Below, piece after piece: positions 1 through 64,000 of a stretch of DNA of 64,000 bases. The stretch is from Microbacterium oleivorans (GTDB lineage Bacteria; Actinomycetota; Actinomycetes; Actinomycetales; Microbacteriaceae): NCBI RefSeq assembly GCF_013389665.1, contig NZ_CP058316.1:434001-498000 (forward strand), written 5' to 3'. The notes below the pieces were generated by a model that was given only the letters and a program-made list of their open reading frames with translations, ran no database searches and was not told the origin of the DNA. Every line of letters starts with the position of its first letter. The stretch's first letter is position 1. Both the position numbers and the translations under genes were made by a program.

Positions 1-715
1 CGAAGAGCTGCGCCGCGCTGGCGCCCGACGCGATCTGCAGCGCGAGGAACTCCCCGGTCACCCGGGCGAGCCACTCGGTGAGCGCGGCCCACGCGGCGGG
101 ATCTTCGTGGATGAGGCGTCGCGCAGCCATATGGTCCTTCGACGGGCCGCCCTCCACCAGGTACGCCGCGAGAGTGAACGGAGCGCCGGCGAAACCGATG
201 AGCGGCAACGGCTCGCCGCGCGTCTCGGACTCCTCGGCGAGCATGCCGGTGGTCAGCTCCACCGCGCGGGCGATCGCCCCGCCGCGCTCGCGCACGAGGG
301 CGGGATCGATCTCGACGGCGCGGGCGATGTCGGCGCCGGTGCGCAGCGGCTTCGAGAAGACCGGACCGCGTCCGGCCGCGATCTCGACGTCGATCCCGAG
401 GATCGCGAGCGGCACGATGATGTCGCTGAAGAAGATGGCGGCGTCCACACCGTGGCGGCGAACCGGCTGGAGGGTGATCTCACTCGCCAGCTCGGGGGTG
501 AGGCATGCATCGAGCATGGTGCCCTGCGAGCGCAGAGCCCGGTACTCGGGCAGCGACCTGCCCGCCTGCCGCATGAACCAGACGGGGGTCTTCTCGACGC
601 GTTCGCCGAGCAGGGTGCGCACGAGACGGCTCGAGCCGGTCGCATGCGCGATGAGAGGGTGGGCGGATGCCGGAATGATGATCTCCTCGAATGAGTTAAT
701 CGATATACTAGTCAC
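1..715 (-). CDS. hemE: Uroporphyrinogen decarboxylase HemE (3' end beyond window)
   Basis: Cytoplasmic heme-pathway enzyme that decarboxylates uroporphyrinogen III to coproporphyrinogen III. Reading the minus strand gives the family signature VWFMRQAGRSLPEYR, then FFSDIIVPLAILGIDVEI and the LIGFAGAPFTLAAYLVEGG block, all typical of the N-terminal half of HemE. The window cuts the gene after about 238 codons of an expected 340 to 370. The only conventional in-frame start is GTG at 715, just upstream of which the frame is open only to a stop at 752-754; it gives a 14-residue extension before the usual PASAHPL beginning. An alternative non-standard ATT start at 676 preceded by GAGGAG is discussed in the findings. 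Divergent from hemA, with 23 bp between the two GTG codons. Identity is certain; the start is not. Confidence 0.93.
   Translation of the reverse strand, partial: MTSISINSFEEIIIPASAHPLIAHATGSSRLVRTLLGERVEKTPVWFMRQAGRSLPEYRALRSQGTMLDACLTPELASEITLQPVRRHGVDAAIFFSDIIVPLAILGIDVEIAAGRGPVFSKPLRTGADIARAVEIDPALVRERGGAIARAVELTTGMLAEESETRGEPLPLIGFAGAPFTLAAYLVEGGPSKDHMAARRLIHEDPAAWAALTEWLARVTGEFLALQIASGASAAQLF
704..709 (+). promoter_or_regulatory. Candidate -10 box for hemA
   Basis: TATACT lies 30 nt upstream of the hemA GTG and is the best -10 match in the hemE/hemA junction. The reverse strand of 705-710 reads TAGTAT, a possible -10 for hemE. Both lie inside the hemE frame if hemE starts at 715. I see no good -35 for either. 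Confidence 0.4.
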
Positions 716-738
716 GATCTCAGGGGGTTCTTCCGCAC

Positions 739-1995
739 GTGCTCGTCGCTCTCACCGCGCATCAGCGCTCTACGCCACTCGCTTCTCTGGAGCGACTCTC
801 CGTCATCGGAGACGACGTCGGCACCCGGTTGACACAGGCCCACGAAGCCATCCAGGGGGCCGTCGTCCTCGCGACCTGCAACCGGTTCGAGGCGTACTTC
901 GACCTCCGCGACGATGTCGATTTCCCCTCGACCATCCCCGCGATGGATGCCGCGATGGAGGAGATCGCCAAGCTCAGCGAGCTGCCGTACCGCACCGTGC
1001 GTGAAACCGTCGACTTCGAACACGGCAACCGTGTCGCCCACCATCTGTTCTCCGTCGCATCGGGCCTCGACTCCGTCGCCGTCGGCGAGGACGAGATCGC
1101 CGGCCAGGTACGCCGGGCCCTCGACGACGCGCGACGTGGCGGGCTGACCACCGCCCCGCTCGAGCACCTCTTCCAGCGGGCGACCGAGACCTCTCGCGCG
1201 GTGAAGAACAGCACGCGGATCGGCGAGTCGGGCCGCTCGCTCGTGCGCCTCGCACTCGAGCTCGCCTCGTCTCGGGTCGCCGACTGGTCGCGAGCCCGCG
1301 TGCTGCTGGTGGGCACCGGCCGTTACGCCGCGGCATCCCTCGCCGCGCTCCGCGACAAGGGTGCCACCGATGTCCGCGTGCACTCCCGATCGGGGCGCAG
1401 CCGCTTCGCGCAGCGGGAGCATCTCGTGGCCGTCGATGCCGAGCACTACGCCGAGGAGGCGGCCGCGGCGGATGTCATCGTCACCTGCACCACGACGACC
1501 GACACGTACGCGCTGACCGCCTCCGAGCACGCCGCACGTCGGGCCGGGGCCGAGCGCACCCAGCTGATCATCGACCTCGGTCTGCCGCGGAACGTCGACC
1601 CGGCGATGCGGGGCGTGCCCGACGTCGAGCTGCTCGACCTCGAGACCATCCGCGTCCACGCCCCGATCGACGAGTTCGCCACGCTCGGCGAGGCCCGTGA
1701 GATCGTCGCCGGCGCAGCCGCACGGCACGCCGCCGCCCGCCGCGTGCACGAGGTCGCCCCCTCGGTCGTCGCGATGCGCGGCTACATCACCGGCATCCTC
1801 GACGACGAGATCGACCGCGCGCGGCTGCGCGGCGAGTCACCGCAGGTCGAGGCCGCGCTCCGGCACTTCTCGGGTGTGCTGCTGCACCGGCTCATCGCCC
1901 AGGGCCACACGCTCGCCTCCTCCGGGTCGGGCGCGGCCTGGTCGGACGCCGTGCGCACGGTCTTTCCCGAGGCTGCGGGAGCCGAGCCGTCATGA
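739..1995 (+). CDS. hemA: Glutamyl-tRNA reductase HemA
   Basis: NADPH-dependent reductase converting glutamyl-tRNA(Glu) to glutamate-1-semialdehyde, the first committed step of tetrapyrrole synthesis by the C5 route. The 418-residue product has the catalytic cysteine in LATCNRFEAYFD (C47), the DSVAVGEDEIAGQVR substrate-domain motif, a Rossmann segment VLLVGTGRYAAASLAAL, and IIDLGLPRNVDP typical of the family. The C-terminal dimerisation helices follow. The GTG at 739 is the only start downstream of an in-frame stop at 709-711; AGGGGG at 722-727 is a rather distant ribosome site. It is divergent from hemE and overlaps the next gene by ATGA. No downstream heme gene follows in this window, so the remaining pathway genes lie elsewhere or to the left of hemE. 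Confidence 0.96.
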   Translation: MLVALTAHQRSTPLASLERLSVIGDDVGTRLTQAHEAIQGAVVLATCNRFEAYFDLRDDVDFPSTIPAMDAAMEEIAKLSELPYRTVRETVDFEHGNRVAHHLFSVASGLDSVAVGEDEIAGQVRRALDDARRGGLTTAPLEHLFQRATETSRAVKNSTRIGESGRSLVRLALELASSRVADWSRARVLLVGTGRYAAASLAALRDKGATDVRVHSRSGRSRFAQREHLVAVDAEHYAEEAAAADVIVTCTTTTDTYALTASEHAARRAGAERTQLIIDLGLPRNVDPAMRGVPDVELLDLETIRVHAPIDEFATLGEAREIVAGAAARHAAARRVHEVAPSVVAMRGYITGILDDEIDRARLRGESPQVEAALRHFSGVLLHRLIAQGHTLASSGSGAAWSDAVRTVFPEAAGAEPS

Positions 1996-2969
1996 GCCGA
2001 CAGGTGACCCTGAAGGACATCGCGCTGCGCGCGGGTGTCTCCACGGCCGCCATCAGCCAGGCTCTGAACGATCGCGGGAGCCTGCGCCCCGAGACGCGCG
2101 AGCGCATCAAGTCGATCGCCGCCGAGCTCGGGTACCAGCCCAACAAGTACGCCGCCGCGCTGCGCAGCGGACGCACGATGTCGGTGGGCTTCGTCGTGCC
2201 CGAGGGCGCGGAGCTCGACCTGTCCAAGCGCGGCGCGCTGCATCGCAGCAGGCACATCGGCGCGCTCGTGCGAGCCGCAGCCGAACAGGGGTTCACCGTC
2301 ACGATGCTCCCCGCCGCACGCCCGGATCTCCTGCGCGGGGCACAGATCGACGTGGTGTACTTCGCCGAGGTCGCCGCCGACGACCTGCTCCTGCGCGAGG
2401 CCGTCGGCCGCGGCATCCCGGTCGCGACGAACGATCTCTACGTCGACACGGACCTGTCCATCACGGTGCGGACCGGATACGACGAGGCCGTGCGTGCCGC
2501 TCTCGCACTGCTCGAGGCGGGCGGCGCGACCCGGATCGGCTTCCTCGTGGACGACGCCGGCTCGCCGCGCGACGAGATCGGCGAGACAGCGTACCGGGCG
2601 TGGAGCACGGTACGCGGCCGGACGCCCCTGGTGGCCCACGTCGATGCCGAGCACGGCTCGCTCCCCCGCCGGGTGGGCGAGCTGCGTGCCGCGGGCGCGG
2701 ACGCGATCTTCTCGTTCGCCGAGGAGGGCCCGGCGATCTACCTCCAGCTCGAGGAGATGGACTTCGTCATCCCCCGCGACATGCAGTTCGTCGCGCTGTG
2801 CACCACCGACTGCGCGATCAATACCCGCCTGGGTGTGACCCACGTGTGCGTTCACCCCGAGCTGGCGCCCGCCGCGATGTTCCAGGCGCTGAGCACCGTG
2901 CGGGATGCGACCTCGCCGGATGTGGTCGATCTGCCGTGGGAGATCGTCCGCGGCTCGTCCACCCGCTGA
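1992..2969 (+). CDS. LacI-family transcriptional regulator overlapping hemA
   Basis: DNA-binding repressor of the LacI/GalR family, 325 residues. The N-terminal helix-turn-helix reads VTLKDIALRAGVSTAAISQALNDRGSLRPETR, followed by the hinge YQPNKYAAALRSGRT and a periplasmic-binding-protein-like sensor domain from about residue 60. The start overlaps the hemA stop in an ATGA tetranucleotide (1992-1995), which indicates translational coupling. That partnership is unusual, since LacI-type proteins normally sit beside sugar genes. No sugar gene is adjacent downstream; the next gene, tatD, is convergent. The ligand cannot be read from the sequence. It may control hemA/hemE, or it may simply be co-transcribed. 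Confidence 0.88.
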   Translation: MSRQVTLKDIALRAGVSTAAISQALNDRGSLRPETRERIKSIAAELGYQPNKYAAALRSGRTMSVGFVVPEGAELDLSKRGALHRSRHIGALVRAAAEQGFTVTMLPAARPDLLRGAQIDVVYFAEVAADDLLLREAVGRGIPVATNDLYVDTDLSITVRTGYDEAVRAALALLEAGGATRIGFLVDDAGSPRDEIGETAYRAWSTVRGRTPLVAHVDAEHGSLPRRVGELRAAGADAIFSFAEEGPAIYLQLEEMDFVIPRDMQFVALCTTDCAINTRLGVTHVCVHPELAPAAMFQALSTVRDATSPDVVDLPWEIVRGSSTR

Positions 2970-2979
2970 CCGGCGCCGT

Positions 2980-3918
2980 TCAGAACGGGCCGTAGACCTC
3001 GAGGGTGTTGGCGGCGACCTGCGCCGCGAGCTCGTCGACGTCCACGTTCAGCTCCTCGGCCATGAAGCGCAGGGTCACCGGGATCAGGTACGGCGCGTTC
3101 GGCCGGCCGCGATGCGGGGTGGGCGTGAGGAACGGCGCGTCCGTCTCGACGAGGATGCGCTCACGCGGAGTGACCGCGAGCGCGTCGCGCAGGTTCTGGG
3201 CGTTCTTGAAGGTGACGTTGCCGGCGAAGCTCGACCAGTACCCGCGGTCTGCGGCGATGCGCGCCATGTCGGCGTCGCCCGAGAAGCAGTGGAACACGGT
3301 GCGCTCGGGGGCGCCGACCCGCTGCAGCGTCTCGAGCACCGCGTCGTGGGCGTCGCGATCGTGGATCTGCATGGCGACCCCGTGCTTCTTCGCGAGCGCG
3401 ATATGGGCCTCGAAGCTCGCGAACTGCGCGGGCAGGCCGTCCTCGCCGGTGCGGAAGAAGTCCAGTCCGGTCTCGCCGATCGCGCGCACACGAGGCTGGG
3501 CGGCGAGCTCGTCGATCACGCCGAGCGCCTCGTCGAGCCGGCCCGCGGCGGCGTACACGGGAGCCTCGTTCGGATGGACGGCCACGGCCGCCAGCACGCG
3601 CGGATCGGAGGCCGCGGCCCACGCCGACCATCGGGACGACTCGATGTCGCCGCCGGCCTGCACCACACCGGCCACACCCACGGATGCCGCGAGGTCGAGC
3701 TGTTCCCCGAGGGAGCGCGGCTCGTCGCCGTCCTCGATCTCGAGATGGGTGTGGTTGTCGTAGACCGGCACCGTCAGCGGTTCCGGGGGCGCCGGCCAGC
3801 GCACATCGCGCGCCGCCTGCGAGCGCTGCCGCACGTACTGCGAGACGTCGTCGGTCGGCTCAACGCGCAGTGACGGTGTCGCACGCCCCCGATCCGCGTT
3901 CTCCGGCGAGTCGACCAT
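2980..3918 (-). CDS. tatD: TatD-family metal-dependent deoxyribonuclease
   Basis: Cytoplasmic 3'-5' DNase/amidohydrolase-fold enzyme of the TatD family, 312 residues. The metal-binding DNHTHLE motif near residue 53, the IGETGLDFF motif and the VETDAPFLTPTPHRGRPN motif toward the C terminus are all present. The N terminus carries about 45 extra residues before the barrel. It starts 3 bp after the metG stop, so metG-tatD is an operon; this pairing is common in actinobacteria, where rsmA/ksgA often follows. Here ksgA does not follow, and the convergent lacI gene ends 10 bp away. Confidence 0.93.
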   Translation of the reverse strand: MVDSPENADRGRATPSLRVEPTDDVSQYVRQRSQAARDVRWPAPPEPLTVPVYDNHTHLEIEDGDEPRSLGEQLDLAASVGVAGVVQAGGDIESSRWSAWAAASDPRVLAAVAVHPNEAPVYAAAGRLDEALGVIDELAAQPRVRAIGETGLDFFRTGEDGLPAQFASFEAHIALAKKHGVAMQIHDRDAHDAVLETLQRVGAPERTVFHCFSGDADMARIAADRGYWSSFAGNVTFKNAQNLRDALAVTPRERILVETDAPFLTPTPHRGRPNAPYLIPVTLRFMAEELNVDVDELAAQVAANTLEVYGPF

Positions 3919-3921
3919 CGG

Positions 3922-5490
3922 TCAGGCGGTCTGCTCGACGCGCGGGAACAGCGGCGCGAGGCCGTTGACGCTCGTGCCGGCGGGGAGCACACCCCATGCG
4001 CCGGCCTCGCGGAGCAGCTGGTCCTCGAGGCGGGCGTCGATACCGAGCGCCGTCCACAGCTTCGCCGTCGACTCCGGCATCACGGGCGACAGCAGCACGG
4101 CCAGAGCGCGCAGCCCTTCGCCGGCGGTGTAGAGCACCGTGCCCAGGCGTGCGCGCTGCGAGGCGTCCTTGGCGAGAGCCCACGGCTCGTTCTCGGTGAT
4201 GTAGCCGTTGAGGGCGTCGACGATCGTCCAGATCGCGGCGATCGCCTCGTCGGGCCGGAACCGCTCCATGGCCGTGTCGGCCGCGTGCGCGGCCTCCGAC
4301 ACCACGCGCTGGATCTCGAGGTCCGTCGCCGCGTATTCTGCCGGCGACGGGACGACACCCTCGAAGTAGCGCTCGATCATGGCGATCGTGCGCGAGGCGA
4401 GGTTGCCGAAGCCGTTCGCGAGCTCCGCCTGGTACCGCGCCGACAGGTCCTCCCAGGAGAACGAGCCGTCCTGTCCGAAGGCGATGGCCGAGAGGAAGTA
4501 GAACCGGTAGGCGTCGGAGCCGAAGACGTCGGTGATCTCGGTCGGCGCGATGCCGGTGAGCTTGGACTTCGACATCTTCTCGCCGCCCACGAGCAGCCAG
4601 CCGTGTGCGAAGACGCCGCGCGGCACGTCGAGCCCGGCGGCCATCAGCATGGCGGGCCAGATCACCGCGTGGAAACGCAGGATGTCCTTACCCACCACGT
4701 GGAACGCGGGCCACCGACGGTCGAACTGTTCGGGGTCGGTGCCGTAGCCGATCGCCGTGGCGTAGTTCAGCAGCGCGTCGACCCACACGTAGATCACGTG
4801 CGAGGGGTCCCACGGCACCGTGATGCCCCAGTCGAACGCCGAGCGCGAGATCGAGAGGTCCTTCAGGCCCGATCGCACGAAGGACACGACCTCGTTCCGC
4901 GCCGACTCCGGCCGCACGAAGTCGGGAACGGTCCGGTAGAGCTCGAGCAGGCGATCCTGGAACTCGCTCAGCTTGAAGAAGTAGTTCTTCTCCTGCAGCA
5001 GCTCGAGCGGCTTCGAGTGGATGGCGCACACCTTGAGACCCTCGAAGGCACCGGTGCCGGCGACGATCTCGGCCTCGGGCTTGAACTCCTCGCATCCGAC
5101 GCAGTACAGCGCCGCGTACTCGCCCGCGTAGATGTAGCCGCGGTCGAACAGGGTCTGCACGAAGACCTTGACGCGCTCCTCGTGGCGTTCCTGGGTCGTG
5201 CGGATGAAGTCGTCGTTGGCCACGTCGAGGGTGCGCAGCAACGGGAACCACGACTCCTCGACGAGCTTGTCTACCCACTCCTGGGGGGTGACGTCGTTCG
5301 CCGCCGCCGCGCGGAGCATCTTCTGACCGTGCTCGTCGGTGCCGGTGAGCATCCAGGTGTCGTCTCCGGCCTGCCGATGCCAGCGCGCGAGCGTGTCGAC
5401 GGCGACCGTGGTGTAGCCGTGCCCGATGTGCGGCAGATCGCTCGGATAGTAGATCGGCGTGGTGATGTAGAAACTGCGCCCGTTGCTCAC
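3922..5490 (-). CDS. metG: Methionyl-tRNA synthetase
   Basis: Class I aminoacyl-tRNA synthetase charging tRNA(Met), 522 residues. It has the HIGH signature at residues 21-24 (PHIGHGYTTVAVDTLARW), the KMSKS loop at 305-309, and a zinc knuckle region with C130, C133 and C155. The protein ends without a C-terminal tRNA-binding EMAP-like domain, as in the shorter actinobacterial forms. The GTG start at 5490 is supported by TAGAAT placed exactly 6 nt upstream (5497-5502 on the minus strand), the leaderless layout seen repeatedly in this window. It is followed by tatD after 3 bp. Confidence 0.97.
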   Translation of the reverse strand: MSNGRSFYITTPIYYPSDLPHIGHGYTTVAVDTLARWHRQAGDDTWMLTGTDEHGQKMLRAAAANDVTPQEWVDKLVEESWFPLLRTLDVANDDFIRTTQERHEERVKVFVQTLFDRGYIYAGEYAALYCVGCEEFKPEAEIVAGTGAFEGLKVCAIHSKPLELLQEKNYFFKLSEFQDRLLELYRTVPDFVRPESARNEVVSFVRSGLKDLSISRSAFDWGITVPWDPSHVIYVWVDALLNYATAIGYGTDPEQFDRRWPAFHVVGKDILRFHAVIWPAMLMAAGLDVPRGVFAHGWLLVGGEKMSKSKLTGIAPTEITDVFGSDAYRFYFLSAIAFGQDGSFSWEDLSARYQAELANGFGNLASRTIAMIERYFEGVVPSPAEYAATDLEIQRVVSEAAHAADTAMERFRPDEAIAAIWTIVDALNGYITENEPWALAKDASQRARLGTVLYTAGEGLRALAVLLSPVMPESTAKLWTALGIDARLEDQLLREAGAWGVLPAGTSVNGLAPLFPRVEQTA

Positions 5491-5496
5491 CCCGAG

Positions 5497-5502
5497 ATTC
5501 TA
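5497..5502 (-). promoter_or_regulatory. Leaderless-type -10 box of metG
   Basis: TAGAAT on the minus strand, separated by 6 nt from the metG GTG, so transcription should begin at or next to the start codon. No Shine-Dalgarno sequence is present. Confidence 0.55.
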
Positions 5503-5549
5503 GTTCGCGGCGGCGGCGGCCCGGAGCCGTGTGTCGGGCCGGAGCGCGC

Positions 5550-6578
5550 TCAGGCGGTCTCGCGCACGACCAGGGTCGTCGGCAGCACGAGCGGATCCGG
5601 ATCGCCCCCCGCGATGACCTGCAGCACCATGTCGACCATCGCCGAGCTGATCTCGGCCCAGGGCTGGCGCATCGTCGTCAGCGGCGGATCGTGGGTCACG
5701 GCGAGGCCGGAGTCGTCGAAGCCGGCCACCGCGATGTCGTGGGGCACGCGGCGCCCGCTGCGGCGGATGGCGGCGATCGCGCCGACGGCCATGACATCGG
5801 ATGCCGCGAAGACGGCCTCGATGTCGGGGGCGCGCTCGAGGAGGCGGGTCATGGCCGCGGTTCCGGCGTCGCTGGAGTAGACGTCCTGCTCCACCAGCGC
5901 GGGATCGAACAGCTCGCCCATCTCGTCGCGGAAGCCCTCGAGCCGGTAGCGGCCCCCCGGCGTGTCGTCGGGCCCGGTGATCACGGCGATGCGCCGGTGT
6001 CCCTGCGCGAGCAGATGACGGGTCATCACGCGCGCCGACTCCTGCTCGTCGACCGAGACGGTCGGGACGCGGGCGCGGTCGCCGAGCGGAACGCCGGTGC
6101 ACACGGTGGGGACGCCGGCGGCGATCAGGGAGGCCAGGAGCGGGTTCGACTCGTGCGACGAGATCAGCAGCACGCCGTCCACGTGCCCGGCCCGCACGTA
6201 GCGTTCGACGTTCGCCCGCTCGGCGGCGGTGTCGGCGATCATGAGCACCAGGGTCATCGACCGCTGCGCGAGCGCCTCGGTAGCCCCCCGCAGCAGCAGC
6301 GCGAAGGTCGGGTCGGCGAAGAGCAGGTGCTGCGGCTCGGTCAGCAGGAACGCCAGCGAGTTCGACCTGCCGGTGGCCAGGCTCCGCGCCGCGTGGTTGG
6401 CGGTGTACCCCGTCTCGCGGATCGCCCGGTCCACCGCCTCGCGAGCCTCGGGTGAGACCCAGTGTCCGCCGTTGATCACGCGCGACACCGTGCCGTGCGA
6501 GACACCGGCCGCCGCCGCGACGTCGCGGATGGTCGGTTTGCGCGACGCGCCGGTGGTGCCGTTCACGTCGGCGAGCAT
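5550..6578 (-). CDS. LacI-family repressor of the galactan locus
   Basis: LacI/GalR-type regulator; the helix-turn-helix PTIRDVAAAAGVSHGTVSRV is followed by hinge AARSLATGRSN and a sugar-binding sensor domain. It is divergent from the GH42 beta-galactosidase gene, and two palindromic operators lie between them, so it most likely represses the galactan genes until galacto-oligosaccharides appear (inference from position). The ATG at 6578 gives 342 residues; the frame stays open to a GTG at 6644, but that would run through one operator. A GTG at 6566 with TATGCT seven nt upstream is a leaderless alternative giving an N terminus closer to relatives. The stop lies about 60 bp before metG, on the same strand. 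Confidence 0.88.
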   Translation of the reverse strand: MLADVNGTTGASRKPTIRDVAAAAGVSHGTVSRVINGGHWVSPEAREAVDRAIRETGYTANHAARSLATGRSNSLAFLLTEPQHLLFADPTFALLLRGATEALAQRSMTLVLMIADTAAERANVERYVRAGHVDGVLLISSHESNPLLASLIAAGVPTVCTGVPLGDRARVPTVSVDEQESARVMTRHLLAQGHRRIAVITGPDDTPGGRYRLEGFRDEMGELFDPALVEQDVYSSDAGTAAMTRLLERAPDIEAVFAASDVMAVGAIAAIRRSGRRVPHDIAVAGFDDSGLAVTHDPPLTTMRQPWAEISSAMVDMVLQVIAGGDPDPLVLPTTLVVRETA

Positions 6579-6630
6579 ACTCCGGCCGGGGCCGTGCGCC
6601 CGGACGCGCGCCCGCAGCGCGCCTGCACAG

Positions 6631-6646
6631 CTGGGACCGGTCACAG
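6631..6646. promoter_or_regulatory. LacI-type operator, proximal to the repressor
   Basis: CTGGGACCGGTCACAG, one mismatch from the perfect palindrome at 6701-6716 and sharing its flanking TTCG. The CG centre is typical of LacI-family operators. It lies 53 bp upstream of the repressor start, suiting autoregulation. Confidence 0.7.
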
Positions 6647-6700
6647 TTCGGTAACGACAACGGTCACGTCGCCACTCCTCGCCTACTCTGGGACCATAAC

Positions 6701-6716
6701 CTGTGACCGGTCACAG
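6701..6716. promoter_or_regulatory. LacI-type operator upstream of GH42
   Basis: CTGTGACCGGTCACAG is a perfect 16-bp palindrome 40 bp upstream of the beta-galactosidase ATG. It lies just downstream of a possible -10 (TACTCT, 6684-6689), so bound repressor would block initiation or elongation. It is 70 bp from the second operator, permitting looping. Confidence 0.78.
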
Positions 6717-6755
6717 TTCGACCGGGCACCTTCACGAGACACGAGGACGCGTTTC

Positions 6756-8777
6756 ATGCCTGCGAGCGTTTGGCCGGCCATCGACGGGATCGCCTACGGC
6801 GGCGACTACAACCCGGAGCAGTGGCCCCGCGAGGTCTGGCGCGAAGACGTCCGCCTCATGCGCGAGGCCGGCGTCAACCTCGTCAGCGTCGGCATCTTCT
6901 CCTGGGCGCTCATCGAGGTCCGCGAGGGCGAGTTCGACTTCGAGTGGCTCGACGAGATCATCGACCTCCTGCACGAGAACGGCATCGCCGTCGACCTCGG
7001 GACCCCGACCGCCTCTCCCCCCGCCTGGTTCTTCGCGAACCACCCCGACGCTCGCGCGGTCGACCGCGACGGCGTCGTCATGGGGTTCGGCTCGCGCGGC
7101 ATGGCCTCGCACTCCGCACCCGCGTACCGCGAGGCGGCCGTCCGCATCGCGAGCACGCTGGCCGAGCGGTACGCCGAGCACCCGGCCGTGGTGATGTGGC
7201 ACGTGCACAACGAGTACGGCGTCCCGGTGGGCGAGGACTACTCGCCCCACGCCGTCCGCGCCTGGCGCACCTGGCTGCAGGAGAAGTACGGCGCTCTCGA
7301 CGCCCTGAACGCCGCCTGGGGCACCGCCTTCTGGGGTCAGCACTACACCGACTGGGAGCACATCGGCGCTCCCGCCACGGCCCCCTCGGTCATCAACCCC
7401 GCTCAGCGTCTGGACTTCGCGCGGTTCACCGACGCGCAGCTGCGCTCCTGCTTCGTCGCCGAGCGCGACGCGATCCGGCGGTTCTCGTCGCTCCCCGTGA
7501 CCACCAACTTCATGGCCAACCAGCATCACGGCGTCGATCTGTGGTCGTGGGCACGCGAGGTCGACATCGTCTCGGACGACCACTACCTCTGGGCGGCGGA
7601 CGAGGAGGGCGAGATCGGCCTGGCCATCGCCGCCGACCTCTCCCGGTCGGTCGGCGGCGGCAAGCCGTGGATCCTCATGGAGCACTCCACCTCGGCCGTG
7701 AACTGGCAGCCGCGCAACGTCGCCAAGCGGCCCGGAGAGATGGCCCGCAACTCGCTGTCGCATCTCGGTCGCGGAGCCGACGGCATCCTCTTCTTCCAGT
7801 GGCGCGCCGGACGCTCGGGCGCCGAGAAGTTCCACTCGGCGATGCTCCCGCACGCCGGCACGTCCTCGCGCGTCTTCCGCGAGGTCGTCGACCTCGGCGC
7901 CCGCCTCGGCAAGCTCACCGAGATGCGCGGGTCGCGGGTGCACGCCGACGTCGCGATCCTGTGGGATTTCGAGTCGTTCTGGGCACAGGACCTCGAGTGG
8001 CGTCCGTCCGAGGACGTCTCGCACGACGAGCGCATCCGGGCCTTCTACGAGGTGCTCTGGCGCGACAACATCGCCGTCGACTTCGCGCTGCCCGGCCATG
8101 ACCTCTCGTCGTACAAGCTGGTCATCGCCCCCGCGCAGTATCTGCTGCGCCAGGCCGACGCCGACAACCTCAACGCGTACGTCGAGGCGGGCGGCACCCT
8201 CGTGGTGTCGTTCTTCTCGGCGGTCGTCGACGAGAACGACGCCGTGCATCCCGGTGGTTTCGCGGCGCCGCTCGAGCCCGCCCTCGGTATCCGCGTCGAG
8301 GAGCACCTGCCACTGCGTGCCGGCATTTCGACCACGATCACGCTGGGCGACGACACATTCGCGGCCGACATCTGGCACGAGCACCTCGTGGTCACCGGCG
8401 CCGAGACGGTGGCGACCTACCTCGACGGACCGGGGGCCGGCCAGCCCGCGATCACCCGCCGGCGACACGGCGCCGGAACCGGCTGGTACATCAGCACCCG
8501 ACCGGATGCCGCCGCATTGCGCGCGGTGATGAGCCAGGTCTACGTCGAAGCGGGCCTCGCACCCTTCGACGCCCCGGCCGGCCTCGAGGTGATCCGACGC
8601 TCGGGTGACGAGCACGACTTCGTCGTCGCGATCAACCACTCCGCGACCGACGCAAGACTCGCCCTCGACGGCGTCGACCTGATGACAGGCGCCGCCATCG
8701 AGGGCACGCTGGAGGTGAGTGCGGGCGACGTCGCCGTCATCCGCGCACCGCGCACAGCAACCGGGGGTGGTCGCTGA
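6756..8777 (+). CDS. GH42 beta-galactosidase
   Basis: Glycoside hydrolase family 42 enzyme, 673 residues, releasing galactose from beta-galactosides and galacto-oligosaccharides. The start region WPAIDGIAYGGDYNPEQWP is the family's hallmark; the acid/base glutamate is E153 in WHVHNEYG and the nucleophile is E309 in WILMEHSTSAVNWQ. The trimerisation domain and C-terminal beta domain follow. There is no signal peptide, so it acts in the cytoplasm on imported oligosaccharides. The ATG at 6756 is preferred over longer in-frame starts because those cross the operators; GAGGACG upstream is a weak ribosome site. It is first in the galactan operon; together with GH53 and the ABC importer it matches Bacillus ganA. 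Confidence 0.95.
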   Translation: MPASVWPAIDGIAYGGDYNPEQWPREVWREDVRLMREAGVNLVSVGIFSWALIEVREGEFDFEWLDEIIDLLHENGIAVDLGTPTASPPAWFFANHPDARAVDRDGVVMGFGSRGMASHSAPAYREAAVRIASTLAERYAEHPAVVMWHVHNEYGVPVGEDYSPHAVRAWRTWLQEKYGALDALNAAWGTAFWGQHYTDWEHIGAPATAPSVINPAQRLDFARFTDAQLRSCFVAERDAIRRFSSLPVTTNFMANQHHGVDLWSWAREVDIVSDDHYLWAADEEGEIGLAIAADLSRSVGGGKPWILMEHSTSAVNWQPRNVAKRPGEMARNSLSHLGRGADGILFFQWRAGRSGAEKFHSAMLPHAGTSSRVFREVVDLGARLGKLTEMRGSRVHADVAILWDFESFWAQDLEWRPSEDVSHDERIRAFYEVLWRDNIAVDFALPGHDLSSYKLVIAPAQYLLRQADADNLNAYVEAGGTLVVSFFSAVVDENDAVHPGGFAAPLEPALGIRVEEHLPLRAGISTTITLGDDTFAADIWHEHLVVTGAETVATYLDGPGAGQPAITRRRHGAGTGWYISTRPDAAALRAVMSQVYVEAGLAPFDAPAGLEVIRRSGDEHDFVVAINHSATDARLALDGVDLMTGAAIEGTLEVSAGDVAVIRAPRTATGGGR

Positions 8778-8922
8778 CCGACCCCACCGCCGGAGGACAG
8801 CCGACGTCCCCCGGCATGCACTGAGAAACCGCCGACGCCACCCGGCAGCGGCATCCCACACCGGTCGTGACGGAGCGACCTCTCGCGAGGTATCCCGATC
8901 GACCACTTCGGAAGGAAGATCC

Positions 8923-10155
8923 ATGCGCAAGATCGGGACCGGAATCGTCGCCATCGCGGCGACCACCGTCCTGCTGGCCGGTTGCTCCGGCGGCAGCACC
9001 CCCACCGAGAGCGGCGACGCCGGCGGCGGATCGGGCTCCGCGCTCGTCGTCTGGACCGACGCGAACCGCGCGCCGGCCATCCAGGCCGCCGCCGAGGCGT
9101 TCACCGCCGAGACCGGCACCGAGATCGAACTCGTCGAGAAGAACTTCGAGGACATCCGCAACGACTTCATCAACCAGGTCCCCACCGGTGAGGGCCCCGA
9201 CATCACCGTGGGCGCCCATGACTTCCTCGGCGCCTTCGTGGCCGCCGGTGTCGTCGACACCGTCGACCTGGGTGCCGCGGCCGATCAGATCGAGCAGGTC
9301 GCGCTCGACGCGTTCACCTACGACGGCCAGGTCTACGGCTTCCCGTACGCGCTCGAGACGATCGCGCTCGTGCAGAACACCGACCTCGTCGGCGAGACCG
9401 CCCCCGCCACCTGGGACGAGATGGTCGCCTCCGCCCAGGCCGCCGGCGCCGAGCGTTCGCTCGTGATCAACACCGCCGGCCAGACCGGCGACGCCTACAC
9501 GATGTACGGCTTCCAGACCTCGTTCGGCGCCCCCGTCTTCGTGCAGGACGAGTCGGGCTCGTACACCTCCGAGGTGGGCATGGGCGGCGCGGGCGGCGAG
9601 GCCTTCGCGACGTGGCTCGGCGCACACGGAGAGGCCGGCTCGGGCGAGATCTCCACCACCATCGACTACGACACCAACAACGAGCTCTTCGCCGCAGGTA
9701 CCGCCGCGTACACCGTGCAGGGCCCGTGGGCCATCGAGGCGCTCACCGCCGAGGGCGTCAACGTCAAGGTCAGCCCCATCCCCAGCGCCGGCGGCGAGAC
9801 CGCCGCGCCGTTCGTGGGCGTCCAGGGCTTCTACGTCAGCTCGGAGTCGAACAACGCGCTGCTCGCGCAGGAGTTCCTGACCACCTACCTGGCCACCGAC
9901 GACGCGCAGCGCGCGCTCTACGAGGCCGACCCGCGTCTGCCCGCGTGGAAGAGCGTCGCCGAGGAGGTCGCCAGCGACCCGATCATCGCCGGTTTCCTCG
10001 CCTCGGCCGCCAATGGCGTGCCCCAGCCCTCGATCCCCGAGATGGGCTCGGTCTGGGACCTCTGGAACGCCGCGCAGGTCCAGATCATCAAGGGCGCCGA
10101 CCCCGTCGGCACCTGGAACACGATGGTCACCGACGTCCAGGCCGCGATCGGCTGA
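8923..10155 (+). CDS. Maltodextrin-type sugar-binding lipoprotein (galacto-oligosaccharide importer)
   Basis: Extracellular solute-binding protein, 410 residues, family 1 (MalE/GanS-like). A short signal ends in the lipobox LLAGC (C21), so it is lipid-anchored outside the membrane. SALVVWTDANRAPAIQAAAEAF and the GPWAIEAL region are typical of MalE-like binders. The ATG at 8923 is chosen because GAAGGAAG lies just ahead and it starts a correct signal peptide. A 145-bp gap separates it from the GH42 gene and may hold a promoter, though I see no convincing one. The permeases follow after a strong hairpin. The substrate, galactan oligosaccharides, is inferred from neighbours. Confidence 0.92.
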   Translation: MRKIGTGIVAIAATTVLLAGCSGGSTPTESGDAGGGSGSALVVWTDANRAPAIQAAAEAFTAETGTEIELVEKNFEDIRNDFINQVPTGEGPDITVGAHDFLGAFVAAGVVDTVDLGAAADQIEQVALDAFTYDGQVYGFPYALETIALVQNTDLVGETAPATWDEMVASAQAAGAERSLVINTAGQTGDAYTMYGFQTSFGAPVFVQDESGSYTSEVGMGGAGGEAFATWLGAHGEAGSGEISTTIDYDTNNELFAAGTAAYTVQGPWAIEALTAEGVNVKVSPIPSAGGETAAPFVGVQGFYVSSESNNALLAQEFLTTYLATDDAQRALYEADPRLPAWKSVAEEVASDPIIAGFLASAANGVPQPSIPEMGSVWDLWNAAQVQIIKGADPVGTWNTMVTDVQAAIG

Positions 10156-10160
10156 TCCCC

Positions 10161-10190
10161 TCCGGGGGCGGAGGAGACTCCGCCCCCGGA
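10161..10190 (+). terminator. Intercistronic hairpin after the sugar-binding gene
   Basis: A perfect 13-bp GC stem (10161-10173 with 10178-10190) and GAGA loop, 5 bp after the stop. There is no T-run, so it probably attenuates read-through or protects the 3' end of the binder mRNA rather than ending the operon. Confidence 0.65.
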
Positions 10191-10222
10191 CCCTCGTCGT
10201 AGGAATGTCGAAGGAGATGCAC

Positions 10223-11851
10223 ATGTCGGTCCCACAGGGAACCGTGAGCGAGAGCGCGCCGCCGCCTCAGACCCCGCTGTCCGCGGCCGGCGCCGAGCCG
10301 CACGGCCGTCGATGGAACGGACTCGGCTGGGGCTTCCTGGTCAAGCTCCTGCTCATGGCCGTCGTCAACGCGTTCGGCCTCATGGGCATCTTCTCGGCCG
10401 TCCAGGCCGAGTCGTGGGTGATCGCCACCGCCGCGGCGGTGCTGCTCATCGCCGCTGACGTGGTCTATTTCACCAAGCGAGCACTCCCCCTGAAGTACCT
10501 GCTTCCCGGGCTGGGCTTCCTGCTGGTGTTCCAGGTCTTCATCTTCGGCTACACCGCCTACATCGCCTTCACGAACTATGGCGCCGGCCACGTCGGCTCC
10601 CAGGAGCAGGCCGTCGAGGCCGCGCTGATCCAGGGCGAACGCCGACTCGACGACTCCCCCACCTACCCGCTCGCCGTCGTCGAACGCGCCGGCGAGTACG
10701 GTTTCGCCATCGTCGACGACGGCGAGATCAAGGCCGGCTCGGCCGAGCAGCCCCTCGAGACCGTCGGCGATGCCGCCGGGAGCGGCGTGCCGACCGAGGT
10801 GCCCGGGTGGAACGTCGTGCCCCGCGGCACGTTCCTCGGCGACACGACGCTGCAGAACACCGTCGTCGAACTCCGGGTGCCCGTGTCCGACGACCCGAAT
10901 GACGGTTCCATCCGCACCCGCGACGGGTCCAGCGGCGCCGTCTACCTCTCGACGCTCACGTGGGACGCCGAAGCTCAGACCATCACCGACACGGCCACCG
11001 GCACCGTGTACGAGGCCACCGACCGGGGTACCTTCCAGGCCGCCGACGGCTCGTCGCTCGCCACGGGCTGGGTCGTCAACGTCGGGTTCGACAACTTCCT
11101 CACCCTGTTCACCGATCCCGCGCTGCTCGAGCCGCTGGGACTGGTCACGCTCTGGACGTTCGTCTGGGCTGCACTGTCGGTGATCGTGCCGTTCGCGATG
11201 GGGTTGCTGTTCGCCCTGATCTTCAACGACCCGCGCGTGAAGGGGCGCAAGATCCTGCGGACGTTGTTCATCCTCCCCTACGCGTTCCCGGCCTTCATGT
11301 CGGCGCTGCTTTTCCGGGGCATGTTCAACGCCGAGTTCGGCGTGATCAACGAGTTCTTCTTCGGGGGCGCGAACATCGACTGGCTCGGCGATCCGTGGCT
11401 CGCCCGGTTCGCGGTGCTCTTCGTCAACGTCTGGCTGACCTACCCGTACTACTTCCTCGTCTGCACCGGGGCGCTGCAGGCGCTGCCCGCCGACACGCTC
11501 GAGGCGGCATCCATCGACGGCGCCGGGCGCGTGCGTCAGATGCGGTCGATCATCCTGCCGCTCGTGCTCGTCGCCACCGCACCGCTGCTGATCTCGTCGT
11601 TCGCCTTCAGCTTCAACAACTTCACCGTCATCTACATGTTCAACAGCGGCGGACCGGCCATCCCCGGGGCGCCGTACGCCCTCGGAGCCACCGACATCCT
11701 CATCTCCGCGATCTACGACATCTCGGGGGTCTCGGGCGGCGCCGCCGACTACGGCCTCGCGAGCGCCCTGTCGATCCTCGTCTTCATCGTCGTCGGCCTG
11801 ATCTCCGCGCTGGCGTTCCGTCAGACCCGCAAGCTGGAGGAGTACCAGTGA
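10223..11851 (+). CDS. ABC sugar permease, MalF type
   Basis: Membrane subunit of the oligosaccharide importer, 542 residues. Two short N-terminal membrane helices and a third around residues 93-116 are followed by a large external domain of roughly 170 residues, equivalent to the MalF P2 loop that contacts the binding protein. The remaining helices carry the EAA loop LEAASIDGAGRVRQMRSIIL, where the ATPase docks. ATG 10223 is preferred over ATG 10205 and ATG 10217 because AAGGAG sits 6 nt upstream. The stop overlaps the next start by one base (TGATG). No ATPase gene is in the cluster, so an ATPase shared with other importers must be used, as MsmX is in Bacillus. Confidence 0.93.
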   Translation: MSVPQGTVSESAPPPQTPLSAAGAEPHGRRWNGLGWGFLVKLLLMAVVNAFGLMGIFSAVQAESWVIATAAAVLLIAADVVYFTKRALPLKYLLPGLGFLLVFQVFIFGYTAYIAFTNYGAGHVGSQEQAVEAALIQGERRLDDSPTYPLAVVERAGEYGFAIVDDGEIKAGSAEQPLETVGDAAGSGVPTEVPGWNVVPRGTFLGDTTLQNTVVELRVPVSDDPNDGSIRTRDGSSGAVYLSTLTWDAEAQTITDTATGTVYEATDRGTFQAADGSSLATGWVVNVGFDNFLTLFTDPALLEPLGLVTLWTFVWAALSVIVPFAMGLLFALIFNDPRVKGRKILRTLFILPYAFPAFMSALLFRGMFNAEFGVINEFFFGGANIDWLGDPWLARFAVLFVNVWLTYPYYFLVCTGALQALPADTLEAASIDGAGRVRQMRSIILPLVLVATAPLLISSFAFSFNNFTVIYMFNSGGPAIPGAPYALGATDILISAIYDISGVSGGAADYGLASALSILVFIVVGLISALAFRQTRKLEEYQ

Positions 11852-12741
11852 TGTCCACCACCACCGCTCGCCCGACGTCCAGCCGCACGAACGCCCGCCG
11901 CCGCCGATGGGTGCTCGACGTCGGCTGGAAGTACCTCGTCGCCCTCGTCATCCTCTTCTACGCGATCTTCCCGCTGCTGTACGTCGTGTCGGCCTCGCTG
12001 AACCCGCGGGGCAACCTCGCGGCCAGCAATCAGCTGTTCGGCGTGTTCGACCTCGCCAACTTCGTCGCGCTGGGCAACTCGTCGTACTGGACCTGGTACG
12101 GCAACACCCTGCTCGTCAGCGGGGCCTCGGCGATCGGAGCCGTGCTCATGGGCGCCGCGGCGGCCTACGCGTTCTCGCGATTCCGCTTCCGCGGCCGCCG
12201 GCCCGGCCTCACCGCGCTCCTCATCATCCAGATGTTCCCGCAGGCCCTGGCCTTCGTCGCCATCTTCCTGATGCTGCTGGCCCTCGGCGAGGTGTTCCCG
12301 GCGCTCGGGCTCAACTCCAAGATCGCGCTCATCTGCGTGTACCTCGGCGGTGCGCTCGGGGTGAACACCTTCCTCATGTACGGCTTCTTCAACACCATCC
12401 CGATGGAGCTCGACGAGTCGGCGAAGATCGACGGCGCCACCCACGCGCAGATCTTCTGGCGCATCATCATGCCGCTGGTCACGCCGATCCTCGCGGTCGT
12501 GGCACTGCTGGCGTTCATCGCCTCGTTCGGTGACTACATCATCTCGAAGATCGTGCTCGTCTCGCAGGACAACTGGACACTCGCCGTCGGCATGTTCCAG
12601 TGGGTCTCGAATCAGCTCTCGAGCAACTGGGGCCTGTTCGCCGCGGGCGCCGTGCTCGCCTCGATTCCGGTGCTCGTGCTCTTCCTCGCCCTGCAGCGCT
12701 ACATCATCGGCGGCCTGACCGCCGGATCGGTCAAGGGCTGA
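11851..12741 (+). CDS. ABC sugar permease, MalG type
   Basis: Second membrane subunit of the importer, 296 residues with six predicted helices. The family EAA loop is LDESAKIDGATHAQIFWRII. The N terminus is short and basic (SSRTNARRRRW), keeping it inside. It starts in TGATG overlap with the MalF-type gene, so the two are translated together at a 1:1 ratio. A strong hairpin follows 20 bp after the stop, ending this transcription unit before the GH53 gene. Confidence 0.94.
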   Translation: MSTTTARPTSSRTNARRRRWVLDVGWKYLVALVILFYAIFPLLYVVSASLNPRGNLAASNQLFGVFDLANFVALGNSSYWTWYGNTLLVSGASAIGAVLMGAAAAYAFSRFRFRGRRPGLTALLIIQMFPQALAFVAIFLMLLALGEVFPALGLNSKIALICVYLGGALGVNTFLMYGFFNTIPMELDESAKIDGATHAQIFWRIIMPLVTPILAVVALLAFIASFGDYIISKIVLVSQDNWTLAVGMFQWVSNQLSSNWGLFAAGAVLASIPVLVLFLALQRYIIGGLTAGSVKG

Positions 12742-12754
12742 CCGCCCCGTCTGA

Positions 12755-15262
<2,508 letters not shown>

Positions 15263-15280
15263 CCGGAACGGCCCGAGCCG

Positions 15281-15350
15281 GCGAGAACGCATCGTCGCCG
15301 CGAGCACGCACCCGCAACGGTGCGCGCTCGCGGCGACGGTGCGTTCTCGC
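15281..15350. terminator. Bidirectional terminator hairpin
   Basis: Very long inverted repeat of about 31 bp with one G-U and one A-C pair, lying between the convergent GH53 and rsmI genes. A related hairpin with the same arm sequence GCGAGCAC occurs at 40170-40220. Confidence 0.7.
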
Positions 15351-15375
15351 GTGACGCGGGCCGGGGCTCGACGCG

Positions 15376-16194
15376 TCAGCGACGGGCGGCGAGCGCAGCC
15401 TGGTACAGGTCGCGGGACGACAGGCCGGTGGCGGCCGAGACCTCGGCGGCCGCGTCCTTCAGCCGGATGCCGTCGGCGACGAGCCGCTGCACCTGGGCGA
15501 GGGCGTCCGCGGGGTCGACCTCGTGCGACCCCGCCCCCTCGACGACGACCACGATCTCGCCGCGCACGCCCGCAGCAGCCCAGGCGGCGAGCTCGCCGAG
15601 GGTGCCGCGCGCGATCTCCTCGTGCAGCTTCGTCAGCTCGCGGCACACGGCCGCGCGGCGGTCCGCGCCGAACGCATCGGCCATGGCGGCGAGCACCTCG
15701 GCGATGCGCGAGGGCGCCTCGAAGAAGACCAGTGTGCGTCGCTCGCCGGCCAGTTCCGCGAACAGCCGTCGCCGCTCCCCCGGTTTGCGCGGGGGGAAGC
15801 CCTCGAAGGCGAACCGGTCGGTGGGCAGTCCCGACACGGCGAGCGCGGCGAGCACGGCGCTCGGTCCCGGCAGCACCGTCACCACGACCCCCGCGGCGGC
15901 CGCGGCGGCGACGAGCCCGAACCCGGGGTCGCTCACCGTCGGCATCCCCGCGTCGCTGAGCACGAGCACGTCCTCGGTGCGGGCGCGCTCGACCAGTTCA
16001 TCCGCCCGCTGCTTCTCGTTGTGGTCGTGGAGGGCGATGAGCCGGGGCCGGTTCGCGACACCGAGGGCCTGCAGGAGGCGCTGCGTCGTGCGGGTGTCCT
16101 CGGCCGCGATCGTCGTCGCGTTCTCGAGGGCCGTGACCAGTCGCGTGGTTGCGTCGCCGAGGTTGCCGATGGGCGTCGCGGCGAGGATGATCAC
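15376..16194 (-). CDS. rsmI: 16S rRNA 2'-O-ribose C1402 methyltransferase RsmI
   Basis: SAM-dependent methyltransferase of the tetrapyrrole-methylase fold that modifies C1402 of 16S rRNA. The 272-residue product starts IILAATPIGNLGDATTRL and contains the EDTRTTQRLL, SDAGMPTVSDPGFGLV and VTVLPGPSAVLAALAVSGL blocks that define RsmI. The GTG at 16194 is chosen because the conserved N terminus begins there and TATGCT lies 6 nt upstream, a leaderless arrangement; a longer frame to 16368 runs into the divergent gene. It is head to head with the mannosyltransferase gene, as in many actinobacteria. Confidence 0.95.
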   Translation of the reverse strand: MIILAATPIGNLGDATTRLVTALENATTIAAEDTRTTQRLLQALGVANRPRLIALHDHNEKQRADELVERARTEDVLVLSDAGMPTVSDPGFGLVAAAAAAGVVVTVLPGPSAVLAALAVSGLPTDRFAFEGFPPRKPGERRRLFAELAGERRTLVFFEAPSRIAEVLAAMADAFGADRRAAVCRELTKLHEEIARGTLGELAAWAAAGVRGEIVVVVEGAGSHEVDPADALAQVQRLVADGIRLKDAAAEVSAATGLSSRDLYQAALAARR

Positions 16195-16200
16195 CGCCCC

Positions 16201-16210
16201 AGCATAGGCT
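16201..16210. promoter_or_regulatory. Overlapping divergent -10 boxes of rsmI and the mannosyltransferase
   Basis: The 10-bp AGCATAGGCT reads TAGGCT on the plus strand (16205-16210) and TATGCT on the minus strand (16206-16201). Each is exactly 6 nt from its start codon (GTG 16217 and GTG 16194), and the two share the central TA. Confidence 0.6.
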
Positions 16211-16216
16211 GGCGGC

Positions 16217-17809
16217 GTGACGACGACCGCTGAGCCGCTGCCCACCGAGGCGCGTCCCACGCTGCTCGATCGGTGGCACCGGCGCCTGTCGGGAGACGCG
16301 GCTCTGCGTCGCCGCCTGGGGTGGATCCTGCCGCTGGCGATCACTCTGCTCGCGGCCGTCGTGCGCATGTGGGACCTCGCCCATCCGCACGCGGTGGTCT
16401 TCGACGAGACCTACTACGTCAAGGACGCCTGGAGCCAGTGGGTGCTCGGGTACGCCGCGACCTGGCCGGACGGCGCCGACGAGCGCTTCCTCGCAGGAGA
16501 GAGCGACATCTTCACCACGACGGGGAGCTTCGTCGTCCATCCCCCGCTCGGGAAGTACCTCATCGCACTGCCGATGGCCGTGCTCGGGGCCGATTCGACA
16601 CTCGCGTGGCGGCTCGGCACCGCCCTGGCCGGTGTCGCGTGCGTCCTCGTGCTGTACCTGCTGGCCCGCAGCCTCACCGGCTCGCTCGTGTTCGCCTCGC
16701 TCACGTCGGGTCTGCTCGCCATCGACGGGCTCGGGATCGTCATGAGCCGCGTCGCACTGCTCGACATCTTCCTGACCCTGTTCACCCTGCTGGCGTTCTG
16801 GTTCGTCGTCCTCGACCGGCGCAGGCATCGGGTGGTCCTCGCGGCGCGAGCCGCACTGCGATGGGACGACGTCGGCGGTCCGGCGTGGGGACCGGTCCTG
16901 TGGAACCGCCCCTGGGTGATCGCGGCGGGAGCGGCGGCGGGAGCCGCCTCGGCGGTGAAGTGGTCGGGTGTGTGGGTCCTCGCGGCGCTGGGCATCTACC
17001 TGGTCGTCAGCGACGCGCTGGCGCGCCGCCGCGCGGGGGTGCTCTTCTGGCCCGCCGACGCGGCGTTGCGTCAGGGCGTGGTGTCGTTCCTGCTCCTCGT
17101 GCCCGTCGCGCTGGTGGTGTATCTCGCGTCCTGGTCGGGCTGGTTCCTCACCGACGGCGGGTACGACCGCCACTCCGCCGATGCCGACCCGGCCACGGGC
17201 CTGTGGTCGTCGATCCCGCTCCCGTTGCAGAGCCTGTGGCGTTACCACGAGGCGATGTACGGGTCGACGGCGGCGATGTCGACCGCTCACGCCTACGCGA
17301 GCCCCGCCGCGCAGTGGCCGCTCCTGCTGCGCCCCACCTCGATGTACGCCGGCAGCACCCCCGCCGGCACCGACGGCTGCACCGACGCGAACGGGTGCTG
17401 GCAGATCCTGTACAGCATGCCCAACCCCATCGTGTGGTGGGCGGGCGTGGCGGCGGTGCTGTTCCTCGTCTACCTGTTCGCGCGCACACGCGACGGCCGG
17501 TACGCCATCGTTTTCACGGGTGTCGTCGCGACCTACGTGCCCTGGCTGCTGTTCCCCGAGCGCACGATCTTCCAGTTCTACACGGTGCTCATCCAGCCGT
17601 TCCTGCTGCTCGCGCTCGTGTTCGTGATCCAGGCCGCGGTGCGCGACGTCCGGGCGTCGAAGAGAGGGGGACGCCCGCTCGAACGCATCGTCATCGGCTT
17701 CCTCGTGCTGGTCGTCGCGATCGCGGTGTTCTGGTTCCCGCTGTGGTCGGCCATCGAGGTGCCCTACGAGTACTACCGATTGCACAACTGGCTTCCCGGC
17801 TGGGTCTGA
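16217..17809 (+). CDS. Dolichyl-phosphate-mannose--protein mannosyltransferase (GT39)
   Basis: Multipass membrane enzyme, 530 residues, transferring mannose from polyprenyl-phosphate-mannose to Ser/Thr of proteins being exported. The luminal acidic motif FDETYYVKDAWS near residue 60 matches the DE pair essential in PMT enzymes. The first large loop contains HPPLGKYLIALP, and the later ILYSMPNPIVWW and LLFPERTIFQFYT blocks are typical of actinobacterial PMT. About ten helices are expected. The GTG start is set by TAGGCT 6 nt upstream. It lies 35 bp before the FHA gene, although that gene has its own leaderless promoter; the neighbouring giant surface protein and the Thr/Ser-rich GH53 are possible acceptors (inference). 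Confidence 0.93.
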   Translation: MTTTAEPLPTEARPTLLDRWHRRLSGDAALRRRLGWILPLAITLLAAVVRMWDLAHPHAVVFDETYYVKDAWSQWVLGYAATWPDGADERFLAGESDIFTTTGSFVVHPPLGKYLIALPMAVLGADSTLAWRLGTALAGVACVLVLYLLARSLTGSLVFASLTSGLLAIDGLGIVMSRVALLDIFLTLFTLLAFWFVVLDRRRHRVVLAARAALRWDDVGGPAWGPVLWNRPWVIAAGAAAGAASAVKWSGVWVLAALGIYLVVSDALARRRAGVLFWPADAALRQGVVSFLLLVPVALVVYLASWSGWFLTDGGYDRHSADADPATGLWSSIPLPLQSLWRYHEAMYGSTAAMSTAHAYASPAAQWPLLLRPTSMYAGSTPAGTDGCTDANGCWQILYSMPNPIVWWAGVAAVLFLVYLFARTRDGRYAIVFTGVVATYVPWLLFPERTIFQFYTVLIQPFLLLALVFVIQAAVRDVRASKRGGRPLERIVIGFLVLVVAIAVFWFPLWSAIEVPYEYYRLHNWLPGWV

Positions 17810-17832
17810 TGTGTCGGCGGCGCGAGCGAACG

Positions 17833-17838
17833 TAGGCT
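17833..17838 (+). promoter_or_regulatory. Leaderless-type -10 box of the FHA gene
   Basis: TAGGCT followed by 6 nt and the GTG start at 17845. No Shine-Dalgarno sequence. Confidence 0.55.
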
Positions 17839-17844
17839 GAGCCC

Positions 17845-18765
17845 GTGTTCCGCTACTCCCCGCCCGATGACGCGCAGCGCACGGGCTTCGCGATGGTCGC
17901 CGACCGTTTCGCCCTCCTCGTCGACGCCGCCGTGGGCGACGAGCTCGCCACCGGCCTGTGGAATGCCATGACGGCGCCGGATGCCGCCTTCGAGGACGTC
18001 CTCTCACTCATCGCCGCCGTCGGAATCGGCCGTCTGCCCGACTTCGCCCTCGTCGAGCTCGTGGACGCCGCGTCGAGCTCGGTGTCCGTCGCCGTGCGCG
18101 GCACCGCGACGATCGATCTGCACGGTCCGCAGCGCAGCAGCTACGCCGGCAGCGGTGTCGGCACCTGGGTCGAGGGGTCCGCGCAGCACGTCGCCGGGAT
18201 CTCGCTCGGGCTGGCCGGCGTCCTCTCCTCCGCCGTCCTCCTCCCTCTCGGACGCGGCGTCGCCCGCGCGAACGCGCTCGAGTGGGGCGTCGTCGTCTCG
18301 CCCGCGCCCGCCGTCCCCGCCGCTGCCACCGCACGCTCCGTCGCGGACGACGTGGACGACGTGGACGACAGCACGGTCCTCGGGTCACGGCGCCCCGGGG
18401 CGAGCCTGCCGGTGCCGCAGGCACCGCACGCCCGCCGGTACGTGCTGCGTCTGACCCCCGGTGGCGAGCACACGCTGGAACGCCCCGTCGTGCTGGGCCG
18501 CGCTCCCCGCACCGCGCAGCACCCCGGCGCTCGCACCGTCGCGGTGGCATCACCGCGCAAAGAGGTCTCGGGCGAGCACCTCGAGGCGCGGCTGGAGGGT
18601 GACGCGCTCGTGTTACGCGACCTCGGCTCCACCAACGGCACCGTCGTGCGCCAGCCGGACGGCGGTGAGGTGCTGCTGCGCGGCGGCGCGAGCGCCCGGG
18701 TGGCGCCGGGCACCGTCCTCGATCTCGGCGACGGGGTGACGGTCGTGTTCGAAGCGGTCCCGTGA
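17845..18765 (+). CDS. FHA-domain protein with acidic-x-TVL motif
   Basis: Cytoplasmic 306-residue protein. The first 150 residues form an unrecognised domain (VADRFALLVDAAVGDELATG...) without membrane helices. A linker then carries DDVDDSTVLGSRR with T177, a likely phospho-acceptor shared with other proteins of this island. The C-terminal FHA domain (about 195-304) keeps the phospho-threonine-binding residues: GR in VVLGRAPR, S and H in VSGEHLEARL, and N in RDLGSTNGTVV. FHA proteins read pThr marks made by Ser/Thr kinases; the kinase gene follows. The layout of an acidic Thr motif ahead of an FHA domain resembles GarA/OdhI self-binding switches, by analogy only. Confidence 0.88.
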   Translation: MFRYSPPDDAQRTGFAMVADRFALLVDAAVGDELATGLWNAMTAPDAAFEDVLSLIAAVGIGRLPDFALVELVDAASSSVSVAVRGTATIDLHGPQRSSYAGSGVGTWVEGSAQHVAGISLGLAGVLSSAVLLPLGRGVARANALEWGVVVSPAPAVPAAATARSVADDVDDVDDSTVLGSRRPGASLPVPQAPHARRYVLRLTPGGEHTLERPVVLGRAPRTAQHPGARTVAVASPRKEVSGEHLEARLEGDALVLRDLGSTNGTVVRQPDGGEVLLRGGASARVAPGTVLDLGDGVTVVFEAVP

Positions 18766-18831
18766 ACGGCCGTCAAGCGATTTCCCGGGGCTCGTCCGCT
18801 GTGTTAGAAAAATCTCACGGGAACAGGGTTT

Positions 18832-18857
18832 CGGAGGCGCAACGCACCGCGCCTCCG
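18832..18857 (+). promoter_or_regulatory. Stem-loop in the kinase leader
   Basis: Perfect 9-bp stem (CGGAGGCGC with its complement) and 8-nt loop, 21 bp before the kinase start, in a 113-bp gap. It could be a weak terminator for the FHA gene or a leader structure. Confidence 0.4.
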
Positions 18858-18878
18858 TCGACAGGGGGTGGATGACAC

Positions 18879-20024
18879 GTGGTGTCGAGACTTCCCTCCG
18901 CGCCACCCGGCCTCGCCGGCTTCACCTACGTCCGGCCCCTCGGCACCGGCGGGTTCGCCGATGTCTTCCTCTTCGAGCAGAATCTGCCGCGGCGTCCGGT
19001 CGCGGTGAAGGTGATGCTCGAAGACATCGTCGACGACAGTCTCCTGCGCATGTTCAACGCCGAGGCCGACGTCATGGCACGTCTGAGCGCGCACCCCTCG
19101 ATCCTCACGATCTACCAGGCATCCATCTCCGCCGACGGTCGCCCGTACATCGTGATGGAGTACTGCCCGACCTCGCTCACCAACCGGTATCGCCGTGAGG
19201 TCATCCCGGTGGCCGAGGTGCTGCAACTGGGCGTGAAGATCGCCTCCGCCCTCGAGACCGCCCACCGATCGGGGCTGCTCCACCGCGACATCAAGCCGTC
19301 GAACATCCTCATGACGACCTTCGGCGCCCCCGTCCTGGCCGACTTCGGCATCGCCTCGGCGATCACCGGCCGCGCCGACACCGACGAGGTGTTCGCGATG
19401 TCGGTGCCCTGGAGCGCGCCGGAGATCGTCGATGAACGCGTGTCGGGGTCCGTGGCCGCCGAGGTGTGGGGGCTGGGCGCGACGCTCTACTCGCTACTGG
19501 CCGGTCGGAGCCCCTTCGAACGGCCCGGCAGCGGTCGCAACAGCCGCGACCAATTGAAATCGCGCATCCGCAGAGCGGCCTACACCCCGATCGGGCGAGC
19601 GGACGTGCCCGCGCGCCTCGAGGAGGTGCTCGCCCGGTCGATGGCGCGTGACGCCTCCGCGCGTCAGGGGTCGGCGGCCGAGCTCGCGCACGAGCTGCAG
19701 CTCGTGCAGCACGAGATGGGCGTGCCGCACACCCCCATGGAGGTGGCCGTCGACGAATGGGCCGCAGCAGGGGCGGCGGTCGATTTCGCCGACGACCGAG
19801 CACGCGGCCCGGTGCGACCCTCGGTGTCGTACGAGTCGCGACGCCCCGCCCGCACTCCTCGCACGCTCGAGCGCCGTCCCGACGAGGGCACGGTCCTCGC
19901 CGGCGCCGAGCCTCGGCCGCGGCTGAGCACGACCGCCCGCATCGCCCTCCTCGCCGGCGGCGGTGCGCTCCTGGCCGCCGCCGGGGCGGTCACCACGCTC
20001 GTCATCGTCGGCGGGGGTCTGTGA
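18879..20024 (+). CDS. Hanks-type Ser/Thr protein kinase with C-terminal membrane helix
   Basis: Protein kinase, 381 residues, that should phosphorylate Thr/Ser on proteins of this island. All key elements are present: glycine loop LGTGGFADVFLF, ATP lysine K44 (AVKVM), catalytic loop HRDIKPSN (135-142, D137), DFG (155-157) and the APE-like SAPEIVDE. The catalytic domain ends near 275. A linker with DEGTVLAG (T338) precedes a single C-terminal membrane helix (about 352-378) ending almost at the C terminus, so there is no external sensor domain, unlike PknB with its PASTA repeats. The GTG start at 18879 has AGGGGG 12 nt upstream. The next gene overlaps its stop (GTGA). Confidence 0.93.
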   Translation: MVSRLPSAPPGLAGFTYVRPLGTGGFADVFLFEQNLPRRPVAVKVMLEDIVDDSLLRMFNAEADVMARLSAHPSILTIYQASISADGRPYIVMEYCPTSLTNRYRREVIPVAEVLQLGVKIASALETAHRSGLLHRDIKPSNILMTTFGAPVLADFGIASAITGRADTDEVFAMSVPWSAPEIVDERVSGSVAAEVWGLGATLYSLLAGRSPFERPGSGRNSRDQLKSRIRRAAYTPIGRADVPARLEEVLARSMARDASARQGSAAELAHELQLVQHEMGVPHTPMEVAVDEWAAAGAAVDFADDRARGPVRPSVSYESRRPARTPRTLERRPDEGTVLAGAEPRPRLSTTARIALLAGGGALLAAAGAVTTLVIVGGGL

Positions 20025-23000
20025 GGATGGCGCGACGCAGCGCCGCGCGTCCCCGCCTGCGCCGGAGCACCTGGATCGGCGCCGGTGCGGTGACCGCGGC
20101 GGTCGCGGTCATCACGACGCTGGCGGTCGTATGGCCCGGCTACGACGCCCAGCAGACGCCTCCCGAGAATCCCGCCGTCTGGGCTCTGCAGAACGGTGTC
20201 GGCAGCGGCTACGCCCGCGTCAATCTCGAACTGGGCGAGATCGACACGGTCAAGCAGGTCGACAACGGCAGCGCGCTCGCCCAGACCGGCGACCGGTTGT
20301 TCGTCTACAGCGACGGCGGCTCGAAGTACTCCGACGTCGACCTGGGACGCCCGGTCGATCTGACGGAGGATGCCGAGGACGCGTTCGCGCCGACGCCGCC
20401 GGGCACGACCGACATCGCCGCGTCCGGTGATCACCTCGTGTACCGCACCGACGCCGGCACGGTGTTCGGTGCGAGCCTGTCCGGTGGCGGTGAGGCGGTG
20501 CCGATCGACCCGTACGCCGACGTCGAGGTCGGCGAGGATGAGGACCGACCGCGATTCGTCGCCACCGCGGTGGCCGTCGATCCCGAGGGCACCGTCTACG
20601 CGTATTCCGCGCCCGAGGGGCGTGTCGTGCGTGCCGACGCGGGCACCGGCCGCATCCTCGGCGACGACGAGACCCCCGAGGCCCCCGAGACCGCCCGGCT
20701 CACCGCCGTCGACGGACGATGGGTGCTTCTCGACGACGCCTCGGGGCGGGTGTGGATCCAGGGCCGGGACGCGGCGATCGATACGGGGCTCGCCCCCGGG
20801 GCCCGGGTGCAGGATGCCGCGGCGGCCGGCGCCTGGGCCTATATCGCCGACGGCGACGGACTCGTGCGCATCGGCCTGGCCGACGGAGCGACCGACCGCA
20901 TCGTCGACCGGCCCGGCGCCGGCGTCCCCGCCACTCCCGCGGTGCTCGGTGAGACCGTGCATGCCGCCTGGCTCGCCGACGGCGAGTCGTCGGGATCGCT
21001 GTGGTCGAGCGCCGACCCGGACGAGATCGGCACCCTCGACTACGCCGGAGCCGACATCGGCGAGAACGTCGACCCCGCCTTCGTCGGGAACGGCACGCGG
21101 CTGGCGCTGAACGAGCGGCGGTCGGGCTGGGTCTGGTCCATCCCCGACGGCGAGCTGATCGCCTCCTCGCAGCAGTGGAACCTCGAGCGTCAGACGGAGG
21201 TCGAGCAGCAGGACGATGCGATGTCCGAACGTGTCGTCGACCCCAAGCCGCCGGTCGCCGTCGATGACGCCTTCGGCGTGCGGGCGGGCTCGGTCGCATT
21301 GCTGCCCGTGCTGCTGAACGACCACGATCCCAACGAAGACGTCCTCAGCATCGACCCCGGGTCGCTCGAGAACCTCGACCCGGACTTCGGCACCGCCTCG
21401 ATCACCGGGGCCCAGCAGCAGCTCGCCGTGGCCGTCTCTCCCGAGGCCTCGGGAACGGCGACCCTGCGCTACCGCGTGACCGATGGGACGACAGTCGACG
21501 GACTGCTGTCCGAGGCCGCGACCGTGACGATCAGCGTCGTACCCGACGAGCAGAACACGCCGCCGGTGTGGTGCGGGGTGGAGGACTGTCTGGCCACCTG
21601 GCCGTCGCTGAGCGTCGCGCCCGGCGGCACGGTGACCGCGGACCTCCTCGACGGCTGGGTCGACCCCGAGGGCGATCCGGTGTTCCTGGCGGGCGCGACG
21701 AACGACACCGCGGTCGGCACCGTCACCACCTCGCCCGAGGGGACCCTGACCTACCAGCATCCCGACCCGAACGCGACAGACGCGCTCGCCGTCTCGATCG
21801 GGGTCACCGTCTCGGACGCGCGCGGTGCGACCGTCACGCAACCGCTGTCGATCGCGGTCACTCCCACCCCGGAGCTGGTCGCCGAATCGTTCGCGGTCAC
21901 CGGCGTCGTCGGCGAGCCGATCGACATCTCGGTGGCCCCGTACGTCACCGGCGCCGCCGGTCCCGTCGCGCTCACCGGGGTGGTCGCCCTCGACGAGGCG
22001 CAGTCGACGGCCACCGCGAATCCCGCAGCGCTCAGCCTCGCCGTCACGGCGAACACCCCCGGGTCGTACCTCGTGCAGTACAGCGTCCGCGACGCGCTCA
22101 CCGAGGCCACCGCTCTGGTGCGGGTCACCATGATCGCGCCGGAATCGGCGACGATCACGACCCCGCCGCTCACCGCCTTCGTGCGCCCCGACGAGGACGC
22201 CACGATCGACGTCGCCTCGGCGGTGGCCAATCCCGCCGGACTCGTGCTGCTGCTCAGCGACATCCGCCCCGAGAGCGACCCGTTCGCCTCGCTCGGCGTC
22301 GACCTCGTCGGCCAGAGTCTGCTGCGCGTGAGCGGCACGACCGACACCGGCGAGCCCGGTCGCCTCGGCGTGGTGCGCTACACCGTCTCGGACGGCACCG
22401 GCAGCGACGCCGCCACCGCGACCGGCGAGCTGACGGTGGTCCTGCTGCCCACCGCGACCGCGGAGCCTCCCATCGCCGTCGACGACGCGGTCACCGTCCG
22501 GGCCGGCACCCAGATCGACATCCCCGTGCTCGATAACGACACCGCGCCCTCGGGGGCCCTCATCGCGATCGACCCGTCGTCGATCGTCGACGAGACCGGT
22601 GGCGGGCTCGCCTTCGCCACGAGCCGCGTCGTGCGCTATCTCGCGCCCGAGGCGGCGGGAACCTACGCACTGACCTACACCGTCTTCCGGCTCGGGTTCC
22701 CCGAGGTGACCGACACCGCGCGGGTGACCGTGACGGTGGTCGGCGACGAATCGAACCAGGCTCCCCTGCCGCGCACGCTCGTCGGCCGCGTGCTCAGCGG
22801 CCAGTCGGTGAGCATCCCGCTCGACGGCTACGCGGTCGACCCCGACGGCGACCCGGTCGTCCTCGACCGCATCGTCGAACAGCCCGAGCAGGGCTCGGCC
22901 ACGATCTCGGCCGACGGGTCGGCGATCGTGTACACCAGTCCCGACGGCTTCAGCGGTCAGACCCGGTTCCGCTACGCCGTACGCGACCCCAGCGGCGCGA

Positions 23001-25991
23001 CCGGCACCGCCGATGTGCGCGTGGGCGTCATCGACACGCAGACCGATCCGAGTCCGGTCACCTACAGCGATTACCTCCAGGTGCAGGTCGGTGCCGACAG
23101 CACCGTCGTCGTGCGGCCCGCCGAGAACGACATCGACCCCGCGGGCAGCGACCTCGAACTCGTCGAGGTGCGGCCGAACGCGCCGGAGGGCTCAGCCGAG
23201 TTCGACAGTCTGCAGTCCCTCGTGTCGTCGGTCGACGAAGGCGTCGTGACGCTCCGCGGGGGCGAGGCGCTCGGCACGTTCTCGTACACGTACACCGTGC
23301 GCAACGACCGCGGCGACACCGCGATCGGGCTGATCGTCGTCAAGACCGTGCGCGAGCCCGTGCCCGACTATCCGGTGGTGCGCGACACCGTGCTCACGCT
23401 CGAATCGCGCGAGGACTTCCCGAACGGCGTCGACGTCCTCGACGGGCAGGTCTCATGGAACACCGGTGAGGTCTCGGACCTGCGCTTGAGCCTGTGGGGC
23501 GACCCAGCCGGTGTCTCCGCACGCGGTTGGGAGCTCTCCGGCGACCTCCCCGAACGTTCGCGGGTGATCCCGTTCGAGGTCACCGGCGCGGCCTTCGACG
23601 GCACCGAGGTCACCTCGTACGGGTTCCTCCGCGTGCCGGGTGACGCCGATATCCGCCTCGCCCTGCGTGAGGGGTTCCCATCGCTCGACGTGCGCGAGAA
23701 CGAGACGGTGGACGTCGACATCGCGGATGCCGTGCGCGTGCCGCGCGGAGCGACCCTCGTGGTGGACGACGGTGGCGTGCGGCCGGGGGGGCGCGCGTGC
23801 CGCAGCCACGTGCTCGGTGGTCTCGGGCACGACCGTGCGCTACGCCGCCGGCGCGGGCGCGCCGTGGACCGACAGCTGCATCGTACCGGTCCGACTCGAC
23901 TCGCAGGAGACGCCGACCTTCCTCACGCTGCGTATCGCGATCGAGGCCGAGATCCCGCAGCCGAGCCTGCGCAGCGCCTCGCTGACGGTGGGCCCCGGCG
24001 CCACTCAGACCTACGACCTCGCCCAGATGGTGCAGTGGGCCGGCGCGGCGGACTGGGATGCCGTGCGCTACGACGGCGCCTACGGAGGCGACCAGTTCAC
24101 CGTGGCCGTCGCGAACGGGACCGTCACCGTCGTCGCCTCCGACACCGCTCGACCGGGACGCCAGGAGCCGGTCTCGATCACTCTCCCCAGTCATCCTGAC
24201 GCGCCGTCGGCGAATCTGCTGCTCACCGTCGGTCCGGCGCCGTCGACGCTGCCCAAGGGCGGCTCGGCCGTGCAGACCTGTTCGCAGTCCGGCGGCGCCA
24301 CCTCCTGCACCATCGAGGTCATCGGCGGCGCGGGCGAGATCAACCCCCTGCCCGGCACCCCGCTGCGCCTGGTCGGCGCGAGCGGCCCGGGCAACTGCGC
24401 CGGCGTGTCGTTCTCGCGGGCCAGCGACACCGCCGTCCGGGCGACGTGGCAGAGCGACGCGCCGGGCGCCGCCGAGTGCACCGGCACCTTCACCGTGGAG
24501 GACGCGCAGGGCCGGGTGTCGAGCGGCGGGCGCAACGGCCAGGTCATCCTCGACCTCCAGGGTCTGCCGGCTGCACCCGGGCGTCTGGAGTGGACGGCCT
24601 ACACGGGAGAATCGATCAGCCTGCGGGTGACGTCCGACGGAGGCTCCTACCCGGCCGTCCAGGGCTATCGCATCACGGCCGGCGGCCGCGAGGTCGCGAC
24701 GTGCCCCGCCTCCGGGTCGTGCTCGCCCGTCTCGGCACCGGTGGGAGAGAAGATCACCTACGAGGCGCGGGCGTACAGCTCGGTCGGGGAGTCCCGCTCC
24801 GCGGTGCGCGCCCAAGCATGGGCCTACCGCGCACCCGCCCAGCCCGGCGGCTCGACCGCCGAGCCGGTGCCGGCCGGGGACCGGGGCGGGAAGGCCACGG
24901 TGACGGTGACCGGACTGGACTCCACCACCGGGAGCGTGCGGCTGTCGGGAGGACGCCAGGGGGCCGACACGCGCCCCGTGGTCGGAGGAACCGCGACCTT
25001 CTCGAACTACGACATCGGCTCGAACACGGCGACCACGCTGACCGCGACCCCGCTGACGACGTTCGACCTTCCGCCGATCGCTGCGGGCTCGAGCGAGGGG
25101 CGATCCATCGAGGTGCGGGCGCACGGCGTCGGCGCACCGACCCTGACCCTGTCCGAGAGCAACACATCGACCTCGATCCGGGTCACCGCGTCCGTCGGCT
25201 CCAACGGCGACGGCACCCAGACCCGAATCGGCTTCAGCGAGCGCTCGGCGGAGGCGTGCGTGCCCGACGGCTCCGCCACGACCCGGCAGTTCGAGGCCCA
25301 GGCGTTCCGCGAGAAGACGATCTGGGCCTGCGCCGAGCACACCTACGACGGCGACTCGGGCTTCGGCATCGCCCGCGCCGAGATCTCGGCGCGACCCGTC
25401 GGCGAGATCGATGCGCCCGCGCGGATGACCTTCACGGTGTCGCCCCGACCCTCGGGCGGTCAGGCCGAGGGCTTCCGCTACGACGCCGGCTCACTGAGCG
25501 AGCCGGGGCGGCCGCCCTTCGAGGACGCGCGACTGCGGATCTACCTCAACGGCGAGCCGCGCGACGCGTTCGCTCCCCGGTACAACGCACCCGACGACGA
25601 ATGGACGGCACGCTGGTGCGATTCGTTCCTCGGGACCGACGGCGCCTGCTCCGACGCCGCCCGCATCGTCGCGGCCGGTGGCAGCGCCGACTACCCGATC
25701 TCGGTCTCCACCGACAACCTCCCGAGGTGCCGCTCGAACCAGTCGGCTCCCGAGTGGGCACCCGCCGGGTTCGGTTCGAATGTCGTCTCGGTCGAGCGGA
25801 CGGTGGACCAGGGCCCCCGCGGGCCGCGGAGCATCCAGTGGCGTGTGAGCTGGCGCGGTGCGCTCGGCGGGCTCGATCCGTTCACCGTCCGGGTCGACTG
25901 CGAACAGGTCGCTCCCTCGCCCACCCCGACCCCGACGCCCACGCCGACCGGCGGATCGAGCTCCGACGACGTCGACGCCGACTCCCCCTGA
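20021..25991 (+). pseudogene. Giant membrane-anchored Ig-like/cadherin-like repeat protein, frameshifted
   Basis: Two reading frames join into one gene. Frame one runs from GTG 20021 (overlapping the kinase stop as GTGA; ATG 20027 is possible) to about 23785; frame two continues from there to 25991. Removing one G from a run of seven (23785-23791) restores a protein of about 1989 residues; as written, the first frame ends at 24199 (1392 residues). Order: basic N terminus, one membrane helix (about 18-40), a beta-rich region of about 370 residues, then tandem bacterial Ig/cadherin-like domains with repeated signatures such as PPVAVDDAFGVRAG, PPIAVDDAVTVRAG and LDGYAVDPDGDPVV. After the shift come more Ig-like and FN3-like domains, several Cys, and a PTPTPTPT tail. 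Most of it should lie outside the cell. Whether the shift is a sequencing error, a mutation or phase variation is open. Confidence 0.85.
23785..23791 (+). repeat. G7 homopolymer at the frameshift
   Basis: Seven consecutive G at the exact point where the two halves of the giant protein change frame, near codon 1255. Six G would read VRPGGARAAATCSVVSG and stay open to 25991. Confidence 0.8.
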
Positions 25992-26022
25992 CCCCCGCCG
26001 CACGGCAACCCGAGAGGACATC

Positions 26023-26988
26023 ATGAGCATCACCCCGGAGCAGACCACCTGGTTCCAGGAGACGTTCTCGACGCTCGTCGACAACGTCGAGAAAGTGGTG
26101 CTCGGCAAGCGTCACGTCATCGAGCTGGCGTTCACGGCGATGGTGTCCGAGGGTCACCTGCTGCTGGAGGACTACCCGGGGACGGGCAAGACCTCGCTCG
26201 CGCGGGCGATGGGCCGGACCGTGCAGGGCACCAGCAGCCGCATCCAGTTCACCCCCGACCTCCTCCCGGGCGACGTCACGGGCATCACCGTCTACGACCA
26301 GAGCCGCGGCGAGTTCGAGTTCCATCAGGGCCCGATCTTCGCGAACGTCGTCCTGGCCGACGAGATCAACCGCGCCTCTCCCAAGACCCAGTCCGCCCTC
26401 CTGGAGGTCATGGAGGAGGGGCAGATCACGGTCGACGGCGTCACGCGACGCGTGGGGGTTCCCTTCCTCGTCGTGGCGACGCAGAACCCCGTCGAGCAGG
26501 CAGGCACCTATCGCCTCCCGGAGGCGCAGCTCGACCGGTTCTTGATGAAGACCACCCTCGGGTACCCCGACCACGCGGCGACGGTGCGCATCCTCGAAGG
26601 TGCCGCCGAGGCGCGGCACGAGGTCACGCCGGTGATCACCCCGCAGGGGGTGGTGAGCCTGGCCGACATCGCCCGCGGCGTCTATCTCGACGCGCTCGTG
26701 CTCGACTACATCGCGCGGCTCGTCGAGGCCACGCGCCTGGCGACCGAGGTGCGGCTCGGGGTGAGCGTGCGCGGCGCGATCGCGTTGACGAAGGCGGCGA
26801 AGACCTGGGCGGTCGCGCACGGGCGCAGTTACGTCACGCCCGACGACGTGAAGGCGCTCGCCGAGCCGGTGCTCGCGCACCGGCTCATCCTCGACCCCGA
26901 GGCGGAGTTCGACGGTGTCACACCGGGCGCCGTCATCGGACAGGTGCTCCTCGACACGGTGCCGCCGAGCCAGAGAGAGACCGTGTGA
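26023..26988 (+). CDS. MoxR-family AAA+ ATPase
   Basis: Chaperone-like AAA+ ATPase, 321 residues. Walker A is YPGTGKTS (51-58), Walker B LADEIN (111-116), sensor 1 ATQNP (152-156), and the arginine-finger region EAQLDRF (167-173). MoxR proteins remodel or activate partner proteins and are usually encoded next to DUF58 and transglutaminase-like membrane proteins, as here. ATG 26023 is preferred because GAGAGGA precedes it; it follows the giant protein gene by 31 bp and overlaps the DUF58 gene by GTGA. No VWA-domain protein, a frequent MoxR partner, is in this cluster. Confidence 0.95.
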   Translation: MSITPEQTTWFQETFSTLVDNVEKVVLGKRHVIELAFTAMVSEGHLLLEDYPGTGKTSLARAMGRTVQGTSSRIQFTPDLLPGDVTGITVYDQSRGEFEFHQGPIFANVVLADEINRASPKTQSALLEVMEEGQITVDGVTRRVGVPFLVVATQNPVEQAGTYRLPEAQLDRFLMKTTLGYPDHAATVRILEGAAEARHEVTPVITPQGVVSLADIARGVYLDALVLDYIARLVEATRLATEVRLGVSVRGAIALTKAAKTWAVAHGRSYVTPDDVKALAEPVLAHRLILDPEAEFDGVTPGAVIGQVLLDTVPPSQRETV

Positions 26989-28340
26989 GCTTCACCACGG
27001 AGTCCCGCCTGACCCGGACGTCGGTCGCCGACGGCACGGGTCTCGCCCGCACGCGGTACGGCACGACCGGACGCACCACCGTGCTCGCGGTGCGCGGCGT
27101 GCAGTCGTGGCGTCGGCTCAGGCGCACCGCATCCGCGACCGCCCGGTGGGTCGGCGAGACGGTGACGGTCGCCGGCTGGTTGATGGTCGTCACCGCGGCG
27201 GCCGGGCTCGTCGCGGGTCTCGGCTGGGGCATCGTCGAGCTGGCCGCGGCGGGCGTCGCGGCCGCGGTGCTGCTCGTGCTCTCGATCCCGTTCCTGTTCA
27301 GCGCGCGCGCCTACGAGGTGGATCTGCGCCTCGAACACGACCGGGTCGTGGCGGGCTCCCCCGTCGAGGGGAGGCTCGTGGTGACCAACGTCGGCAGCGC
27401 TCCGGCCCTTCCCGGCCGGATCGACGTCCCCGTCGGCGACGGCATCGTCGATGTGCACGTCCCCCTGCTCCGGCACGGACACCAGCACACCGAACAGGTC
27501 GTCGTCCCCACGCACCGCCGCGGCGTCATCACCGTCGGCCCCGCGCGCACGGTCCGCGGTGATCCCCTCGGCATCCTCAAACGCGAGGGCACGTGGGACG
27601 ACGTCCATACGCTCTACGTCCACCCGGTGACGACGACGCTGCGGAGCACGACCACCGGGTTCATCCGCGACCTCGAGGGCAGCGCATCCCGCTCGATCGT
27701 CGATGCGGACTTCTCCTTCCACGCCATCCGCCCCTACGTGCCCGGCGACTCGCAGCGCCAGATCCACTGGAAGTCGACCGCCAAGACCGGCACCCTCATG
27801 GTGCGCCAGTACGAGGAGACCCGGCGGAGCCGGATGGTGATCGCACTCGCGCTCGGCGACGACGAGCACGCCTCGGACGAGGAGTTCGAGCTCGCGGTCA
27901 GCGCCGTGGCATCCCTCGGCATCCGCGGCATCCGCGACGGACGCGACGTCGACGTCGTCGTCGGCGGCGACGTGCCGGAGTTCGCGCGGCGTCGGGTGCG
28001 GACCATCCGCGAGCTGACGACCATCACCGCCCGGACGCTCCTCGACGACCTGGCCGGTGTCGATCGCAGCGAGCACGTCAGCCCGCTCCGCGATGCGGCG
28101 TCGGTCGCCGCCGAGAGCCACCCCGACGTCTCCATCGCGTTCCTCGTGTGCGGCTCGACGCTCACACCGGCGCAGCTGCAGTCCGCGGCCCTCGCTTTTC
28201 CAGCGGACGTCGGCGTGATCGCCGTGGTCTGCTCCCCCGAGACGGAACCCGGATTCCGGCGTCTGGGGTCGATGTCGGTGCTCTCCATCGGCCTGCTCGA
28301 CGACCTGCGTCAGCTGCTGGCCCGGGCGGCGCAGTCGTGA
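26985..28340 (+). CDS. DUF58 membrane protein
   Basis: 451-residue protein. Two adjacent membrane helices (about 58-108) are followed by a cytoplasmic beta domain and the DUF58 core with the hallmark RPYVPGDSQRQIHWKSTAK and LMVRQYEETRRSRMVIA, where a VWA-like fold begins. DUF58 proteins accompany MoxR ATPases and are thought to be their client or adaptor; the biochemical role is not known. The start overlaps the moxR stop (GTGA, 26985-26988) and the stop overlaps the next start in the same way, implying fixed stoichiometry. Confidence 0.93.
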   Translation: MSFTTESRLTRTSVADGTGLARTRYGTTGRTTVLAVRGVQSWRRLRRTASATARWVGETVTVAGWLMVVTAAAGLVAGLGWGIVELAAAGVAAAVLLVLSIPFLFSARAYEVDLRLEHDRVVAGSPVEGRLVVTNVGSAPALPGRIDVPVGDGIVDVHVPLLRHGHQHTEQVVVPTHRRGVITVGPARTVRGDPLGILKREGTWDDVHTLYVHPVTTTLRSTTTGFIRDLEGSASRSIVDADFSFHAIRPYVPGDSQRQIHWKSTAKTGTLMVRQYEETRRSRMVIALALGDDEHASDEEFELAVSAVASLGIRGIRDGRDVDVVVGGDVPEFARRRVRTIRELTTITARTLLDDLAGVDRSEHVSPLRDAASVAAESHPDVSIAFLVCGSTLTPAQLQSAALAFPADVGVIAVVCSPETEPGFRRLGSMSVLSIGLLDDLRQLLARAAQS

Positions 28341-30844
28341 GCGCCCCGGGTCGACGCGATCTCCGCGCCCGTCGCGCCCCCCGGGTTCGTCTGCGCTTCT
28401 TCGTCGCGCAGGCGGCACTGCTCGATCTCGTCATCGCCGTCGGTGCGGTCGCGACCTGGCCGATCTACCGCAGTGCGGCGTTCGCGGTGATGGTGATCGT
28501 GGCATCGGTCGCCGCGCACGCCATCGCTGCGGCCGGACTCCGCTGGCGATGGAACGCCTGGTGGCTCGCCGGCGCGACCATCGCCGCCTATCTCGTGCTG
28601 GGTCTCCCCCTCGCCGCGCCCGCATCGCTGAGCTCCCCCGCGCAGGCGCTGTCGGGCGCGGTCGCCGTTCTCAGGGCTCCGGTCACGGGCTGGAAGGACC
28701 TGCTCACCCTCGAGCTTCCCCTCGGCAGCTACCAGGCCACGCTCGCCCCTGCGCTCGTCGTCTTCCTGGCCGTCCCGGTCATCGCGCTGTCGGTGGCCTG
28801 GCGCGGCGGACGGTTCTGGCCGCTCGCGGTGGGCACGGCGCTGCTGCCGACGGTGTTCGGGATCTTCTTCGGCTCGGCCGCCCTGCTGTCGCCGTTCGTC
28901 GTCGGCCCGGTGACGATCCCGCGCGAAGCACTCGTAGGACTGGCGGCCGTCGTCGCGGCGCTCGGTGCCATCGTGTGGCGGACGATCTCCGACCGACGAC
29001 GCGCGATCGCCACGGCTGTCGCGTCGACGGGCGTACGCGCCACGGGCCGTCCTCTCCGGGGCCTGGCCGGCCGGATCGTGACCGCGGGCGCGATGGTCAC
29101 CGCGGCGGTCGTCGCAGCCGCGCTGGCTGCTCCGTGGGCGCTCGCAGGTCAGCCCCGCGAGGTGCTGCGCGCCGGGATCGATCCGCGGCTCGAGATCGCC
29201 GCGGAGCTCAGCCCGCTGGCCCAGTACCGCGCGTCTTTCGCCGACGAGACCTACGCGCGGACGCTGTTCCGTGTCGACGCGCCGACGGCGGCCGACCGGG
29301 TGCGGCTCGCGACCCTCCCGTTCTACGACGGCCGGGTCGCGCGTGTCGTCGACCCCGGCGCCGGTGCCGACGACCCGCGCACCGCGTTCGCTCGTGTGCC
29401 GTCCTCGCTGCCCTCGCCCGCCGGCGCCCCGTCGCGCACGGTACGCGTCACCATCGACACCTACGACGACGTGTGGATGCCGACCGTGGGGGCAGTCACC
29501 GCCCTCGCCTTCGACGGTGGGGATGCCGCGAGCCTCGCCGACCGGTTCTACTACAACGCCGAGACCCGCGCGGGCGTGCAGTTGGGCGAGCCGGGGCTCC
29601 GAGCGGGTGCGACCTATAGCCAGGACGCCGTCGTCGACGACGGTGCTCCTTCCCTGGCCGACCTCGATCCCGCGCGCGGCGGACCCGTGCTCGGCGGCGA
29701 CGTGGTTCCCGAGAGCCTGGTGACGTGGGTCGAGGCGCAGGAGGCGAGCGGCGGAGGCGCGGGCCTGGCCACGCTCATCGAACGCCTGCGCGCCCGCGGC
29801 TTCCTCAGCCATGCCCTGACGGTCGACGAGGCGAGCCCGCCCGCCTGGGCGGACGACCTGGGCGACTACGCCTTCCAGCCCAGTCGTGCCGGTCACTCGA
29901 CCGACCGCATCGGACGGCTCTTCAGCGACCTGCTCGCCCGCGAGGGCGAGATCGGCGGCGACGACGACGCCGCCCTGGTGTCGGCGGTCGGCGACGACGA
30001 GCAGTTCGCCGTCGCCGGCATGATGCTCGCCGACCAGCTGGGCTTCGACGCGCGTGTCGTCGTCGGCACGCGCCTGACCTCGGACGAGCCGACGCTCTCG
30101 ACGTGCGACGACGGCGTATGCACTGCGGGAGATCTCGCCGCCTGGATCGAGGTCCGCGGGGACGGGTCGACCTGGGTGCCGGTGGATGTCACGCCGCAGC
30201 ACGCGGTCTCCCCGTCACCCGACACGCAGCAGCGGCAGGACCCGAAGATCCCCACCGAGGTCCGCCAGGAGCAGGCCGACACCGTGCTTCCCGCCGACGC
30301 CGACCCGAGCGACGGCGGCCGGCGCCCCGACGACGACACCCGGGCCGCTCCCGACCTCACGGCGCTATGGACGGCGTTGCGCGTCGGCGGCGTGTCGCTC
30401 CTGACGGTCGTGCTGCTCTTCGGCCCGTTCGCGCTCATCGTGCTGGTCAAACTGTTCCGGCGACGCGCGCGACGCCGCGCCGACGATCCTGTCGAGCGCC
30501 TCACGGGCGGCTGGCAGGAGTTCGTCGACGCCGCCGTCGATCACGGCCACCCCGTCCCGCGGTCGCAGACCCGCCGCGAACTGGCCGCGCATTACGGCGG
30601 AACGGCGGGGGCGACCGAGCTGGCGACCCTGGCCGACCGTTCGGTCTTCGACGCCACCGCGCCCGATCCCTCCGACGGCGACCGGTTCTGGGCCGTCGTC
30701 GACGCCGAGCGGTCGCGGCTCGACGACGGCATCGGTTGGTGGGCGCGGCTGCGCGCACGTGTCTCGGTGCGCTCGCTCCTGCGCCGCAGCGGCCGGGCAT
30801 CGCCGACTCGGCGACCGATGCCGCGCCGACGGCGGGATCGGTAG
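28337..30844 (+). CDS. Transglutaminase-fold membrane protein lacking the catalytic Cys and His
   Basis: 835-residue membrane protein of the DUF3488/transglutaminase type found beside MoxR and DUF58. The N-terminal part has about six helices (to about residue 270), then an external region, a transglutaminase-like core (about 545-625), a helix near 680-702 and a cytoplasmic tail of about 130 residues resembling DUF4129. In active relatives the core reads GxCEQFA ... HAW.E ... D.TP. Here it reads VGDDEQFA (D554 in place of Cys), LAAWIEV (A601 in place of His) and VPVDVTP (D617 kept). It is therefore probably not a transglutaminase or protease but a structural or binding version of the fold. GTGA overlap with the DUF58 gene. 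Confidence 0.88.
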   Translation: MSAPGRRDLRARRAPRVRLRFFVAQAALLDLVIAVGAVATWPIYRSAAFAVMVIVASVAAHAIAAAGLRWRWNAWWLAGATIAAYLVLGLPLAAPASLSSPAQALSGAVAVLRAPVTGWKDLLTLELPLGSYQATLAPALVVFLAVPVIALSVAWRGGRFWPLAVGTALLPTVFGIFFGSAALLSPFVVGPVTIPREALVGLAAVVAALGAIVWRTISDRRRAIATAVASTGVRATGRPLRGLAGRIVTAGAMVTAAVVAAALAAPWALAGQPREVLRAGIDPRLEIAAELSPLAQYRASFADETYARTLFRVDAPTAADRVRLATLPFYDGRVARVVDPGAGADDPRTAFARVPSSLPSPAGAPSRTVRVTIDTYDDVWMPTVGAVTALAFDGGDAASLADRFYYNAETRAGVQLGEPGLRAGATYSQDAVVDDGAPSLADLDPARGGPVLGGDVVPESLVTWVEAQEASGGGAGLATLIERLRARGFLSHALTVDEASPPAWADDLGDYAFQPSRAGHSTDRIGRLFSDLLAREGEIGGDDDAALVSAVGDDEQFAVAGMMLADQLGFDARVVVGTRLTSDEPTLSTCDDGVCTAGDLAAWIEVRGDGSTWVPVDVTPQHAVSPSPDTQQRQDPKIPTEVRQEQADTVLPADADPSDGGRRPDDDTRAAPDLTALWTALRVGGVSLLTVVLLFGPFALIVLVKLFRRRARRRADDPVERLTGGWQEFVDAAVDHGHPVPRSQTRRELAAHYGGTAGATELATLADRSVFDATAPDPSDGDRFWAVVDAERSRLDDGIGWWARLRARVSVRSLLRRSGRASPTRRPMPRRRRDR

Positions 30845-30900
30845 GGTTGCACCCGGTACGGGCGCACGCGGTGATCACGGACGAAGAGGTAGGAGAACGG

Positions 30901-32232
30901 GTGACGGCACACATCTGGCCGCAGCAGGACGCCGTGGCGACCATCGCCCTCGGCGGCTCGGGCGGGATCGACCCCGGCGCGCTCGCCGCGGCGAGCCTCG
31001 TCCAGCTGCTCGTCGGCATCGGCGTCTACGTCTGGCTCGCACTCGCGCTCACGGCGGTGTTCCGCAAGGTCGGGGTGGCTCCCTGGAAGGCATGGGTCCC
31101 GGTCCTCAACGGCTGGGAGCTGTTCGTCCTCGGCGGGATGCGCGGCTGGTGGGCCGCGGTGCTCACCGGCGGCGCCATCCTCGTGGCCATCGTCGGCACC
31201 ATCGTCGGCGGACTGTTCGCGGGAGCCGCCGTCACCGCCGGCTTCGGCGGTGACGCCGCCAGCGCGGCGGGTGCCCTGGCCGCCGCCGCGGTCGTGCCCG
31301 CGCTCATCTGGTTGGCGTTCCTCGTCTTCGCCGTCGTCGTGCAGGTACGACTGCTGCGCGCGCTCTGCCGCGGCTTCGGTGTGGGCACCGCGTACGTCGT
31401 GCTCGGCGTCATCCTGTTCCCCGTGTGGGCGAGCGTGATCGGCTGGGGCTCGGCGCGATGGCTCGGTCGCCCCACCGAGCAGGCCTCCGGGCCGTTCGGC
31501 GAGGGTCCCACCCCGGGTGCGTCGACAGCAGCACCGGTCGACACCGCCACGCGCGCATCGAGTGCGTCGAGTGCGTCGAGCTCATCGAGTGCATCGAGCG
31601 GAGCATTCGCTCCCCCGACCGCCTTCGCCGCCGTCCCGGCAGCTCCCGCTGACCTCGCCGCCGCCGATCAGCCAGCCGACCCCGGACCGGTGACGGCGAG
31701 CCCCTGGGCTCCGCCGCCGCCCCCCGCGGAGACCGTCGCGGAACCCGTGGCTCCGCTTCCGTGGACGGCGCCGCCCGCATCGCCCGCCCCGGCATCGCCC
31801 GCTCCTGCTCCGGCTGCGCCCGCCCCGGCACCCGTCGCTGCCCGCTCCGCGCCCGCAGGACTCGAGGAGGACGCCCAGGACGTCGACGAGCGCACCGTGC
31901 TGGCCGCCCGCCGCGCACCGCAGGCGAGCCTCCGGCTCCCCGCCGGGACGTCCGTGGTCCTGACCTCCGACACCGCCGTCCTCGGCCGCAATCCGGTCGC
32001 CACCGCTGATGCACCGGATGCGCAGCTCATCCCTGTCGACGACACCACGCGCACCGTGTCGAAGACGCATGCGCTGCTGCGGCGTACCTCGGAGGGCTGG
32101 ATGATCAGCGACCTCGCCTCGACCAACGGCGTCTTCGTCGGCGAGGACGAAGCCGAGGTGTCGGGCCCGACCCGGGTCACCGGCGCGTTCCATCTCGGTG
32201 ATGCCGAGCTGCACCTCTCCGAGGACGGATGA
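30901..32232 (+). CDS. DUF5684-like membrane protein with C-terminal FHA domain
   Basis: 443-residue protein. The N-terminal half has four predicted membrane helices with VAPWKAWVPVLNGWELFVLGG, like DUF5684 proteins. A long Ala/Pro/Ser-rich linker (about 200-325) includes a run of TCGAG-type 9-bp repeats (31556-31603) encoding Ser-Ala-Ser. Near its end is DVDERTVLAARR with T332, the island's shared motif. The FHA domain (about 345-440) keeps GR (VLGRNP), S and H (VSKTHALL) and N (SDLASTNGVFV). It would anchor phospho-Thr recognition at the membrane. GTG 30901 is chosen over GTG 30871 because AGGAG lies 5 nt upstream. It overlaps the phosphatase start by ATGA. Confidence 0.88.
   Translation: MTAHIWPQQDAVATIALGGSGGIDPGALAAASLVQLLVGIGVYVWLALALTAVFRKVGVAPWKAWVPVLNGWELFVLGGMRGWWAAVLTGGAILVAIVGTIVGGLFAGAAVTAGFGGDAASAAGALAAAAVVPALIWLAFLVFAVVVQVRLLRALCRGFGVGTAYVVLGVILFPVWASVIGWGSARWLGRPTEQASGPFGEGPTPGASTAAPVDTATRASSASSASSSSSASSGAFAPPTAFAAVPAAPADLAAADQPADPGPVTASPWAPPPPPAETVAEPVAPLPWTAPPASPAPASPAPAPAAPAPAPVAARSAPAGLEEDAQDVDERTVLAARRAPQASLRLPAGTSVVLTSDTAVLGRNPVATADAPDAQLIPVDDTTRTVSKTHALLRRTSEGWMISDLASTNGVFVGEDEAEVSGPTRVTGAFHLGDAELHLSEDG
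31556..31603 (+). repeat. Short degenerate 9-bp repeats in the linker
   Basis: Repeats of about nine bases around GCGTCGAGT encode alternating Ser-Ala-Ser in the linker of the FHA membrane protein. They may change copy number by slippage. Confidence 0.5.
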
Positions 32233-33083
32233 CCGACACCACGACCCCGGTCGACATCCATGTCACCAGCGGCAGCCGCACCGACCCCGGTCGGCGGCGC
32301 CGCGTGAACGAGGATGCTCTTCTCGCCGAGTACCCCGTCTTCCTCGTGGCCGACGGCATGGGCGGCCACGAGGCGGGCGACCGGGCATCGGCTGCCGTGA
32401 TCGACGTCTTCCGCGTTTTCGCGGGACGAGACGATCTGCGCCCTGAAGAGGTCTCCGACGCGGTCGAGCGTGCGCATTCGGCCGTCGCGGACATCGCGGC
32501 CGGCACCGCTCGCGGCGCCGGCTCCACGCTCTCGGGTGTCGTCGCCGTGCACCAGGACGGCACGCGGCGCTGGCTCATCGTGAACGTCGGCGATTCGCGT
32601 GTCTACCGGTTGCTCGCCGAACGGCTCGAGCAGCTGACGATCGATCACTCGGTGGCCCAGGAGCTCGTCGACGCGGGCCGCCTGGCCCGCGAGGAGATGG
32701 CGACATTCGAGGGCCGCAACGTCATCACACGCGCCATCGGCGGCGAGCGCAGCCGTGCCGATTACTGGCTCATCCCGATCGTGACGGGCGAGCGCATCGT
32801 CGTGTGCTCCGACGGCCTCACCGGTGAGATCTCGGACGAGGCGATCCGCGCGGGGCTCATGATGGGCGGTTCGCCGGCTGGGACCGCGGAGTCGCTCGTC
32901 GCCCAGGCGCTCGCGCACGGCGGCCGCGACAACATCAGCGCCATCGTGCTCGACGTCATCGCGGGAGGGATCAGCCCGCGGCTCGAGGACACGACCGGCG
33001 GGTTCATGAACAGCGAGTCGGTGACGGCGACCGTCGAGGTCGCGACCGCGCGCTCGCGTCGACATCGGAGTGCCGGTGGCTGA
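32229..33083 (+). CDS. PP2C-type Ser/Thr phosphatase
   Basis: Metal-dependent protein phosphatase, 284 residues, expected to reverse the island's kinase. The conserved motifs are RVNEDALL, VADGMGGHEAGDRAS, GSTLSGVV, VNVGDSRVYRL, DHSVAQELV, CSDGLTGEI and GGRDNISAIVL, giving all metal-binding aspartates. It lacks membrane helices and so is cytoplasmic. It overlaps the FHA gene in front (ATGA) and the pseudokinase behind, so phosphatase, reader and pseudokinase are made together. The usual actinobacterial PstP is larger and membrane-bound; this is a separate, island-specific enzyme. Confidence 0.95.
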   Translation: MTDTTTPVDIHVTSGSRTDPGRRRRVNEDALLAEYPVFLVADGMGGHEAGDRASAAVIDVFRVFAGRDDLRPEEVSDAVERAHSAVADIAAGTARGAGSTLSGVVAVHQDGTRRWLIVNVGDSRVYRLLAERLEQLTIDHSVAQELVDAGRLAREEMATFEGRNVITRAIGGERSRADYWLIPIVTGERIVVCSDGLTGEISDEAIRAGLMMGGSPAGTAESLVAQALAHGGRDNISAIVLDVIAGGISPRLEDTTGGFMNSESVTATVEVATARSRRHRSAGG

Positions 33084-34428
33084 GTTCCGCCGTCGTGCCC
33101 GTGACGCCGCCGGCGCCGCGCCCGACCTGCCGGGGCGGGGTGCCGACCGGCTGCTGTCGTCGAGCACGCGTGCCGACGTATGGCTCTTCCGCGATGACTC
33201 GGGCGGCCCGGACGTCGCCGTCAAGATCTACCGCGAGGTCCTCGACGATGCGCAACGCGAGGCGTTCACGACCGCGAGCGGACGCCTGCGAGCGGTCTCG
33301 GCGCACCCCGCCATCGCCACGGTCCACTCCGGCGGCTTCGCGGGCGACGGGCGGGCCTTCCTCATCCTCGAGCATTGCTCCGGGCCGGCACTGGCGCAGA
33401 CCATCGCGCGTCACCCCGCCAGCCTGGCCGACACCCTGCGTCTGCTCGTCCAGCTCGCGGGCGCGGTCGAGAGCGCCCACCGTGCCGGACTGGCACACGG
33501 TCGCGTTCGCGTCGAGAACGTCCTGACGACCGGGTACGGCTGGCCCGCGCTCGTGGGTTTCGACTCTGACGCTCTGCTGCGTCGCAATGCCGACACGGAT
33601 GCCGCGCCGGCCCGCGCCACGGACGTGCACGGCCTCGCCGTCGCGGCGACCGAGCTGCTGTCCGGACGTCCCATCGCCGAGTCCGGCGCCGAGTCGGGTG
33701 CCGCCGACGGGGCGGACGCCGTCCCAGCGGCCCTCGAACGTCTCGTCCTCGACGTGCTGGCTGCCTCAGCCGGTGGCGGCGGGCCCGCCGCAGCCGACTT
33801 CGCCGAGGAGCTGCAGCGGATCGAAGTGGACCTCCACCTCCCGCTGACGCATCTCGACGTTCGCGAACCCGGGGGCGGAGCGTCCGACACCGGCGAGCAG
33901 ACCGTCCTCTCCCTCCGCGGCGTCGGCCCCGCGTCGCCCGACACCGACGATTACACCGTCCTGTCCACCCGACACGCCCCCGCCACACCCGACACCGACG
34001 ACCACACCGTCCTGTCCACCCGACACGCCCCCGCCACACCCGACACCGACGACCACACCGTCCTGTCCACCCGCGGGAGCGGAGACGGCCCCCGGCCGTC
34101 CGCCGGTGGAGCCGTGCCCGGTCCCGGCGGACCCGATGAGACCGTCCTCGTCCGCCGCCGCGACGACGGCGTCGTCCGCGGGCGCAGAGGCACGGGTCGG
34201 CAGGCCGCGGTGCCCGAAGGAGGACCCGAGCGTTACCGGGTCCGCGACGCTCGCCCGATGCCGGAGGTCGTCCGCGAGCCGGTGGCGCCGCCGGCCGCGC
34301 GGACCGACGCTCCGACGCGACGCCGAACGCCCGGCCGTGGCGCGATCGTCGCCGTCGTCGGCGGCGGCATCCTCGTGCTCGGCGCAGCTCTGACCGCCAT
34401 AGTGATGCTCATCGGAGGGGGATCATGA
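33076..34428 (+). CDS. Pseudokinase with five TVL motifs and a C-terminal membrane helix
   Basis: Kinase-fold protein, 450 residues from GTG 33076 (GTG 33070 is also possible, but GGAG lies 5 nt before 33076). The ATP lysine is present (AVKIY, K50), but the catalytic loop HRDxKPxN is HGRVRVEN (141-148), with Arg in place of the catalytic Asp, and DFG is replaced by GFD (161-163). It should not transfer phosphate and may bind or scaffold. After the domain come five acidic-x-TVL motifs at T276, T294, T311, T328 and T356, three of them in 17-residue tandem repeats, then a basic linker and a membrane helix (about 420-446). The C-terminal layout copies that of the active kinase. ATGA overlap with the next gene. 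Confidence 0.88.
   Translation: MAEFRRRARDAAGAAPDLPGRGADRLLSSSTRADVWLFRDDSGGPDVAVKIYREVLDDAQREAFTTASGRLRAVSAHPAIATVHSGGFAGDGRAFLILEHCSGPALAQTIARHPASLADTLRLLVQLAGAVESAHRAGLAHGRVRVENVLTTGYGWPALVGFDSDALLRRNADTDAAPARATDVHGLAVAATELLSGRPIAESGAESGAADGADAVPAALERLVLDVLAASAGGGGPAAADFAEELQRIEVDLHLPLTHLDVREPGGGASDTGEQTVLSLRGVGPASPDTDDYTVLSTRHAPATPDTDDHTVLSTRHAPATPDTDDHTVLSTRGSGDGPRPSAGGAVPGPGGPDETVLVRRRDDGVVRGRRGTGRQAAVPEGGPERYRVRDARPMPEVVREPVAPPAARTDAPTRRRTPGRGAIVAVVGGGILVLGAALTAIVMLIGGGS
33955..34076 (+). repeat. 51-bp tandem repeats encoding the TVL motif
   Basis: Two identical 51-bp units (33955-34005, 34006-34056) and a 20-bp third start, coding for 17-residue units TVLSTRHAPATPDTDDH. A partly diverged unit precedes them. 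Identity at nucleotide level points to recent duplication. Confidence 0.85.
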
Positions 34429-35198
34429 CAGCCATCGACCAGGAGACAGGCGAGCACGACCGGGAGGACGCCGAGCCGGCGTTCGCCGAGACGGTCGCGG
34501 TGGAGTTCTGCGGCGAGTGGTTCCGCCCGGTCGCCGGCACGACGTACGCGATCGGTCGCGATGCCGACCTCGTCGTCGACACCAACCCGTACCTGCACCG
34601 CAGGCTCCTCGCGATCGATGCCGAGCACGGCCTGTGGTGGCTGTCGAACACCGGCCAGTCGATCTCGGTGAGCCTGGCGACCCCCGACGGCGCCTATCAG
34701 GCCGTCCTCGGCCCGGGGGCGCGGGTTCCGCTGGTCTTCCCCGCACTGGTCGTGATGTTCACGGCGGGCGCGTTCACCTACGAGCTCACCGTGCACACCG
34801 ACGGGTCGCGCTTCACGGTGCGCGACAGCATGCCGCGCCCGGTCGACGAGTACGTGGGAACCACGACGGTCGGCGCGATCGCCCTCACCTCCAGTCAGCG
34901 TCTGCTGCTCCTGGCGATGTGCGAGCCGATCCTCCGGGGCGGCATGGTGGGGTCCAGCCAGATCCCCACATCGGCGGCCGCGGCCGAGCGTCTCGGCTGG
35001 CCGCTGACCACCTTCAACCGCAAGCTCGACAACGTCTGCGACAAGCTCGATCGCGAGGGCGTGCGCGGTCTCCGCGGCGGCGTCGGCAAGCTCGCCACCA
35101 ACCGCCGGGCCCGACTGGTCGAGCATGCCGTCCTCTCGCGCCTGGTCACCGCTGCCGACCTCCCCCTGCTCGACGCCGTTCCGGGCGAACGGGGCTGA
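34425..35198 (+). CDS. FHA-like domain fused to a winged-helix-like domain
   Basis: 257-residue protein. The N-terminal part (about 25-130) looks like a diverged FHA domain, with YAIGRDADLVVD, YLHRRLLAID and WWLSNTGQSISVSL in the GR, H and N positions. The C-terminal part (about 150-245) has a winged-helix pattern: LTSSQRLLLLAM, then IPTSAAAAERLGWPLTTFNR and KLDNVCDKLDREGVRGLRGG. It is therefore likely a transcription regulator or nucleic-acid-binding protein that responds to phospho-Thr, in the spirit of EmbR but with reversed domain order. It is last in the overlapping series from the kinase and would be a natural output. No membrane helix. The function is not established. Confidence 0.75.
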   Translation: MTAIDQETGEHDREDAEPAFAETVAVEFCGEWFRPVAGTTYAIGRDADLVVDTNPYLHRRLLAIDAEHGLWWLSNTGQSISVSLATPDGAYQAVLGPGARVPLVFPALVVMFTAGAFTYELTVHTDGSRFTVRDSMPRPVDEYVGTTTVGAIALTSSQRLLLLAMCEPILRGGMVGSSQIPTSAAAAERLGWPLTTFNRKLDNVCDKLDREGVRGLRGGVGKLATNRRARLVEHAVLSRLVTAADLPLLDAVPGERG

Positions 35199-35230
35199 GG
35201 AGTCCCGGTTTCGTCGTACGATGGAGGGCT

Positions 35231-38200
35231 GTGTCGTCGCCCGCCCCTGTGATCGCCTACCCGCCCGAGCTGCCCGTCAGCGCGGCTCGGGACGAGATCG
35301 CGCGCGCCATCCGCGACCACCAGGTCGTCATCGTCGCGGGAGCCACCGGTTCGGGAAAGACGACCCAGCTGCCGAAGATCTGCCTCGAGCTGGGGCGCGC
35401 CGCCATCGCCCACACGCAGCCGCGACGGATCGCCGCGCGCACCGTGGCCGAACGCATCGCCTCCGAGATGGAGGTGCCGCTGGGCGGCGCGGTCGGTTAC
35501 AAGGTGCGCTTCACCGATCAGGTGTCGGCCGACACCCGCGTCGCGCTCGTGACCGACGGCATCCTCCTCAATGAGATCCACCGCGACCGGCTGCTCCGCC
35601 GCTACGACACGATCATCATCGACGAGGCACACGAGCGCTCGTTGAACATCGACTTCCTGCTGGGCTATCTCCGGCGCATCCTGCCGCAGCGCCCCGACCT
35701 CAAGGTGATCGTCACCTCCGCCACGATCGACCCCGCGAGCTTCGCGGCTCACTTCGCGGGTGCCGACGGGGTTCCGGCTCCCATCATCGAGGTGTCGGGG
35801 CGCACCTATCCCGTCGAGGTGCGCTACCGCCCCCACGACGAGGCCGCCGAGGACGACGTCGACGGTCTGGTCGCGGCGCTGCGGGAACTCGACCGCGAGT
35901 CCGACGGAGACGTGCTGGTGTTCCTGCCGGGCGAGGCCGAGATCCGCGACGCGATGGACGCCGTGCGCGGCGCCTACGCCAAGGACGCCCGACCCACCGA
36001 AGTGCTCCCCCTGTTCGGGCGGCTCTCGGCGGCCGAACAGCACCGTGTCTTCGAGCCCTCGGGCGTCGCCGGGGTCCGGCGCCGCGTCATCCTGGCGACG
36101 AACGTCGCCGAGACCAGCCTCACCGTGCCCGGCATCCGGTACGTCGTCGACGGCGGCACGGCGCGCATCTCGCGCTACAGCAACCGCTCGAAGATCCAGC
36201 GGCTGCCGATCGAGGCGATCTCGCAGGCCTCGGCGCAGCAGCGCGCGGGTCGCGCCGGACGAACCTCACCGGGCATCGCGATCCGGCTCTACGCCGAGGA
36301 CGATTTCCTCGGGCGCCCGGAGTTCACCGAGCCCGAGATCCTTCGGACGAGCCTGGCCTCGGTCGTGCTGCAGATGCTGGCGCTGGGCTTCGGCGACATC
36401 GCCGACTTCCCGTTCCTCACCCCTCCCGATTCCCGCGGCGTCAAGGCCGCGTTCGACCTGCTCGTCGAACTGCGAGCGGTCCGGCGCGGCGACGGCGGCG
36501 GGTGGCGTCTCACCGACACCGGACGCGAGATCTCGCGGCTGCCGATCGACCCGCGGTTCGCGCGCATGCTCGTCGAGGCTCGGGTGCGCGGCGTGACGCG
36601 GGACGTGCTGGCGATCGTCGCCGGCATGTCGATCCAGGACGTCCGCGAGCGCCCCGAGGAGCGACGCGAGGAAGCCGATCGCCTGCATGCCCGGTTCACC
36701 GACCCCACCAGCGACTTCCTGACGCTGCTCAACCTGTGGAACCACCTGCAGGATCAGCAGCGCGAGCTCGGATCGAGCGCCTTCCGGCGCACCTGCCGGG
36801 CGGAGCATCTGAACTACGTCCGGGTGCGGGAGTGGTTCGACGTGCAGCGTCAGCTCACCGCGCTCTCCCGCACCGGCCGCGACCGCCCCCCGCGCGGCGA
36901 TGCGCGCGGCGCGGCATCCGACGCCGTGCACGCCGAAGCGTCTGCGATCTCGGGCGCGGCGGAGCCGGACCGCGTGCATCAGGCGATCCTCTCCGGCCTG
37001 CTCTCGCAGATCGGCGTGCTCGACACCCGCAGTCCCGCGCCGACACGCAGCGGCGCCAAGGGCGGCACGGCCAAGCCGCAGCGTCAGCGGGCCGAATACC
37101 GCGGAGCGCGGGGCGCGAAGTTCGCGGTCTTCCCCGGATCGGGCCTGCGCAAGGCGTCCCCCGACGCCGTGATGGCCGCGGAGCTCGTCGAGACCTCGCG
37201 CCTGTACGCACGGACGGTGGCGGCCATCGACCCCGCCTGGGCGGAGGAGCTCGCCGGCGACCTCGCGCACCGCTCGATGAGCGACCCGCACTGGTCGAAG
37301 GATGCCGGCGCCGCCGTGGCCGCCGAGAAGGTCACCCTGTTCGGCGTCGAGATCGTGCCGCGGCGCCGTGTCCAGCTCGCGGGTCGTGACCCCGAGCTCG
37401 CCCGCGAGCTCTTCCTGCGGCACGCGCTGGTCGAGGGCGAGTGGAACTCCGCCCACCTCGACAAGCGCCTCACGGCGTTCGAGCGGCGCAACCTCGAGCT
37501 CCGGCGCCGCCTCGAGAAGATCGAGGAGCGCGAACGCCGACGCGACATCCTGGTGGGCGACGAGGCGGTCTTCGCCTACTACGACGCGCGCATCCCCCGC
37601 GACGTGTTCGACGTGCGCTCGTTCGAGGCGTGGTGGCGCGATGCCGCGACACGGACGCCGCGGCTGCTCGACATGACCGAGGCCGACCTCGCCGGCGACG
37701 CCGCCGGCGGTGACGAGCGCGCCTTCCCGGCGCGGTGGCGGCAGGGGGATCAGGTGCTCTCGCTCGCCTACCGATTCGAGCCCGGATCGCCCGACGACGG
37801 CGTCAGCGTCGTGGTGCCCGTCGCGCTCCTCGCCTCGCTGCGTCCGGACGGGTTCGACTGGCAGGTCCCGGGGCTGCGGGACGAGCTGATCGCCGGGTTG
37901 CTGCGCGCCCTGCCGAAGGTCATCCGCCGTCACGTGGTTCCGGCGGCCGACTGGGCCTCGACGTTCGCCGAGGAGCTCGCCGGCGATGGTCCCGAGAGCC
38001 GCGACGGCCTGCCGCCGCGGCCGCTGCGCGAGGCGCTGGCGGCGCGCATCCAGCGGGTCGCCAACCAGCCGGTGACCTCCGCCGACTTCGACTCGGACCG
38101 TGTCCCGGCCCACCTGTCCATGTCGTTCCGGGCGGTCGACGAACGCGGCCGGACGCTCGGCTCCTCGCGCGATCTCGCCGACCTGCAGCAGCGTCTGGCC

Positions 38201-39181
38201 GGCCGCAGTCGGGCCTCGGTCGCGCGCTCGCTCGCGAAGGCCGCCCCGCGGTCCGGGCCGCAGCCCGCGGCCGCCGCCGGTGAGCGGCCGAGGACCGAGG
38301 GCAGCGGGATCGCGGAGCGCAGCGGCCTCACCGGGTGGAGCTTCGGCGATCTGCCCGAGCTCGTCGACACGAGGGTCGCCGGCGGCGTGGTGCGCGGCTA
38401 CCCCGCGCTCGTGGACGAGGGCTCGAGCGTCGCGCTGCGGATCGAGGCCACCCCCGATCGCGCGATGCGCCTGACGCGGGCGGGCGTGCGGCGTCTCGTC
38501 CTGCTCGCCGTGCCGTCGCCGACGGCCTACGTCCTCGACCATCTCACGGCGGCCGAGAAGCTCGCCCTGGCGGCATCGCCCTACCCGTCGGCCAAGGCGC
38601 TCATCGAGGACGCCCGCGTCGCGGTCGCCGATGCGGTCATCGCCCGCACCGCGACCTCCGTGCGCAGCGAGGAGCAGTTCGGTCTCGTGCGCGACGCCTT
38701 CTCGGCGGCCGTCGTCGACGAGCTCTTCCAGACGGTCTCGCTGGCCTCGCGCATCCTCACTCTGAACCGCGACGTCGAGCGCGCGGTCCGCTCGGAGAAC
38801 TCCATGGTGCTCCTGGCGGCGCTCGGCGACGTCAAGCAGCAGCTCGCGGGCCTGATCTTCCCGGGCTTCATCTCGCGCACCGGTGTCGCCCGGCTCGCGC
38901 ATCTGCCGCGCTACCTCCACGGCGCGCTCGATCGGGTCACCGGCCTCAGCGACAACCCGGGTCGCGACCGCCAGCGCCTGACGGAGTACGAACGGGCGGC
39001 GGCACTCTTCCGTGACGCCGGCGGCACCGTTCCCCCGGCCGATGACGCCGAGGCCCGCCTCGTGAAGGCTCGGTGGCTGCTCGAGGAGTATCGCGTGAGC
39101 CTGTTCGCACAGCGGCTGGGAACGGCGGAGCCGGTGTCGATCCAACGGATCACCAGGACGCTGGCCGGCAAGGACGGATGA
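35231..39181 (+). CDS. hrpA: ATP-dependent RNA helicase HrpA
   Basis: DEAH-box helicase, 1316 residues, full length for HrpA. Motifs: GATGSGKTTQLPK (I), TQPRRIAARTVAERIA (Ia), DEAHERSLNIDFLLGYL (II), VTSATID (III) and QRAGRAGRTSPG (VI), followed by winged-helix, ratchet, OB and the long DUF3418 C-terminal region that marks HrpA. In E. coli HrpA acts on stalled or collided ribosomes. The GTG at 35231 precedes the conserved YPPELPVSAARDEIARAI; TACGAT lies 8 nt upstream, so it may be nearly leaderless. It stands apart functionally from the signalling island on its left. Confidence 0.95.
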   Translation: MSSPAPVIAYPPELPVSAARDEIARAIRDHQVVIVAGATGSGKTTQLPKICLELGRAAIAHTQPRRIAARTVAERIASEMEVPLGGAVGYKVRFTDQVSADTRVALVTDGILLNEIHRDRLLRRYDTIIIDEAHERSLNIDFLLGYLRRILPQRPDLKVIVTSATIDPASFAAHFAGADGVPAPIIEVSGRTYPVEVRYRPHDEAAEDDVDGLVAALRELDRESDGDVLVFLPGEAEIRDAMDAVRGAYAKDARPTEVLPLFGRLSAAEQHRVFEPSGVAGVRRRVILATNVAETSLTVPGIRYVVDGGTARISRYSNRSKIQRLPIEAISQASAQQRAGRAGRTSPGIAIRLYAEDDFLGRPEFTEPEILRTSLASVVLQMLALGFGDIADFPFLTPPDSRGVKAAFDLLVELRAVRRGDGGGWRLTDTGREISRLPIDPRFARMLVEARVRGVTRDVLAIVAGMSIQDVRERPEERREEADRLHARFTDPTSDFLTLLNLWNHLQDQQRELGSSAFRRTCRAEHLNYVRVREWFDVQRQLTALSRTGRDRPPRGDARGAASDAVHAEASAISGAAEPDRVHQAILSGLLSQIGVLDTRSPAPTRSGAKGGTAKPQRQRAEYRGARGAKFAVFPGSGLRKASPDAVMAAELVETSRLYARTVAAIDPAWAEELAGDLAHRSMSDPHWSKDAGAAVAAEKVTLFGVEIVPRRRVQLAGRDPELARELFLRHALVEGEWNSAHLDKRLTAFERRNLELRRRLEKIEERERRRDILVGDEAVFAYYDARIPRDVFDVRSFEAWWRDAATRTPRLLDMTEADLAGDAAGGDERAFPARWRQGDQVLSLAYRFEPGSPDDGVSVVVPVALLASLRPDGFDWQVPGLRDELIAGLLRALPKVIRRHVVPAADWASTFAEELAGDGPESRDGLPPRPLREALAARIQRVANQPVTSADFDSDRVPAHLSMSFRAVDERGRTLGSSRDLADLQQRLAGRSRASVARSLAKAAPRSGPQPAAAAGERPRTEGSGIAERSGLTGWSFGDLPELVDTRVAGGVVRGYPALVDEGSSVALRIEATPDRAMRLTRAGVRRLVLLAVPSPTAYVLDHLTAAEKLALAASPYPSAKALIEDARVAVADAVIARTATSVRSEEQFGLVRDAFSAAVVDELFQTVSLASRILTLNRDVERAVRSENSMVLLAALGDVKQQLAGLIFPGFISRTGVARLAHLPRYLHGALDRVTGLSDNPGRDRQRLTEYERAAALFRDAGGTVPPADDAEARLVKARWLLEEYRVSLFAQRLGTAEPVSIQRITRTLAGKDG

Positions 39182-39186
39182 GTCGG

Positions 39187-39192
39187 TAGCGT
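39187..39192 (+). promoter_or_regulatory. Leaderless-type -10 box of the oxidoreductase gene
   Basis: TAGCGT followed by 6 nt and ATG 39199. No ribosome-binding site is visible. Confidence 0.45.
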
Positions 39193-39198
39193 GGCGTC

Positions 39199-40140
39199 AT
39201 GGCTCAAGCAGTGACATACGCGCGATTCGGCGGCCCCGAGGTCCTCGACCTCACCGAGATCGAGGTGCCGGCACCCGGTGACGGGGAGGTGCGGGTGCGG
39301 GTGACCGCGGTCGGTGTCAATCCGATCGATCACAAGCTCCGTGCCGGCATCCGTCCCTCCGCGACGATCGCGCGGCCGCGACGCGTCGGCAGCGACGGGG
39401 CGGGCGTCGTCGTCGAGGTCGGCGCCGCCGTCGAGGGGTTCCGTGTCGGCGACGAGGTGGTCGCCTTCGGTGCGAGCGGCGTGTACGCGACCGAGATCGT
39501 CGTCACCGTCGAGAAGCTCGCGCCGTTGCCGACCGGCGTCTCCCCCGCCGTCGGCGCGGCGCTGGGGATCCCGGTGGGCACCGCGTACCAGTCGCTGCGC
39601 TCGCTCGACGTCGGCCCGACCGACACCCTGCTCGTGCATGGGGGCTCCGGCGCGGTCGGCGCCGCCGCCATCCAATTCGCGCGCCTGCGCGGCGCCGCGG
39701 TGGTCGCCACCGCGAGCCCGGCACGAGCCGACCGCATCCGCGCTCTGGGCGCCACGCCCGTCGCGTACGGCGAGGGACTCGTCGACCGCGTCCGCGCCGC
39801 CGTCCCGCAGGACATCACCGTCGCCCTCGACTGCGCCGGCACCGATGAGGCCCTGCAGGCATCGCTCGAGCTGGTTTCCGACGGCGACCGCATCGCCACC
39901 ATCGTCCGGGGCGCGGATGCCGCCGGACTCGGCATCCGCGCCTTCTCGGGCGGCAGCCCCGACCCGCTCACCCCGCAGCAGCTCGCCTGGCGGGCCGAGG
40001 CTGTCCCGGTCGTCACCGCGCTGCTCGCCGCCGGCGCCTTCCACGTCGATCTGGGCCCGGAGCTCCCGCTGGCCGAGGCCGCCGAAGCGCATCGCCTCCT
40101 CTCCACCGGCGCCCCCGGCAAGATCATCCTGATCCCCTGA
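39199..40140 (+). CDS. NADP-dependent quinone-oxidoreductase-like protein (MDR family)
   Basis: Medium-chain dehydrogenase/reductase, 313 residues, without the structural or catalytic zinc ligands, hence of the quinone-reductase type. The GroES-like domain (to about 125) contains VGVNPIDHKLRAG and GSDGAGVVVEVG; the Rossmann domain has VHGGSGAVGAAAIQFARLRG for NADP(H). The C terminus ends with HRLLSTGAPGKIILIP, typical of the family. The substrate cannot be told from the sequence. It is monocistronic between hrpA and a large hairpin. Confidence 0.9.
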   Translation: MAQAVTYARFGGPEVLDLTEIEVPAPGDGEVRVRVTAVGVNPIDHKLRAGIRPSATIARPRRVGSDGAGVVVEVGAAVEGFRVGDEVVAFGASGVYATEIVVTVEKLAPLPTGVSPAVGAALGIPVGTAYQSLRSLDVGPTDTLLVHGGSGAVGAAAIQFARLRGAAVVATASPARADRIRALGATPVAYGEGLVDRVRAAVPQDITVALDCAGTDEALQASLELVSDGDRIATIVRGADAAGLGIRAFSGGSPDPLTPQQLAWRAEAVPVVTALLAAGAFHVDLGPELPLAEAAEAHRLLSTGAPGKIILIP

Positions 40141-40169
40141 CCCCGTACCCCGTTCTCAGCACACGCCAA

Positions 40170-40220
40170 GGTGGCGCGAGCACCCGGAACCTCGAGAGAG
40201 TTCCCGGCGCTCGCGCCACC
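40170..40220. terminator. Bidirectional terminator hairpin
   Basis: A 12-bp perfect outer stem (40170-40181 with 40209-40220) and a further inner stem between convergent genes. The GCGAGCAC / GCGCTCGC arms with an A-C mismatch match the hairpin at 15281-15350. Confidence 0.65.
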
Positions 40221-40238
40221 GTGTACGAGTTCCGCGCG

Positions 40239-41471
40239 TCAGTTGCCCGAACGGCGCTTGTTGTAGACGTCGAAGGCCACGGCCAGCAGCAGCACCAGAC
40301 CCTTCACGGCCTGCTGCCACTCGATTCCGATGCCCATGATCGACATGCCGTTGTTGAGCACGCCGATGATGAGGCCACCGATGATCGCGCCGCCGATGGT
40401 GCCGACACCGCCCTGCACCGCCGCGCCGCCGATGAACGCGGCGGAGATCGCCTCGAGCTCGAAGCCGTCACCGGCCTTGGGCCCGGCGAGGTTCAGACGC
40501 GCGGTGAAGATCAGGCCGGCGAGGGCGGCGAGCACGCCCATGTTGACGAACAGCCAGAAGTCGGCACGGCGGGTCTTGATGCCTGAGAGCTCCGCCGCGT
40601 GGCGGTTGCCGCCGATGGCGTAGATGTGACGGCCGAAGACCGTGCGGTTCATCACGACGCCGTAGACGAGCACCAGCACCGCGAGCACGATCAGGGTGAC
40701 CGGGATGCCCTTGTACGAGGCCAGGGCCCAGGTGAACCATCCGATGACGACGGAGATCAGCGCGAGCTTGGCGATGAACCAGACGACCGGCTCGACCTCC
40801 TGGTCGTACTTCTGGCGCCCCGCACGCGTGCGCCACTGCTGCACGATGAGGGCGACGATGCCGAGCGCGCCGATGAGCAGGGTGAACAGGTCTGGATCGG
40901 ACTCCCCGAATATCCCGGCGAGGAACCCGTTGCCCAGCGCTCGGTACTCCGTGGGGAACGAGCCGATGTTGGCGTTGCCCAGCACCACGAGCGCGAGCCC
41001 GCGGAAGATGAGCATGCCGGCGAGGGTCACGATGAACGCGGGTATCCCCACGTAGGCGACCCAGAACCCCTGCCAGGCACCGACCAGCGCCCCGATGAGC
41101 AGCGAGAGGATGATGGCGAGCCACCACGGCATCCCCATCTTCACCGCGAAGACGCCCGAGACGGCTCCGATGAAGGCGGCGACCGAGCCGACCGACAGGT
41201 CGATGTGCCCGGCGATGATGATCATCACCATGCCGATGGCCAGCACCAGGATGTAGCCGTTCTGGACGACGAGGTTCGAGAGGTTCTGCGGGCGGAGCAG
41301 GATGCCGTTGGTGAGAATGGCGAAGAGGGCGACCACCGCGATCAGCGCGATGAAGATGCCGTTCTTGCCGAGGTCGGCGAGGATGTGGGCGAGCCACCGG
41401 GTGAACCGGTTCTCGGTCGGATTGATCCCGCCGCCGGCGGCGGTTTCGGGAACGTTTGCGTTCTGAGACAT
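40239..41471 (-). CDS. Multiple-monosaccharide ABC permease (MmsB/GguB type)
   Basis: Membrane subunit of a ribose/xylose-type sugar importer, 410 residues. About ten helices carry the family blocks IIIAGHIDLSVGSVAAFIGAV, GIPAFIVTLAGMLIFRGLAL and VGTIGGAIIGGLIIGVLNNGM. The length of about 400 residues and the mid-protein insertion place it with GguB/XylH rather than RbsC. It is the last gene of araD-chvE-mmsA-mmsB; the hairpin at 40170-40220 closes the operon. Confidence 0.94.
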   Translation of the reverse strand: MSQNANVPETAAGGGINPTENRFTRWLAHILADLGKNGIFIALIAVVALFAILTNGILLRPQNLSNLVVQNGYILVLAIGMVMIIIAGHIDLSVGSVAAFIGAVSGVFAVKMGMPWWLAIILSLLIGALVGAWQGFWVAYVGIPAFIVTLAGMLIFRGLALVVLGNANIGSFPTEYRALGNGFLAGIFGESDPDLFTLLIGALGIVALIVQQWRTRAGRQKYDQEVEPVVWFIAKLALISVVIGWFTWALASYKGIPVTLIVLAVLVLVYGVVMNRTVFGRHIYAIGGNRHAAELSGIKTRRADFWLFVNMGVLAALAGLIFTARLNLAGPKAGDGFELEAISAAFIGGAAVQGGVGTIGGAIIGGLIIGVLNNGMSIMGIGIEWQQAVKGLVLLLAVAFDVYNKRRSGN

Positions 41472-41493
41472 TCGTGGATCTCCTGCGTCCCCG

Positions 41494-43023
41494 TCAGCGG
41501 GGCTTCTCCATGGTCATGAGTTTGAGGACCGACTCGGGGGTCGCATCGGCGATGGGCATCTCTCCGGTGATGCGTCCCTCCGAGAGGGCGTACACGCGGT
41601 CGGAGATGCCGAGGAGCTCTGGCAGCTCTGACGAGATCACGATGATCCCCTTGCCCGAGGCTGCGAGCTTGTTGATGATCGTGTAGATCTCGTACTTCGC
41701 TCCGACGTCGATCCCACGGGTGGGTTCGTCGAGGATGAGCACCTCGGGATCGGAGTAGATCCACTTCGACAGCACGACCTTCTGCTGGTTGCCGCCGGAG
41801 AGCTTCCCCGTCTTGGCCAGCACCGTGGGCGCCTTGATGTTCATGCTCTTGCGGTACCGGTTCGCGATGGCGAACTCCTCGTTGTCGTCGACGAGGCCGG
41901 ACTTCTCGAGCTTCTTCAGCGACGCCATCGAGATGTTGCGCTTGATGTCCTCGATGAGGTTGAGCCCGTAGGTCTTGCGGTCCTCGGTCGCATAGGCGAG
42001 CCCATTGGCGATGGCCTCCGAGACGGTGCGCGTGCGGATCTCCTTGCCGCGCATGAAGACCTTGCCCGAGATGCGCGTGCCGTAGCTGTGGCCGAACAGG
42101 CTCATCGCGAATTCGGTGCGGCCGGCGCCCATGAGGCCCGCGATGCCGACGATCTCGCCGGCGCGCACGGTGACCGAGACGTCGTCGACCACGACGCGCG
42201 TCGGGTCCTGCGGGTGATGCGCCGTCCAGTTCTCCACGCGCAGCAGCTCCTCGCCCAGCTGCGGCTCGTGATCGGGATAGCGGTGCTCGAGGTCGCGTCC
42301 CACCATGTCCTTGATGATGCGGTCCTCGGTCACGTCGTTCTTCGAGATCGTCTCGATCGTCTTGCCGTCGCGGATGACCGTGACGGTGTCGGCGACCTTT
42401 TTGATCTCGTTCAGCTTGTGGCTGATGATGATCGACGTGATCCCCTGCTCGCGCAGGCTCAGGATCAGATCGAGCAGGTGATCGGAGTCCTCGTCGTTCA
42501 GGGCCGCGGTCGGCTCGTCGAGGATGAGGAGCTTGACCTCCTTCGACAGCGCCTTGGCGATCTCGACGAGCTGCTGCTTTCCGACGCCGATCTGATTGAC
42601 CTTCGTCGTCGGGTTCTCCTTGAGGCCGACACGGCGCAGCAGCTCGGCCGCGGCGAAGTTCGTCTTGTTCCAGTCGATGAGGCCGCCGGGACCCGTGCGC
42701 TCGTTGTTGAGGAAGATGTTCTCGGCGATCGAGAGGTATGGGCTCAGCGCCAGTTCCTGATGGATGATGACGATGCCGCGCGCCTCGCTGTCGCGAAGGT
42801 TCTTGAACTCGACGGTGTCACCGGCGTAGACGATCTCGCCGTCGTAGGTGCCGTGCGGGTAAACACCCGACAGCACCTTCATGAGAGTCGACTTCCCCGC
42901 GCCGTTCTCGCCGCAGATCGCATGGATCTCACCGCGCTCGACGGCGAGGTTCACGTTCGAGAGCGCCTTGACGCCGGGGAATGTCTTGGTGATTCCGCGC
43001 ATCTCGAGGATGGTTTCGCTCAC
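41494..43023 (-). CDS. Multiple-monosaccharide ABC ATPase (MmsA/GguA type)
   Basis: Double ATP-binding cassette protein, 509 residues. Cassette one has Walker [10 protein letters not shown] and Walker [12 protein letters not shown]; cassette two has the degenerate GLMGAGRTE and intact [14 protein letters not shown] plus [16 protein letters not shown], as usual for sugar ATPases of the AraG/XylG group. The GTG start at 43023 gives the conserved [20 protein letters not shown] beginning; GGAG lies 6 nt upstream. It energises the ChvE-type binder and MmsB-type permease on either side. Confidence 0.95.
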
Positions 43024-43059
43024 GTCTCCGACTTCCTTGTGGGGTGGATGGTGTTCGGT

Positions 43060-43092
43060 GCGGCGGCGGGGGCTGCGTGCCCCCGCCGCCGC
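43060..43092 (-). terminator. Intercistronic hairpin after the sugar-binding gene
   Basis: Perfect 14-bp GC stem (43060-43073 with 43079-43092) and 5-nt loop between the binder and ATPase genes. It mirrors the hairpin at 10161-10190 in the other importer and probably raises binder mRNA over that of the membrane subunits. Confidence 0.65.
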
Positions 43093-43117
43093 GATGATGG
43101 TCGACGGATGCCGCGGC

Positions 43118-44248
43118 TCAGAGGCCGAGCTCGGCTGCCGTCCAGTAGCCGGTGTCGACCAGGGCCGACTCCACGTTGTCCTTGACGACCGGGACCGGCG
43201 AGAGGAGGTACGAGGGAACAACCTTCACGTCGTTGTCGTACGTCTCGGTGTCGTTGATCTCCGGCTCTTCACCGTTGAGCGCGGCGACGGCCATGTCGGC
43301 CGCGACCTTGGCGAGCTCGCGGGTGTCCTTGAAGATCGTGGCGTACTGCTCGTCCGCGAGGATCGCCTTGACCGAGTCCACCTCGGCGTCCTGGCCCGAG
43401 ATGATCGGCCACTCGTCGCCGACGGAGTACCCGGCGCCCTCGAGCGCCGAGATGATGCCACGCGAGATGCCGTCGTACGGCGAGAGGATCGCGTCGACCT
43501 GCGTGCCGTCGGAGTAGTTGGCCGTGAGGATGTCCTCCATGCGGCTCTGGGCGGTCTCGCCGTCCCAGCGCAGCGTCGCGGCCTGCTCGATGTCGGTCTG
43601 GCCCGACTTGACCACGAGGGTGCCGTCGTCGATCAGCGGCTCGAGGACGTCCATCGCTCCGTTGAAGAAGAAGAACGCGTTGTTGTCGTCGAGCGAGCCC
43701 GCGAACAGCTCGATGTTGAACGGTCCGGCCGGCGCTCCGTCGGTCGGGTTGCCCTCGAGATCGGTGAGGCCGAGCCCGTTGAGGAGCGTCCAGGCCTGCT
43801 GCTGTCCGACCAGGAAGTTGTCGAACGTCGCGTAGTAGTCGACGTTCTCGGTGCCGACGATCAGCCGGTCGTAGGCGATGACGGGGATGTCGGCGTCTGC
43901 GGCGTTCTGCAGCGCCTCCGTCAGCGTCGTGCCGTCGATCGAGGCCACGATGAGCGCTTCGGCGCCCTTGGTGATCATGTTCTCGATCTGGTTGACCTGG
44001 GTGGGGATGTCGTCCTCGGCGTACTGCAGGTCGACGGTGTAGCCCTGGTCCTCGAGAGCCTTCTTGACGGCGTCGCCGTCCTGGATCCAGCGCTCCGAGC
44101 TCTTCGTCGGCATCGCGACGCCGATGAGACCGCCGCCGCCCTCACCGCCGTCTCCGGAGCCTCCGCCGGAATCGCCGGCGCAGCCGGAGAGCGTGATCGC
44201 GCCGACGGCGAGCGTCGCCGCGGCGAACAGGAACTTCTTGCTGTTCAC
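43118..44248 (-). CDS. chvE: Multiple-sugar-binding lipoprotein (ChvE type)
   Basis: Periplasmic-binding-protein fold lipoprotein, 376 residues, with lipobox ITLSGC (C23) and a Gly/Ser-rich tether. The core [40 protein letters not shown] and [10 protein letters not shown] are typical of ChvE/GguE-type binders of arabinose, galactose, xylose or glucose. It follows araD by 62 bp in which I see no separate promoter, and precedes the ATPase gene. AraD next door points to arabinose or a related pentose as the main substrate (inference). Confidence 0.94.
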
Positions 44249-44310
44249 TGTGTGTCCTTTCCAGTGACTTCACTGTCTTGGTGGGAAATGGTGACCGCGC
44301 CCGGAAGGGG

Positions 44311-45045
44311 CTACCGGCGGTCGTCGGTGGTCTGTCCGTAAACGTTCTGATACCGGTCGTACAACGCGTCGATCGACTCCTGCGGGATCGGAACGAGATC
44401 CCCGGCCTGCCGCGCGATGTGCACCGTGCGGGCGACGTCCTCGACCATCACCGCAGCCTTGACCGCATCCTTCGCCGTGGCCCCGATCGTGAACGGCCCG
44501 TGATTCTGCATCAACACCGCCCGAGACCGATGACCCCGAAGCGTGTCCACGATCCCCCGACCGATCGAGTCATCCCCGATGACCGCGAACGGACCCACCG
44601 GAACCGGACCCCCGAACTCATCCGCCATCGCCGTGATCACACACGGGATCTCCTCACCCCGCGCCGCCCACGCCACCGCATACGTCGAATGCGTGTGCAC
44701 CACACCACCCACCTCGGGCATGTTCCGATACACATACGCATGAGCCGCAGTATCACTCGACGGCGACCGATCACTACCCGGCGTACCCGCCACCACGACG
44801 CCATCCAGATCGCACACGATCATGTTCTCCGGAGCCAACTCGTCATACGACACCCCCGACGGCTTGATCACGAACAGATCAGCCCCCGGCACACGCCCCG
44901 ACACGTTCCCGCCGGTCCACACCACCAGCCCATAACGCACCAGCTCCGCATGCAACGACGCCACCTCGGCCCGAACCCGCGCCACCGCGACTTCGGCCTT
45001 GACGCCGTCGACATACTCGCTGCTGATCGCTGCGTTGCGTGCCAC
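44311..45045 (-). CDS. araD: L-ribulose-5-phosphate 4-epimerase AraD
   Basis: Class II aldolase-fold zinc enzyme, 244 residues, converting L-ribulose-5-phosphate to D-xylulose-5-phosphate. Motifs: TGGNVSGRVPG, IKPSGVSYDEL, the zinc ligands in HTHSTYAVAW, and MQNHGPFTIG. The GTG at 45045 is chosen because AAGGAG lies 7 nt upstream and a promoter/operator is at 45101-45153; a longer frame to 45153 would overlap both. Codon use is unlike its neighbours: GGT, CGG, GTG, GCG, TAT and CAT predominate where they use GGC, CGC, GTC and GCC. That suggests transfer from another strain or lineage. No araA or araB is in the window. Confidence 0.93.
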   Translation of the reverse strand: MARNAAISSEYVDGVKAEVAVARVRAEVASLHAELVRYGLVVWTGGNVSGRVPGADLFVIKPSGVSYDELAPENMIVCDLDGVVVAGTPGSDRSPSSDTAAHAYVYRNMPEVGGVVHTHSTYAVAWAARGEEIPCVITAMADEFGGPVPVGPFAVIGDDSIGRGIVDTLRGHRSRAVLMQNHGPFTIGATAKDAVKAAVMVEDVARTVHIARQAGDLVPIPQESIDALYDRYQNVYGQTTDDRR

Positions 45046-45100
45046 TCGAGTGCTCCTTCGCCCCGCCACCATCGGCCGGGCCTCGATCGCGTGATGGTCG

Positions 45101-45153
45101 ATGTGACCGTTCACATTGCGACAATATAGCCACGCTTCGAACCGAGGTGTCAA
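45101..45153 (-). promoter_or_regulatory. araD promoter with LacI-type operator
   Basis: On the minus strand TTGACA (45153-45148) and TATATT (45128-45123) form a consensus-like promoter with a 19-bp spacer. The imperfect palindrome ATGTGACCGTTCACAT (45101-45116) covers the expected start of transcription, ideal for repression by the LacI protein encoded just upstream. Confidence 0.75.
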
Positions 45154-45184
45154 CTCCCGGCGTGTCTCGGATCGATAACGGGCC

Positions 45185-46192
45185 TCAGCGACGCGGTCCG
45201 GTGGATGAGCGCACGACGAGCTCGGGCACCAGCATGGGCGCCTCCGCGGCGCCCTCGCCCTGACCCAGCAGCAGATCCACGCACCGCCGACCGATCTCCG
45301 TGAAGTCCTGGCGGACCGTCGTCAGCGGGGGCCAGAAGTGCGCGGCCTCGGGGATGTCGTCGAAACCGATGATGCTGATGTCGCGCGGAGCGTCGAGTCC
45401 CTCGTCGCGGATGGCGTGCAGCAGCCCGAGGGCCATCTGGTCGTTCGAGGAGAAGATCGCGGTGAAGTCACGGACGCGCAGCAACTCGCGTCCCGCGTAG
45501 TAGCCGAACTCCGCCGTCCAGTCCCCCAGGACCGGCGCGGTCGTGGGGATGTCCCAGTCGCTCATCTCCTCGAGGAACCCCCGCATGCGCGCCTCGGCCT
45601 CGATCCAGTCCTGGGGACCGGCGATGTGGTAGATCGAGCGGTGCCCCAGCTCGATGAGGTGCCGTGTCGCGGCGCGGGCGCCGGAGATCTGGTCGACCGA
45701 CAGCGCGTGCCCCGGGTCGACCTCGGTCGATTGGAGGGTCACGTACGGGATGCCGATCGGCTGGGCGGCGAGGGCTCGGAAGACCCGCACCTGCGGAGCG
45801 ATGACGACGAGCCCTTCGACGGCCTGCGCGACGAGGTGCGCCAGCCCCGCTTGGATCGAGCTCGGCTCCGCGGCGTCGACGTTCGCCGTCGACACCCAGT
45901 AGCCCCGCTCCCGCGCCGCGGCCTCGATCGCGGCGATCGAGGATGCCGGTCCGTACTGCGTGGCCGACGAGGTCAGCACCCCGATCGTGTGCGATCGGCT
46001 GGTCACGAGGGCCCGCGCCGCGCGGTTGGGGCTGTAGTCCAGCTCGGCCATGACGGCGAGCACGCGCTCTTTGGTCTCGGCCCGGATGCTGGCATGGTTG
46101 TTCAGCACGCGTGAGACGGTCTGATGCGACACTCCAGCAAGACGCGCGACGTCGCGGATGCTGGGGCGACGGCCCGCGGCGTCCTCGCTCAT
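45185..46192 (-). CDS. LacI-family repressor of the araD/sugar ABC operon
   Basis: LacI/GalR-type regulator, 335 residues from ATG 46192, which has GAGGAG two nt ahead. The helix-turn-helix reads PSIRDVARLAGVSHQTVSRVLNNH, followed by the hinge YSPNRAARALVTSRSH and a sensor domain ending LTTVRQDFTEIGRRCVDLLL. It lies directly upstream of araD on the same strand. Matching operator-like palindromes lie before araD (45101-45116) and before this gene (46208-46223), so it probably controls both. The inducer is likely a sugar imported by the ChvE system (inference). Confidence 0.9.
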   Translation of the reverse strand: MSEDAAGRRPSIRDVARLAGVSHQTVSRVLNNHASIRAETKERVLAVMAELDYSPNRAARALVTSRSHTIGVLTSSATQYGPASSIAAIEAAARERGYWVSTANVDAAEPSSIQAGLAHLVAQAVEGLVVIAPQVRVFRALAAQPIGIPYVTLQSTEVDPGHALSVDQISGARAATRHLIELGHRSIYHIAGPQDWIEAEARMRGFLEEMSDWDIPTTAPVLGDWTAEFGYYAGRELLRVRDFTAIFSSNDQMALGLLHAIRDEGLDAPRDISIIGFDDIPEAAHFWPPLTTVRQDFTEIGRRCVDLLLGQGEGAAEAPMLVPELVVRSSTGPRR

Positions 46193-46207
46193 GGCTCCTC
46201 CGGATCG

Positions 46208-46223
46208 ATGCGCACGTTCACAT
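46208..46223. promoter_or_regulatory. Second copy of the araD-type operator
   Basis: ATGCGCACGTTCACAT shares its right half GTTCACAT with the araD operator and matches 6 of 8 palindromic positions. It is 16 bp from the repressor start, consistent with autoregulation. Confidence 0.5.
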
Positions 46224-46274
46224 CGACTGAAGCCATTATGCACCGGCAGCTCCCGAAAGTACCCGCATCGTCGA

Positions 46275-46287
46275 TGTGACAGTCACA
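46275..46287. promoter_or_regulatory. TGTGACAGTCACA palindrome
   Basis: Perfect 6-1-6 palindrome in the divergent region between the LacI gene and the small hypothetical gene; another GATGTGACAG half-site lies near 46314-46323. A regulator site is likely, its owner unknown. Confidence 0.45.
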
Positions 46288-46355
46288 CACCCGTCCTGCC
46301 GCCGCAGGTGCCGCGATGTGACAGCCCGCCGCTGCGTCACAACCCGACGGCGCCC

Positions 46356-46361
46356 TATGCT
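46356..46361 (+). promoter_or_regulatory. Leaderless-type -10 box of the 177-residue gene
   Basis: TATGCT followed by 6 nt and ATG 46368; no ribosome site. Confidence 0.55.
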
Positions 46362-46367
46362 GACCCC

Positions 46368-46901
46368 ATGTCGGATGTCGCCCGCTTCCTGCCGCTCAGC
46401 CAGCGCACCGCAGACGGACCGGCCGACATCCTCGACCGCCGCGCGCAGCTGGCGGGCATCGTCGACCTCGTGGCGACCGCGCTTGCGGACACCGCGGCCC
46501 CGGAGGCCGAGATCGGCGTCGAGGCGTTCCTCCGAGATGCCGGCCTGACGTCCGCCGTGCCGGATGGCGGCACGGCGGATCTGGGCAGCCTGTCCGCTTC
46601 CCTCAGATCCGGGGGCCGGCGGACGGCGAAGCAGGTGGTGGCGGCTGCTCGGGCGTACCTGCGGCTGCCCGTGGCGGACCGGCCGCCGCTTCCCGCCGCA
46701 ATCGCCGGTGCCGTCGCCTTCGCCGCCTCATCGTCGGCGACGAGCGACCGGCGCGCAGCGATCGCCGGCCACACGGTGCGCGCCAGCGACGCCGCCTGGT
46801 CGTTCGGCCGCGGACCCGATCTCATCGCCACCGGCGACGAGATCGTCGCTTTCCTGACCGGTGTCTCCGACCAGCCGCCGCGGAGGCCGCGGTTCAGCTG
46901 A
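46368..46901 (+). CDS. Hypothetical protein, 177 residues
   Basis: I do not recognise the family. The protein is Ala-rich and helical, has no signal peptide or membrane helix, and begins SDVARFLPLSQRTADGPADIL. A central GGRRTAKQVVAAARAYLRL segment is basic. The reading frame is supported by GC-skewed third positions and by the leaderless promoter exactly 6 nt before the ATG. Palindromic TGTGAC elements lie upstream, so it may be regulated together with, or by, the neighbouring LacI repressor. Its last 8 bp overlap the convergent M20 peptidase gene. Confidence 0.7.
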   Translation: MSDVARFLPLSQRTADGPADILDRRAQLAGIVDLVATALADTAAPEAEIGVEAFLRDAGLTSAVPDGGTADLGSLSASLRSGGRRTAKQVVAAARAYLRLPVADRPPLPAAIAGAVAFAASSSATSDRRAAIAGHTVRASDAAWSFGRGPDLIATGDEIVAFLTGVSDQPPRRPRFS

Positions 46902-48225
46902 GTCGGAGCAGATCCCGGTAGAACGCGATTCCCCGCAGCCAGACGTCGACCCGGATGCGCTCGTCGTGGGCATGCAGCGCCTCGCGTTCGGATGCCGTCA
47001 GGCGGAACGGAGCGAACCGGTAGACGTGCCCGCTGATGGCGGTGAACCACCGACTGTCGCTCGCGCCGAGCTGCAGATAAGGCGTGGGGACGACCTCCTC
47101 GCCGAGCGCGCTCGCCACGGCGCGGGCGACGCGGCGCCAGGGCTCACCGCGCCAGGGCGACACCGGCGAGGGGTCCGAGGCGTTGTGCACCTCGACCTCG
47201 ATGCCCGGGTCGCCGATGACAGCGCGCACCCGATCGGCGACGCCGCCGACGGTGTCGCCGATCAGCAGCCGCACGTTCACGGACGCGCGGGCGGTGGTGG
47301 CCAGGACGTTCTCGCCGTCCGCCCCGTGCAGCTCCGTGACCACGGCGGTCGTGCGCACGAGGGCGTTCGTCTCCGGGCCGAAACGCGGCAGCACTCGCGC
47401 GAGCAGCATCCCAGTGAGGCGGATGTGGCGGAACAGCGTACGGAAGGGCTCCCGTGCGTGCGGTGCGAGGGTGCGGAACATCGCGCGCACGGGCGGACTG
47501 AGGCGAACCGGGAACGGGCGGTGCTGGAGCCGGTCGATCGCACGGGCGAGCCGCGCGGTGGCGGGTCGTCCCGGCGGTGTCGAAGCGTGGCCGCCCGCCT
47601 CGCGCGCGGTCAGGCGCAGGGTCGCGATCCCGCGCTCGGCCACCCCGATCATCGCCGTCTCGGCGTCGACGCCGGGCACGGCCTGCTCGACCACAGCGCC
47701 GCCCTCGTCCAGGACGAGCGCCGGACGCACCCCCCGCGCGCGCAGGACCTGAACGATCGCCGGCGCTCCTGTCCCGGCCACCTCCTCGTCGTGGCCGAAA
47801 GCGAGGTACACGTCGCGTGCCGGCACGTACCCCTCGGCCAGCAACGACTCGACCGCCTCGACGATGGCGACGAGGGCGCCCTTGTCGTCGATCGCCCCGC
47901 GCGCATGGATGGTGGCTTCGTCGCCCTCCCCCGTCAGCACGGCGCCGAACGGCGGATGCATCCACTCGTCCGGCACGACCGGGACGACGTCGTAGTGCGC
48001 CATGAGCACGAGCGGGTCCCCCGAGGCGGCGCCCGGCCAGCGGAAGAGCATCGCGTGCTCGGCGACGAGTTCGCGCTCGAGGGCCGCGTGGACGCGGGGG
48101 TAGGAGCGCTCGAGGGTCGCGCGGAACAGGTCGAAGGCCTCGCCGTCGACCTGCGCCGGATCGGACCGCGAGACGGTCGGGATGCGCAGGAGCTCGCGGA
48201 AGCGTTCGACGGCGGCGGTGTCCAC
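46894..48225 (-). CDS. M20-family metallopeptidase
   Basis: Di-zinc peptidase/deacylase of the M20/ArgE/CPG2 family, 443 residues, cytoplasmic. Metal and catalytic motifs are VLMAHYDVVPV, ARGAIDDKGALVAIVEAVE, AFGHDEEVAGTG and VLDEGGAV; the dimerisation domain contains AGGHASTPPG. Proteins of this size with EWMHPPFGA are usually annotated as carboxypeptidase PM20D1-like. The substrate (peptide, N-acyl amino acid) cannot be read. The GTG start is supported by TAGGCT exactly 6 nt upstream on the minus strand (48237-48232). Confidence 0.93.
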   Translation of the reverse strand: MDTAAVERFRELLRIPTVSRSDPAQVDGEAFDLFRATLERSYPRVHAALERELVAEHAMLFRWPGAASGDPLVLMAHYDVVPVVPDEWMHPPFGAVLTGEGDEATIHARGAIDDKGALVAIVEAVESLLAEGYVPARDVYLAFGHDEEVAGTGAPAIVQVLRARGVRPALVLDEGGAVVEQAVPGVDAETAMIGVAERGIATLRLTAREAGGHASTPPGRPATARLARAIDRLQHRPFPVRLSPPVRAMFRTLAPHAREPFRTLFRHIRLTGMLLARVLPRFGPETNALVRTTAVVTELHGADGENVLATTARASVNVRLLIGDTVGGVADRVRAVIGDPGIEVEVHNASDPSPVSPWRGEPWRRVARAVASALGEEVVPTPYLQLGASDSRWFTAISGHVYRFAPFRLTASEREALHAHDERIRVDVWLRGIAFYRDLLRLS

Positions 48226-48231
48226 CCCGCG

Positions 48232-48237
48232 AGCCTA
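48232..48237 (-). promoter_or_regulatory. Leaderless-type -10 box of the M20 gene
   Basis: TAGGCT on the minus strand, 6 nt from GTG 48225. Confidence 0.55.
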
Positions 48238-48264
48238 CGCCGCCCGTCCCGGCCCGCCCCTGGC

Positions 48265-48270
48265 TAGGCT
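48265..48270 (+). promoter_or_regulatory. Leaderless-type -10 box of the Gfo/Idh gene
   Basis: TAGGCT, 6 nt before ATG 48277; the divergent M20 gene has the same element 27 bp to the left. Confidence 0.55.
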
Positions 48271-48276
48271 CGCGTT

Positions 48277-49290
48277 ATGACTGATCAGACCACGACCGCG
48301 CACCCGCACGCCGGCCTGCGATGGGGCATCCTGGCCACCGGCGGCATCGCCCATGCGTTCACCCGCGACCTGCTCACGGCCGGACGCGAGGTCGTGGCCG
48401 TGGGATCGCGCAGCCAGGCGTCGGCGTCGGCGTTCGCGGCCGAGCACGGCATCGGCCACGCGCACGGCTCGTACGAAGAGCTCGCCGCGGATCCGGACGT
48501 CGACATCATCTACGTCGCGACGCCGCACCCCGCCCACCGCGACGCCGCTGCGCTCGCCATCCAGCACGGGAAGCACGTGCTGGTCGAGAAGCCGTTCACC
48601 CTCACCCGCGACGAGGCGGTCGCACTGCGCGACCTCGGCGCAGGCGCCGGGGTGCTCGTGATGGAGGCGATGTGGACGCGCTACCTCCCCCACATGGTCC
48701 GATTGCGGGAGATCATCGCGGCAGGCACGATCGGTGAGGTCCGCACCGTCTTCGCCGACCACACGCAGCGCATCACCGACGACCCGGCCCACCGCCTCAA
48801 CGACCTGGCGCTCGGGGGCGGAGCGCTGCTCGATCTCGGCATCTACCCCGTCTCGTTCGTCTGCGATCTGCTCGGGCTCCCCACCGAGGTGCGTGCGCTC
48901 GCGCGGCTGCAGGAGACGGGCGCCGACGCGGAGGTGGCGACGGTCATGACCCATCCCTCCGGCGCCGTCTCGACGACGGTGTCGTCCTCGCGCGGTGCCG
49001 GCCCGAACACCGCGCACGTGGTGGGCACGGCCGGCCGGGTCGAGATCTCCGGCGTCTGGTATGCCGCGACCGACTTCCGCGTGATCAGCCCCGACGGCGA
49101 GCTCATCGAGGAGTACCGCTCCGAGATCGACGGGCGCGGCATGCAGTTCCAGGCGCTCGAGGCCGAGGCGCTCGTCGCAGCGGGGCGCGTCGACGGCGAC
49201 ATCCTGCCGATCGCCGAGACGGTCGACATCATGGGCCTCCTCGACGACATCCGCGCGCAGATCGGCGTGCGCTACCCGCAGGAGCACTGA
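48277..49290 (+). CDS. Gfo/Idh/MocA-family NAD(P)-dependent oxidoreductase
   Basis: Sugar or polyol dehydrogenase-like protein, 337 residues. The N-terminal Rossmann fold starts WGILATGGIAHAFTRDLL, and the family EKPFTL motif holds the conserved lysine. The C-terminal alpha/beta domain has GGGALLDLGIYPVSFVCDLLG, as in trans-1,2-dihydrobenzene-1,2-diol and glucose-fructose oxidoreductase relatives. The substrate is unknown. It is monocistronic, leaderless, and closed by a hairpin shared with the convergent citrate transporter gene. Confidence 0.93.
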   Translation: MTDQTTTAHPHAGLRWGILATGGIAHAFTRDLLTAGREVVAVGSRSQASASAFAAEHGIGHAHGSYEELAADPDVDIIYVATPHPAHRDAAALAIQHGKHVLVEKPFTLTRDEAVALRDLGAGAGVLVMEAMWTRYLPHMVRLREIIAAGTIGEVRTVFADHTQRITDDPAHRLNDLALGGGALLDLGIYPVSFVCDLLGLPTEVRALARLQETGADAEVATVMTHPSGAVSTTVSSSRGAGPNTAHVVGTAGRVEISGVWYAATDFRVISPDGELIEEYRSEIDGRGMQFQALEAEALVAAGRVDGDILPIAETVDIMGLLDDIRAQIGVRYPQEH

Positions 49291-49296
49291 GCCGAC

Positions 49297-49344
49297 CACA
49301 CAGCGGGGGCGGTGCCGATCGTTCGGCACCGCCCCCGCTGTGTG
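49297..49344. terminator. Bidirectional terminator hairpin
   Basis: Perfect 21-bp stem (49297-49317 with 49324-49344) and a 6-nt loop, centred between the convergent Gfo/Idh and CitMHS stops. Confidence 0.8.
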
Positions 49345-49352
49345 CGCGCCGA

Positions 49353-50882
49353 TCACACGGCGAAGGGCACGGCTCCGACGAGCACGCCCACCGCGAGCAT
49401 CACGAGCGAGACGACGGTCGCGCGCCACAGCACCTTCTTGTGGTGGTCGCCGAGGTTGACGTTGGCGAGCGAGACCAGCAGCAGGATCGCCGGCACGAGC
49501 GGGCTCTGCAGGTGCACCGGCTGTCCGGTGATCGACGCGCGCGCCATCTCGACCGGCTCGATGCCGTACGTCGCCGCGCTCTCGGCGAGGATCGGCAGGA
49601 TCCCGAAGTAGAACGCGTCGTTGGACATGAAGAAGGTGAACGGGATCGACAAGACGCCGGTGATCACCGCGAGGTGCGGTCCGAGCTGCGAGGGGATCAC
49701 CTCGGTGACCCACGACGCCATGGCGGCGACCATGCCGGTTCCGTTGAGGACTCCCACCAGCACGCCGGCGGCGAGGACCATCGAGACGACGCCGACGATC
49801 GACGGCGCGTGCGCGACGATCTCGTCGGCCTGCTGCTTGAGCTTGGGGAAGTTGATGACAAGCGCCAGCGCCGCGCCGACCATGAACACGTAGGCCAGCG
49901 GGAACAGGTCGAGCACGAGCAGCACCATGACCGCGAGGGTGAGGACGAGGTTGACCCAGACCAGCCGCGGACGCAGGGTCGCCCGGTTCGGATCGAGCAT
50001 CGTGTCGGCCATGGCGGTGTCGCGCTCCTCCACCCACTGGGCAGCCGGCACCGGCTTGCGCCCACGCACCGTGACGATGTTGCCGGTGCGGAGCGTGGCC
50101 AGCGCACCCGGCCGGGGGTCGGCTCCGCGGAACAGTCTCGGTCCTCCCAGCACGCCGTCGCCGGTGCCGAGCCTCGAGGTGTCGATGCTGCCCGCGAGTC
50201 GGCGTCGCTCGGAGAGTCCGAGGAACCAGGCGAACGTGAGCGAGACGACGATGCCGGCGGCGAGGGAGGGCAGCATCGGGACGAACACGTCGGTGGGCTG
50301 CAGCCCCAGCGCCGAAGCCGCACGCACCGTCGGCCCGCCCCACGGCACGATGTTCATCGTCCCGTTCATGAGTCCGGCGACGCACGTGAGGACCACCGGG
50401 CTCATCCCCAGCCGCAGGTAGATGGGGAGCATCGCCGAGGTGGTGATGATGAAGGTCGTCGACCCGTCGCCGTCGAGCGAGACCACGCCGGCCAGCACAG
50501 CCGTGCCGACCACGACCTTGGCCGGGTCGTCCTTGAGGACGCGGGTGATCACCCGGATCAGCGGGTCGAAGAGTCCGACGTCGATCATGATCCCGAAGTA
50601 CATGATCGCGAACATCAGCAGCGCCGCGGTGGGCGCCATACTGCCGATCGCGTCGATGATCATGTCGCCGAGCCCCAGCCCGGCGCCGGCGAACAGACCG
50701 AACACGGTCGGCACGAGGATGAGCGCCACCATCGGGGTGAGGCGCCGGGTCATGATCAGTGCCATGAACGTCAGGACCATGACGAAGCCGAGGATGACGA
50801 GAACGCCGTCCGGGGCGATGAACGCCAGGTCGTAGCCGTCCTCGGCCGCGGCTGCGGTCACGAGGGATGCGGTGGTCGTCAT
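49353..50882 (-). CDS. CitMHS-family citrate:cation symporter
   Basis: Inner-membrane transporter of the CitM/CitH/Sea family, 509 residues with about twelve helices. VVSLDGDGSTTFIITTSAMLP, GLMNGTMNIVPWGGPTVRA and IPFTFFMSNDAFYFGILPIL are family hallmarks. These proteins take up citrate complexed with a divalent metal. ATG 50882 has AAGGAG 5 nt upstream. It is divergent from a CitA/CitB-like sensor and response regulator, as in Bacillus citM-citST, so uptake is probably induced by citrate. Confidence 0.94.
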   Translation of the reverse strand: MTTTASLVTAAAAEDGYDLAFIAPDGVLVILGFVMVLTFMALIMTRRLTPMVALILVPTVFGLFAGAGLGLGDMIIDAIGSMAPTAALLMFAIMYFGIMIDVGLFDPLIRVITRVLKDDPAKVVVGTAVLAGVVSLDGDGSTTFIITTSAMLPIYLRLGMSPVVLTCVAGLMNGTMNIVPWGGPTVRAASALGLQPTDVFVPMLPSLAAGIVVSLTFAWFLGLSERRRLAGSIDTSRLGTGDGVLGGPRLFRGADPRPGALATLRTGNIVTVRGRKPVPAAQWVEERDTAMADTMLDPNRATLRPRLVWVNLVLTLAVMVLLVLDLFPLAYVFMVGAALALVINFPKLKQQADEIVAHAPSIVGVVSMVLAAGVLVGVLNGTGMVAAMASWVTEVIPSQLGPHLAVITGVLSIPFTFFMSNDAFYFGILPILAESAATYGIEPVEMARASITGQPVHLQSPLVPAILLLVSLANVNLGDHHKKVLWRATVVSLVMLAVGVLVGAVPFAV

Positions 50883-51049
50883 GTCGACTCCTTCGTCGGC
50901 TGATGCGGGTGGTGCGGGGTGACGCGAGGTGTTGCAGTCGGATGACACTAGGCCGCCGCCGCCCCTGTGCGCGCGCTTGGGTGCATTCGCGCGACTTGAG
51001 CGCGTAGCGTGTGTTCTGCGCATTCTGCGCGTGATGACAGGAGGTCGGG

Positions 51050-52741
51050 ATGCGGTTCACCACGCGCCTCTTCCTCGTGCAGGTCGCGGTGGTCGTCGCG
51101 GTGCTGCTGGTGTGCACCGGCGCGTTCTCGGTCATCGCGGTGGGCCAAGTGCGTTCGGCAGCGGAGGAGAGCGCCCTGAACATCGCGCGCTCGGTGGCCG
51201 CGATGCCCGATGTCCGGCGCACCGTCGCGAGGTGGTCGGACGACCCGGGCACCCCGGCAGCCGACGACCTGGTGGCCGGTCCCCTGCAGCGCACCGCGCT
51301 CGCGGTCGCCGATCGCACCGATGCCCTCTTCGTCGTCATCACCGACGACCACGGCATCCGTCTGGCTCATCCCAGCGCCGAGCGTCTCGGCGAGACCGTG
51401 TCGACGCCGTTCGCCCGGGTGCTCGCCGGCGACGAGGTCGTGGATTGGGAGGTGGGCACGCTCGGCCGGTCGGCCCGGGCGAAGGTTCCCGTGCTGCCGC
51501 CGGACGGCGGGGCGCCCGTCGGCGAGGTGAGCGTCGGATTCGAGGAGGGGAGCGTGCTCGACGACCTGCCCGCGCTCCTGCTCGCGATCGGCGTCGCCGC
51601 GCTGCTCGCACTGGGGGTCGGGGTGGGCGCGGGATCGATCCTGCGGCGACGGTGGGAGAAGACGACGCTGGGGCTCCAGCCCGAGGAACTGACGGCGCTG
51701 GTGCAGCAGCAGAGCGCGGTCCTCGACGGCGTCGGCGATGGCGTGCTGGCCCTCGACGAGGACGGCATCGTGCGGGTCGCGTCGGGCGCTGCGGTCCGGC
51801 TGCTCGGCCTGAGCGCCCCGGTGGGGCGGTCGCTCCACGATCTTCCGCTGCCGACGAACGTCGTGCGAGCGATCGAGGAGGGTCTGCCCGTCCACCACGC
51901 CGTGGTGGGCACCCGGGTGCTCGCGATCGACGTCCACCCCGTGCGGCACGGCGGCCGCGAGCTCGGCGACGTCATCGTCGTCCGTGACCACACCGATGTC
52001 GCCGAGCTGAACGAGCAGCTCTCGTCGGTCCAGACCGTGACCGGGGCGCTGCGGGTGCAGCGACACGAGTTCTCCAACCGCCTGCACGTGGCTGCCGGCC
52101 TGCTCGACGCCGAGCGCGTGGGCGACGCTCGCGCCTTCCTCGACGACCTCCTCGAGCGCGGCAGCGTCCCCACCGCCGTCGGTCACATCGAGCGCGTGCC
52201 CGACCTCTTCCTCCAAGCCCTCTTGACCGGAAAGGCTGCCGAGGCCGGCACCCACGGGGTCCGCCTGATCGTCGGGGAGGACACCCTCCTGCTCGGCGCC
52301 CTCGGCCGGGTCGAGGATGCTGCGGCGGTCATCGGCAACCTGGTCGACAATGCGATCGCCGCTGCGGCCGCCGCCGCCGAACCGAGATGGGTCGAGGTGA
52401 CCTTCCTGAGCGACGGGGACGCCCTCGTCGTCACGGTCGCCGATTCGGGGCGGGGCGTGCCCGCGGGACGCGACGTCTTCGCAGCGACGGACGGCCCGGC
52501 CGACGACCGGGTGCGCGGCCGGGGTATCGGGCTGCCGCTCTCGCGCGAGCTCGCGCGCCGACTCTCCGGCGACGTCTGGCTCATCGACGCCGGCGGCGGT
52601 GCCCCTGGCGATGACGACACCGGCGAGACGACACGACCGCCCGGCGCCGTGTTCGCCGCGCGCCTCCCGGGCGTCCTGCGGAACGCTCCGAACGACGGAA
52701 CACCGCCGTGGCACGCACACCCCGAGGAGCCCACCGCATGA
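51050..52741 (+). CDS. CitA/DcuS-type sensor histidine kinase
   Basis: Membrane sensor kinase, 563 residues. A first helix (about 7-30) and second (about 180-202) enclose an external PAS-like sensor domain (about 32-178) containing IARSVAAMPDVRRTV and GRSARAKVPVL, as in CitA. A cytoplasmic PAS domain (about 215-325) and a Spo0B-type dimerisation helix with the phosphorylated H339 in VQRHEFSNRLHVAAGLL follow. The ATPase domain has N-box GNLVDNAIAAA, VADSGRGVP and GRGIGLPLSRELAR. AGGAGG lies 7 nt before the ATG. The ligand is probably citrate, given the divergent CitMHS gene. Confidence 0.94.
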   Translation: MRFTTRLFLVQVAVVVAVLLVCTGAFSVIAVGQVRSAAEESALNIARSVAAMPDVRRTVARWSDDPGTPAADDLVAGPLQRTALAVADRTDALFVVITDDHGIRLAHPSAERLGETVSTPFARVLAGDEVVDWEVGTLGRSARAKVPVLPPDGGAPVGEVSVGFEEGSVLDDLPALLLAIGVAALLALGVGVGAGSILRRRWEKTTLGLQPEELTALVQQQSAVLDGVGDGVLALDEDGIVRVASGAAVRLLGLSAPVGRSLHDLPLPTNVVRAIEEGLPVHHAVVGTRVLAIDVHPVRHGGRELGDVIVVRDHTDVAELNEQLSSVQTVTGALRVQRHEFSNRLHVAAGLLDAERVGDARAFLDDLLERGSVPTAVGHIERVPDLFLQALLTGKAAEAGTHGVRLIVGEDTLLLGALGRVEDAAAVIGNLVDNAIAAAAAAAEPRWVEVTFLSDGDALVVTVADSGRGVPAGRDVFAATDGPADDRVRGRGIGLPLSRELARRLSGDVWLIDAGGGAPGDDDTGETTRPPGAVFAARLPGVLRNAPNDGTPPWHAHPEEPTA

Positions 52742-53385
52742 CCACCGCTCTCCGTGTCCTCGTCGTCGACGACGACTTCCGCGTCGCGGGCCTGCATCGC
52801 GATGCGGTCGACGCCGTGCCCGGCTTCCGGGCACTCGAACCGGCGCGCTCCCTCGCCGCGGCGCGCGCGTCGATCGCCGACCAGCGCCCCGACCTCCTCC
52901 TCGTCGACAACTACCTGCCCGACGGCGAGGGAATCGCGCTGGTGCGCACGCTCGACATCGACGCGTTCGTGCTGTCGGCTGCGACCGATGCCGCCACGGT
53001 TCGGCGCGCGCTGCGGGCCGGCGCCGTGGGCTACCTCATCAAGCCGTTCGACGCTCGCTCGCTCCGCGAGCGCCTGGAACGCTACGCGCGCTACCGGAAT
53101 GTCCTGGACGCCCCGGACCTGGAGCAGGACGAGATAGACCGCGCGCTCTCGATCGTCCACGGCGAGCCTGCCACGACCGCACGCTCAGCCACCGAGCAGC
53201 TCATCCTCGCCACGCTCGGGGGGCGAGAGGCATCCGCGGGCGAGGTCGCCGCCGAGTGCGGCATCTCGCGCGCGACCGCGCAACGCCACCTCTCCGCCCT
53301 GGCGGCCCGCGGCGTCGTCGACGTGCGCCTGCGATACGGCTCGACCGGCCGCCCCGAGCACCGCTACGCCGCGTCGCGCGGCTGA
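52738..53385 (+). CDS. CitB/DcuR-type response regulator
   Basis: Two-domain regulator, 215 residues. Receiver domain with acidic pocket D11-D13, phospho-acceptor D57 in LLLVDNYLPDGEG and K102 in GYLIKPFD. A C-terminal winged helix (about 155-213) with GEVAAECGISRATAQRHLSAL is the output. ATG 52738 overlaps the sensor stop (ATGA), so both are translated together; a frame extending to 52708 is ignored. Its likely target is the 167-bp region between the CitMHS and sensor genes. The 3' end overlaps the convergent DoxX-like gene by 22 bp. Confidence 0.94.
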   Translation: MTTALRVLVVDDDFRVAGLHRDAVDAVPGFRALEPARSLAAARASIADQRPDLLLVDNYLPDGEGIALVRTLDIDAFVLSAATDAATVRRALRAGAVGYLIKPFDARSLRERLERYARYRNVLDAPDLEQDEIDRALSIVHGEPATTARSATEQLILATLGGREASAGEVAAECGISRATAQRHLSALAARGVVDVRLRYGSTGRPEHRYAASRG

Positions 53386-53759
53386 CGCGTCGACCACCAG
53401 GCCCAGGCCACCAGCGCCGGCTGGAAGAACAGGCGCGTAAGACGGCGCTGATCGGTATCGAGCCCGAAGGCGCTGCGCTTCTTGCGCCACTGATCGACGT
53501 TGCCGGGGAAGACCGCGATGAAGAACGCCGCGAGCAGCGCGCCGACGCGCTCACGCTCGCGAGGGAGCATGATCAGCGCTGCACCGAACATCGCCTCCAC
53601 CACGCCCGAGGCGACGACGACGCCGTCGCGATCGATGGGGAGCTTCTCGACGAGGATGTCGGGCACCTGCGCCTGGAAATCGCGGCGCGCCCAGAAGAGG
53701 TGGCTCAGCCCGGCGAAGATCATCCCGCCGGCGAGCAGCCAGCGCAGCGCAGTTCTCAT
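53364..53759 (-). CDS. DoxX-like small membrane protein
   Basis: 131-residue membrane protein with four predicted helices, beginning RTALRWLLAGGMIFAGLSHLFW, and VVEAMFGAALIMLP in the second helix pair, like DoxX-related proteins of unknown function. GGGGGT directly precedes the ATG at 53759. It is single, with a stop that overlaps the response regulator end by 22 bp. The role is unknown; relatives are often linked to redox or envelope functions. Confidence 0.85.
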   Translation of the reverse strand: MRTALRWLLAGGMIFAGLSHLFWARRDFQAQVPDILVEKLPIDRDGVVVASGVVEAMFGAALIMLPRERERVGALLAAFFIAVFPGNVDQWRKKRSAFGLDTDQRRLTRLFFQPALVAWAWWSTRQPRDAA

Positions 53760-53816
53760 ACCCCCATTGTGCGCCCCGGATCGGTCGGCGGGCGCGGGGT
53801 CCCCCGGCCGACGAAC

Positions 53817-53822
53817 TAGGCT
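53817..53822 (+). promoter_or_regulatory. Leaderless-type -10 box of the methyltransferase gene
   Basis: TAGGCT, 6 nt before GTG 53829. Confidence 0.55.
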
Positions 53823-53828
53823 TGCCGA

Positions 53829-54953
53829 GTGCCCGGCCCGCTCGACCTCTCGCTGCTGCGCCGATGGCCCGACGTCGAAGCTCCGGGTCTGGTCGCCTCC
53901 GACGCGGCGGACCGGCTGATCCTCGACGAATCCGCCGGCGCGCGGGCCCGCAGCGGCCCGGGCGAGCTCGTCGTCATCGGCGACACCCACGGCGCGCTGG
54001 TCCTGGCGGCGGCCGCAGACGGGGCGAACGGCATCCGGGTGCATCAGGACGCGCTCAGCGGCGAAGCGGCACTGGTCGGCAACGCACACCGCCTGGTGCC
54101 GGAGGCCCGCTTCGAGCAGCTGCCGCTCGACACCGCGCTCGTCGCGGGCGCGCGCGTGGTCCTGCTGCGACTCCCCCGCTCGCTCGACGAGCTCTCCGAC
54201 ATCGCCTCGGTGATCGCCGCCGCGGCTGCACCGGATGTCGTCGTCTTCGCGGGCGGGAGGATCAAGCACATGGCGCTCGCGATGAACGACGTGCTCCGCT
54301 CCCGCTTCCGCCGACTCGACGTCTCGCACGCCCGCGCGAAGTCGCGGGTGCTGATCGCACGCGAGCCCGCGGCGTCCGCACCCCCGACACCGCGTGCCGC
54401 GCGGATCGACGGGCTCGAGGTGCGCGCCTTCGGCGGAGCCTTCGCCGGCGCCCGCGTCGATATCGGCACGCGCCTGCTTCTGGCGCACCTCCCGGATGCG
54501 GCACCCGGCGGAACCGCGGACGATCCGTGGATCGACTTCGCGTGCGGTACGGGCGTGGTGGCGGCGACCTGGGCCTCGCGGCATCCGCACGCGCACGTCT
54601 ACGCCTCCGACCAATCGGCTTCGGCCGTGGCCTCGGCGCGCGCCACCGCCGAAGCCAACGGAGTCGCGGACCGCATCGACGTCGTCCGCGACGACCTGCT
54701 GTCGCGGCGCCCGGACCGCAGCGCCTCGCTGATCGCCCTGAACCCGCCGTTCCACTCGGGCTCATCGGTGAGCGATCACATCGCGCCGCGCCTCTTCGCC
54801 GACGCCGCTCGGGTTCTCCGCCCGGGCGGCGAGCTGTGGTGCGTGTGGAACTCGTCCCTCCGCTACCGGCCGAGCCTCGAACGCCTCATCGGCCCCACGC
54901 GGCAGGTCGCCCGCGATCCGAAGTTCACGGTCACGGTGTCGACCCGCCGCTGA
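53829..54953 (+). CDS. RlmG/RsmC-type rRNA (guanine-N2) methyltransferase
   Basis: Class I SAM-dependent methyltransferase, 374 residues. It has the two-domain layout of RsmC and RlmG: an N-terminal degenerate methyltransferase domain (about 1-180), then a catalytic domain with SAM motif I DFACGTGVVAATWA, acidic DQSASAV and the base-contacting NPPFHSG motif that marks N2-guanine methyltransferases. It probably modifies G in 16S or 23S rRNA; which one cannot be told. The leaderless GTG start is supported by TAGGCT 6 nt upstream. Confidence 0.88.
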   Translation: MPGPLDLSLLRRWPDVEAPGLVASDAADRLILDESAGARARSGPGELVVIGDTHGALVLAAAADGANGIRVHQDALSGEAALVGNAHRLVPEARFEQLPLDTALVAGARVVLLRLPRSLDELSDIASVIAAAAAPDVVVFAGGRIKHMALAMNDVLRSRFRRLDVSHARAKSRVLIAREPAASAPPTPRAARIDGLEVRAFGGAFAGARVDIGTRLLLAHLPDAAPGGTADDPWIDFACGTGVVAATWASRHPHAHVYASDQSASAVASARATAEANGVADRIDVVRDDLLSRRPDRSASLIALNPPFHSGSSVSDHIAPRLFADAARVLRPGGELWCVWNSSLRYRPSLERLIGPTRQVARDPKFTVTVSTRR

Positions 54954-54959
54954 GCGGGC

Positions 54960-55985
54960 TCAGTGGTACCGGCCGCTGTACGCGTTGATCGCCTGCTGAC
55001 CGCCGAGGTGGGCATACAGCACGTTCGAGTCCGCCGGGATGTCGCGCGACGAAACGAGATCGATGAGACCGGCCATCGACTTGCCCTCGTAGACGGGATC
55101 GAGGATCACGCCCTCCATCCGGCCGGTGAGATAGATGGCCTCGTCGGTGGAGGCGACCGGGATGCCGTACTTGTCGCCCGCCCAGCCTTCCAGCACCACG
55201 ATCTCGTCGTCGCTGAGCTCCCGTCCCACCCCGATCAGATCCGCCGTACGCCGGGCGATACGCGCCACCTGGTCGCGCGTCTTGTCGATCGTCGCCGACG
55301 CGTCGATGCCGAGTACGCGACGCGGCCGGTCGCCGAAGTTCTCCAGCAGATCCGCGAACCCGGCGATCATCCCGGCGTGCGTCGACCCCGTGACGGTGCA
55401 CACGACGATCGTGTCGAAGAAGACCCCCAGAGCATCCTCCTGTCGGCGGAGCTCGTGCGCCCAGTTGGCGAACCCGAGCCCACCGAGACGGTGGTCGCTC
55501 GCACCGGCGGGGATGGCGTAAGGAGTGCCACCGGCGGCCTCCACATCGGCGATCGCGTCCTTCCACGAGTCGCGGAACCCGATGTCGAAACCGGCCGACG
55601 ACAGTCGCACATCCGCACCCATGAGGCGCGAGAGCAGGATGTTGCCCACGCGGTCGTTCACGGCATCCGGCCAATCCACCCAGTTCTCCTGAACGAGCAC
55701 TGCCTTCATGCCGAGGTGCGCAGCGACCGCGGCTACCTGACGCGTGTGGTTCGACTGCACGCCACCGATCGACACCAGTGTGTCGGCGCCCTGCGCCAGG
55801 GCCTCGGGAACCAGGTACTCGAGCTTGCGCACCTTGTTGCCGCCGTACGCCAAACCGCTCGAGACGTCCTCCCGCTTGGCCCAGATCCGGGCGCCGCCGA
55901 GATGCGCCGACAGCCGATCCAGCGGGTGGACCGGACTCGGGCCGAAAGTGAGGGGGTGACGCGGGAAGTCTGCGAGGGTCATCAT
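54960..55985 (-). CDS. acdS: 1-aminocyclopropane-1-carboxylate (ACC) deaminase
   Basis: PLP enzyme, 341 residues, cleaving ACC, the plant ethylene precursor, to ammonia and 2-oxobutanoate. The PLP lysine is K51 in YGGNKVRK, and S78 lies in SIGGVQSN. The residues that separate true ACC deaminase from D-cysteine desulfhydrase are kept: Y299-E300 in DPVYEGKSM and L327 in YAHLGG, matching Y294, E295 and L322 of the Pseudomonas enzyme. It overlaps the GntR gene in ATGA, so it is in its operon. The enzyme suggests life with plants, agreeing with the galactan locus. The usual acdR (Lrp type) regulator of proteobacteria is replaced here by GntR. Confidence 0.95.
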
Positions 55986-56665
55986 TCGTCCTTGGGGTCG
56001 GTGGAGCGCGGGGTGGTCTCGGAATGGGTGAGCAAGCGCTCGAGGGTCAGCCAGTTCTCGCGTGTCGCGCTCGCGGCGGCCTCGGCATCACCCGCCGCAC
56101 AGAGGGCCAGAATGCGGGCGTGGGCGTGGACCGAGTCGCGGCCGGCCAGGCTCGAGAACCGCGCGCGCTCGAGTCGCCGGAGCAGCGGCGTGACCTGATC
56201 GAGCAGCGCCGCCAGCAACGGGTTCGCGGAGGCCGTCACGGCGACGCCGTGGAAGGCATCGTCGGCGGCGACCGCGCCGTCGACGTCCTGTCCCGCCAGG
56301 GCCACCTCGAAGCGCGCGTTCGCCTCGCGCATCGCGTCGAGATCGGCCTCGGTCAACTGCGCCACCGCGTCTCGGACAGCGAGCTCGTGCAGCGCCGCAG
56401 CCACGCGCTCGGCAGCCAACGCCTCGCGCTCGTCGAGCGGGGCGACCTCTGTGGCCTTCGCACGACGCGTCCGCACCAACCCCGCAGACTCCAAGCGAGC
56501 GATGGCCTCGCGGATCGGCGTCCGACTCACGCCGAGCCACGCCTCCAGCTCGGCGTCACGCAGTCGCGCGCCCGGCTCGAGCCGTCCGCTCACGATCGCG
56601 TCGCGCATCTGCGCGTAGGCATGGTCGCGCAGCGACGAGGGACGAGCGACCGGACTCAGCGACAT
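55982..56665 (-). CDS. GntR/FadR-subfamily regulator of acdS
   Basis: 227-residue regulator. The N-terminal winged helix reads [33 protein letters not shown], and the C-terminal all-helical FCD-type ligand domain spans about 85-220. ATG 56665 is preferred; it sits in a palindrome and has TGCAAT 7 nt upstream with TTGACG 17 bp before that, so it may be leaderless. A longer frame to 56701 would pass through the promoter. The start overlaps the operator, indicating tight autoregulation, and acdS follows in ATGA overlap. Confidence 0.9.
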
Positions 56666-56678
56666 GCAATATATTGCA
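56665..56678. promoter_or_regulatory. GntR operator overlapping promoter and start codon
   Basis: TGCAATATATTGCA is a perfect 14-bp palindrome. With TTGACG (56701-56696, minus strand) and a 17-bp spacer, its TGCAAT serves as -10, so regulator binding would shut off gntR-acdS. Confidence 0.72.
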
Positions 56679-56713
56679 CACGATACGAGCGCACCCGTCA
56701 AATCGAACGACGA

Positions 56714-56745
56714 CGGGCGGGTGCGATCGACATCGCACCCGCCCG
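56714..56745 (-). terminator. Second rRNA-operon terminator
   Basis: Perfect 14-bp GC stem with CGAC loop, 7 bp beyond the first terminator. Confidence 0.7.
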
Positions 56746-56752
56746 GAAACGA

Positions 56753-56784
56753 GAAATGGCCACCCAGCGTTGGGTGGCCATTTC
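56753..56784 (-). terminator. First rRNA-operon terminator
   Basis: Perfect 14-bp stem with a 4-nt loop 10 bp downstream of 5S, followed on the minus strand by TTTCTCGTTTCC-like pyrimidines. Confidence 0.85.
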
Positions 56785-56794
56785 ACGAAAGAAG

Positions 56795-56911
56795 TCCGGC
56801 GGTGTCCTACTCTCCCACAGGGTCCCCCCTGCAGTACCATCGGCGCTGTGAGGCTTAGCTTCCGGGTTCGGAATGTAACCGGGCGTTTCCCTCACGCTAT
56901 GGCCGCCGAAA
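56795..56911 (-). rRNA. rrf: 5S ribosomal RNA
   Basis: The minus strand begins TTTCGGCGGCCATAGCG and ends GTAGGACACCGCCGGA, with closing ends complementary, about 117 nt. It contains CCCGAACCCGGAAGCTAAG, typical of bacterial 5S. It is the last rRNA of the operon; boundaries are good to a few nt. Confidence 0.95.
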
Positions 56912-57007
56912 CACTATTGATGTTTCAGTCTGCACAACGATCAATTCGTTATGCGGTTCTCGACCGTACATCGAGAACCACTCAGTGGACGCAAGCACCA
57001 AAAACGG
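56912..57007 (-). other. 23S-5S spacer
   Basis: Contains a perfect 9-bp hairpin (56956-56964 with 56972-56980) and a segment GTCCACTGAGTGGTTCTC similar to one in the 16S-23S spacer. No tRNA. Confidence 0.7.
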
Positions 57008-62012
<5,005 letters not shown>

Positions 62013-62449
62013 AGAAAAATTGCTGACCCCGATCGGAAAAAGACCGGAGCAGCGAGTTTGATGCTGACCAAAGAGATAAATCATTGCTGACTATCCATTG
62101 CCTCCCCGAAGGAAGGTCTTTGATCCAAAGGAATCTCACCCCACCGAAGTGGAGACGAGGTTATTTGGCATTTGACAAGTGCACGCTGTTGAGTTCTCAA
62201 GGATCGGACGCTCCCCCAACTGACCTCACAGCCAGCCCAGAGGGCAACTTCACAACCATACCCGACCACGTGGCCTCGTCATCCAGACCTTCGGCGGACC
62301 GAGGAATCGATGACGGGGGTGTGTGATCGGACCCTGTGGCAGATCGAGGACCTGCGATGCTCGGAAGCATCTGTTTCGGGTTGTTCTCCGCTTGAGGGAG
62401 GCGGGACCTTTCGGCCCTCTCGCTCTTCCCTGTGGGGCGAACGAGTAAT
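62013..62449 (-). other. rRNA operon leader region
   Basis: About 437 bp between the predicted start of transcription and 16S. It contains CCTTGAGAACTCAACAG (62186-62202, minus strand), the element repeated in the spacer, and several short inverted repeats such as AAAGACCTTCCTTCGGGG. I see no gene; short open frames here are unsupported. Confidence 0.65.
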
Positions 62450-62478
62450 AAGTTACGCGGCTGGGGCCGAGGTGGCAA
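62450..62478 (-). promoter_or_regulatory. Candidate rRNA promoter
   Basis: On the minus strand TTGCCA (62478-62473), 17 bp, then TAACTT (62455-62450). This would start the rRNA transcript near 62443, just downstream of the dppF stop at 62536. Other rRNA promoters may exist in the leader. Confidence 0.5.
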
Positions 62479-62535
62479 AGCGGGTCGACATCCCGGGCGT
62501 GTCGCGCCCGCCGCGGACCCCCGAGATCCCCGTCG

Positions 62536-63312
62536 TCACGCGGGAAGACGGGGCACCGACGCCACCAGGCGCGCGGTGTAGTCGTGCCGCGGTGCCGAGA
62601 GGAGCCGGGCGGTCGGCCCCTCCTCGACGACTCGCCCATCACGCAGCACCGTCATCCGCGCGCACAGCGCCGAGACGATCGTCAGGTCGTGTGAGACCAG
62701 CAGCATCCCGATGCCCTGCTCGGCGGCGAGACGGCGGAACAGCTCGATGACGTGCATCCTCACCGACGTGTCGAGGGCACTGACCGGTTCGTCGGCGAGG
62801 ATCAGGCGCGGTCGCGGGGCGAGAGCACGGGCGATGGCGATTCGCTGACGCTGCCCGCCCGAGAACGCGTCGGGGTAGCGCTCGGCGGCATCCGGTGTCA
62901 GATCGACCGCGGTGAGCAGCTCGTCGACTCGCCGGCGGATCGTCTCGCGTTCGCGGGTGATTCCGAGCGAGCGCAGCGGCTCGGCGATGGAAGCGCCGAC
63001 GGTCATCCTCGGGTCGAGCGAGGAGAACGGATCCTGGTACACCGGTTGCACGGCACGTCGCAGCGCCCGCACCTGAGAGCGGTCGGATGTCCGCAGCGAC
63101 GCGCCCTCGAACAGCACGCGCCCTCCCGTCGGCTCCGCGAGCCCGAGCAGGAGCCGCAGGACCGAGGTCTTCCCCGCGCCGGATTCACCGACGAGTCCCA
63201 GAGTCTCCCCCGCCCCGATCGACAACGAGACGCCGTGCAAGACGGCGGGGCCACGTGCATACGAGAAGTCGGCGCCCTCCATCGCCAGCAGCGGTGCGTC
63301 GATCGCGCTCAT
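62536..63312 (-). CDS. Oligopeptide ABC transporter ATPase (DppF/OppF type)
   Basis: ATP-binding subunit of a dipeptide/oligopeptide (or nickel-type) importer, 258 residues. Walker A is GESGAGKTS, signature FSGGQRQRIAIARAL, Walker B LILADEPVSALD and H-loop LLVSHDL; VYQDPFSSLDPRMTVG is typical of OppF/DppF. It is shorter than many homologues, lacking the C-terminal oligopeptide extension. It overlaps the companion ATPase gene (ATGA) and is the last gene of that operon; the rRNA promoter follows within 60 bp. Confidence 0.93.
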   Translation of the reverse strand: MSAIDAPLLAMEGADFSYARGPAVLHGVSLSIGAGETLGLVGESGAGKTSVLRLLLGLAEPTGGRVLFEGASLRTSDRSQVRALRRAVQPVYQDPFSSLDPRMTVGASIAEPLRSLGITRERETIRRRVDELLTAVDLTPDAAERYPDAFSGGQRQRIAIARALAPRPRLILADEPVSALDTSVRMHVIELFRRLAAEQGIGMLLVSHDLTIVSALCARMTVLRDGRVVEEGPTARLLSAPRHDYTARLVASVPRLPA

Positions 63313-64000
63313 CGGGTCTCCCCCTGGTCTGTCGACGCGCGCGTGGCGCCGGCCGGCGCCGGAGGCAGGAAGTCATCCAGCGCGCGGGAGGCGGCGACCA
63401 GCTGCGCGGTGTACTCGTGCTGCGGTGACCGGAGCAGGCGCGCGGTCGCGCCCAGCTCCACCTGCTCGCCGTCGCGCATCACCAGCACGCGGTCGGCGAC
63501 TTGCGCCACCACCGGCAGATCGTGGCTGATGAAGATCAAGGTCATCCCGCGGTCGGAGACCTCGCGCTGCAGGAGCTCGATGATCCCCGCCTGCACGGTG
63601 ACATCCAGGGCAGTGGTCGGCTCATCGGCGATGAGGATGCTCGGCCCCGCGGCGAGTGCGAGCGCGATCGCCACACGCTGACGCTGGCCGCCCGAGATCT
63701 CGTGGATGAACGAGCGTGCGATGCGTTCCGGATCGGGCAGCTGCACGTCGGCGAGAGCCGCGACCACCGCGCTGCGCAGCGCATCGCCGCGCAGGCCGCG
63801 ATGCGCCGCGAGCGGCCAGGCCACCTGTTTACCCACGCGCATGAGGGGATCGAGCGACGCCAGCGGCTCCTGGAACACCGCCGATATCGTGCGCCCGCGC
63901 ACCCGGTCCAAGCGACGCGGAGCGGCCCCGACGATCTGCAGCCGTCCGTCGCCCGTGGCGATCGTCGCCGACCCGAACGAGGTGAGCGGGTGCGCGAGCA
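63309..64000 (-). CDS. Oligopeptide ABC transporter ATPase (DppD/OppD type), 5' end beyond window
   Basis: C-terminal 230 codons of the partner ATPase. The frame is open to the window edge, reading HPLTSFGSATIATGDG before the Q-loop VFQEPLASLDPLMRVGKQ. The signature ISGGQRQRVAIALAL, Walker B ILIADEPTTALDVTVQ and H-loop FISHDLPVV are present; Walker A must lie outside. OppD and OppF form the heterodimer that powers the importer; permease and binding-protein genes are presumably further right. Confidence 0.92.
   Translation of the reverse strand, partial: LAHPLTSFGSATIATGDGRLQIVGAAPRRLDRVRGRTISAVFQEPLASLDPLMRVGKQVAWPLAAHRGLRGDALRSAVVAALADVQLPDPERIARSFIHEISGGQRQRVAIALALAAGPSILIADEPTTALDVTVQAGIIELLQREVSDRGMTLIFISHDLPVVAQVADRVLVMRDGEQVELGATARLLRSPQHEYTAQLVAASRALDDFLPPAPAGATRASTDQGETR

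Follow-up and report, generated by a model that had tools for sequence, protein, structure and literature searches.

A conserved threonine motif and a family of tail-anchored motif arrays in a PFNA-like island of Microbacteriaceae: candidate docking sites for FHA proteins

Known systems and the island in the window

The route by which a kinase phosphorylates a threonine and the phosphothreonine recruits an FHA domain is already known, and the bacterial cases in the literature searched involve one or few sites and one reader. In the mycobacterial MviN/FhaA system, a membrane pseudokinase is phosphorylated by PknB on its C-terminal tail, to which an FHA protein then docks (PMC12599244, PMC11898655), and in GarA and OdhI a conserved kinase-target threonine lies N-terminal to the FHA domain (PMC12321487). 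For the PFNA operon of Bifidobacterium, the account in PMC8430577 gives the common order kinase, FN3/Ig, MoxR, DUF58, transglutaminase, then PP2C and FHA, reports co-transcription in B. longum, and states that the kinase Pkb2 phosphorylates MoxR of the same operon.

The window, by which is meant the whole 64 kb stretch of DNA that was analysed, holds an island of PFNA-like makeup on its + strand. It comprises FHA1, an FHA protein of 306 aa (17845..18765; Pfam FHA, 6.1e-06); KIN, a Ser/Thr kinase with HRDIKPSN, DFG and a C-terminal hydrophobic helix (18879..20024; Pkinase, 8.5e-39); an Ig/cadherin-like protein (20039..25991), whose frame is broken near 23785 next to a G run and for which relatives have long ORFs; a MoxR AAA+ ATPase (26020..26988; AAA_3, 3.8e-61); a DUF58 protein (26985..28340; Pfam, 6.9e-11); a transglutaminase-like membrane protein (28337..30844; Pfam, 2.7e-07), which was the anchor for island collection; FHAm, a DUF5684 membrane bundle followed by an unstructured linker and an FHA domain (30901..32232; Pfam FHA, 7.2e-07 when translated from 30853); a PP2C phosphatase (32229..33083; PP2C_2, 3.6e-08); and PKIN, a pseudokinase with a motif array and a C-terminal hydrophobic helix (33070..34428). 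The core gene order and the placement of PP2C and FHA at the 3' end are those of the PFNA operon, whereas in the window FHA precedes PP2C, an array gene comes after, and Pfam finds Big_9/cadherin domains rather than FN3 in the second protein. PP2C was absent from 26 of 40 Microbacterium islands within the DNA stretch covered per island, and no outer sensor domain was seen in KIN. The next gene, here and in several relatives, encodes FHAH (34425..35198, + strand), an FHA-like protein without an NCBIfam family, in which inspection by eye finds a C-terminal DNA-binding-like region and the seeming loss of the pThr pocket residues.

The chief discovery, which goes beyond the original observation, is that the PKIN array belongs to a family of such arrays in related islands. 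Judged from the sequences, the tail-anchored array would probably act as a multivalent FHA docking strip once the island kinase had phosphorylated it.

The motif and its threonine

The sequence-only reading of this DNA had listed eight copies of an acidic-x-TVL motif in four proteins, and a six-frame scan of the window located every one: DDSTVLGSRR immediately N-terminal to the FHA domain of FHA1 (T177, codon 18373), DEGTVLAG in the juxtamembrane segment of KIN (T338, codon 19890), DERTVLAARR in FHAm (T332, codon 31894), and five copies in the unstructured array of PKIN (33883..34242; Thr codons 33901, 33955, 34006, 34057 and 34141). The pattern [DE]-x-T-V-L, with the acid at -2, fits 8/8 of these, and four more TVL sites in island proteins (at 18712, 23387, 27078 and 30281) are without the acid. 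The count of eight overstates independence, because three of the five PKIN copies are carried by one 51-bp tandem repeat whose copies are 82-88% identical.

A background set of stop-to-stop ORFs of Ig, MoxR, DUF58 and transglutaminase from 80 islands, 342,201 residues in all, contains 22 strict motifs (0.64 per 10,000). The four window proteins, with 1,580 aa together, should at this rate contain 0.10; they contain 8, and 4/4 proteins matched; the Poisson probability of at least four is 4e-6, a value which is optimistic because the motif was picked after being seen. Genome-wide, the DNA pattern [DE]-x-T-V-[LF]-x-x-R, with CGN arginine codons only, gives 22 matches, 7 of them within three island motif proteins, against 5 for the reversed pattern, and [DE][DE]xTVL gives 27, of which 20 lie outside the island and the type-B kinase; both patterns detect the TVL form only. 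The other matches examined (7/15 for the first pattern and 9/20 for the second, overlapping, 13 stretches in total) lay, by eye, in doubtful frames or in the interior of ordinary enzymes.

The further proposal that acidic-x-TVL is itself the code did not survive comparison with relatives, which carry T-[VRALITQ]-[LVIFM], mostly with Arg at +5; the strict TVL form is rare among them and was ruled out as the code. The conserved core is instead acidic(-2)-x-Thr-x-hydrophobic(+2), usually with Arg(+5), and its order of acid, Thr, hydrophobic and basic residues resembles that of the PknA motif in PMC7164672, with a different register.

Conservation of the threonine held in the preset test, most of the linker being variable. 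In FHAm it is kept by 117 of the 119 homologues, the window's own among them, against 5.4 on average and 12 at most when the segment is shuffled. Of 89 PKIN-tail homologues gathered by similarity, 85 have T at the motif position, 2 have V, 1 has A and 1 has S. In the array ORFs it is T in 179 and S in 2 of 190, a figure that is partly circular because these ORFs were selected for Thr motifs. Thr332 is the sole invariant column in the ~150-residue unstructured linker of FHAm (48/48 aligned homologues), and the pocket residues G362, R363, S387, H390, N409 and G410 are invariant in 48 homologues; in L016, an island with an array, the FHAm threonine is replaced by Ala. FHA1 has, by eye, the residues G-R, S-x-x-H and N-G, which we take to be the pThr pocket residues of FHA domains. 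Its 28 closest homologues, counting the window protein, all have [DE].T.[LIVMF] within the 63 residues N-terminal to the FHA domain; a regex finds it in 19 of the 23 that follow, at least one of which, P0196, is a non-equivalent match. FHA1 was recognised 5' of the kinase in 8/29 islands from other genera, and FHAm was not recognised downstream of transglutaminase in 5/69 islands.

The placement of the motifs in linkers, also claimed earlier, agrees with AlphaFold models, in which the motif regions are unstructured. Residues 321-337 of FHAm have pLDDT < 50 and the first strand of the fold starts at 342, which rules out the motif as an extra FHA-fold strand; a sequence search with the FHA segment of FHAm found no solved structure at E 0.01.

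The conserved positions -2, +2 and +5 resemble kinase specificity, and FHA ligand choice is commonly read at +3 (PMC3953482), so the motif may owe these residues to the kinase rather than to the reader. An explanation built on this, in which the motif is simply an autophosphorylation or substrate preference of the kinase and the array buffers the kinase as a decoy or sink for phosphate, without being read by any FHA domain, would also suit the free variation of array copy number. It is nonetheless unlikely, given that the threonine directly precedes the FHA domain in those 117 of 119 homologues and that Ser, which Ser/Thr kinases can use, appears in just one of the 89 tails collected by homology. 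This argument from Thr would be weakened by FHA binding of phosphoserine, which one paper describes (PMC8430577), and caution in deducing kinase choice from sequence is advised by StkP, whose juxtamembrane phosphosites mismatch its predicted substrate motif (PMC12077195).

A code matched between FHAm and the arrays receives some support from co-variation. Residues +1 to +4 of the FHAm motif are nearer to the array of their own island than to other arrays (p = 0.002, one island per genus), and the likeness persists when the three nearest relatives serve as the comparison (p = 0.008 by sign test, p = 0.03 by Wilcoxon). It is gone at +2 alone, and likewise at +2 and +3 when tested against the nearest relatives, so shared ancestry accounts for part of it; as proof of a matched code the co-variation falls short, and it is taken as supportive.

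The array family in related islands

Under the looser definition of an array (at least three [DE].T.[LIVMF] and a hydrophobic helix at the C terminus), 44 ORFs were found in 44 of 69 islands, with 3 to 17 motifs each, every one 3' of transglutaminase and none elsewhere on either strand. The corresponding controls gave 2 ORFs with Ser in place of Thr, 7 with Ala, 6 with Gly, 2 with Val and 0 with the reversed motif. The stricter motif (at least three [DE].T.[LIVMF]..R) is found in ORFs of 38/80 loci, one each and on the island strand, and in 0 of 4,144 ORFs on the opposite strand. Its controls, given as same/other strand, were 0/0 for Ser, for the reversed motif and for a base in place of the acid; 7/18, 8/13, 1/17 and 2/24 with Thr replaced by Ala, Gly, Val and Arg; and 1/6 for Asp, 1/1 for Pro and 1/0 for an acid at +5. 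An array with at least two motifs is absent in 13/69 islands, among them the incomplete L059 and L078. None of the 44 array proteins is an FHA protein, and the co-occurrence of arrays with FHA-pattern ORFs says little, as these are present in 43/44 array islands and in 23/25 of the remainder. With the downstream criterion, no arrays are found in the second, type-B islands (0/11 loci), where motifs are scattered in cis over the FHA proteins and kinases. The seventh gene of the Bifidobacterium PFNA operon was considered as an array and found unsupported: L170, L171, L174 and L175, whose Bifidobacterium type is inferred from gene order, have a different, array-less protein after PP2C. No description of arrays of this kind was found in the literature searched, which covered few subscription journals.

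With phmmer, a kinase-like domain scoring > 60 bits was detected in 5/44 array proteins and not in 39/44. The pseudokinase had earlier been read as a relay; relatives keep the array more constantly, the kinase domain being optional, and the PKIN of the window is better described as an array fused to a dead kinase, the array in relatives standing on an intact kinase or alone. The AlphaFold model of PKIN (P0121) has a kinase fold from which, as in MviN, the catalytic Asp residues are absent (HRD to HGR, DFG to GFD), followed by residues 270-389 with pLDDT < 50 and by the tail-anchor helix, residues 423-447 (34342..34416), with basic residues N-terminal to it. Its top PDB matches are mycobacterial kinases, with a PknA/PknB inhibition entry at rank 1, PknI at rank 2, and Rv3910 (3otv) at rank 33. 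Among the 19 closest of 42 array homologues, 16 have lost HRD and DFG and retain 4-8 motifs. More tentatively, the window pseudokinase may be an intermediate on a path from kinase with array to dead kinase with array, the array standing alone elsewhere. The juxtamembrane copy in KIN is present in 35/39 Microbacterium islands counted (L088, where none was seen by eye, was left out) and, by regex, in 4/29 islands outside the genus, including L035, where its location differs; this copy is conserved in Microbacterium and not in other genera.

The 51-bp repeat of the window could be taken to mean that tandem DNA duplication produced the repeats and that they have no signalling function, which is very improbable: in the arrays of relatives the spacers vary by eye and the motif core is retained, Thr is held at the anchored position in 85/89 tails, and the majority of arrays are without a detected kinase domain. 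Somewhat less remote, and still quite unlikely, are GarA/OdhI-type switches alone, in which the phosphorylated motif of each FHA protein shuts that protein and the array is a repeat protein with no connection to them. The pre-FHA placement does resemble the GarA ETTS site (PMC12321487), and a looser pre-FHA motif occurs elsewhere in the order, in certain FHA proteins from other families (L170, WDSTVLSSS; L180, L183, L184) and is absent from those of L185, L187 and L188; against this, the same core recurs in the arrays encoded just downstream. FHAm shares with GarA and OdhI the conserved threonine N-terminal to the FHA domain, here a putative kinase target, and differs from GarA in being a membrane protein with D-E-x-T-V-L and with arrays in trans. 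It has D-E-R-T-V-L where an ETTS-type phosphosite would stand, and scores 24 bits against an OdhI cut-off of 200; the GarA-like protein of the same genome (L001) has SSDTTQTF.

A proposed docking strip and its relation to known systems

On the reading of the array as a place where FHA proteins dock, the motif would be a phosphothreonine docking site, and the membrane kinase would phosphorylate the copy in its own juxtamembrane segment, the copies adjoining the FHA domains and, as its foremost target, the disordered, tail-anchored array at the inner membrane face. The phosphorylated array would gather FHAm and FHA1 at the membrane, where, after the manner of GarA/OdhI, the single motif beside each FHA domain would be a competing off-switch in cis, and PP2C would reset the phosphorylation; the clustering that results would presumably govern the island's own MoxR/DUF58/transglutaminase/surface-protein module. 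More tentatively, and with slightly less than even confidence, the Microbacteriaceae may have a dedicated, stand-alone phospho-scaffold, a disordered strip on a tail anchor with pThr sites numbering up to about 18, which once phosphorylated crowds several FHA proteins at the inner face of the membrane. The LAT-type receptor scaffolds of animal cells are comparable to such a scaffold.

If this is true, a conserved gene is made up almost entirely of candidate reader sites plus a membrane anchor, beside its probable writer and readers; multivalency in bacterial phospho-signalling becomes directly testable, the pseudokinase gains a function as the anchor for its own tail, and there is a handle on the role of PFNA-type operons.

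Among described systems, PpkA/Fha/TssL of type VI secretion is alike in having a kinase, a phosphatase, an FHA protein and pThr on a membrane partner, and unlike the island in its unrelated output machine and, as described in PMC3953482, its single Thr sites. The mycobacterial MviN tail is a recruitment tail on a flippase, whereas in the island a repeated array stands on a tail anchor, in another operon and mostly without a detected kinase domain.

The gene island and its relatives

The motif-bearing genes form a single gene island on the + strand (window 17.8-35.2 kb), in the order first FHA protein (FHA1), kinase, Ig/cadherin-like protein, MoxR, DUF58, transglutaminase, membrane FHA protein (FHAm), PP2C, PKIN (a pseudokinase with a motif array and a C-terminal hydrophobic helix) and FHA-like protein. 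This gene set and order match those of the PFNA operon of Bifidobacterium, which the available text of PMC8430577 describes as unique to bifidobacteria. The named homologues from protein similarity searches are mostly from Microbacterium, and islands like that of the window (type A) were sampled from genomes as 69 islands, 29 from 20 other genera and 40 from the window's genus; PP2C was not seen in 26 of these 40, within fetched stretches that end about 5.5 kb past the transglutaminase.

The Ig/cadherin-like gene is split over two frames beside a G run (window 23780-23815) and is one long ORF in relatives; this reflects either an error of sequencing at the run or genuine phase variation. Several Microbacterium islands have the gene of the FHA-like protein (window 34425-35198) next to that of the array; the protein appears by eye to have lost its pThr pocket residues, and its C-terminal region is DNA-binding-like. 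The same genome holds a second island copy of another kind (type B; L027, genome positions 1638006-1658005), with motifs scattered over its FHA protein and kinase and no gene that passes the array criterion, and the first FHA protein of a further type B locus (L044) has four acidic-x-T motifs in cis ahead of its FHA domain. In the Bifidobacterium-type PFNA operon of L170, the FHA protein (16051-16771 of the oriented strand) has WDSTVLSSS preceding its FHA domain. Downstream of PP2C, L171, L174 and L175 encode a repeat-like protein of the type PxxLAKxxYENPEFGANVAxHPRAYPGLLRWI, which may be the "hypothetical" seventh PFNA gene; a stretch similar to it by eye occurs in the FHA protein of L026. 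An FhaA-like protein (L002) ends in DATRMYDTR, resembling the T-R-x form of the motif.

The motif threonine in the linkers

The eight copies of [DE]-x-T-V-L described in the sequence-only reading were found again at the same positions, three of the five in PKIN being held by a 51-bp tandem repeat. They are above chance: 8 copies stand against 0.10 expected in the 1,580 residues of the window's motif proteins, a background taken from four other protein families of the islands (22 copies in 342,201 residues). Ten FHA matches are present in the genome, a second membrane FHA paralogue outside the island (L008/L200) carries DHTVVVARR, the type B kinase carries EDQTVLRP, and 13 further TVL stretches that were inspected appear by eye to be unrelated.

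The expectation that the threonine is conserved beyond the rest of its linker is borne out in FHAm, where no column other than T332 is invariant from G183 to G362 (these two excluded) when 48 homologues, picked for diversity from the 120 listed of 241 found, are aligned; two prolines and some positions around 344-349 come close. The looser motif [DE].T.[LIVMF] lies 50 to 20 residues ahead of the FHA GR in 117 of the 119 listed homologues with a recognizable GR (the window's included); shuffling that segment 200 times gave 5.4 on average and never more than 12. Downstream of the transglutaminase, an FHAm-type ORF is found in 64 of the 69 type A islands and has the motif in 58; the six exceptions comprise three that keep T with the acid shifted (L017, L018, L019), one that keeps T with Ala at +2 (L068), one with Ala replacing T (L016) and one with nothing (L039). 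In L020, FHAm is upstream of the kinase and has LDHTVFVSR. In the AlphaFold model of FHAm, pLDDT is below 50 at residues 321-337 and the first FHA strand is at 342.

A motif match is found in all 28 of the closest FHA1 homologues and, by regular expression, in 19 of the next 23, with drift from DDSTVLGSRR to DDHTQLG and DDRTELS. The juxtamembrane motif of the kinase is present in 35 of the 39 Microbacterium islands counted (L049-L087); inspection by eye shows none in L088, which is outside this count. One clade mostly has DEGT[VI]LAG and the other mostly DEDT[ED][IF]SAP. Only 4 of the 29 islands from other genera have the motif, one of the four at a different place. The variant forms thus retain T and a hydrophobic +2 residue, whereas the V at +1 is free to change.

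The array gene

The best 19 of 42 PKIN homologues contain 4-8 motif copies with Arg at +5 and variable spacers, in the forms T-V-L, T-R-L, T-A-L, T-T-I, T-L-L and T-Q-L; 16 of them are dead kinases, with HGR or HRR in place of HRD and GFD in place of DFG, and the other three, P0137-P0139, are intact. In other Microbacterium species the PKIN position is held by an intact kinase with an array (L049, L050, L051 and, by score, L054) or by a short protein consisting of just the array and a terminal hydrophobic helix (as in L052, L064, L066, L068 and L070, among others).

ORFs were scanned in 80 loci (69 type A and 11 type B, the window itself excluded). At least three copies of [DE].T.[LIVMF]..R occur in one ORF in each of 38 loci and in none on the other strand, with a hydrophobic end in 37 (the exception, L024, may be a false hit). 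The same scan gave none with Ser for Thr, with the motif reversed or with a base for the acid; Ala, Gly, Val, Arg, Asp and Pro for Thr gave 7, 8, 1, 2, 1 and 1 same-strand and 18, 13, 17, 24, 6 and 1 other-strand ORFs, which is chance level. The looser motif with a terminal hydrophobic helix is found at least three times in 44 of the 69 type A islands (20/29 from other genera, 24/40 from the window's genus) and at least twice in 56; by the latter criterion the array is absent from 13, two of which (L059, L078) end at a contig end. All 44 ORFs are downstream of the transglutaminase, with none elsewhere on either strand, and the controls gave 2 with Ser, 7 with Ala, 6 with Gly and 2 with Val for Thr, and 0 with the motif reversed. 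None of the 11 type B loci passes the array criterion. A kinase-like domain above 60 bits is present in 5 of the 44. Among 20 loci fetched in a search across the taxonomic order, one has an array (L182, family f10); in L184 the ORF with at least three loose motifs is that of an FHA protein. Two metagenome-assembled genomes, labelled Actinobacteria (L154) and Microbacteriaceae (L165), have 18 and 15 loose motifs.

The preference for threonine was evaluated with the anchor [DE][DE].X.[LIVMF]..R, in which X is ignored. In 19 tails collected by homology (the best 19 of 42), X is T in 85, V in 2, A in 1 and S in 1 of 89 cases; in the array ORFs of 56 islands and the window protein it is T in 179 and S in 2 of 190 (background 6.1% and 6.2%), a count that is partly circular because these ORFs had been chosen for Thr motifs. 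Ser/Thr kinases use both Ser and Thr. FHA domains are pThr-specific according to the available part of PMC3953482, and are credited with pSer too in that of PMC8430577. Among 387 distinct 17-mers, whose T the search had fixed, the consensus reads D-[DE]-x-T-[VRAL]-[LVI]-[SVA]-x-R-R.

At +1 to +4, the FHAm motif is closer to the array of its own island than to those of other islands. With a single island for each genus (n=16) p is 0.002, and 0.0007 if +2 is taken by itself; over all 51 pairs p is 0.00005. At -3 to -1 nothing was seen. The own array is a better match than those of the three nearest relatives in 33 of 47 differing islands (sign p=0.008, Wilcoxon p=0.03), with no such advantage at +2 alone or at +2 and +3 alone. 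Several points count against the mechanism proposed below: the conserved motif positions could be driven by the kinase, FHA ORFs are about equally common in islands with an array (43/44) and without one (23/25), and, as given above, some islands have no array (13 of 69) or show no PP2C (26 of 40).

Proposed working and known systems

The motif system is documented in its sequence, conservation, predicted disorder and gene linkage. A basic flank marks the cytoplasmic side of a membrane helix (the positive-inside rule), and because such a flank lies on the N-terminal side of the hydrophobic helix, the array is assigned to the cytoplasm. The island kinase would phosphorylate the motif threonine, which the FHA proteins would then read, and clustering, followed by output, would be the expected result.

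No description of a stand-alone array gene was found in the literature searched, which covered few subscription journals. That a pseudokinase tail, once phosphorylated, recruits an FHA protein is already known from MviN/FhaA, in the available text of PMC12599244 and PMC11898655, as is the FHA-adjacent switch of GarA, in that of PMC12321487; what may be new is the stand-alone array gene.
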